Source of the DNA: a virus
IMG/VR virus record: IMGVR_UViG_3300033571_009790
Coordinates: 1-37,580 of that record
Length of the DNA stretch: 37,580 bases
Direction: 5' to 3' (one strand)
Notes under the pieces: model-generated
The model's input: the letters and a program-made list of their open reading frames with translations, nothing else
Database searches by the model: none
What the model was told of the DNA's origin: nothing
Part shown: positions 1-37,580 of the stretch, in pieces
Position numbering within the stretch: the first letter of the stretch is position 1
Layout of the letters: the number at the start of each line of letters is the position of its first letter
Program-made: the position numbers and the translations under genes

Positions 1-2415
1 ATCAATAAATGCAGATAAAACAGGTGTACCCCATCCTGGAATATTACTCACCAAATTAACATTACTAATAGTCAATATAGTTGATGCAGCACTAGCGCCT
101 CTTACAATAAGTCCATCAACATCCCAAGCCGCAATATTTGTACTTCCCGATTGTTTACCAGATACTGTTCCTTTAAATCTAATTGATGAATTATTGGCCA
201 ATTGCATACAGTTACCCGCATTTATAGAGTTATTACCATCTGTGGCTAAAGTTGTTAATGTAGCATCTGTTGTTCTACCTCTATAAATAAATGTTGATTT
301 TTGGGCATCACCATTTGTTGCTATTCTCCCCGAAGAAAATGTTTGTCTACCCGTAACCCCATTTGTCAAACCATAACAACCTATAGCTGTTGCAAATCCA
401 GCGTTTACTGTGTTACCCAAACCAAAGGCAAATACATAACTATTATTTCCAGATGGTCCTGATGTTAAAGTATTGGATGAACCAATTGCATAGTTATAAT
501 CGTATGCAGTACTATTTGAAGTTCCTAATGCCACAGAGCTAAATCCACCACTTGTATTACCATACCCTATTGCAGAAGAGTAACTGCCTGTACCATTATT
601 TAAGTATCCTGAAGTAAATGCACCACCACCACTAGAGGTATTTGATACACCAATAGCCACCGCGTTTGCAGCTGAGGCGGTACAAGTTTCTCCAATTGCT
701 ATAGACCTATTATTACTCGCAGTACTATTAAAACCTAATGCTACTGAACTATCTCCACCCGCAGTATTTGAACGCCCAATTGCAGTACCCCAGTTGTTTG
801 TTACAACGTTTCCTTGTCCAATTGATGTTGAATATGCGGCATCTACTCTATTGTTTGACCCTGCTGCGAATGAGTAGTTACCACTCACAACTTGGTTTGC
901 AGCACTTCTTGATAATTGTAAATCAACTGAATTAGTACCTCTTTTGTTACCACCAGTTGTTGTGTTGTCTGGTATAGCCGCCAAAATTGAACCATTTCCT
1001 TTTGGTATTATAGCGAAATCCATATTAGTACCCCCAGTTTTAGAGATTAGTGCACCAACAGATACACTACCATTTGGTGTTGCAGTAGTACCCGTTTCAG
1101 TAAAATATGTTAAACTACCACTAGTACCACTTACAATAAGACCATTTGAATCTATACCAATGTTTGTGGTGGGTGTTCCAGAAAATACATTTTTTATGTT
1201 TAAATAAGGTACATAAACAGTGTCACTACTAGTACCAGTAATATTTTGACCACCTAATACAACACTTCTATCACCAGTAACTACTGAATTAGTTGAGTGT
1301 ATGAATGATGTTTGACCACTAGCAATATTACCTAAACCTCCCGCATGTGAATACGTACCAAATGATGTTGTATTACTACCTTCAGCGTGTGAGGATACAC
1401 CAATAGCAGACGTAAATTGACCTTCCGAATGTGATCCATAATTACCTTGTGCTACTGTATACCATCCTTCTGAATGTGAGCCATAATTACCTTGTGAAGT
1501 AGTGTATCCACCTTCAGCGTGAGAAGAATCTCCACTTGCAATAGTATATTGACCCTCGGCATGAGTTCTACTACCATATGATGTAGTTGATTCACCTTCC
1601 GCATGTGAGTAATTACCAATTGAAGTGGTATAAACACCCTCTGCGTGTGATGACTGACCACTAGCTATTGTTGAGTCACCTTCCGCATGAGACCAATAGT
1701 TTAATGCAGTGGTGTAATTACCTTCAGCATGAGTTGATTCACCCATAGCACTTGTATAATAACCTTCAGCGTGTGAATATGTACCATTGGCAGTAGTGTT
1801 ACTACCTTCAGCATGTGAGTAGTTACCATAGGCTTTTACGTTATCACCAAAAGCAAATGAAGTTGTTCCAGTAGCGGAAGAGCTTGTTGATTGTATATTA
1901 TCGTGTATTGTAATTGGTGAACAACCATAAAGATTTGATGTATAAACACCAGTACACGCACTTAAAGTATTTATAGTTCCAGTAGATGAACTTAAACTAG
2001 GTTCAATTAACCATTCACCATTAGAGTTTATATATATTTTAGAATCTACACCGGTACTTTGTCCATCCTCAACTGTTATACCTCCACCTATAGCTGTGGC
2101 GTGTGTACCACTATAATTTAAAATTATATTATTATCTTTAGATTGTATTACTTCAGTATTAATAGTTGTGGCAGAACCATTAATTAATAAATCACCATTT
2201 ATGGTTATTGACCCACTACAAGAATCTATTTGGTCAGTAACTATACCATAAGTACAAGTGTGAGAACTAAATGTAGCGAATAAATCCCCTATCTCAGCTT
2301 TATATGATGATCCTTCTGGGTTTTGTGAAGTATCACCAGTTACCACAACATGAACTAAATCATTTATTGTTAAACCAGAGACACGTTGTCTATCCGTTAA
2401 TCTTTGTTTTGCCAT
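1..2415 (-). CDS. Phage tail fibre / adhesin with YadA-like head repeats, 3' end cut by window
   Basis: The reading frame starts at an ATG (MAKQRLTDRQ...) and stays open for 805 codons to the left window edge; I checked every codon and found no stop, so the C-terminus lies outside. After about 190 residues comes an array of twelve 14-15 residue units ending in SHAEG-type motifs. Farther on is a looser array of units such as SVALG, SIAIG, NAVAIG and YSSAIG. Both resemble the left-handed beta-roll head repeats of trimeric autotransporter adhesins (YadA_head/Hep_Hag). Known members of that fold are trimeric surface adhesins, so I infer a trimeric receptor-binding fibre at the tail tip. It is the last gene of the baseplate block, in the position of gpH. 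No chaperone or peptidase S74 domain is visible, but the C-terminus is missing. No Shine-Dalgarno sequence precedes the start. Confidence 0.8.
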   Translation of the reverse strand, partial: MAKQRLTDRQRVSGLTINDLVHVVVTGDTSQNPEGSSYKAEIGDLFATFSSHTCTYGIVTDQIDSCSGSITINGDLLINGSATTINTEVIQSKDNNIILNYSGTHATAIGGGITVEDGQSTGVDSKIYINSNGEWLIEPSLSSSTGTINTLSACTGVYTSNLYGCSPITIHDNIQSTSSSATGTTSFAFGDNVKAYGNYSHAEGSNTTANGTYSHAEGYYTSAMGESTHAEGNYTTALNYWSHAEGDSTIASGQSSHAEGVYTTSIGNYSHAEGESTTSYGSRTHAEGQYTIASGDSSHAEGGYTTSQGNYGSHSEGWYTVAQGNYGSHSEGQFTSAIGVSSHAEGSNTTSFGTYSHAGGLGNIASGQTSFIHSTNSVVTGDRSVVLGGQNITGTSSDTVYVPYLNIKNVFSGTPTTNIGIDSNGLIVSGTSGSLTYFTETGTTATPNGSVSVGALISKTGGTNMDFAIIPKGNGSILAAIPDNTTTGGNKRGTNSVDLQLSRSAANQVVSGNYSFAAGSNNRVDAAYSTSIGQGNVVTNNWGTAIGRSNTAGGDSSVALGFNSTASNNRSIAIGETCTASAANAVAIGVSNTSSGGGAFTSGYLNNGTGSYSSAIGYGNTSGGFSSVALGTSNSTAYDYNYAIGSSNTLTSGPSGNNSYVFAFGLGNTVNAGFATAIGCYGLTNGVTGRQTFSSGRIATNGDAQKSTFIYRGRTTDATLTTLATDGNNSINAGNCMQLANNSSIRFKGTVSGKQSGSTNIAAWDVDGLIVRGASAASTILTISNVNLVSNIPGWGTPVLSAFID
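1333..1836 (-). repeat. Twelve 42-45 bp in-frame tandem repeats (SHAEG units) in the fibre gene
   Basis: The His codon of each SHAEG-like motif begins at 1813, 1771, 1729, 1687, 1645, 1603, 1561, 1519, 1474, 1429, 1387 and 1345. The spacing is exactly 42 bases except for two 45-base steps, where an extra Gly codon gives GSHSEG. The last unit ends SHAGG. The units share protein sequence more than DNA sequence, so the array looks old and under protein-level selection. Such arrays can still change length by recombination. Confidence 0.9.
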
Positions 2416-2452
2416 TTTCTATTTTATTTAATAAATATGTTAGTTAAATGAA

Positions 2453-5400
2453 TTATGTGGTACAATTATGAATTAATTCTTTATTGTAAAATGGTCCATC
2501 TTCTTCCCAATCTGGGTCACCGATAATGGTTACATTACCTTCATATTCATTTGTATCGTATATTTGTGTAATGAATACTTTGTTGTAGTCACTAATTAAA
2601 ATATTACTCTGTCTTACACATTTGTCGTATTTATCATTCAAAATTGAGATGTAATTTCTTTGTTTCTCATAATTTGTAGTACCAGGTGTGTATTTAGACA
2701 AGTCTTCTTGAGCTGTTTTTAATACTGAAGTTATACCCGAACAACTCATATACTTTGTAACAAAATCATTTTGTTGTTTAATATATTTTTCTTCTTCATT
2801 TATTAAATCAACTTTATACTCATTTAGTTTAGTGTTTAATTTAATTAACTCACTATTAGCCAAATCTATAGATTGTTGTAGTTGGTTCTTTTTTGTTTGT
2901 AAATTAGGTGTATCTACATCTTGTAAGTTTAAGGCACAAGATTGTTTATTTAAATTTTTAACTACTTTTTCTTGATTAGCTATTAAAATATTTTGTAAAC
3001 GAATACTATTTTTAATATTTCTAATTGTTGTGTTATCAGGATAAATAGGTACTTGTTCAACCAATGAGTAAACATCAGAAGACCCAATACTAAAATCAGT
3101 AACACCACTAACTATACAATCATTACTATCTAAGAAGTTTAAACTATATTTTTTATATGTGAACTTATTTTGGTCAAATATTGTATTTCTATATATTTTA
3201 CCAGAATTATCACATCCTTCCCATATAGTTGTTGATGGTACAACTTGTTCTAATAAATCTAACCAATAGTCACCTATTTTATCCATAAACTCAAATAGGT
3301 TGTCATATGTTAAGTGACCACTAATATCAGCCCCACAGTTACTAGCGTTTAAATAAAGTTCATAGAATAACATTAATAATGGATAACCACTAATTGTTTG
3401 TCTACTTTTAGCGTCTATTAGGTTAGTTATTACTAAATTGTCAAATACATCTTTAACATTTATCTCAGAAGGTAATATATCTAAGAAGTTTAATGGGTTT
3501 ACACATACTGAACTTGTTGTATTTGTACCACAAACATCTGTTATAGAACCACAATATTCACAGTCACCTTTACAATCACTACAATTATTAGGTAATGACC
3601 AATAACATCTACAAGTCGATTCATCCCAAGTTAATGTTTTACCTACACCTAGACCACTTGATCCTTCACCATTAATAACATTATTTAGTGAGGAACAACA
3701 TTCAGCATCAATACTTGATGTTTGGTTATATGTTTGGGCGGTCAAACCACTAAACACTTCAATTATTTCACCACCTACATAAGGTGTTGTACCACTATAT
3801 AGATAGATTTCGAAGAATGATATTGACCCATCGTAATTTTCACTAATTATACCAAATAAGTTATCTAACTCTTTATTATTATTAATTACTATTGTTTCAC
3901 TATCACAGTTATTTTGGTCTATATAGAATTTAGAAAGTGTTTCACCTTTTTCTAATAACCCATAATATGTAGAACTCAATGATTCTGAATAATCCCCTGT
4001 TAATGTATAGTATTTGTTTTTAAGTTCTACTACTTGAGTATTAAGAATATCTATATAGTCTTGACAATTAAAAGTTAAACCACTTGTAACGACATCTTCT
4101 AATGTAATACTATAATCAGTAAGAGTTGTAGAACTATAATATACACTACCACTAAATACTATTGGTAATATGGTAGACTGATCTTCGAATATGTAACTAT
4201 TACAATCCATAAACAATAAGTCATCACCATCCTCATATATTTTACCATCATCATCACAAGATGTTGGACAATTATCACAATCAATATTTCTCCAATAATT
4301 AAATACATCACATTCGATGGCCTTCGCTGGGTCAATACTAAATGTAGTGTTTTTAACATTCATAACTAAATCAGAGTGATACTCATCATAGTTAGTATAT
4401 CTATATTCTAAATCACTATATAATCTTTCTTCAGGCGAATTAACTTTTAATACTTCATAATTAACTACACTATTTTGATTACACTCACCATTAGGATAAA
4501 CAGTTTCTTTTACAATACCACTATCGTAATATACCCAAGACTTTTTATTGTCAATAACACAACTTAATTGTGGTATCATACAATCATTAAGTGATATCAC
4601 TTTATTTGTTTTACAATCAGATACATTAACTTGTATGTTATCCACTAGTAAACAAACTGAACAACTATAATTTTCTATCTCTATAGAGAAGAAGAACTCT
4701 TTATTTGGATATAACCTCCTTAAATCATCACAAACACATTCTGGTAAGTTATATTTGAATGTTTTCCAAGATGGTTCAAATAAATCAGAATTATAATCTT
4801 TATTCTGTAAGGATAGATCGTTGAAAATATCCTCTTTAATTAAATCTACTAATTGTTCATTACCCTCAAGAATAATTCCACTATAACCATCAGTAGGTGA
4901 AAATTCCCAAATCGGGTTTACCGATTCTGTATATGGTAAATAAGTTAAATCACTATCAATATTGTTTAGTACTGTTGAGTTATTGTTATCTACAAACAAT
5001 TTGAAATTTAATTTTAAATTGTTTATGAATGTCAAATATGTACTCTTAATATCAATATAATTTGTATAATTAGTTTGTATTTGATTATACCAATTATCAT
5101 ATTGTTTGATTGTATTTTGTTCTACAATCGAGAAGTTATCATTTAATCTATTTAATGTCTCATACAGTAAATCTAACAATTCTGGATCACAACAAGTATT
5201 TACATTACCACCATCACAAGAGTCAGGTAAACTATCTATCTCTTCTACATAAAGATTTGATTGAGCGTTGGTAATATCAAGAGCCTCATTGTAATTAAAA
5301 TCTATAGTAGCTAAATTCTGATTTAAATCATTTTTTTGTAGTCTTAAATCAGAGATTTGTTTTTTGTTCTTTTCAAGTATTATCTGAAGTGATACCTTTT

Positions 5401-8400
5401 GACTATCATTAATATCAATATTTCCATAACTATTGGTAATGTCACTTGGATTAACACCAAGTAATTCAGCAGTTATATCTATATTCTTTTGATAATCATT
5501 AATTTGTAATGTACTATCAACCAATGAAGCATCAGTTTCTATGAAAATTCTACTTTTAGTTGTAAGTGTATTAATATTTTTACGAGTATCTTCTAATTCT
5601 AAAACTAGATTATCTAATAAAAGACTATTATTATCAAATTTAGCTTTTTCAATATCCACCTTTAATGTATTACTATAAATACAATTATTTAATAGATCAT
5701 TGAATATGGTTAATTGTTGTTTTATTTCACCATTTTTAGATGTTACACATTCATTATACTCATTTATTTTAGTTAAATCATTTATTTCATCATCACCATA
5801 AACTAAAACCTTACAATAATTTTCAACATCAAAATTAGTTAACTCATCTATCTTGTTTTGATAAACATTACAATTTAATGTATTATCAATATTAGATTTA
5901 GCAGTAGTTATTGAAATATTCTCACTTATTTTCTGATTTATTTCATTATCAATATCTTGAATTAACAAATTAATTTTGTTTTTTTCAATTTCTAAATCAG
6001 TTAAATAACTATTAGTTTCATCAATTAAATTATTATTATCTCTAGTTAAATTACCTTTAGCCAAAGCTATTTCATTAGCACTTTCATAATGTGGGTCAGA
6101 ATAAGTACCAGATGTACTATCACTACATTTTAATTCAAAATTTTGTATTAATTTAGTTACTGAATTTATTTTACTTTGGTAATCCCAATATAAATTATTC
6201 CAAGTCGCAACATTGTTAGGCATATCTAGACCACAAACGTTTTCAGTATATATGAAATTATCTAATTTTATTGGACATTCTGGTTCTGAAATTAATATAT
6301 TATAACAAACTTTTTGTGTCGCAGAATCTACTCTTAAAGATAAATCACTTTTCAATCTATCTAACAATACATCCATATTGTTATACAATTCTATTATTTT
6401 ATCATAACTGAAATTTAGTGATGATAAGAATTGTGTGGTAGGATTATTAGTTAAAGTAGTATATAATTCTTTATTTCTATTATACCATTCAGAATTTGTA
6501 TTAAGATATTCTGGTACAGATAACATAGTACCACCAATAGCGTTACAACATTCAGAATCCGGTTCTAAAATATTTGTATTCTGCCATAGTTGGTAATATT
6601 TGTTAGCATAATAATTACTAGTTTTATCTCTTTGATCAAAGAAATTATTTTCTAATGATGTAGAATCATTTTGTGAATTAGTAAATACAGCAAAATTAAA
6701 ACAAGATGGTGAGTGATTAAAACTATTATCATATAATAAAGCAGGGAAACATAAGGTTTCATCTATTTTTTCTTGACATTCTTTTAATTTATCAACATCA
6801 AATTTTAACATATAATCAAATGTGAAATCAACAGTAGCAGAACAATCACTCAATTTTGGTAATTTAAAACCATTCCAATTGTTACTACCAAATACTATAG
6901 ATACATCATTTACTGAACCACACCCTATTCTTTCTGGGTCAACGGCTGCCCTAGTTATAGAATTTGGGTTATTACTATATAAATTACCATTATCTTTATA
7001 TGGTATTACTGAATTAGTTTGTGGGTCTAAATAGAATGAACCCATTACATACCCCAATAAATTTGCGATATTCTCATACAATTGGGATAATTGTCCAGTA
7101 GCATACCAATCTAAAACAAAGTCACTTTGAAATGTTTTAGGTGTAAAACTAACTCTACTATATTGGTCAACACTATATACTTTCCAGTTTGCTGGATTAT
7201 TGAAACTAGGGTCATCAAATAATGCATTTGTAACTACTGATGCACATTCATAACAATCAGTACCATTACCTACTATAAGTTTAGCTATATCAAAAGAATC
7301 TTTATATATTTTAGTTGAATAGTATTCATTTACACCACCTATTGGGTTTTGTAAATTAGTATAAGAATTATTTAGATTAACGTCAAAATCAGTAACCAAT
7401 GGTGGTTCACTATTTATTTTATCTAATTCTTCTTGTAAATATTCAATTTCATTTGTTAATTGATCTATTTGTATTTCTAAATTTATTAATTGATTATTAG
7501 TTAATGTACCAGATGATTTTTTTTCTAGTAACAAGTTCAATTGAGTGTTTTTAACTTTTATTTCTTCACTAATCTCAGCACTAATATTTGTTGGTGTATT
7601 AAGTGAATTACCACTCAAACAAACAATGTAATCTTTAGTACCATCAGATACTATTTTACTATTATAACCATACCAAGCACAACACTCTGGACTACTAACA
7701 ATTGTTTTACTACAAGATACTTTTTTGAAAAATAACAATGTAGCTGGGGTGATCCCTTTTGTATTTAAATATGTTTGTGGATCAATATTAGTTGTTTGTG
7801 GTTGTGGTTCTAATACAACCTTACTAACTGCACTATTTGCACCCATAAAGAATTGATTACCCCTATCTGTTAATTGATAACAAGATCCATTATATGTGTA
7901 AAAATCATTAGGTATTGTATTGTTAGTTATTTCAAAAACAATAATACCTTCGTCAGTAGTATCCACTGGATTACCAACACAAGGTGCACTTTTAGAACAA
8001 TATTGTATAGTTCTACAATCTTCACTAGTGTAACTAATAAATTTACCACCCTTATCGTTACAACAAGATGGGAAAGAATCAAATGATACTTTATTGTTTG
8101 AGTCATCAACAAAATAAATAAATGGTTCAGATGTTACACTATTAAGTGTTGAGCAATCAACTATAAAATTATCTCTAGGTATCTCATCTAAACATATTTG
8201 TAAAGAAAGATTTTTATCACAATTTTCAGTAGTTGTTTCTAAAGATACATTATAACTAGCTAAATCATAATTACTTTTAATAATATCCCATTCAGGAGAA
8301 AATTCTAAATAACTATCTTGTTTTATTCTTGATAAATAATCTTTATATTCTTTTTCCGCTATTTCAAATTGTTGTTGGAATGTTGTTTTACCACCTGGTT

Positions 8401-10483
8401 GTAGTGGTGTTTCAATTAAACTATAATTGATGTTAAAACAATCATCTATTTTTTGATATGTTCTTATTGATGGAATATAACTTAATTGTGTAGTAAAAAA
8501 CTGTGAAGTGTTAATGTCTACACCATTAAAAATACCATAATTATAATTTTCAAAATAATTTTTAGGGAATGTAGTAGCCGTTATAGTAATAGATGGTTGA
8601 TTGTTGAAATCAGGTATAAAACATCTACTAAAATAATTTAAATATTCATTACCACCATCATAATTACCTATGTGTGGATTATTACCCTCTAATATAGTAG
8701 GACTACTAGTACCAAAAGTTTTTCTATACCAACCACCAGCTTTTTGAAAGTACATTTCACTAAATGAATCTTCAGTTATACCACTTACAAGATTTGTAAT
8801 TACAATATCACCATTAATAGGTGGTAAAGGGAATCCATTATCATCATAAGGAATGTTAGAAGTATCAACATTACCAGTATATAGATATAATAATTGTTTT
8901 ATTTTATCCATATCTAATGGTTTATCAACAATAACTACATATTCATTAAAGTTGACTAGTGATTCCGGTGCCCCAATAAATCTAAATAAAAATTCTACAG
9001 CTTTTCTACTACCCTTACTCTTCCATAACCAAGCTATGTTTAGTATTAATCTTCTATATAATTCAATATCTATTTCACTTTGTGTTAAATTAGTAGATGT
9101 TCCACTAAACATTCCACCACCATTACTAGGTAATAAAGTTTTGTTAAGTGTTACATCGGTTACAAAGGTAATTGGGTCTAACCCCAACATATAAGCTAAA
9201 TCTTTAACTAATACATCTGGTATATTGTTTTTCTTATCATAAGTTACTACGTGTGCGAACTTAATTCCATTAATATATTTTTTAATTTCATCAAATTCAA
9301 CCCCATATATTCTTAATAATTTAGTTGCCTTTTCACCTTGTATGGTATAGTCATTGGCATCACCTTTTGGTAAGGTATCAAAACTACTAATAGCCTCAGA
9401 CGTATATTTTCTAACAATTAAATCAGTACTACTATTGTCTAAATTATCACCAATAGCATTAATTTTATTCAAATATGTTAAATAAAAAGTATCAAAAAAG
9501 TTTAGATTATATCCGTCAGATAATACTGGAAATAATAAAGTATCTTTTGTTGTTAAGATTATACCATCATCAGTAATTTCTGTTGATATAAATATTGCAT
9601 TATATTTAGGATAAGTTTCTCTACTTAATATATTTCTTTGGAAATTATTAAGGGAAGTAAAAAATTCCTCAATCTTTTCTTCTTTTGGTTTTATAAAATA
9701 TGGTAAAGAACCATCTACACTAGAAGTTAAGAATGTATATTGTGGAATATATATACCAGTTAATTCAGGGAATGGATTTCCCTCAACAATTATCTCTAAA
9801 TCAGAATTTGTTTTTTGTGTTGCTGGTGTTATGCTTTTAATTGGTCTTGATATACCATTGTACTCAATTACATAATTTTTGTATTCTAAAGTAAAATTTC
9901 TTAATGGGTTAGTAGTATTAGTATTCACATTACCAGATCCATTAGATGAGGTATAAATAGCATCTTCGGTGTATTTTATACCATATGGATTGTTGAAGAA
10001 TCTACTATTAACTGTAAATGTAGATTCATTCAATGAAATATCATAACTATAATTTGTTATGTTATTACCACTAACAGAACCAACCTTATTATCTACATAA
10101 ATTGCAGCAGGCCAATTGTCTTGTATTTGTAATAATGAAGATTTAATTAATTCTTTTGTAGAACCATACCAAACATAACTTAATGGATTTGTATAATCTA
10201 AATTAAGTTTTGTTTTTAAATTCTTTTGAATTAATTCCTCTGAATTACTTGTTACTACATCATCTAAAGTATAATATTTAGATTTTGTACCCTGAGTAAA
10301 AACAGCATCTGGTTTTGGGTCTAAGTTTACATCTATACTAAAATTTCCATTTGTAAACAATGTAGTACCACCATCACTAGTTAGTTGTAACCCAACTAAA
10401 TCAGGACTAAAATTTCTATATTCTATATTATCATTAAAGAATATTCTTTTAGCATATCCAGCAATTTTTACTCTATTAGCCAT
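2453..10483 (-). CDS. Giant (2676 aa) baseplate/tail structural protein with gpI/gp7-like segment
   Basis: It starts at an ATG (MANRVKIAGYAKRIFF), 8 bases after the upstream gene, with no Shine-Dalgarno. Residues ~470-510 (ELYRRLILNIAWLWKSKG, followed by RKAVEFLFRFIGAPE) resemble the 'KGT..A...L' segment of P2 gpI/T4 gp7-type baseplate proteins. That is my reading from pattern, not a search. The rest alternates beta-rich stretches with predicted coiled coils (about residues 975-1030, 1478-1540, 1600-1640, 1695-1730 and 2495-2570). Vicinal cysteine pairs recur near residues 805 (PSCCND), 933 (PECCAW), 1311 (SECCNA), 1764 (NTCCDP) and 2263 (AECCSS), and a dense cysteine cluster follows the last. 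No enzyme motif or signal peptide was recognised. It lies just before the fibre gene, so a baseplate wedge or fibre-anchoring role is likely. The size is far above that of gpI (~180 aa) or gp7 (~1030 aa). Confidence 0.7.
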   Translation of the reverse strand: MANRVKIAGYAKRIFFNDNIEYRNFSPDLVGLQLTSDGGTTLFTNGNFSIDVNLDPKPDAVFTQGTKSKYYTLDDVVTSNSEELIQKNLKTKLNLDYTNPLSYVWYGSTKELIKSSLLQIQDNWPAAIYVDNKVGSVSGNNITNYSYDISLNESTFTVNSRFFNNPYGIKYTEDAIYTSSNGSGNVNTNTTNPLRNFTLEYKNYVIEYNGISRPIKSITPATQKTNSDLEIIVEGNPFPELTGIYIPQYTFLTSSVDGSLPYFIKPKEEKIEEFFTSLNNFQRNILSRETYPKYNAIFISTEITDDGIILTTKDTLLFPVLSDGYNLNFFDTFYLTYLNKINAIGDNLDNSSTDLIVRKYTSEAISSFDTLPKGDANDYTIQGEKATKLLRIYGVEFDEIKKYINGIKFAHVVTYDKKNNIPDVLVKDLAYMLGLDPITFVTDVTLNKTLLPSNGGGMFSGTSTNLTQSEIDIELYRRLILNIAWLWKSKGSRKAVEFLFRFIGAPESLVNFNEYVVIVDKPLDMDKIKQLLYLYTGNVDTSNIPYDDNGFPLPPINGDIVITNLVSGITEDSFSEMYFQKAGGWYRKTFGTSSPTILEGNNPHIGNYDGGNEYLNYFSRCFIPDFNNQPSITITATTFPKNYFENYNYGIFNGVDINTSQFFTTQLSYIPSIRTYQKIDDCFNINYSLIETPLQPGGKTTFQQQFEIAEKEYKDYLSRIKQDSYLEFSPEWDIIKSNYDLASYNVSLETTTENCDKNLSLQICLDEIPRDNFIVDCSTLNSVTSEPFIYFVDDSNNKVSFDSFPSCCNDKGGKFISYTSEDCRTIQYCSKSAPCVGNPVDTTDEGIIVFEITNNTIPNDFYTYNGSCYQLTDRGNQFFMGANSAVSKVVLEPQPQTTNIDPQTYLNTKGITPATLLFFKKVSCSKTIVSSPECCAWYGYNSKIVSDGTKDYIVCLSGNSLNTPTNISAEISEEIKVKNTQLNLLLEKKSSGTLTNNQLINLEIQIDQLTNEIEYLQEELDKINSEPPLVTDFDVNLNNSYTNLQNPIGGVNEYYSTKIYKDSFDIAKLIVGNGTDCYECASVVTNALFDDPSFNNPANWKVYSVDQYSRVSFTPKTFQSDFVLDWYATGQLSQLYENIANLLGYVMGSFYLDPQTNSVIPYKDNGNLYSNNPNSITRAAVDPERIGCGSVNDVSIVFGSNNWNGFKLPKLSDCSATVDFTFDYMLKFDVDKLKECQEKIDETLCFPALLYDNSFNHSPSCFNFAVFTNSQNDSTSLENNFFDQRDKTSNYYANKYYQLWQNTNILEPDSECCNAIGGTMLSVPEYLNTNSEWYNRNKELYTTLTNNPTTQFLSSLNFSYDKIIELYNNMDVLLDRLKSDLSLRVDSATQKVCYNILISEPECPIKLDNFIYTENVCGLDMPNNVATWNNLYWDYQSKINSVTKLIQNFELKCSDSTSGTYSDPHYESANEIALAKGNLTRDNNNLIDETNSYLTDLEIEKNKINLLIQDIDNEINQKISENISITTAKSNIDNTLNCNVYQNKIDELTNFDVENYCKVLVYGDDEINDLTKINEYNECVTSKNGEIKQQLTIFNDLLNNCIYSNTLKVDIEKAKFDNNSLLLDNLVLELEDTRKNINTLTTKSRIFIETDASLVDSTLQINDYQKNIDITAELLGVNPSDITNSYGNIDINDSQKVSLQIILEKNKKQISDLRLQKNDLNQNLATIDFNYNEALDITNAQSNLYVEEIDSLPDSCDGGNVNTCCDPELLDLLYETLNRLNDNFSIVEQNTIKQYDNWYNQIQTNYTNYIDIKSTYLTFINNLKLNFKLFVDNNNSTVLNNIDSDLTYLPYTESVNPIWEFSPTDGYSGIILEGNEQLVDLIKEDIFNDLSLQNKDYNSDLFEPSWKTFKYNLPECVCDDLRRLYPNKEFFFSIEIENYSCSVCLLVDNIQVNVSDCKTNKVISLNDCMIPQLSCVIDNKKSWVYYDSGIVKETVYPNGECNQNSVVNYEVLKVNSPEERLYSDLEYRYTNYDEYHSDLVMNVKNTTFSIDPAKAIECDVFNYWRNIDCDNCPTSCDDDGKIYEDGDDLLFMDCNSYIFEDQSTILPIVFSGSVYYSSTTLTDYSITLEDVVTSGLTFNCQDYIDILNTQVVELKNKYYTLTGDYSESLSSTYYGLLEKGETLSKFYIDQNNCDSETIVINNNKELDNLFGIISENYDGSISFFEIYLYSGTTPYVGGEIIEVFSGLTAQTYNQTSSIDAECCSSLNNVINGEGSSGLGVGKTLTWDESTCRCYWSLPNNCSDCKGDCEYCGSITDVCGTNTTSSVCVNPLNFLDILPSEINVKDVFDNLVITNLIDAKSRQTISGYPLLMLFYELYLNASNCGADISGHLTYDNLFEFMDKIGDYWLDLLEQVVPSTTIWEGCDNSGKIYRNTIFDQNKFTYKKYSLNFLDSNDCIVSGVTDFSIGSSDVYSLVEQVPIYPDNTTIRNIKNSIRLQNILIANQEKVVKNLNKQSCALNLQDVDTPNLQTKKNQLQQSIDLANSELIKLNTKLNEYKVDLINEEEKYIKQQNDFVTKYMSCSGITSVLKTAQEDLSKYTPGTTNYEKQRNYISILNDKYDKCVRQSNILISDYNKVFITQIYDTNEYEGNVTIIGDPDWEEDGPFYNKELIHNCTT

Positions 10484-10491
10484 TTACGTTT

Positions 10492-11394
10492 TTAAAAATT
10501 AGTTATTACATCAAAATCTTTCGTTGGGTCAATAGTTGTCTTTTGTTCCCTAACCTCATACAATGGTTTACCAGTAAACTGATCCTTAACTTCATATAAG
10601 TTATATTGTTTGTAAATCTGGTCTTCAAAATTGTATATAGTATAAATACCATCTTCTAAAGATTTTGTTTGATTAGAATATAAAGCATAAGCCAATGTTT
10701 CTTCATCGTACTCTACCATCTCTATTTCTAACATAACTGGATTGAAAAACGTATTTGTAATAATTACATCTTGTTGTGGATTACCAATAAAAGGTACCGC
10801 GTTTGGTTTTACAGTTGGTGCCGATGATGGTGTAACTGTACAAAAAACACTAGTCGAATTATCATTAAATGTATATGCTACAGTAGAGTTTGAATTACCT
10901 TGATTTTGATTAATTGGTAATGCTCTATTGTTTGAGGTAATAATTCTAAATAAATTTTGTATCTTATTTTGTTGTGTACCACCTTGTTGTTTTAAGTACT
11001 CAACTCTATAGCCAACTAAATTACCATTTTCAAACCTATTTTGTAAATCTAAGGGTATTTGATTTAAGTCAAAAACTAATCCTCTAATTTCTGGGTTATC
11101 AACTAATACTGAACAATCTTGTATTTTTGTTCTTATTTGTCTTGGTCGTATAATTACACTATAAAATCCCTTACTACCAAAAACAGATGTAGGTAATTTT
11201 AAGGTGTATAGTCCTCCCAATATTTCGTTACTATTTGTTGGACTACTAGCAGGTACTAATACCTCTTGTGGATCCAAACTAAATAATTCTACAGTGTTAG
11301 TATTTTCTCTATTAGGACTATAACTATAAAGTATTTCTACATCTTGAACCGATACGTCTGCTGGTCTTATAGTTCCATAATTACCTGTTGCCAT
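10492..11394 (-). CDS. Putative baseplate/tail structural protein (300 aa)
   Basis: Not recognised as a named family. The ATG start (MATGNYGTIRPADVSVQDVE) follows the neighbouring stop by 13 bases. The protein is beta-rich, with many Asn, Gln and Thr residues, and has no signal peptide, membrane segment or catalytic motif. The middle (about residues 130-200) is a low-complexity Q/N-rich stretch (QQGGTQQNK, NQNQGNSNS), typical of exposed loops in virion proteins. It sits between a 291-aa and the 2676-aa structural gene, co-oriented and nearly contiguous with both, so a small baseplate or tail-tip component is the best inference. Confidence 0.6.
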   Translation of the reverse strand: MATGNYGTIRPADVSVQDVEILYSYSPNRENTNTVELFSLDPQEVLVPASSPTNSNEILGGLYTLKLPTSVFGSKGFYSVIIRPRQIRTKIQDCSVLVDNPEIRGLVFDLNQIPLDLQNRFENGNLVGYRVEYLKQQGGTQQNKIQNLFRIITSNNRALPINQNQGNSNSTVAYTFNDNSTSVFCTVTPSSAPTVKPNAVPFIGNPQQDVIITNTFFNPVMLEIEMVEYDEETLAYALYSNQTKSLEDGIYTIYNFEDQIYKQYNLYEVKDQFTGKPLYEVREQKTTIDPTKDFDVITNF

Positions 11395-11407
11395 AAATTT
11401 AATTTTT

Positions 11408-12283
11408 TTATACTCTTATAAATCCACCTCTATTTGTATCTATGTCATTAGTACTTTTTATTTCAGATAAAATAGCGTGTCTTTCAAATATATCTTCTAT
11501 ACCTCTATTAATAAATACTACACTATCAATTTCTGGTTGAAAAACTACACCTAAATATTCTTCTTTTTTTACATTTGCCTTTAAAGATGTGTTAAATTTA
11601 TCCCATCCACCACTTTTTATCTCAAAATTAGTCTCAAAGTGTTTCTTAGGATTACCACTTGAATCTACTCCAAGGGCAAATTTATTTTTACTAGTTTTTA
11701 ACTTAAGACCTGTATTAGCAATATCATCTTTGTTTGCGTTTATCTTATAAATTATATCTTCTTGTGTGTCAATTATTACACCATCAAAATATTCTGAAGG
11801 ATTATTAGATGTATTAAGTGATTGTACATAAATAGGTTGATTGTTTTGGTCAACTCTATAAGATTTTACACTACTTAAATATCTATCATCAGTAAATCCT
11901 GTAACTATAGATGTTTGTGAGTAATAAAAATCTACTGGTGCCCCGGGTAATCTACCATAAGAAAAAGAATTAAAATCTACTGGTGGTTGTGTAAGTGTTT
12001 GATTTTTTGGTGTAAAATCAAAATCACTAAATAATCCCATATCATCTAAATCTTGAGTTAAAAAAACATCAATATCTATTGTATTTTTTATTTTTTGACC
12101 CTTCTCATCTAATATGAAATTACCATTAGAATCTACCTTATATTCTGGAATTTTACCATAATAGTATTTTGGACTATCAGTATCTATAATAGTGTTACCT
12201 TCTGAGTCTTTAGTTAGAACTGTTTTAGGTATAGTTCTTACTGTATAATTCTCTAAACTTCTTCTTTTTTTAAGGTATTCCAT
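11408..12283 (-). CDS. Putative baseplate/tail structural protein (291 aa)
   Basis: No family recognised. The ATG start (MEYLKKRRSLENYTVRTIPK) lies 13 bases past the stop of the 294-aa gene. The N-terminus is basic and the rest is beta-rich, soluble and cysteine-poor. The C-terminal part (VVFQPEIDSVVFINRGIEDIFERH) combines strand-like and helical segments. No membrane segment or enzyme signature is present. Its place in the run between gp6 and the fibre supports a virion role, probably baseplate. The sequence ATATTTATTA lies 2 bases upstream of the start; no Shine-Dalgarno is visible. Confidence 0.6.
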   Translation of the reverse strand: MEYLKKRRSLENYTVRTIPKTVLTKDSEGNTIIDTDSPKYYYGKIPEYKVDSNGNFILDEKGQKIKNTIDIDVFLTQDLDDMGLFSDFDFTPKNQTLTQPPVDFNSFSYGRLPGAPVDFYYSQTSIVTGFTDDRYLSSVKSYRVDQNNQPIYVQSLNTSNNPSEYFDGVIIDTQEDIIYKINANKDDIANTGLKLKTSKNKFALGVDSSGNPKKHFETNFEIKSGGWDKFNTSLKANVKKEEYLGVVFQPEIDSVVFINRGIEDIFERHAILSEIKSTNDIDTNRGGFIRV

Positions 12284-12296
12284 ATTAATAAATATT

Positions 12297-13181
12297 TTAA
12301 GGTGTAATTTGCCAAAAAGTTAATGTGGGTGTTCCACCATTAGTAGGATTTAATATTAATCCTGGGGGAATATCGTTTTGTTTTGTATTTGGTTCAAACC
12401 TATATTTATACACACCATTATGATTTTTAAGTATTACCTTCAAATAAAGAATACCATCCTCACCACCTAATTCACTAAGTACAATATTTTGTGGGTCAAA
12501 ACTTTTAGAAGGACCCATTGTATATATTTTACCATTACCAGCGTGATTATATTGTAATGTCATAAACATTGTATATTCTCCATTAGGAGAATTATCTACT
12601 AAATCTTTAAACCAATATATTTGAAACCCTTCATTTATTTCGTTGGGTTCTAATATTGGGTCACCTATAGTAAATGTTATTGGTGAGTTATCTATAGGTT
12701 TTGTAAAACCAAATTCATTTTCTTGATCTTTACCAACTTGGTTATAAATGTCTGTAAATGATAGTAATGTATTTGTACCAGTATTAGGTGTATCAAAGAA
12801 GAATAATCTTATAAAACTATTTACAAATCTATTAGTTCTACAAAATATATCATCAAAAATAAAACCTATATCAGAATATACACCTGGTTCAGCTCCAGTA
12901 CCTCTATGAAGTAGTGGTGGTGGTGTTAATGTGGATGGAATATAAAAATTAAGATTTATTTTAAATTTTCTTATTAAATTCCAATTGTTATCAGCTGGTT
13001 TAAATATAACTTTTTTATAATCCACTATAGGATTTATAGATTTTTTTACCTCATCTTTAACAAATTTATCTTCTATTAATTCAGAATTATCCACAGGGAA
13101 AAAGTCACTACTTAATGTAATGTTTAAAGTGGTTCCAGAACCAATATCACCCAATAATATTTTTTTTCTATCAACAAACAT
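12297..13181 (-). CDS. Putative baseplate/tail structural protein (294 aa)
   Basis: No family recognised. It starts at ATG (MFVDRKKILLGDIGSG) inside the last 11 bases of the 667-aa gene, a stop/start overlap suggesting translational coupling. AAAGAGATAGACG precedes the start, the only mildly purine-rich leader in this block. The sequence is beta-rich with Pro/Gly loops (STLTPPPLLHRGTG) and an aromatic helix-like patch near residues 110-130 (NRFVNSFIRLFFF). No membrane segment long enough to count, and no enzyme motif, is seen. A virion component is inferred from context. Confidence 0.6.
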   Translation of the reverse strand: MFVDRKKILLGDIGSGTTLNITLSSDFFPVDNSELIEDKFVKDEVKKSINPIVDYKKVIFKPADNNWNLIRKFKINLNFYIPSTLTPPPLLHRGTGAEPGVYSDIGFIFDDIFCRTNRFVNSFIRLFFFDTPNTGTNTLLSFTDIYNQVGKDQENEFGFTKPIDNSPITFTIGDPILEPNEINEGFQIYWFKDLVDNSPNGEYTMFMTLQYNHAGNGKIYTMGPSKSFDPQNIVLSELGGEDGILYLKVILKNHNGVYKYRFEPNTKQNDIPPGLILNPTNGGTPTLTFWQITP

Positions 13182-15174
13182 CGTCTATCTCTTTTTTATT
13201 TATACTTGAGAAATCCACACATCCACCTACAATATCTCTCTTACCTAATTCATATTCACCAACATAATCACCTAAGTTTACATTTATAACTAAATCGGGT
13301 GTACCATTATAATTACTTATGTTTGTTAAACCATTAGTAGTGAGTTTACTATATATTGTTGGGTCTTTACCTACAAAATCATAACTCAAAAATGTAGGGT
13401 CACCCAAATAAGAAATAAATTTATCTCTATTAATGTTTGTAGTATCACTAGCCCCCAATATTATTTCTTCAGTTATAATATTATAATTACAAGGTGGATC
13501 TTGTCTTTGTAAGTAAAATCTATTATTTAAATTTATATAATGAGCCCCACTTTCAAATGGATAATCAACACCCCTACCCAATGAATCTATTTCACCTATA
13601 TCCATAATATCCCTCCACTTATATACATTGGTTGATGTCTCTGTGGCGTAATTAGGAATCTTAAATGATTTTTTTAGTTCTAATATTTCAGTAGGATTTG
13701 TAATGTTATATTTTTCTATTATAGAATTTAAATTTATAGTTGGGTGTATATAATTAGAAAATTCTCTAATTCTTATCAAACTAAATGGTGTATATAGATA
13801 CCCCTCTTTTTTATTTGTTTTTGTATTATCAATACTATTATAAAATTCTCTATATGTAGTATTGAATCTATGATAAACCAATTCTAAAGTTCTTTCATAT
13901 AACTCAAATTCATTATACTCACATAAATCACCATCAAAATTAATATCCGACTCATCAATATTCTCAAACCAACTATTACCAGCGTAATTTGGGTCACCAT
14001 AAGCCCTAATATTATAATTGATATTAGTATTATTCTCTAAATCATAACCAGCTGTAATCTTAGTCCAAAAACGAGTATTATTAGGTGATGTTAAGTTTTT
14101 TTGTTTTTCTAACCAAAACTTATTACTAGTACCAGTAGGATCACTATCATTATCATTTTTTAGTATAGTAAAATAAAGTTCACTAATTGGTCTACCTAAA
14201 TTATCAGTAAGTCCACTAACTACTATATCCTTTTTAAAATTAAAAGCCGCGACATTATCAGAGAAATATGTTTTTCCAAAAGCCGCTGGATACATATCAT
14301 AATCATTATAGTTTAGTGTTAAAGATTTAAATCTTCTAACATAGTATTTAGATGGTACATCATTAACAACTCTTTTAATTGTAGATATACCTACATTAAA
14401 GGCTATACTATTGGGGTCAATATCTAAAATAAATGTTCTTAATTTATTATCGTTAGTTTCATTACCTAATTTATATACTTTAAATAAACCATTTAATTTT
14501 AAACTATTATTTTGTGTATTGTCAATAAAATTATATAATTGTATTTTACTAGTTTCAGTTAAACCATGATTAAAGGCGGTTTTAAAACCAACATAATCTT
14601 TATTGTTTATTTTTACTTTAAATTTTTCAATTATTGGTACACCATCTTTTAATGATATATTTGAGTTATTTTTTACAATAACAATATCTTTGTTAATATA
14701 TGGGTAAGTTATTTTTAATAAATAATTTGGTTTACCATCGTCATCTAATATTTTTAATCTATCATAACCCGGATCAAAAGGAAAAAATTGACATAATGAA
14801 CTTTTATTATCATTATATTCTAAAGTTGTCTGATCTGGTTCATCATTGTAATAACCAATCCAACCATTTTTTTCGAATATATCATTACTCATTATTTTCT
14901 TACTAATGATATTACCATTGTCATCAGTACTCAATTTTATATTTTCATTAAATAAAGGATTTGAAACAAATGGTGAAACAACCCCATAAAATCTATATAT
15001 AGAACTTTCTTTTCTTTCTTTTAAGAATTGTTCATATTCACTAACTGTTTCAGTTATATCATTAAGTGGTATAGGTTTTGAATTATTACTAATACCAAAA
15101 TCAATAGATGAATTAGTATTTATAGAATTATAAAATCTATATTTGTTCAATAATATTTTATTTGTTTCTTCCAT
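13171..15174 (-). CDS. Putative baseplate/tail structural protein (667 aa)
   Basis: ATG start (MEETNKILLNKYRFYNSINT), one base after the stop of the 1496-aa gene; its end overlaps the next gene by 11 bases. The protein is rich in Asn, Tyr, Asp and Ile, mostly beta with many short loops, and has no signal peptide, membrane helix or known catalytic motif. Its few cysteines lie near the C-terminus (PPCNYN, GGCVDF, DDVC-end). The tight linkage to the 1496-aa protein suggests that the two are made in similar amounts and may assemble together. The family is unknown and the structural role is inferred only from position. Confidence 0.6.
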   Translation of the reverse strand: MEETNKILLNKYRFYNSINTNSSIDFGISNNSKPIPLNDITETVSEYEQFLKERKESSIYRFYGVVSPFVSNPLFNENIKLSTDDNGNIISKKIMSNDIFEKNGWIGYYNDEPDQTTLEYNDNKSSLCQFFPFDPGYDRLKILDDDGKPNYLLKITYPYINKDIVIVKNNSNISLKDGVPIIEKFKVKINNKDYVGFKTAFNHGLTETSKIQLYNFIDNTQNNSLKLNGLFKVYKLGNETNDNKLRTFILDIDPNSIAFNVGISTIKRVVNDVPSKYYVRRFKSLTLNYNDYDMYPAAFGKTYFSDNVAAFNFKKDIVVSGLTDNLGRPISELYFTILKNDNDSDPTGTSNKFWLEKQKNLTSPNNTRFWTKITAGYDLENNTNINYNIRAYGDPNYAGNSWFENIDESDINFDGDLCEYNEFELYERTLELVYHRFNTTYREFYNSIDNTKTNKKEGYLYTPFSLIRIREFSNYIHPTINLNSIIEKYNITNPTEILELKKSFKIPNYATETSTNVYKWRDIMDIGEIDSLGRGVDYPFESGAHYINLNNRFYLQRQDPPCNYNIITEEIILGASDTTNINRDKFISYLGDPTFLSYDFVGKDPTIYSKLTTNGLTNISNYNGTPDLVINVNLGDYVGEYELGKRDIVGGCVDFSSINKKEIDDVC

Positions 15175-15175
15175 T

Positions 15176-18100
15176 TTATTGACCTTCTACATTTGGAATT
15201 AGAGTCTCACCTAAACATGTTTTGAATACTGAGAAATTGTTTACTTCTTCTTCATTCACATTAGGAGTATTGTTATTATTACTAGACGCTTTATTATTTG
15301 TTGTACCTGGTATACCTATAAGTGTTTTACTATTTATTTTATCCGCGAAATAGTTACTCACTACTTTATGTAAAGCTGTTTTACCCGGTACTAATCCAAA
15401 ATACAAATAATATGGTGTTTGTGATCTGTTAAATCTAATACCTTTTATGTTTACATCACCATTTAAATCATCATTAACATTATCCACAATAGAAGATTGT
15501 TGTTGACCAAAATTAATAGTCTCATTTGGTAGATTAGGGTAATTTATAAATCCACTTGTAACACCTGGTGCCAAACCATAAAAATAATTAGGACTTTGAT
15601 TTTCTCTATAATAACCACACGCGTCACCCGGTATAAATGAATCAGAATCATTATATTCAGATAAAAATACTCCACCACCATCAGGTAACTCTTGGTAAAT
15701 TGTAGTACCATCTGTAAGTTTTATTTCAGGATATGTCTGATACACATTATCAAACTGAATGGATCCTGGTCTATTATGATGAAAAGATAAATCCTCACCT
15801 TTAAAACCATTAAATTTCTTACAAAAATAACCTCTTAAGTCACTATCGTGTTCAAATCTAACAAAACAACTACCTATTGTTACCCCAATATCATTTTTAT
15901 CAATTATATCAACACCCAATTGTGATTGATTTACAACAGCTAATGTGTTGGAACAAATTACTTTAGAACAACCAAATTCAACATAACTTCTTAAATTTAG
16001 TGAAACATCTTTTCTGTCTTCATATTTTTTAAATTGTTTTAATGTACCAATACCATTTTCACCATTATAATTTGGTATTGTATTACCAAATTTATATTTT
16101 ATATCTTCATAACTAGCGTTAAATGTTGTAGGTTCTAACTGATCCATAATAAATGGTACATCATCCACGTCACAATAACTTATACTTCCTAATTCCATAA
16201 TTGTAGTTGGTAAGAATAAGTTAGCCTTATATTCATTTTTATTATATTTTAAATCATCATTTGGTATATAAGGTGTATAATAAATTTCACCATTATACCA
16301 ACTTACTAAACCATGTTTAACATCAGCCTTATAATTGTCATATTCCGTTTTTATATCTTTTGATATACAAGGTGCCACACCATTAGAACCACAGTCTGAT
16401 TTACAAGTATATGGTTCACAACCACTACCAATAGGTATAATACTACCATCTTCATCAGAAGTGTTTTTAGGTATACCTAAATCATTTAATAGTTCAACTG
16501 TTTCACCATATTCACTTATACTATATGATTTACAATCTAAACTAGTTTTAAAAAATTCTTTTCTTTCTACCACCCTAGTATCGTTACATATATTTCTATG
16601 GTGTCCGTGTCCACCTATGTTTTCCCAACTAGATGTACCATTTACATCTTCAACCTCAATATATTCTGGTTTATCGTGTTCTGAATTTACTTTTTTATCT
16701 TGTACACTAAAGTTTACACTTTGACTATTTAAAAATGTTTCAAAATTAGAGAAGGAAGTAAACGTTATGTTACAACCATCACCATTAGATAATTGACCAG
16801 GGAATACTATGTCTTTAACAGCGTTTTCTTTGTTTTCACTTTCACTACAACTAGGACACCCATACCACTCACTTACTTTTTTACCTTTTATTTTAGCTGT
16901 ACACCCTTCATAATTAACCTTTGGGTTATTAAATAAAATAGTACCTATCTTAATTCTATGTTTGTAGAAGTATGGTTGACCTTGGAAGTCATCTGAATTT
17001 TTTATTTTACAATCAAAATCACAAAACTTATCTTTTTTAACTTGACCAAACCTTCTTTTTGATTTTTTTAAAACATATTTTCTTTTAATAAGTGGGAAAT
17101 ACAATGTACCACCTACCCAATCATTATAAAAATCAAATTTCAACATTTTTAAATATACAGCGACTGGTTCTAAAACACAAGAAACCCAATCTTTAATACC
17201 TGGGGTACTTAATCCACCACAATTTATACAACTGAAAGCTTCTACATAAGGTTTATTACAAGATTCCGCAGCAAATGGTGTAGGTAATAATGAAATTTTT
17301 ATATCTTTATCTTCTTCTTGACATTTTAAACTAATTAATGGTATTTTAACACAACATTTTTTACAACATTTACCAATATTATTAGTAAAACTATCATTTA
17401 CTTCACAACCATATTCATGATTGTTAGGGCAACAACTATGTTTTTCTCCTTCATTACAAAAATCATTACATCTTTTACATAAAAGTGGACTTAATAAACA
17501 TTTAAATTTAAAACATATACAAGTATTACCTATTTTAACACACCCATCACCACAAGAAGTGTTAAGACCACACTCCTCACATTTATAGTCACCACCATAC
17601 CAATTACTACCATCACCAATCCTATATCTTTTACATCCACTTGTTGGTAATGAATAACAACCACTATAATTATAATACCAATCCTGAACTCCAGTTTCAA
17701 CTGGGTTTTGATATATACTATCACCACCAAATTTTTGAAATAATTTGACTATTGGTGTTGGATACCAATTTGAACCATATTGTGTGAAATGTAAATCACT
17801 ATAATTTATTTTTGCACAATTACCTATTTGATCTGAGTCTGGTGGTGTTACTCTATTTGTGACATCAATACATGGTGAGAATGGATTACCATTACTATCA
17901 GTCATACCACCCAAGTTGGCATCACTATTACTTCTAATATCATCACACCCACCAATGTTTTGTGTATCACCATCATCTTTTAAATCTTTCCAACAACTAT
18001 CATCCGCATTCCAACCTTGTGATTGAACTTGTGGTCTAAACTGTGAACCCTTGTTAGGTATTAATTCCACACCAATAGGGATTTTAACATTACATAGTGC

Positions 18101-19666
18101 TGTTATTAGACCATTAATGATATTTAAAATACCATTAATTAGACCTACAACTAAACCAAAAAATGTTAATATTGTACATAATATTGTATATAATGGATTA
18201 AAATTAGTATCTAATCTATTAGTAGGAAATTTATTGACACCATTAGCGTTTATTATATCTTTAATACCTATAAAACCTCTAGCTTCGTCCGCATTAGGAC
18301 CACCTATTTTTTGTACCCTACCGATATATTGTTTAACAGTATATACTTTTTTCCATCTAAATGGATAAAACTCTTCTAAATAATTATACTGATTTGTTAT
18401 ATCATTTTGATAGGGTGTACCAGTGGTTATAGTTGATAATTGTGTGTTTAAATTAAATGGTTTATTTTTCTTTAAATCTTCACTACTATATTTATCAAAA
18501 TTAAAGTTATTATTTGTATTTGGTACTAAGAATTTAGCCCTTTGTCTTAAACGTTTATCTGTTGATGTGGAGTCCATAGATATTCTAAATCTATAATCCC
18601 CTTCTGTAGGTATACCTTTTATACCATCTGGTGATGGTACTAAATTACCAAACTCATCAGTAACAACTTTCCTTAAATTCATCGGTACTAATATAGACCA
18701 GTTACCATTATCATCTATATCACCATCGTTAAAACTAAAATTTTCTATAGAACCATCAGTTGTTCTTCTAATGGCTTCAATTTTACCAGTACTAGTTATA
18801 ACCTCATTTAGTTTACCCATTTCTCTAGCTGGTTTACAGTTCTTGTTTAATGAATCTTTTTCATCATCTGTAAACACACTACCCATAAAAATAGATGTCG
18901 GTGTTATTTCTATATTATCAATAGATATGTCTAATCTATTGATTCCTAATGGTGAACCAACACTTAAACTATCACACCAATATGGTTCAATAGTTACTGG
19001 TATGTTATCTGAAAATATTTGTGGTAAACTATCTAAGTTATTAGATGATTTAAATTTAAATCTATCTTTAAATAAATTACTTGGGTATCCTTGTGATATT
19101 AAGTCAAATGGTCTAACCGATAAATAACCTATATCACTAACATCCATATCATAATGAAGAATGTGGTCACCTAATGGTAAACCAAACAATATATAATCAC
19201 CAGATTCATTGGTTGTTGTAGTATACTTATAATACTTTTCGAATATCTCTAACGTGGTATTATTATCTAAAATTTCTCTTTTTTTAGGAAATGTACCAAC
19301 TGGTGTATGGTCTAAACTTTGTTGATTTTTTGGTAATAGATTATATCTAATACCCTGACTATTTTTTTGATCAGAAAATGGTTCACTATAAGGATATATT
19401 TGAGATATAATAGGATTGTCTAAATCACTAGTCTCAACTGGTACAAATATGGAAACCTTTACATTTGGTACACCAAATCCATTATTAATGATTACCCTAC
19501 CAGCTAAAACACCATATTCCGCACAGAAATTTTTATAGTCATCATTTTGTGATATTTTTAAACTTAAAATTTCTAAGTGATCATAATTTTGATTAAGATC
19601 AACGTTAACCTTTAAATAACCATTATCTTCACCGGGTGTTGTCCTAATTCTATATGATTTAGACAT
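15176..19666 (-). CDS. Large (1496 aa) baseplate-region protein with internal hydrophobic segment and Cys-rich region
   Basis: ATG start (MSKSYRIRTTPGEDNGYLKV). Residues ~50-180 look like a beta-sandwich of the carboxypeptidase-regulatory/CnaB kind (GRVIINNGFGVPNVKVSIFV, later NESGDYILFGLPLGDHIL). Residues ~491-528 form a long uncharged hydrophobic stretch (LTFFGLVVGLINGILNIING) long enough to cross a membrane. Residues ~667-782 hold about 20 cysteines in some 115 residues, with CxxC and CC motifs (CEEC, CKRC, GKCCKKCC). Another segment reads FDFYNDWVGGTLYFPL, and CPSC follows near residue 920. The C-terminal part has YFYGLAPG and PYYLYFGLVPG motifs and an Asn-rich linker. No enzyme was recognised. 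It lies in the J-to-H part of the baseplate block, so it is probably a virion protein; the hydrophobic core and possible metal-binding region make membrane penetration or a metal-stabilised spike conceivable. Confidence 0.65.
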   Translation of the reverse strand: MSKSYRIRTTPGEDNGYLKVNVDLNQNYDHLEILSLKISQNDDYKNFCAEYGVLAGRVIINNGFGVPNVKVSIFVPVETSDLDNPIISQIYPYSEPFSDQKNSQGIRYNLLPKNQQSLDHTPVGTFPKKREILDNNTTLEIFEKYYKYTTTTNESGDYILFGLPLGDHILHYDMDVSDIGYLSVRPFDLISQGYPSNLFKDRFKFKSSNNLDSLPQIFSDNIPVTIEPYWCDSLSVGSPLGINRLDISIDNIEITPTSIFMGSVFTDDEKDSLNKNCKPAREMGKLNEVITSTGKIEAIRRTTDGSIENFSFNDGDIDDNGNWSILVPMNLRKVVTDEFGNLVPSPDGIKGIPTEGDYRFRISMDSTSTDKRLRQRAKFLVPNTNNNFNFDKYSSEDLKKNKPFNLNTQLSTITTGTPYQNDITNQYNYLEEFYPFRWKKVYTVKQYIGRVQKIGGPNADEARGFIGIKDIINANGVNKFPTNRLDTNFNPLYTILCTILTFFGLVVGLINGILNIINGLITALCNVKIPIGVELIPNKGSQFRPQVQSQGWNADDSCWKDLKDDGDTQNIGGCDDIRSNSDANLGGMTDSNGNPFSPCIDVTNRVTPPDSDQIGNCAKINYSDLHFTQYGSNWYPTPIVKLFQKFGGDSIYQNPVETGVQDWYYNYSGCYSLPTSGCKRYRIGDGSNWYGGDYKCEECGLNTSCGDGCVKIGNTCICFKFKCLLSPLLCKRCNDFCNEGEKHSCCPNNHEYGCEVNDSFTNNIGKCCKKCCVKIPLISLKCQEEDKDIKISLLPTPFAAESCNKPYVEAFSCINCGGLSTPGIKDWVSCVLEPVAVYLKMLKFDFYNDWVGGTLYFPLIKRKYVLKKSKRRFGQVKKDKFCDFDCKIKNSDDFQGQPYFYKHRIKIGTILFNNPKVNYEGCTAKIKGKKVSEWYGCPSCSESENKENAVKDIVFPGQLSNGDGCNITFTSFSNFETFLNSQSVNFSVQDKKVNSEHDKPEYIEVEDVNGTSSWENIGGHGHHRNICNDTRVVERKEFFKTSLDCKSYSISEYGETVELLNDLGIPKNTSDEDGSIIPIGSGCEPYTCKSDCGSNGVAPCISKDIKTEYDNYKADVKHGLVSWYNGEIYYTPYIPNDDLKYNKNEYKANLFLPTTIMELGSISYCDVDDVPFIMDQLEPTTFNASYEDIKYKFGNTIPNYNGENGIGTLKQFKKYEDRKDVSLNLRSYVEFGCSKVICSNTLAVVNQSQLGVDIIDKNDIGVTIGSCFVRFEHDSDLRGYFCKKFNGFKGEDLSFHHNRPGSIQFDNVYQTYPEIKLTDGTTIYQELPDGGGVFLSEYNDSDSFIPGDACGYYRENQSPNYFYGLAPGVTSGFINYPNLPNETINFGQQQSSIVDNVNDDLNGDVNIKGIRFNRSQTPYYLYFGLVPGKTALHKVVSNYFADKINSKTLIGIPGTTNNKASSNNNNTPNVNEEEVNNFSVFKTCLGETLIPNVEGQ

Positions 19667-19680
19667 TTAATTACATTTTA

Positions 19681-20064
19681 TTATTCCTCATTATTATGTA
19701 CCTCTACATCAGAAAATTGATTCTCATCATATTCATTATATGATTTTGTTTTTTCAAACTGATTTTGTCTTTTTTTAATTTCTCTTTTATACTTAAAGTT
19801 AGTGTAAAAACTAAATATACCTAAAAAGAAACTCTTAATCTTAGAATTTAATTTAGGTAGTTTCTTAGGTAAAAAGAAAGAGAAAAATATTTGAAGGACA
19901 ATAACTAAAATAACTAATGGTATCGCCACAACAATAACCAAAAAGGCTACCAACTTGAAGAAAAAGTTTTGTGAAAAATCACCACTTAAAATGTTATCAG
20001 GTACTAATTTTAAATTTAACTCTTCTTGATTCTCTGATTTTTTTGAACAAGTACTACAACTCAT
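19681..20064 (-). CDS. Small single-span membrane protein in the baseplate block (127 aa)
   Basis: ATG start (MSCSTCSKKSENQEE) with no Shine-Dalgarno. An N-terminal polar part carries Cys3 and Cys6. A single strongly hydrophobic helix spans about residues 38-65 (VAFLVIVVAIPLVILVIVLQ). A basic stretch (PKKLPKLNSKIK, then KYKREIKKRQ) and an acidic tail ending in HNNEE follow. The positive-inside rule predicts an outside N-terminus and a cytoplasmic C-terminus. It lies 51 bases after gp6 and 14 bases before the 1496-aa gene, which also has a membrane-like segment. It could be an inner-membrane partner for DNA entry, an assembly factor or a holin-like protein; the sequence does not decide. Its membrane nature is clear, its role unknown. 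Confidence 0.65.
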   Translation of the reverse strand: MSCSTCSKKSENQEELNLKLVPDNILSGDFSQNFFFKLVAFLVIVVAIPLVILVIVLQIFFSFFLPKKLPKLNSKIKSFFLGIFSFYTNFKYKREIKKRQNQFEKTKSYNEYDENQFSDVEVHNNEE

Positions 20065-20100
20065 AATAATATATTTTTTTATTAAAACTAATCTATAACC

Positions 20101-20126
20101 AAAAAAAAGTAACTACTATGAAGTAG
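20101..20126 (-). terminator. Weak terminator-like hairpin at the end of the gp6-like gene
   Basis: On the minus strand CTACT-TCAT-AGTAG (5-bp stem, 20113-20126) overlaps the stop codon of the gp6-like gene. After a four-base spacer come eight or more T residues. The short stem makes partial attenuation more likely than full termination. Confidence 0.35.
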
Positions 20127-21945
20127 AAATTGTTATTTTAATGTCATTATTTGGGTATTTTACTTCAAACATAGCGTTTGGTTCACCAAATAGTGTATAC
20201 CTATTTAATAAATCTATTTGTCTTGTTGTACTATCAATATATGGTTGAGCTATCTCATTTAATGAATATTTACCATTTTCATTAACTTTATTATAAACTC
20301 TTATATCAGTAACGTTTAATACCCCACCAACATTGTTGATGTTCTCAACTAATTGTGATAAATATATATTATCACCCATATCCCATTTATTAATGTCCAT
20401 ATATTCACTAATTGTTTTTACAACACTAGCGATAATGTCACCTTTTGGTATAGATTTGTCAGCAAATATGTCTACCTCAAAACCTAAATTTATTACCCTA
20501 CCATTTTTAACAGTAATATAATCATTTATCATTCTAAAATCTGATAAGTATTCAGCTATATTTTGTTTTAAAGCAGATGTAGCTTCTGTTGTAAGTTTAC
20601 CACTTGAATCTAAAGCTAAAATAGAAACATTTATTTTGTTTCTTTCTTCATAAACACTATTTCTAAATGGAACACCAAACTTACCTGGCATTAATGAAAC
20701 TCTACTTTGGTAATCTTTTATAGTTACACATCTATTTTGTGAAGAAAAATTATACCTAACTAAGTTTCTAATTTCATCTACAGAAGGTTCTTCTTTGCCC
20801 CCTAAAGCTGGTATAGGATTGTTTACACTAACACTATTTCTTATTGTATTATTTAAATCACTATTGTTACCATTAACAATTGTATTGACAATACCTAATT
20901 GTGTAACACTATTAGGACCTAAATTACTATCTTCACCACCACCAACTCTATATCTAACATACATAGTTCTACTAGGTTGTGGTATAGCACCTAATGATAA
21001 ATTATTAATTGTTTTACCTATCCTATCTATTTGACCTCTACACCCAATGAAATCATTTAATTCTGAAATGTCTGCGTCTCCAGCACCAAAGATTATTTTA
21101 CAGAATCCATTATCGGTATATTCTTTTATAAACCTTTGTGGTGCGTTTTTCCACTTACCTAAAGCAACACCTTCTCGATCAGAAATTAAGTTGTCATCTG
21201 TAACATAAATTTCAGATTGTGCCAATGCTGGTACTTCATACCAATTTAAATCAAAATTAGCAAATTCTTCTTCAGTAGGTGTTGATGTTAAATTAGTACC
21301 TTCTTTAGTAATAATATTTTCAATTGATAATACATTATCTTCTGGTAATATTAATTCAAGAAATGGTCTATAATCTTCTCTATTTATTGTTTTTTTATAG
21401 ATTTTAGTGAAACCATTTAACATTATTTCTCTCTTAACTAATGTATAGTTTTCTATTACACCATTACTAGAAATATTAGGTAATACTAGTCTATTGGGTA
21501 TACCACCTGTTGTAAATGGTGATGAAAAATCACAGTCTTCTAAAAGTTCGAAAACTTTACCAGAACCTAACGCTTGAGATCCTTTTAGAATTTTGGGTGC
21601 ATAACTTATATCAAAAGTATCTCCATTTTTTGGAATATTAGTAACTGTCCAATCGACTATAGTTATACTAGGTCTCTTACCTGGTATATTTAATCCAAAA
21701 GTTCTTGCTAATTCTAATAATGATGATTTTTCTTGTGCATAATTTATTTGAGTTTCATTAAACAATCTATCAGTATGGAATGATAACATATCACCAACCG
21801 CAGCGTTTAATTCCAATAGCATCATCCCGACTGAGGCATCGTTGAAGTCTGAAAATATCTCAGGATAGTATTGTTGTATAAATGTTATTAATTGTTGTCT
21901 AACATCAGAGAAATTACGTGCATTATAATCAATTTTTTTAGCCAT
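20116..21945 (-). CDS. gp6: Baseplate wedge protein, T4 gp6 / gpJ-like
   Basis: 609 aa with an ATG start, 3 bases after the gp25-like stop, as W and J are linked in many contractile-tail phages. The N-terminus (MAKKIDYNARNFSDVRQQL, then PEIFSDFNDASVGMMLLELN) shows the 'D.s.gmmLlEl.A..gD.L..y.d' pattern typical of gp6/baseplate J proteins. The length is close to T4 gp6 (660 aa). The C-terminal half has the usual J-type region (SVDEIRNLVRYNFSSQNRCV, KDYQSRVSLMPGKFG) and a final segment with DIRVYNK. In known phages gp6 forms the inner ring of the baseplate wedges around the hub and triggers sheath contraction. The order gp25-gp6 strengthens the call. Confidence 0.88.
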   Translation of the reverse strand: MAKKIDYNARNFSDVRQQLITFIQQYYPEIFSDFNDASVGMMLLELNAAVGDMLSFHTDRLFNETQINYAQEKSSLLELARTFGLNIPGKRPSITIVDWTVTNIPKNGDTFDISYAPKILKGSQALGSGKVFELLEDCDFSSPFTTGGIPNRLVLPNISSNGVIENYTLVKREIMLNGFTKIYKKTINREDYRPFLELILPEDNVLSIENIITKEGTNLTSTPTEEEFANFDLNWYEVPALAQSEIYVTDDNLISDREGVALGKWKNAPQRFIKEYTDNGFCKIIFGAGDADISELNDFIGCRGQIDRIGKTINNLSLGAIPQPSRTMYVRYRVGGGEDSNLGPNSVTQLGIVNTIVNGNNSDLNNTIRNSVSVNNPIPALGGKEEPSVDEIRNLVRYNFSSQNRCVTIKDYQSRVSLMPGKFGVPFRNSVYEERNKINVSILALDSSGKLTTEATSALKQNIAEYLSDFRMINDYITVKNGRVINLGFEVDIFADKSIPKGDIIASVVKTISEYMDINKWDMGDNIYLSQLVENINNVGGVLNVTDIRVYNKVNENGKYSLNEIAQPYIDSTTRQIDLLNRYTLFGEPNAMFEVKYPNNDIKITISTS

Positions 21946-21948
21946 ATG

Positions 21949-22332
21949 TTAAAATGTTAATGTAATGGTATCTGAAGAAACAAAAGTCCCCTCTGTTACT
22001 GTATACTTTAATTCCACTATAATTGATTCTTCGATAGTATCATTTCTAAATGATATATCGTTTACAATTAAATTAGGGATATATATTTTTATTGTTTCGT
22101 TTAGATTATCTCTAATTTGTGCCTGTGTTATACTATCATTTGGTTCAAAGATGTATTTTTTTAAATCACTACCGAAATCAGGTGAATATAATCTTTCACC
22201 TTTATTAGTTAATAGTAAGTGTAATAAATCCGCCCTTATAGCGTCTTTATCAGTTTTATTCATTTTAAAATAAAAACCATTGTCACTATCTCTAAAAGGA
22301 AAATCAATGTTTATGTATCTTGTTTTTGCCAT
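21949..22332 (-). CDS. gp25: Baseplate wedge protein, T4 gp25 / GPW family
   Basis: 127 aa, about the normal length of the family (T4 gp25 is 132 aa). The hallmark region is residues ~41-64, LTNKGERLYSPDFGSDL followed by YIFEP. Glu63-Pro64 match the conserved EP of the gp25 'EPR' motif, but Arg is replaced by Asn (EPND). In known contractile tails gp25 joins the baseplate wedge to the first sheath ring. It is the first gene after a strong terminator, so transcription of the baseplate block probably starts in the 86-base gap before it. I did not find a convincing promoter there. The gp6-like gene follows after 3 bases. Confidence 0.88.
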   Translation of the reverse strand: MAKTRYINIDFPFRDSDNGFYFKMNKTDKDAIRADLLHLLLTNKGERLYSPDFGSDLKKYIFEPNDSITQAQIRDNLNETIKIYIPNLIVNDISFRNDTIEESIIVELKYTVTEGTFVSSDTITLTF

Positions 22333-22381
22333 TTGTATATAAATATTCTACTATATTTTTTTTGTAAGGAAATAATAAAAT

Positions 22382-22407
22382 AAAAAAAGTCAGATTTCTC
22401 TGACTTT
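22382..22407 (-). terminator. Intrinsic terminator after nrdA
   Basis: On the minus strand AAAGTCAGA-GAAA-TCTGACTTT forms a perfect 9-bp stem with a 4-base loop, directly followed by a run of T. It lies just past the nrdA stop and before gp25, so it separates the replication/nucleotide block from the baseplate block. Confidence 0.85.
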
Positions 22408-22418
22408 ACTTTATCTTT

Positions 22419-24836
22419 TTAAGATGAACATCCAAAACATTCGAACTGTGAATTTTCTGGTTTAGGTGGTAATTTCATTTCATTAAAATCCACTTTAGGT
22501 TTTTCTTTTTGTGGTTCACTTTTTTTACCAATGTTTACCGCTAAATGTTTTGCACCAGTAGATATTGCTTTAGTTCTAACATAATAACACAATGTTTTCA
22601 AACCTTTCTGCCAAGAATGGAAATGTGAAGATGTTATTTTAGATAGTGTTGGATTTGACATATAAATATTCATAGATTGTGACTGATCAATGAATGGGGC
22701 TCTATCTGCTGCCATATCAATCAACTCTCTTTGAGATATCTCCCATATGGTTTTATACTTTGAAACTAAAAACTCAATTCTACTTAATTTTTTATTGTAG
22801 TTTTTGTTTTCAGAATCTAAATAATTATCGAAATTAATACTTTGAATTGAACCTTCATTCATAATAATCTCATTCTTTAAATCCTCACACCAAATACCAA
22901 GTTTTTCAAAATCATTAACTAAGTATTTATTAACAATTAAAATTTCACCACCAACAACTCTTCTATTAAATAATGCAGAATGTGCAGGTTCAGTCATTTC
23001 AAAAGAACCAGTAATTTTTGCAGATGAAGCGACTGGCATTTGTGCAGTAAATAATGAATTACATACACCATATTTTTCAACGTTAGTTTTTAATTCACTC
23101 CAATCCCACATTAAATCACTTTCAGTTAATCCCCACATATCAAATTGGAATACCCCTTTTGACATTGGTGATCCTTCGAAAAATTTATATGGTTCATATT
23201 TACCTTCAATACATAGTTGATTACTTTCGTAAACTGCAGCATAGTAAATGGTTTCAAAAATTTCTTTATTTAGTTTTTTAGCTTCTTCTGAAGTGAAAAT
23301 ATAATCCATAATATAGAAAACATCTGCTAAACCTTGTGTACCAATAGCAATTGCTCTTTGTTCTAAACCACCTTTTAATCCTTTTTGTGTTGAATAATTA
23401 TTAATATCTACAACTTTATTTAATGCTCTAACAACTTTTCTTACCTCTTCATATAACAAGTTAAAGTCAAACTTACCATTAACTATGAAATTTTTTAATA
23501 CAATTGACGATAATGTACAAATTGCGGTTGTTTCTTCATCAGTATATTGATAAATTTCGTTACATAGATTTGATTGTTTAATAACACCAATATTCTGATG
23601 ATTAGTCTTTTTATTCGCACTATCTTTAGCACATAAATAAGGTACACCAGTTTCAACTTGTGATTCAATTATTTTTGTCCAAATATCAAGGGCTTTTACT
23701 TTTTTACCAATACCTAAAGATACTGCTTTATTATAATTCTCTTCATACTCATCACCATAACACTCTTGTAATGGTTTAATACCAGACTTTATAATTTCAT
23801 TAGGGCAAAATAGATACCAATCAGTATCGTCTTTTACTGCTCTCATAAAGTTGTCTGGAATCCATAGTGCTGTAAATAAATCTCTAGCTCTTAATTCTTC
23901 TACACCAGTGTTTTTCTTTATATCTAATAAATCATAAATATCTTTATGCCAAGGTTCAATGTAAATTGCAGCAGAACCCGGTCTTCTACCTTGTTGATTG
24001 AAAAATCTTAATGATTCGTTTACTATTTTAAGGTACTTTAATAATCCTCCTGCATAACCACCTGAAGTTGATATTCTACTTTCTTTACTTCTAATATTAG
24101 ACATAGATAAACCAATACCTGCCGCATCAGATGAAAAAGTAGATATATCAGTTAACGTTTCTAACAATCCTCTTCTTGAATCCGAATTGTTATAATGTAA
24201 CACGCAAGAAGCTAACTGAGGGACTTTTGTACCAGCGTTAATCATTATAGGTGTTGCCTTAGAGATTAGTTGACTAGAAAGAGATTTATAGTACTCTATG
24301 GCCTCAGTAAATGAACTAGTAACCCAAAGAGCGACTCTCATATACATATGTTGTGGTCTTTCTACTACTTCACCATTAGGTCTTTTCAATAAATACATTT
24401 CTTGCAAAGATCTCCAACCAAAATAATCAAAATTATAATCATTTTCGTGATTTATAATACCATCAATTGCTTCTCTACCATAGTCGTTTATAATATCAAT
24501 TAACTTATCATTTACCACACCATCATTGTTCAATAATTCCATAGTTTCACAGAAACTTTTATTAGTTTCTTTATGATAAGATGAGATGGCTACTTGTGAA
24601 GCTAATTTAGAATAATCATAATGACTACCAGTATATGAAGCTGCAATCTCATATACTAATTTATCTAATTCTTTAGTAGTTATTTCACCTTCAGTAGGTA
24701 CTGATGTGATTACCTTAATAAAGATTTCATCTGAATTAACATTCAAACCTTTAGAAGACCTTTTTACTCTACTATAAATTTTTTGTGGGTTAAAAGCTAC
24801 TTTGTCACCACCTCTTTTTATTATTTTTAACGACAT
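22419..24836 (-). CDS. nrdA: Ribonucleoside-diphosphate reductase, class Ia large subunit
   Basis: 805 aa, normal for NrdA. It reduces ribonucleoside diphosphates to deoxy forms with NrdB. An N-terminal ATP-cone occupies about residues 1-95 (MSLKIIKRGGDKVAFNPQK). The active-site set is complete: Cys211 (QLASCVL) and Cys440 (AICTLSS) as the redox pair, and Asn423-Cys425-Glu427 (SNLCNEI) with the thiyl-radical cysteine. Tyr751-Tyr752 (TLCYYVRTK) match the radical-transfer tyrosines. The C-terminal ECFGCSS gives the shuttle pair Cys800/Cys803 that is re-reduced by thioredoxin or glutaredoxin; no such partner is encoded here, so a host one is probably used. With the ATP-cone, allosteric control by ATP/dATP is expected. 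ATG start, 12 bases after nrdB. A strong terminator follows. Confidence 0.97.
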   Translation of the reverse strand: MSLKIIKRGGDKVAFNPQKIYSRVKRSSKGLNVNSDEIFIKVITSVPTEGEITTKELDKLVYEIAASYTGSHYDYSKLASQVAISSYHKETNKSFCETMELLNNDGVVNDKLIDIINDYGREAIDGIINHENDYNFDYFGWRSLQEMYLLKRPNGEVVERPQHMYMRVALWVTSSFTEAIEYYKSLSSQLISKATPIMINAGTKVPQLASCVLHYNNSDSRRGLLETLTDISTFSSDAAGIGLSMSNIRSKESRISTSGGYAGGLLKYLKIVNESLRFFNQQGRRPGSAAIYIEPWHKDIYDLLDIKKNTGVEELRARDLFTALWIPDNFMRAVKDDTDWYLFCPNEIIKSGIKPLQECYGDEYEENYNKAVSLGIGKKVKALDIWTKIIESQVETGVPYLCAKDSANKKTNHQNIGVIKQSNLCNEIYQYTDEETTAICTLSSIVLKNFIVNGKFDFNLLYEEVRKVVRALNKVVDINNYSTQKGLKGGLEQRAIAIGTQGLADVFYIMDYIFTSEEAKKLNKEIFETIYYAAVYESNQLCIEGKYEPYKFFEGSPMSKGVFQFDMWGLTESDLMWDWSELKTNVEKYGVCNSLFTAQMPVASSAKITGSFEMTEPAHSALFNRRVVGGEILIVNKYLVNDFEKLGIWCEDLKNEIIMNEGSIQSINFDNYLDSENKNYNKKLSRIEFLVSKYKTIWEISQRELIDMAADRAPFIDQSQSMNIYMSNPTLSKITSSHFHSWQKGLKTLCYYVRTKAISTGAKHLAVNIGKKSEPQKEKPKVDFNEMKLPPKPENSQFECFGCSS

Positions 24837-24848
24837 ATTTTTATTTTT

Positions 24849-25796
24849 TTAAAAATCCTCAGTAAATGTGATAGATTCATTAAGTTTAGCTTTTTGATAT
24901 TCAACTGTTCTTGACTCAAAAAAGTTACCCTTAGTCTCTACCGCGATTTGTTCCATAAATTTAAATGGTTGTTCAACTTTAAAATGTCTTTCAAAACCAA
25001 ATTTAACCAATAAACCATCAACAACAAACTCTAAATATTGTTTCATTAAATTTGAGTTCATTCCTATCAAGGAAACTGGTAATGATTCAGTAATAAATTC
25101 TTTCTCAATTTCTAAGGCAGAGAACAAAATTTCTTTAATTCTTTCTTCACTAAGTTTATTTTCACAATGATTATTAAGTAAGTGTATCGCGAAGTCACAA
25201 TGTAAATTCTCATCTTTAAATATTAATGAATTTGCATTACATAATCCTTGCATAATACCTCTTGACTTTAACCAAAATATAGAGCAAAAAGATCCTGAAA
25301 AGAATATACCTTCTACAGCAGCAAAAGCTACTAATCTATCTTGGAAAGATGACTTTTCAATCCAATCTAAAGCCCATTTCGCTTTTTTAGCTACCGCTGG
25401 TAGTTTCTCTATAGCGTTAAAACAATCATTTTTTTCTTTTTCATTCTTAATGTATGTATCAATTAATAATGAATACATTAGTGAATGAATATTTTCCATC
25501 ATTAACTGAAACCCATAAAAGAATTTAGCTTCTGGGTATTGTACTTCACGATAGAAGTTTTCGGCTAAGTTTTCATTTACTATACCATCTGAAGCCGCAA
25601 AAAATGATAAAACGTTTTTAATAAAAAACTTTTCGTTGTCAGTAAGTTTTTCCCAATCACGTATATCACCAGTTAAATCAACTTCTTCGGCCGTCCAGAA
25701 AGCCGCTTGGTGTTGTTGGTAAAAATCCCATATATCGTTATGTTCTATAGGGAAGATAACAAATCTATTCGGGTTTTCTATAAGTATTTTTTCCAT
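24849..25796 (-). CDS. nrdB: Ribonucleoside-diphosphate reductase, class Ia small (radical) subunit
   Basis: 315 aa. This subunit holds the diiron-tyrosyl radical cofactor and passes the radical to NrdA. All expected metal ligands are present: Asp70 (FFAASDGIV), Glu101 and His104 (MENIHS), Glu162 (AAVEGIFF), Glu196 and His199 (KDENLHCDF). The radical Tyr is Tyr108 ([10 protein letters not shown]). The wording of these motifs ([23 protein letters not shown]) is of the eukaryote/Bacteroidota type, not the E. coli NrdB type. The C-terminal tail ends ITFTEDF, as expected for the peptide that docks on NrdA. It precedes nrdA in the same operon and follows the helicase gene after a 92-base gap with a small hairpin but no clear promoter. 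Confidence 0.97.
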
Positions 25797-25850
25797 TTTA
25801 TTTTAAATATAATTATTAATTTGTTATTTATTAAGGGTGAGTTATCCTTT

Positions 25851-25866
25851 AACGATTATTATCGTT
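25851..25866. other. Small inverted repeat between helicase gene and nrdB
   Basis: AACGAT-TATT-ATCGTT is a perfect 6-bp inverted repeat with a 4-base loop, in the 92-base gap 25797-25888. On the minus strand AAAGG follows, not a T-run, so it is unlikely to be a terminator for the helicase gene. It could be an RNA hairpin that tunes or protects the nrdB message, or an operator. The rest of the gap is A+T-rich with no TAnnTTTG promoter element on the minus strand. Confidence 0.4.
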
Positions 25867-25888
25867 TTATCTAATAAATGTTAAAAAT

Positions 25889-27277
25889 TTAATTACCCCC
25901 TAAAGTCTCCCTACGTTTATTTACGATTTCTGAAATGAAATTCGAAGTTTTCTTTTTCTCATTGTTATTTCTTTCTAAGAAAGTAACATCACTAGTATCA
26001 TTTGTATCTACTATTAGTGTACCATTATCGAAAAGAATATCATCAAAAACAACTCCATCTTTACCAAATCTAGACTTAAGTATGGCTAATGTAGCTCTAC
26101 CAGTTTCTTTTTGTTCTAATGTTTTAGCCACAGACAAAATAAAGTGACCAATTTGACCCTTCTTAATAGATCCACCCATCATATTGGCTTCAACTACTTC
26201 AGCCCCAATTGAACTTCTATTACCTTGTATGGCTGTCCAACCAACTAAATCTAGTTCTGAAATCATAGTTTCAAATTGTCTCATCACATTACCCTCTCCA
26301 GAGTATTCATCTTTAAATTGTTTTGTCGGTTGTACACAATCAATATAATCTAAAAATATTACATCTGGTTTCATACCATTCGATATAAGTTTCTTAAGGT
26401 ATTGTTTGATGTGTGGTATAGTTGTACCATCACTAGACATTTTCTTAAGGATTAAGTTACCTCTTTTATTTTGAAATTTAGGTAGTACTTCCATAATTTC
26501 TTCATTATGATTACCCAAATCACTTAAAGGAATACCTGTCCAACAAGTAATGTGTTTTCTTTGAATTACTTTAGGGTTATCTTCAAAGAATAATTGTACA
26601 ACATTGTAACCAGCGTTATAAGCTGTGTTAGCCATTCTAGTTATTAATGTGGTTTTACCAACTCCAAATGGGGCTAATATTACACCAAGTTCACCTTTAG
26701 ACAGACCACCACCCATTAGGTTATCTAATCCAATAATACCGGTTTCAACAGGGTTTCTAAAGTCATCACTTAATACATCATTAATCGCGTGGAATACATC
26801 AATACCCTCATCATTCTCTACACCAATATTTGTGGCTTGTTTGATTAACTCCTCACATTCTTCATAGCGATCAAAGTCACCATTGTCTAATATTTTTTGT
26901 ATTTTTTGTGTAGCCTTTTTTAATTCTTGTTGTTTACAAAATTTAATGGCTACATCCTGAACATAGATACAATCTTTGTTATCATAGTCACAAATTTCTT
27001 TAATCATTTCTAGAGCCGATTCTCTAGCTATTTCTCTTTTAACACTAGCTTTGATTGTTTGTTCAATGGTTTCATATGAAGGTATTGTTTCATATTTCTC
27101 CTTGTAATCTTTAATCGTAGCCACAATTAATCTCAAATATTCATTATCAAAATAATTGGGGTCCATAACCCCAATTATACTTTCCGAAAATTTACTATCT
27201 TCTATTAATTGTTTTGTTAATTTAACCTGGAAACTGTATCCTAAATAACCTAGATTTAAACTATCATTGTTTGTCAT
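25889..27277 (-). CDS. gp41: Replicative DNA helicase, T4 gp41 / DnaB family
   Basis: 462 aa, close to T4 gp41 (475 aa). An N-terminal helical domain (about residues 1-150) is followed by a RecA-like motor. The Walker A motif is APFGVGKTT (202-210), the catalytic Glu is in LFFEDNP (Glu232), and Walker B is VIFLD (306-310). AIQGNRSS (349-356) is the DnaB motif equivalent to H4, and a KSRFGKDG motif near residue 415 fits the arginine-finger region. The enzyme unwinds the parental duplex at the fork, as a hexamer in known members, and normally works with a primase. No primase gene or fused primase domain is visible, so primase must be elsewhere in the genome. ATG start; the 177-aa gene ends 8 bases upstream. 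Confidence 0.93.
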   Translation of the reverse strand: MTNNDSLNLGYLGYSFQVKLTKQLIEDSKFSESIIGVMDPNYFDNEYLRLIVATIKDYKEKYETIPSYETIEQTIKASVKREIARESALEMIKEICDYDNKDCIYVQDVAIKFCKQQELKKATQKIQKILDNGDFDRYEECEELIKQATNIGVENDEGIDVFHAINDVLSDDFRNPVETGIIGLDNLMGGGLSKGELGVILAPFGVGKTTLITRMANTAYNAGYNVVQLFFEDNPKVIQRKHITCWTGIPLSDLGNHNEEIMEVLPKFQNKRGNLILKKMSSDGTTIPHIKQYLKKLISNGMKPDVIFLDYIDCVQPTKQFKDEYSGEGNVMRQFETMISELDLVGWTAIQGNRSSIGAEVVEANMMGGSIKKGQIGHFILSVAKTLEQKETGRATLAILKSRFGKDGVVFDDILFDNGTLIVDTNDTSDVTFLERNNNEKKKTSNFISEIVNKRRETLGGN

Positions 27278-27285
27278 AACTTTTT

Positions 27286-27819
27286 TTAGATTGGTTTATT
27301 AATAAATATATCGTTCACATCATATTTCAAATCGTAACCACAATAATTTTTAGTATAATTTTTCTGACTCATACCTAATTGTAGATATTCAATGATTTTA
27401 GGTATAATTTTTCTAATATCAACATCGTATCTAACTTTAGGTGGATAATCATTACCACTAAAAATCTTTTCAACTACTACTCTACTCTCTTCTTTTTGAC
27501 TTGGTTTGTACTTAATCTGGAAAGTGAAAAAATCCTCATTTTCATAAATGTCTTTTATATAATTAGATGGATTTTCTTCAGTATTTTCACCATCAGTACT
27601 ATCATAGTATGGGTTATAATATCTGTAAAGATAATCATAAGTTTTGTTTTTGAAGTGATTTTTTATAATTTCTACAACATCTTCTAAAGTTTCTTTAATC
27701 TCATATGAATTTAATGAGTCTTGATTAAAGTTTTTAACTGAAAAATTTCTACCTACAATAGGATTACCATTAATCATAAATAAAAATTCATAAGGTAAGT
27801 TTTCATAATTTCTTTTCAT
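27286..27819 (-). CDS. Hypothetical protein in the replication operon (177 aa)
   Basis: Not recognised. ATG start (MKRNYENLPYEFLFMINGNP), 3 bases after the stop of the nuclease gene and 8 bases before the helicase gene. The protein is mixed alpha/beta, rich in Tyr, Asn, Lys and Glu, and soluble. A Tyr-rich stretch near residues 60-75 (YDYLYRYYNPYYDS) stands out. The remainder has no cysteine cluster, Walker motif or nuclease motif. Its position between a FEN-type nuclease and the gp41-like helicase suggests a replication accessory role. A helicase-loader function is only a guess from position, since T4 gp59 is not evidently similar. Confidence 0.6.
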   Translation of the reverse strand: MKRNYENLPYEFLFMINGNPIVGRNFSVKNFNQDSLNSYEIKETLEDVVEIIKNHFKNKTYDYLYRYYNPYYDSTDGENTEENPSNYIKDIYENEDFFTFQIKYKPSQKEESRVVVEKIFSGNDYPPKVRYDVDIRKIIPKIIEYLQLGMSQKNYTKNYCGYDLKYDVNDIFINKPI

Positions 27820-27822
27820 AAC

Positions 27823-28866
27823 TTAAATTTTATTTTTCACAAAGTATTCTTTCTCTTTTTTTATAATTCTTAAAAATGGTTGGAGGAAATTTATATACCC
27901 GTCTTGTCCTCCTGGTATAGCCATCATTAAACCGTCTTCAATCATCATACTGATTACATTTTTTGTTTCTCTACCTTCAGGATCCATAGAAACATCAAAT
28001 AATAAATCTAAATCATTTTTTACCGACTCCGTAATTAATGGTCTTTTTAAATCAATTATTTTCTCATTAATCTCATAAATCTTATCTTTTTGAACACCAT
28101 TAGTAACTCCATTAAGAATGTTATCTAAAGTTTTTAACCTACTTTTTCTATCATTCTGTATCGTTTCAATTTTAATAAAAATATCTGATAATGTCAAAGT
28201 TTTTTTAGAAATTTCTGGAAAATATTTTAATATTGTTTTTTCACTAACACCAGTAATACCTTTTATGTTATCACTATTATCACCCGATATCATTTTTATT
28301 AATTTGACATTAGTGTGATGGTGATTAAAATACTGGTTGTAGTTATCTTTTGTAACTATTTTCTTTATATTAAGAATGTAGATTCCTACTCTATCGTCTA
28401 TTAATTGACACAAATCCCTATCGTTTGTTACAATTACAACCTTCTCGTCTTCTTTCATTTGACTGACATAGTAAGCTATACAGTCATCAGCTTCAGTTAT
28501 ATCATCCATAAATTGTCTTATAAACAATTCTTCACAATATAACATAACTCTTTCTTTTTGTATATAAAGACTTGGTTCTGAAGGTGGTTGTTCTATATAA
28601 AAGTCTTTGTCTCTATTGGATTTGTATTCATTGTAAATTTCATAACGTAATCTACCACTAAATTTACCATCCCAGAAAACATAAACCCTATCAAATCTGT
28701 ATTCATTAATAATCTTTCTCAACATAGTTAAGAACTGAAAAAGACCGCCTATATGAGTATCCTTATAATAAAGATCTTTGGCCCCATAATAAGCGGTCTT
28801 TATCAATGAATCACCATCAATTAATAGTGTTTGTTTAAACTTATTTTTTCTTGGTGGTATCTTCAC
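27823..28866 (-). CDS. 5'-3' exonuclease / flap endonuclease (T4 RNase H-like, FEN/PIN family)
   Basis: 347 aa. Predicted to remove RNA primers and 5' flaps during lagging-strand synthesis. The metal-binding acidic residues of the family are visible in order: Asp17/Asp19 (LLIDGDSL), Asp66 (FWDGKFSG), Glu125/Asp127/Asp128 (TEADDCIA), Asp149/Asp151 (TNDRDLCQL), and Asp196/Asp199 (GDNSDNIKG). The last leads into a helix-hairpin-helix (GITGVSEKTILKYF). YNEYKSNRD fits the helical arch. The size is near T4 RNase H (305 aa). The start is GTG at 28866; an in-frame stop lies a few codons upstream and no ATG intervenes. A 17-base hairpin fills most of the 27-base gap after uvsX, immediately before this start, and may limit its translation. 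Confidence 0.9.
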   Translation of the reverse strand: MKIPPRKNKFKQTLLIDGDSLIKTAYYGAKDLYYKDTHIGGLFQFLTMLRKIINEYRFDRVYVFWDGKFSGRLRYEIYNEYKSNRDKDFYIEQPPSEPSLYIQKERVMLYCEELFIRQFMDDITEADDCIAYYVSQMKEDEKVVIVTNDRDLCQLIDDRVGIYILNIKKIVTKDNYNQYFNHHHTNVKLIKMISGDNSDNIKGITGVSEKTILKYFPEISKKTLTLSDIFIKIETIQNDRKSRLKTLDNILNGVTNGVQKDKIYEINEKIIDLKRPLITESVKNDLDLLFDVSMDPEGRETKNVISMMIEDGLMMAIPGGQDGYINFLQPFLRIIKKEKEYFVKNKI

Positions 28867-28873
28867 TATTTCT

Positions 28874-28890
28874 TTTAACTAAAAGTTAAA
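28874..28890 (-). promoter_or_regulatory. Hairpin just upstream of the GTG start of the 5' nuclease gene
   Basis: On the minus strand TTTAACT-TTT-AGTTAAA is a perfect 7-bp inverted repeat with a 3-base loop. It ends 7 bases before the GTG start and begins right after the uvsX stop region (itself within the palindrome CAATTAATTG). There is no T-run, so termination is unlikely. Control of translation or mRNA processing is the better guess. Confidence 0.45.
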
Positions 28891-28893
28891 CAA

Positions 28894-29946
28894 TTAATTG
28901 TCAGAATAGTCTACAGGAGATTCAATTAAACCTTCTTCACTAATGTCAAAGTTATCTTCTTCTCCAACGTTGTCAAATACTTCAATCCAATAATCTTTGT
29001 ACTCTTTTTTGTATTGTTCAATAGATTTAGGATCATCCTCAATGAAACCATGTGTAGTAGCTAAAATTTTACAATCAGCGTAACCCAAACCATTCATATG
29101 ATTCTTGTGTATACCAACTTTAGTTCTGATTGCGAAATTAACTTTTCTACCCTTATTAGTGGCGTTTAATTTAGATACACCGGAACTTTTTTGATTTCCA
29201 AAAAGAAATACCAAAGCACAAGATAAATAAATAGAGTTACCACCTTTAGGTTGTATAGTAGGTTGTCCAAATGGATTGTCTGGTAAGGCTACCCATGGCT
29301 GATTTACAAATATAACACTATTTGTGTATGGAAAAGATTCCTTTCTAGAAGATGTAATACGCTGAGCTAGACCCATACCCCATTTTTCAGAGATAACTCT
29401 TGCAGTGTGCTGATTACCACCTTTACCTTCAAAACTCATCTGACATGGAATGGTACCAATAGAATCCCATAGGAAAACTATATCGTGTGGAATTTCACCA
29501 CTCTTTTGTGCATCCAAAACTTCAGTCATATAGTCAAAAGCTTGTTCTATATAATCAAATCCTAGTTTGTACAAAATAAATCCATCCCAATAAGCTAATA
29601 ATTCACCAGTACTTTCGTCAACTTCCTCAATGTATTCAGTTTCTAAACCCATTTGTTTAGCATGTTCAAAACTGAATTTTTGTTCAGTAATAATGAAAAC
29701 TGGTAGAATACCTTTTTTCTGAGCATCAACTGCCGTTTTAATTAATGCAGTAGTTTTACCAGTATCTGAGTGACCCAATAACATATTAATTTGTCCCATA
29801 GCTGGACCAGGTAATCCTGTGGACTTCTGAAAAGCTTCACCTAAATCAAAGTATTTTTGTTCTTTATACTTTTCAGTAGATGAAAACTTTTTTCTAATAG
29901 AAGAAAAGTCACCACTTTTCTTTTTTATAGGTTGTTTTTTAGACAT
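28894..29946 (-). CDS. uvsX: UvsX/RecA-family recombinase
   Basis: 350 aa, near T4 UvsX (391 aa). It should form filaments on single-stranded DNA and drive strand exchange, which T4-like phages use for recombination-dependent replication and repair. Walker A is GHSDTGKTT (58-66). The catalytic Glu is Glu88 in FIITEQKFS. Walker B is DIVFLWDS (155-162). FVNQPWVALP and PKGGNSIYLSCALVF correspond to the DNA-binding loop and adjacent core of RecA-type proteins. The C-terminal tail is acidic. The start is ATG (MSKKQPIKKKSGDF, a basic N-terminal leader), 8 bases after the gp32 stop, so recombinase and single-strand-binding protein are co-expressed, as expected for proteins that act on the same filament. 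Confidence 0.93.
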   Translation of the reverse strand: MSKKQPIKKKSGDFSSIRKKFSSTEKYKEQKYFDLGEAFQKSTGLPGPAMGQINMLLGHSDTGKTTALIKTAVDAQKKGILPVFIITEQKFSFEHAKQMGLETEYIEEVDESTGELLAYWDGFILYKLGFDYIEQAFDYMTEVLDAQKSGEIPHDIVFLWDSIGTIPCQMSFEGKGGNQHTARVISEKWGMGLAQRITSSRKESFPYTNSVIFVNQPWVALPDNPFGQPTIQPKGGNSIYLSCALVFLFGNQKSSGVSKLNATNKGRKVNFAIRTKVGIHKNHMNGLGYADCKILATTHGFIEDDPKSIEQYKKEYKDYWIEVFDNVGEEDNFDISEEGLIESPVDYSDN

Positions 29947-29954
29947 AAGTTAAA

Positions 29955-30851
29955 TTAAAATGGTAAATCATCGTCTTCCTCACTATCACCATCAAATTCA
30001 GTAATTTCTAAATCTGAAGATTCTTCAGTAAAACTTTTAGGTGTTACTTTAGATTTCATCAAAGAGATTTCTTCCTCTAATGATGCAGTTTCTTTTTCTT
30101 CTTTGTCTTCTTCTGCAACAAATTTAGATTGTTCACTATCCCAAATAGGTGTTTTGTTTGTGGCAACAATTTCTAAATACTCTTTAGATTTTTTAGCATA
30201 AACATCCTTAAATGTTTCCTCATTGTTAAACCAATCATTAGCCTTTTCCTTATCTGTTGTTAGAATACTAACATCATCAGCCATAATAGAATTTACTACA
30301 CTATGATTTTTGTCGTTTCTACCAACAGAAATAATAATGTCTCGTCCTTCTCTAGCATCACTAATGTCACCTTTGATTTTAAATATAGGGACAATTTTGT
30401 CCATAATACCATCATTAGTGTACTTGTGTTTAAATCTCCAAAACTTAACACCATCATCTTCTTTATCTCTATCGATACCCTTAACTACATAGAATTTTCT
30501 AGCACTAAATTCTTTAGCCAACTTCTTAGCTTTTTCAGTACCCTCTTCTAATAAGGCCTCTCTAGATTCACAAAGTGGACAGTGACCACCATCATTCTTT
30601 TCAGAACAATAGATTTTTTCCCATTTACCATTAACTTCTTTTTCGTGAAAGTAAACTTCTACAAACGGAGAACCACCATCACTCGAAGGTAAGATTCTAA
30701 ATCTCTTTGTAACATTTTTTTCACCTTTCTGAAGTTTTTCAGTAAAGTACTTCTTCAATCTGTCTTCGTTAGACATCTTGTTTCCTTTGCCCTTGTTCTC
30801 AGTATTCTTTTCGTACTGTGACAAGATCGCATCTAATGCATTTTTAGCCAT
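29955..30851 (-). CDS. gp32: Single-stranded DNA-binding protein, T4 gp32-like, with zinc site
   Basis: 298 aa (T4 gp32 is 301 aa). It coats single-stranded DNA during replication and recombination. The zinc ligands are visible with the T4 pattern: His69-x12-Cys82-x8-Cys91-x2-Cys94 (T4: His64, Cys77, Cys87, Cys90). The N-terminus is basic (NKGKGNKMSNEDRLKKYF), as needed for cooperative binding. The core contains FRILPSSDGG and KFWRFKHKY. The C-terminal ~45 residues are strongly acidic and end SEEDDDLPF, which resembles the DDDIPF tip of bacterial SSB used to recruit partner proteins. It is the first gene of its operon, preceded by a terminator and a Bacteroidota-type promoter. Confidence 0.92.
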   Translation of the reverse strand: MAKNALDAILSQYEKNTENKGKGNKMSNEDRLKKYFTEKLQKGEKNVTKRFRILPSSDGGSPFVEVYFHEKEVNGKWEKIYCSEKNDGGHCPLCESREALLEEGTEKAKKLAKEFSARKFYVVKGIDRDKEDDGVKFWRFKHKYTNDGIMDKIVPIFKIKGDISDAREGRDIIISVGRNDKNHSVVNSIMADDVSILTTDKEKANDWFNNEETFKDVYAKKSKEYLEIVATNKTPIWDSEQSKFVAEEDKEEKETASLEEEISLMKSKVTPKSFTEESSDLEITEFDGDSEEDDDLPF

Positions 30852-30877
30852 TTTATTATAATTTAATTGTTAATGAA

Positions 30878-30909
30878 CAAATGTAATACTTATTTTGATA
30901 TATGTCAAA
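30878..30909 (-). promoter_or_regulatory. Bacteroidota-type promoter for the gp32 operon
   Basis: On the minus strand TTTG (30909-30906), 20 bases, then TACATTTG (30885-30878), matching the TTTG / TAnnTTTG consensus described for Bacteroides and Flavobacterium. TTGACA overlaps the upstream element, so a sigma-70 reading is also possible. Transcription would start some 15-25 bases before the gp32 ATG at 30851. It lies directly after the terminator at 30919-30955. Confidence 0.75.
30894..30909. promoter_or_regulatory. Operator-like inverted repeat over the -33 element
   Basis: TTTGA-TATATG-TCAAA (plus strand) is an inverted repeat with 5-bp arms and a 6-base centre. It covers the -33/-35 element of the gp32 promoter. 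A dimeric regulator bound here would block or adjust transcription. The short arms mean chance is possible. Confidence 0.35.
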
Positions 30910-30918
30910 TTTTTTTAT

Positions 30919-30955
30919 AAAAAAAAACCTATAATGATTAATTTCATTATAGGTT
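30919..30955 (-). terminator. Strong intrinsic terminator after the acidic coiled-coil gene
   Basis: On the minus strand AACCTATAATGA-AATTAA-TCATTATAGGTT forms a perfect 12-bp stem with a 6-base loop, followed by nine T residues. It lies 22 bases after the stop of the 243-aa gene and just before the gp32 promoter, so it insulates the two operons. Confidence 0.92.
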
Positions 30956-30977
30956 CTTTAAATAATTAAACTAAATA

Positions 30978-31709
30978 TTAATAGTCTGAATCTAAATCTT
31001 TATTGTAGTCAAATGATTTTTTTATTTGTTCTTTATCAAAATTGTCTACATCATCTTGTGTTAATGTAAATTCTTGTTCAGGTTCTTCGGCTTCGTAACC
31101 TTCTTTATCTTTCCAAAAATCGGTTAATTTAATAGAATAAGGATAAGAACTTAAAGATCTCATTTCTAGTTTTTCAACTGGAGTTGGGTTTCTTTTTTCT
31201 ATTTCTTTCTCTAAATCATCAATTTTATTTATTACATTGTCCATACCACCAACTTGACTTTCTAAATCGTTAAGTTTAGAGAGTAATTCCTCCATTTTAG
31301 TAGTAAGTCCATCAACAGAAGATTTTGTTTCTTCGGTTTTATCAACTAAGTCTGTTACATCTACCTCAACAGTATCACCTTCGTCAGCCATTTCATCTTC
31401 TACTGGCATAGGTGTATCATCCATTGTTGCAAAAGGATCCACTTCTTCTGTATCTTTTGTGTCGGTAGGTTCAACATCTGTTGCAGCAGGTTCTGCTTCA
31501 AATGGATTAACATTAGTATCACCACCTTCCTCTGGTGCTGGAGGAAATTCGTCTGTTTCATCACCGGGTACTGGGTCCTGTTCTTTAAGAATGTCTAAAA
31601 GTAATTCACCATTATCATCTTTCTTTTCCTCTTTATCTTCAACATAAAAAGTATATTCTAATAATTGTTTATATCTTTTTAATTCTTCTGAAATTAATTT
31701 CTTATCCAT
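30978..31709 (-). CDS. Acidic coiled-coil protein (243 aa), possible scaffold
   Basis: Not recognised by family. ATG start (MDKKLISEELKRYKQLLEYT), 3 bases after the 62-aa gene. A short helical N-terminus (residues 1-25) is followed by a long Asp/Glu/Pro/Thr-rich disordered linker (about 25-115, for example DETDEFPPAPEEGGD). Then comes a coiled coil (about 120-170: LTTKMEELLSKLNDLESQVG) and an acidic C-terminus ending DYNKDLDSDY. The protein is highly acidic with no cysteine. Acidic, disordered plus coiled-coil composition is common for prohead scaffold or core proteins, but also for transcription or chaperone-like factors; no capsid gene is in the window to decide. It closes its operon at a strong terminator. 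Confidence 0.6.
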   Translation of the reverse strand: MDKKLISEELKRYKQLLEYTFYVEDKEEKKDDNGELLLDILKEQDPVPGDETDEFPPAPEEGGDTNVNPFEAEPAATDVEPTDTKDTEEVDPFATMDDTPMPVEDEMADEGDTVEVDVTDLVDKTEETKSSVDGLTTKMEELLSKLNDLESQVGGMDNVINKIDDLEKEIEKRNPTPVEKLEMRSLSSYPYSIKLTDFWKDKEGYEAEEPEQEFTLTQDDVDNFDKEQIKKSFDYNKDLDSDY

Positions 31710-31712
31710 GTT

Positions 31713-31901
31713 TTAAACTAATAGTTGTCTACCATCATTGGTTTTATATACTTTATTTACTCTTTCAACGATTTCTTTACCATCATTAATAATACACTCA
31801 TCACCTTTACATTCTTTTTCAGAAGTTTTGTTTGTACCAAGAAAATCATCTAAATTATCATCTAAACGATTTGTTTTTTTGTTTTTATCGTAATTATCCA
31901 T
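31713..31901 (-). CDS. Small hypothetical protein (62 aa)
   Basis: ATG start (MDNYDKNKKTNRLDDNLDDF). A charged, probably disordered first half is followed by KECKGDECIIND with a CxxxxC pair, then a helix-like tail ERVNKVYKTNDGRQLLV. It fits tightly between neighbours (30 and 3 bases) on the same strand, which supports a real gene despite its size. No family recognised. ATATTTATTA lies 13 bases before the start. Confidence 0.55.
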   Translation of the reverse strand: MDNYDKNKKTNRLDDNLDDFLGTNKTSEKECKGDECIINDGKEIVERVNKVYKTNDGRQLLV

Positions 31902-31931
31902 AACTTTATTTTTATAATAAATATTTAATTA

Positions 31932-32342
31932 TTATAAAAAATCACGTTTTATACTCATTATTTTTAATTCACCACTCTTAACAATAATAATTTTATTTTG
32001 GTATTCATCCCAGTTAATAATAACTTTTGAGTGGTCAATATTACCACTGTTATCAGAATGTGTACTATCAATTAATTTATTTAAAGCGTTTATGGTGTAA
32101 AAACACTCACCTTTTTTGTGAACCAATATAGTTGTTGGAAAGAATGTGTTTGTATTTATTTTTCTACCATCAGAAATTAATACTCTAAAAGTAACTAGTT
32201 TTTTATCTTCTTCTTCTAATGTGTATTGAAATATTTTATCTTGTGGTACCTTAAATCTTTTATATAGGTATTTTTTAAAGTTTTCTATTTTGTCTTCATA
32301 AACAAATGAAGCTAATGTTATAATTTTATTCGAAATTTCCAT
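31932..32342 (-). CDS. Hypothetical protein (136 aa)
   Basis: Unrecognised. I chose the ATG at 32342 (MEISNKIITLASFVYEDKIE) over a TTG three codons upstream at 32351. Either way the start overlaps the end of the 200-aa gene, which suggests translational coupling. The protein is small, alpha/beta and basic, with an internal stretch GRKINTNTFFPTTILVHKKG and a C-terminal beta segment (KIIIVKSGELKIMSIKR). There are no catalytic or metal-binding motifs. The gene is co-oriented with a structural hub gene upstream and an acidic coiled-coil protein downstream, so it could be a virion or assembly factor. Confidence 0.6.
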   Translation of the reverse strand: MEISNKIITLASFVYEDKIENFKKYLYKRFKVPQDKIFQYTLEEEDKKLVTFRVLISDGRKINTNTFFPTTILVHKKGECFYTINALNKLIDSTHSDNSGNIDHSKVIINWDEYQNKIIIVKSGELKIMSIKRDFL

Positions 32343-32928
32343 TTTTAACAATATAGGGAATCAGTTTCATTTTGTTTTTATTATTATATAGTAACCCCCT
32401 ACATTTATTAAATATTTCTTCATCTATTAAAGTATTGTTTTTTATTGATAATACTTTATTAATAATCTTTTGTTTTGATATGTTGGTATAATCAATAACA
32501 TTTAAATCTATACCAAAAATGATGTTTTCACCATATATATACAACATATTTGTATCACTTATGTATGTATATGGATCAACTAAATTTTTAATTTTATTTA
32601 TTATTTTTTTTATAACTTTTAACTTGTAGTGAATTATATCCAAATATACATAAGGAATATTATTACCAAAATTATTTATACAATCTTGTTTAAATTTATC
32701 TAAATCTATTTCATAATCAGATTTTCTTTCCTTACTATCAAATGTCCAAGATAGTCTTTCATTAATCTTTTTATGTAGAATAGATATATCAGAACCAAAT
32801 AATTCTTTAGCCTTTGACCAACCTATTACTAGAGTTGGTAAAGTTTCATCAATTGATTCTAATTTTTTACAAATTTTAAAATTATCCTCTTTTATGTTTG
32901 AGGATGTTAATATATTTCCAAAATACAT
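32326..32928 (-). CDS. Hypothetical protein (200 aa)
   Basis: Unrecognised. ATG start (MYFGNILTSSNIKEDNFKIC). Lys- and Ile-rich, alpha/beta, soluble, with LPTLVIGWSKAKELFGSD near residues 30-50 and a helical segment (YKLKVIKKIINKIKNLVD) near the middle. The C-terminal part has GENIIFGIDLNVIDYTN. No motif of a known enzyme was found. The end overlaps the next gene by 17 bases. A -7-type element, TATATTTG, lies 4 bases before the ATG; if used, the message would be almost leaderless. Confidence 0.6.
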   Translation of the reverse strand: MYFGNILTSSNIKEDNFKICKKLESIDETLPTLVIGWSKAKELFGSDISILHKKINERLSWTFDSKERKSDYEIDLDKFKQDCINNFGNNIPYVYLDIIHYKLKVIKKIINKIKNLVDPYTYISDTNMLYIYGENIIFGIDLNVIDYTNISKQKIINKVLSIKNNTLIDEEIFNKCRGLLYNNKNKMKLIPYIVKNGNFE

Positions 32929-32932
32929 AGAA

Positions 32933-32940
32933 CAAATATA
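32933..32940 (-). promoter_or_regulatory. Possible -7 promoter element (TATATTTG)
   Basis: TATATTTG on the minus strand matches TAnnTTTG and shares the longer context ATTAyATTTGTTC with the gp32 promoter. No TTG is found at the expected -33 distance. Use is therefore uncertain. Confidence 0.35.
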
Positions 32941-32963
32941 ATGAATTTTTTTAAAATAAAAAA

Positions 32964-35900
32964 TTAAGGCCTATTTAAATCCAATAATTCAAATACAGTT
33001 AAAACTTTTTCAAATGTTCTATAATTTTCTTCAATACTTCTCTTACCAAATTGTTGTACACTATTTATAGTTTGTGCAAAATCTGAAGACTTACCCGAAT
33101 CTGTTTTTATAGAATAATAGTCTGCTGTATGATCATTACTATCTTTTTGTTTTAACCAAACATTTACTGCTGCAATAAAACTAGATTCAGGATTTAAAGT
33201 TATACCATCTGGATTAATTATGTAAGCACTACCATTATAATAATCAAAATAATTATTTCTACCAATAACATATAAGTAACCTCTAGGTCTAAATCTATAG
33301 GCATCCCCATCATATTTATTACCATATTTAGAATCTGACAATTCTATATTATTAGGTAACTCATATGCAATATTATTATCTGTACCAGAACTATATTTTG
33401 GTAGTGACAAATTTTTATCTTTTTCATTTGGGTCTACCCCATAATAAATAGTTTGACCCGACATTGGACTATCTGCTGGGAATTTTAATCTATAATTTTC
33501 TTTATCGGCAACATCCCAAGAATATTCATTACTTGATAAATTATTAGATTGTGTTAAAACATTGGCTAAAAACATAGTTACTTGGGCATTAGTAACTATG
33601 TCTTTATTAAATAAAAAATCCGCAAATAAAGTTATAACATCTTCGTTAATATCTGGATTAGTAACTCCTAATTTTTTAAAATTATCATAAGTAAATTTTT
33701 CTTTAAACTTAAATACCTCTGTTGGATTTTTAGTACCAATACTATATAAACCATTATTAGATGGTAAACTTATATATTGAATTTTAGGTACTTCACTAGT
33801 TTCGTTAAAATCAAAATTTAAATCCGCAGTCAAATCATCTACTGGTGGGGCAATAAATTTTGATTGTCTAACTCCTTGAAATGATGTTGTCATATGATTA
33901 GGACTAATACTATGATTTACACTAGTAATCATATAGGCACCATTAAAAAATGGTACATTCTGTAAATCAAAATACATCATAGGTTGTATATTCATACATC
34001 CCAAAGCGTCTACTTTACAAGTATATGATCTTGTTTTAAATATTTTTAATAAATCAGTACCTTGATAAGATTTTTGTGTCCCACCTCTTTTATCTACTAA
34101 TTCACCAATAGCTTTAAAATATTCTCCAGTTTCTCTATGTTCTTGTTGACTTAATGATACGTTTTTAAATATAGTCTGGTTTTGGGCACCAAACGCCACT
34201 CTAAACCCAACCAAAGAATTTTTACTTGTTTCATCCATCATATCAGGTGGTGGTTGTTCTAAAGAGAAGCCATCGTTTTTAAAATAATGATTATGTCTTT
34301 CACCAATATCTAAAAGTTGTGAATTTCCTCCAACATATACACATAGAAAAGTAGGACTAGATGAACTATTACTTTCTACTGTTGTCATAGGTTTAAATAT
34401 TTTACCGGCTTCATTAACATCTTTAAAGTTTACATAATTAGGTAAAATCTGAAATAAGAAATTACTGTCTCTAAGTAATTTAGAAATAAAAAAATAAACA
34501 CTATTATCAAAATTACTAGACAATGTTAAAAAACTTTTCAAGTTAAATGTGGCTATATTACCAATATCTCTCCAACCTCTATCTATTATTTTAAAATAAT
34601 CATATAAATCACCATTCTCATCACTACATATATTAAAGGCCCTACCATCACCATCAGTATCAACAGCCCATTTATCACTAATGTTTTTAAAGTAGTTATA
34701 GATTTGTAATTTTATTTTATTATTTGTTTTATTCTGTTTTTCAATTTCCACCTCTGTTGTAGGTTTACTTTGTTCATAAGAATAAGGATTGTTTAACGTG
34801 GATTTAAAACTTTTTATATACTCATCAAAAATTTTAGAATCAATAATTAAACCATTATTTAAAGCTGTTTTATCAAAAATTTGTGGTGTAGTAACTATCA
34901 TATTAGTAGTTTGAGACAACAAATTTTTAACTTTATTACTATATTCTTGATATGTTGTTAAAGATATAGATTCATCATTGGCGTATTTAGAAAAAGTAAA
35001 TTCTACATTACCAATCATATTTTGGTTAAAATTAAGATCAACCCAATCTTTAAATTGTTTAATAAAATTATTTTTAACTGATATTGGTAAATTTAATAAC
35101 TCATCTTCTAATGGTAACTCTTTTCCTTGATAGTCAGTAACTGTAGCTAAATAACCTAAGTTTGTTAAATAATTTTTATTACTACTTGAGAAAATAGTAT
35201 AGTTACATTCACTAATACCAGAAAAATCGACATTAAAATCTATATTTACATCTTTTTCAGCCCTCCAAAGATAACCACCCAATAAGTATACATAATACTT
35301 AGGTAGATTAATAATTCTACTATTATTGTAACCAGTTTTAAATAAATTTTCTATTATGGTCTTTTTAAATGGTCTAAATGGTAATGTAGATAACAATAAT
35401 AAGGCTCTTTTATAATATTTGTCATTACCACTTTGTTTTTTATACAAATCACTTTGTATCATATAATCATCAAAACCACATTTTGAATTTTTTCCAGTTA
35501 AATAAAAATTTGTTTTATTTATATAATTACTATTTTTTTGATTGGCATATAATATATCTTGTTTTGTACTATTTTCATCAGTTACGTTTTCACTACTATT
35601 TTGGTTAGTTACATTTTCACTAGTTTCTTTATTTTCAATATCATTAATAGAGTTAATACTAAATGATAATTTTAAATTTTTGTTGGTATTAATTAATCGT
35701 TCACAAACAGCTAAGTCCCATACACCACAAGATATATTAGATGTTAGGTTATTTGTTTTATCATAAAATGTTGTAAAATATTTGTCTTCTTGTTTTTTAT
35801 CTACAATTTCTTTGTATTTTTTGTTAGATACAATATCACTATTTAATTTTTTATTATTATTTAAAATACCTTCATTATCAAATAATATGTATTGTGTTGT

Positions 35901-37580
35901 ATCAAACTTATTTCTATACCCACTTATTTTTATATTACCAAATTCTAATGGTTTATCCTCTTTGAATCTGATATAATCATTAACTATTTCTAAATTATCT
36001 TTAAAGTATTTAGTTTGTGTTATATTATTAATATCAAGATTATTAATGAAATTATAATTAATATTTTTAACTTGACCATCAACTATACTTTTCATATAAG
36101 TCAATGCGTCTAGTTGTGCGTAATCACTTGGTGAATTACCCCCAAATTCATTTGTCCATTTAGAATAATTACCCAAAAGAGCCATTCTCAATAATACTTG
36201 TTTAACAAATTCATTGTTAATATCTGATTCAGTAGTTTTACTATTTATTTTTATAAATGGGGCTTCACTATAATCTATCGGGTTTATCGGAAACCAATTA
36301 TCTTTATCTAAATTATTAGTAGTAATTGTTTCAGAAGTTACCTCATTTAAAATTTTCTTTTTATTAATTAAATTACTAAATACGTTTTCAACGAATATAT
36401 ATTCAGGGAAGTTATCCCAATCACCCTGGTTTATTACTTCACCGATATATATTTCCTCAAAACTACCATTACCCTTTCTTTGATATATTGAAGGCCAACC
36501 AATACTCCTACCATCTAATACATTTGGTTCTACATCTGTCTCTAAATTTCTTAAAACACTATTTCTAAAATTTTTATCTACCTTTTCAGCCTTTTCGGTT
36601 ACCTTATAAACAGTCTGAATCATAGCCTGTGTATTGTTGGTAATAACCTTTATACAACTATTTATTTTAGGATCAAACCCAGCTACACTTCTGAAATTAT
36701 CATTTATTTGTAAATTCAGTTCTTTTTGAACTATTTCTTTTTGTATTTTAATTTTTGATTCTAAATCAAGTATAATATTTTCAGTTAACTCTCTCTGTTT
36801 TCTTAAATCTATTATTAAAACACTTGTATTTTCATTTATTCTATTATTATAAAAATATTTATATTGTTCATTAAAATAATTTATTTCAAAATTATTGTTA
36901 TTATTGTTTTTATCTCCATAATTTTTTATTAAATAATATGGGCTATCTTTTACTTCACCCATATTTTTAAAAACAGTTGATAATTGTAATGTTTCTATTT
37001 TACTACCACTTTTATTTATAATAAAATTTATGTAATTATCTTCATTAGTTATTTCATAAAAAGAATTAATAAATTCATCATTTTTTGTGGTTTCTATTTT
37101 TTTATTAGTAATATTATTACTATATTCTTTGTACGTATTTACTACATTGTTTAAATTCTTAAAAAATGTTTTTACTAATTCTAAATTAACTTGATTAACT
37201 AAAATATAATCTCTAATTGAGAGGTATTGATTATTGGACAATAAACCACTATCTGATGAAACTGATGTTGTAATTATTTGTTTTGTATCATTTTCCAAAT
37301 TTAGATAATCAACATTTTTATTTGTATCAAAACTTCTTTTTGTTATGGGTTTACCTATCCAAGAACTAATATTTTTTAGTAACCCTAATTGACCATTTAA
37401 CTGTTTAAGTGTTTCAAATGAATCTAATTCTGCCTTATAAATTTCAGAATTTATCTGTAACTTACTTATTTTTAATAAAAAATCATCTAATTTACGATAT
37501 TCATTATTAATAACATTGTCATTATCTATAACCCAATTTAAATTTTTCAAGGCTTCTTGACCTTCAGGTGTGTTTACTGC
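32964..37580 (-). CDS. Large baseplate-hub-like protein with degenerate GH19 lysozyme domain, 5' end cut by window
   Basis: At least 1538 residues. The frame is open to the right window edge: residues AVNTPEGQEA precede a TTG at 37550, so the true start is outside. The N-terminal part has helical or coiled-coil stretches. The region 34100-33830 (SYTCKVDALGCMNIQPMMYF, then FFNGAYMITSVNHSI, HMTTSFQGVRQSKF) looks like the end of a phage baseplate-hub/late-control domain. The C-terminal ~230 residues look like a GH19 chitinase/lysozyme domain: QVTMFLANVLTQSNNLS, YDGDAYRFRPRGYLYVIGRN, then FIAAVNVWLK and FAQTINSVQQFGKRS. The expected catalytic Glu of the HES motif is Gln (codon 33549-33551). In known phages the hub carries the puncturing spike and tail lysozyme. 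The hub assignment is likely; activity of the GH19 domain is doubtful. Confidence 0.75.
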   Translation of the reverse strand, partial: AVNTPEGQEALKNLNWVIDNDNVINNEYRKLDDFLLKISKLQINSEIYKAELDSFETLKQLNGQLGLLKNISSWIGKPITKRSFDTNKNVDYLNLENDTKQIITTSVSSDSGLLSNNQYLSIRDYILVNQVNLELVKTFFKNLNNVVNTYKEYSNNITNKKIETTKNDEFINSFYEITNEDNYINFIINKSGSKIETLQLSTVFKNMGEVKDSPYYLIKNYGDKNNNNNNFEINYFNEQYKYFYNNRINENTSVLIIDLRKQRELTENIILDLESKIKIQKEIVQKELNLQINDNFRSVAGFDPKINSCIKVITNNTQAMIQTVYKVTEKAEKVDKNFRNSVLRNLETDVEPNVLDGRSIGWPSIYQRKGNGSFEEIYIGEVINQGDWDNFPEYIFVENVFSNLINKKKILNEVTSETITTNNLDKDNWFPINPIDYSEAPFIKINSKTTESDINNEFVKQVLLRMALLGNYSKWTNEFGGNSPSDYAQLDALTYMKSIVDGQVKNINYNFINNLDINNITQTKYFKDNLEIVNDYIRFKEDKPLEFGNIKISGYRNKFDTTQYILFDNEGILNNNKKLNSDIVSNKKYKEIVDKKQEDKYFTTFYDKTNNLTSNISCGVWDLAVCERLINTNKNLKLSFSINSINDIENKETSENVTNQNSSENVTDENSTKQDILYANQKNSNYINKTNFYLTGKNSKCGFDDYMIQSDLYKKQSGNDKYYKRALLLLSTLPFRPFKKTIIENLFKTGYNNSRIINLPKYYVYLLGGYLWRAEKDVNIDFNVDFSGISECNYTIFSSSNKNYLTNLGYLATVTDYQGKELPLEDELLNLPISVKNNFIKQFKDWVDLNFNQNMIGNVEFTFSKYANDESISLTTYQEYSNKVKNLLSQTTNMIVTTPQIFDKTALNNGLIIDSKIFDEYIKSFKSTLNNPYSYEQSKPTTEVEIEKQNKTNNKIKLQIYNYFKNISDKWAVDTDGDGRAFNICSDENGDLYDYFKIIDRGWRDIGNIATFNLKSFLTLSSNFDNSVYFFISKLLRDSNFLFQILPNYVNFKDVNEAGKIFKPMTTVESNSSSSPTFLCVYVGGNSQLLDIGERHNHYFKNDGFSLEQPPPDMMDETSKNSLVGFRVAFGAQNQTIFKNVSLSQQEHRETGEYFKAIGELVDKRGGTQKSYQGTDLLKIFKTRSYTCKVDALGCMNIQPMMYFDLQNVPFFNGAYMITSVNHSISPNHMTTSFQGVRQSKFIAPPVDDLTADLNFDFNETSEVPKIQYISLPSNNGLYSIGTKNPTEVFKFKEKFTYDNFKKLGVTNPDINEDVITLFADFLFNKDIVTNAQVTMFLANVLTQSNNLSSNEYSWDVADKENYRLKFPADSPMSGQTIYYGVDPNEKDKNLSLPKYSSGTDNNIAYELPNNIELSDSKYGNKYDGDAYRFRPRGYLYVIGRNNYFDYYNGSAYIINPDGITLNPESSFIAAVNVWLKQKDSNDHTADYYSIKTDSGKSSDFAQTINSVQQFGKRSIEENYRTFEKVLTVFELLDLNRP

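Follow-up and report, generated by a model that had tools for sequence, protein, structure and literature searches.

What is a long, uncharged hydrophobic segment doing inside a large baseplate-block protein, close to an unusually dense cluster of Cys residues? The question is raised by a 1496-aa protein encoded in the window, by which we mean the whole 37,580-nucleotide stretch analysed (viral record IMGVR_UViG_3300033571_009790). Our best explanation, with a little under even confidence, is that this protein and a 127-aa protein encoded just upstream could form a membrane-contacting module of two proteins in the baseplate, possibly used at entry.

Gene block and domain layout

The baseplate block runs in the order gp25, gp6, the small membrane protein, the 1496-aa protein, the 667-, 294-, 291- and 300-aa proteins, and a 2676-aa gp7-like protein (Table 1), and this order is conserved in relatives with enough flanking DNA. 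Profile searches with the 1496-aa protein returned no known family in PHROGs or NCBIfam and none in the PDB; Pfam gave solely a sub-threshold CarboxypepD_reg match. Residues 1–453 were modelled by AF2 with pLDDT mostly 75–93 from residue 50 and share about 80% identity within the clade. The sequence-only reading had placed a CnaB/carboxypeptidase-regulatory-like domain in this half, and a likeness of fold is suggested while the family assignment stayed below the curated cut-off: PF13620 matched the region in relative L063 with E 2e-4 and 22 bits (cut-off 32.3), and Foldseek yielded weak matches to SpaA (E 7e-4), PA1324 (probability 0.98, E 8e-3) and the B domains of SdrD. The resemblance to this prealbumin-like fold covers one segment only. 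Residues 831–1496 gave a poor AF2 model (mean pLDDT 50), with which a fold search found no match.

Table 1. Coordinates of the features discussed, by position in the window.
Feature	Position	Strand	Basis
1496-aa baseplate-block protein	15176..19666	minus	ATG start
Residues 1–453, beta-rich N-terminal domains, highly conserved, putative docking half	18308..19666	minus	AF2, clade identity
Residues 51–175, CnaB/CarboxypepD_reg-like domain	19142..19516	minus	sub-threshold Pfam PF13620, Foldseek
Residues 491–525, single hydrophobic helix, stripe C497-G504-N511-N518-C525	18092..18196	minus	AF2, insertion energy, per-position conservation
Residues 535–669, hypervariable linker, largely low-confidence in AF2 model from 564	17660..18064	minus	
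Residues 670–784, Cys-dense block, 20 Cys	17315..17659	minus	
Residues 843–856, near-invariant motif KFDFYNDWVGGTLY	17099..17140	minus	
127-aa single-pass predicted membrane protein, N-terminal MSCSTC, partner gene	19681..20064	minus	
Residues 38–56 of 127-aa protein, predicted proline-containing transmembrane segment	19897..19953	minus	
gp25-like baseplate wedge protein	21949..22332	minus	PHROG 261, Pfam GPW_gp25
gp6-like baseplate wedge protein	20116..21945	minus	PHROG 219/6
667-aa conserved block protein, without known family	13171..15174	minus	
294-aa conserved block protein, without known family	12297..13181	minus	
291-aa conserved block protein, without known family	11408..12283	minus	
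300-aa conserved block protein, without known family	10492..11394	minus	
2676-aa protein, Cys-free gp7-like N-terminal part, Cys-rich remainder	2453..10483	minus	hhalign, Cys positions
Residues 337–515 of 2676-aa protein, match to gp7-like wedge proteins, KSKG motif	8939..9475	minus	

The hydrophobic helix and the Cys-rich region

The longest run without D/E/K/R/H in the 1496-aa protein spans 41 residues (487–527), which agrees with the uncharged stretch read earlier at about 491–528. Its best 19-residue Kyte-Doolittle mean is 2.36, at residue 492, and the summed Hessa apparent insertion energy for residues 492–510 is -2.2 kcal/mol; the other window proteins score at least +3, except the adjoining 127-aa protein at -4.6. 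AF2 places residues 491–525 in a single continuous helix of 35 residues with a mean pLDDT of about 90 (block pLDDT 81–92). The membrane-like character suspected at the outset is thus borne out by prediction, with at least 19 residues of favourable energy lying within one modelled helix, and a segment of negative energy is present in 80 of 81 family members.

Conservation along the helix follows a heptad pattern. Among 34 non-redundant sequences, position 497 is Cys in 33, position 504 is Gly or Ala in all, and Asn occupies both 511 and 518 in all; Cys-525 also appears in 34/34, a count that is not independent because this residue served to choose the rows. Faces outside the Cys-Gly-Asn-Asn-Cys stripe vary among I/L/V/F in the same set. 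As modelled, helix 491–525 is an inside-out, membrane-type helix. Some divergent-clade members carry K/R in it. Four compact relatives (L087, L171, L172 and L174) lack it, so the basic role of the protein does not require the helix. A hydrophobic segment is not in itself proof of entry into a membrane, because T4 gp7, a wedge protein of solved structure, also scores as transmembrane-like: its insertion energy of -0.17 kcal/mol is the sole negative value among the T4 proteins scored, and its GenBank note reads 'C-terminus is predicted integral membrane domain'. Since gp7 is a component of the solved T4 baseplate (PMC6300606), the helix studied here may likewise be buried in an oligomer.

The 1496-aa protein contains 52 Cys, most of them beyond the helix and few in the N-terminal half, and the density reached in residues 670–784 was matched in none of 2000 random placements. 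CEEC, CKRC, CINC and CPSC motifs are present together with three CC pairs, so that the earlier estimate of some 20 Cys in about 115 residues, with CxxC and CC motifs, was confirmed by direct count. The claimed contrast with the 667-, 294- and 291-aa neighbours also held, these having 5, 1 and 0 Cys, respectively. In the close clade, conservation reaches 90% or more in about 38 Cys columns. Of 62 family members compared, 57 have a greater Cys density after the helix than before it. A second Cys-rich product of the block, passed over in the sequence-only reading, is the 2676-aa protein with 67 Cys, all of them after residue 620.

The small membrane protein encoded upstream

Just upstream of the 1496-aa gene lies the gene for the 127-aa predicted membrane protein, which had escaped the first reading. 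It is present between gp6 and the 1496-aa protein throughout the main lineage, and members of its family start with MGCxC or MGCxxC. Such an N-terminus resembles the motif for acylation in eukaryotic kinases of the Src type; bacteria have, to our knowledge, no myristoyl transferase, and acylation is for this reason not claimed. A TatA-like match of the small protein fell far below the cut-off.

In an automatic table, 62 of 82 non-redundant homologues have both a hydrophobic helix and an MxCxC membrane protein encoded upstream, and two further homologues have the small protein with a differing start (L094, MGCC, and L068). Among relatives without the single helix, no small protein was found, even in records of 236 kb and 334 kb. 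Relatives with hydrophobic helices and without the small protein have a longer hydrophobic region of about 65 residues. For lineage B, an 'in-cis fusion' of the small protein is no more than suggestive, since in the divergent clade a longer hydrophobic region coexists with the separate protein.

Divergence is much more rapid in the small protein and the linker than in the neighbouring genes. Comparison of L004 with L021/L045 illustrates this: gp6, the 667-aa protein and the 294-aa protein are 100%, 99% and 100% identical, respectively, against 43% for the small protein, 85% for the helix and 19% for the linker. With divergence of the neighbours controlled for, divergence of the small protein correlated with that of the linker (partial r 0.37, p 0.0005) and of the Cys block (partial r 0.25, p 0.0005). 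It did not track the helix (partial r 0.10, p 0.07), so direct pairing between the two helices is unsupported.

Competing readings and known systems

In the membrane-contacting module that we favour, the 1496-aa protein would dock on the baseplate by its N-terminal half, with its distal half pointing outwards. The helix could oligomerise through its Cys/Gly/Asn/Asn/Cys stripe, leaving the hydrophobic faces in lipid, while disulfides may stiffen the Cys-rich part after the particle has reached the oxidising extracellular environment; in the producing cell, the Cys block would have the small membrane protein as its cognate partner. The rapid diversification of the linker, the Cys block and the small protein, a trait of host-facing parts, leads us to prefer slightly a contact with the host envelope during infection over a docking on the inner membrane while the baseplate is growing. 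A bolder claim, possible and put forward tentatively, is that in a class of jumbo phages the baseplate has its own membrane-anchoring device, in which an Asn-lined oligomeric helix of a Cys-rich tail protein and a cognate CxC membrane protein hold the tail in the bilayer during entry or while building on the inner membrane. If true, the effect of such a device would resemble that of membrane docking by type VI secretion baseplates. Little is known of how contractile phages deal with the membrane beneath the baseplate, and a strongly conserved helix in a wedge-block protein that co-evolves with a small membrane protein offers a two-gene system for testing baseplate-membrane contact, at entry or at assembly.

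The helix might instead never enter a membrane, being packed in a baseplate bundle of helices, homo- or hetero-oligomeric, with the Cys-rich half as an ordinary disulfide-stabilised peripheral domain. This is a serious minority view, given the T4 gp7 precedent, the strict heptad periodicity, the K/R in divergent helices and the failure of small-protein divergence to follow the helix. However, such a bundle would need a further protein sleeve, because the outward faces in the window protein consist of I/L/V/F throughout, and no charge interrupts the 35 residues; in addition, the linked gene itself encodes a predicted transmembrane protein, and relatives without the small gene also lack the single helix. 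A further minority reading, of about the same weight, gives the 127-aa product a role as cognate chaperone or in immunity or superinfection exclusion; it would restrain a membrane-active Cys-rich tail protein from the membrane of the producing cell, so that the two would be a matched pair and not structural partners. The way in which the two genes diverge together in genomes that are otherwise almost identical, the correlation of small-protein divergence with that of linker and Cys block, the rapid change of small protein and linker relative to neighbouring genes, and the two N-terminal Cys preceding one transmembrane segment all fit this possibility, but throughout the main lineage the small gene sits within the baseplate genes, flanked by those for gp6 and the structural protein, whereas known exclusion proteins, T4 Imm among them, usually have their genes away from those of the tail.

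The Cys-dense block could also bind metal (zinc or iron-sulfur) and form no disulfides, in line with the CxxC and CC motifs and with synthesis of the protein in the reducing cytoplasm; we consider this unlikely. Of 32 sequences, 28 have the same parity of Cys count in the block, compared with 16–21 for other residues, which suggests paired gain and loss, although closest-pair contrasts gave only 11 even versus 7 odd; disulfides are not claimed, because the raw signal weakens with independent contrasts. The baseplate of Agrobacterium phage Milano has a disulfide network (PMC10811340), which also speaks against metal. Milano baseplate and tail proteins contain Cys, as the 1496-aa protein does, and are disulfide-joined, whereas pairing here is putative; their Cys form inter-chain links across many proteins, in contrast to a dense block in one protein, and the membrane-type helix is a further difference.

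That the 1496-aa protein is a divergent subunit of the T4 gp7/P2 gpI wedge family, which is marked by a (K/S)TKG/KSKG helical motif and by core-bundle helices with a trifurcation domain attached to a gp6 dimer, is very improbable. Its position after gp6, beside which T4 gp7, P2 gpI and TssG are also encoded, and its one transmembrane-like segment, as in gp7, would fit. Sequence and profile similarity to all three is lacking, however: hhalign gave E 0.17 to T4 gp7 and 0.69 to gp7-like proteins, against 8e-6 for the 2676-aa neighbour, which supplies the gp7-like part in this block. The early statement that no T4 counterpart is known agrees with these profile comparisons, in which none was found. 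Tape measure proteins such as T4 gp29 and TP901-1 TMP are virion proteins that likewise have a hydrophobic segment; unlike them, the 1496-aa protein belongs to the wedge block, is mostly beta in its N-terminal half, is Cys-rich and has a linked membrane protein.

Relatives were found in well over 100 contigs from metagenomes and in none of the cultured phages in INPHARED, which may lack records very close to the window; a literature search found no paper on such a baseplate. The carriers, a widespread but unstudied family, are large contractile-tailed phages that probably infect Bacteroidota, and the protein provides a new family for annotating Bacteroidota jumbo phages. A structural match over nearly the whole model was found in BFVD to A0A8S5LA66, an uncharacterised protein of Myoviridae sp. 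ctPuP5 (E 4e-55, 22% identity).

A conserved baseplate-block family and its probable host

The window has a GC content of 28% and is a piece of a contractile-tailed phage genome; its genes for RNR, a helicase, a UvsX-like protein and SSB and its baseplate block all lie on the minus strand. The sequence-only reading had singled out a hydrophobic segment and a dense cysteine region in the 1496-aa protein, and both were confirmed: residues 487-527 are charge-free, and residues 670-784 hold 20 Cys, a density far beyond chance. Summed Hessa energies gave -2.2 kcal/mol for the 487-527 stretch and at least +3 for all other window proteins, with the sole exception of the upstream 127-aa protein (-4.6).

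Features of the window considered here
Feature	Position	Strand	Remark
1496-aa ORF	15176-19666	-	Subject of the finding
127-aa small membrane protein	19681-20064	-	Predicted single-pass
2676-aa protein	2453-10483	-	gp7-like wedge part at residues 337-515
Probable tail fibre	1-2415	-	Extends past left end

Homologues were collected from viral_contigs with the window protein (best 80 of 127 relatives retained) and with a compact relative, L087 (best 80 of 226, many contigs shared with the first scan); 170 matches reduced to 82 non-redundant homologues. Wherever relatives had enough flanking DNA, the gene order was constant, namely gp25, gp6, the small membrane protein, the 1496-aa homologue, and then the 667-, 294-, 291-, 300- and 2676-aa proteins, and the small protein kept its place in the divergent clade too. 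The family is real and conserved and, as far as the libraries searched show, previously undescribed: its proteins belong to the baseplate block, combine a membrane-type helix with a Cys-rich distal half, and are inherited together with a membrane protein. INPHARED contained no member of the 1496-aa family at the sensitivities applied.

Seven loci came from genome assemblies, including Bacteroidales and Paludibacteraceae MAGs and a single-cell genome of Prochlorococcus. Ribosomal protein S21, likewise carried by freshwater Bacteroidetes phages (PMC9723584), is encoded in three of the four records >200 kb searched (253, 380 and 236 kb, behind loci L029, L067 and L137) and was not found in the 334-kb record behind L171. 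These MAG sources, S21, SprB repeats within some family C-terminal parts and the lack of Shine-Dalgarno sequences in most gene leaders make a Bacteroidota host likely. The family phage contig in that Prochlorococcus assembly is QCKH01000004.1 (83.8 kb), reflecting either co-sorting or an unexpected host.

Helix and cysteines of the 1496-aa protein

An AlphaFold2 model of residues 1-1200, built with 61 sequences (mean pLDDT 72.5), was beta-rich at 16-453, formed a single helix at 491-525 (10-residue block means 81-92), and was mostly of low confidence in the linker from 564 to ~660 and patchy in the Cys region. Foldseek against the PDB disclosed nothing beyond weak CnaB/prealbumin-like matches; it also gave one viral homologue, itself uncharacterised.

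Among 34 non-redundant close relatives, selected for C525, the helix carries a heptad-spaced stripe at 497, 504, 511, 518 and 525 (C, G/A, N, N, C), preceded three residues ahead by mostly T/S, T/S, G, N/Q and T, respectively; most remaining positions are variable I/L/V/F, and 505 is often His. Soluble coiled coils have a hydrophobic interior and a charged exterior. The pattern seen here is the reverse, as expected of helices associating within a membrane, and the membrane reading proposed from sequence is plausible and strengthened. Burial of the helix in an oligomer is nevertheless a live rival, because T4 gp7, which belongs to the T4 baseplate of known structure, also scores as transmembrane-like (-0.17) and carries the annotation of a predicted integral membrane domain. 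The 1496-aa protein was itself considered as gp7 and rejected, as profile comparison assigns the gp7-like wedge to the N-terminal part of the 2676-aa protein (E 8e-6). Since that protein has no Cys within its wedge part but 67 Cys past residue 620, a distribution shared by its relatives over the compared stretch, the Cys-rich parts are suggested to be peripheral.

In the close clade, conservation reaches at least 90% in approximately 38 Cys columns. For 28 of 32 sequences the number of Cys in the block (670-784) has the same parity, against 16-21 of 32 for other residues, but contrasts between independent closest pairs gave 11 even and 7 odd. Disulfides in the block, proposed from sequence as an alternative to metal, would be plausible, and phage Milano provides a precedent.

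The small membrane protein and joint divergence

In 57 dissimilar representatives, for which the start M-x-C-x(1-2)-C was the search criterion, the small protein as a rule lacks other Cys; it has one predicted transmembrane segment, which contains proline, and its tail is usually acidic. MGCxCK/MGCxxCK starts in this family resemble the motif at which eukaryotic Src-type kinases are acylated.

Hydrophobic helix and small protein occur together in 62 of the 82 homologues in the automatic table, with two further pairs beyond it (L094, with an MGCC start, and L068). No small protein lies beside the gene in relatives without the single helix, namely the compact L087, L095, L171, L172 and L174, the weak-helix L137 and L168, and lineage B. 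When the full records of most of these relatives, including the 236- and 334-kb ones, were searched with a profile, no small protein was found, while all four positive controls were detected. In lineage B (L147, L161, L164, L166, L169, L154), the large protein has an unbroken run of ~65 mostly hydrophobic residues, with CxxCxC after it.

Locus L004 is near-identical to L021 and L045 in gp6 (100%) and in the 667-aa (99%) and 294-aa (100%) proteins; identity is 85% in the helix, 43% in the small protein and 19% in the linker (535-669). The two genes thus diverge or are exchanged as a unit, and the small protein and linker region form a two-gene diversification hotspot. L011 shows the same contrast with L021/L045. 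Change may also be confined to the linker, as in L002 versus L009 (linker 29%, small protein 98%). Across 36 genomes, in permutations that modelled the tree only partly, small-protein divergence tracked the linker (partial r 0.37, p 0.0005) and the Cys/KFDFYND block (partial r 0.25, p 0.0005), and did not track the helix (partial r 0.10, p 0.07) or the C-terminus.

At the left end of the window, the product of ~800 residues contains numerous SHAEG-type repeats, similar to those in the heads of trimeric adhesins, and is probably a tail fibre.
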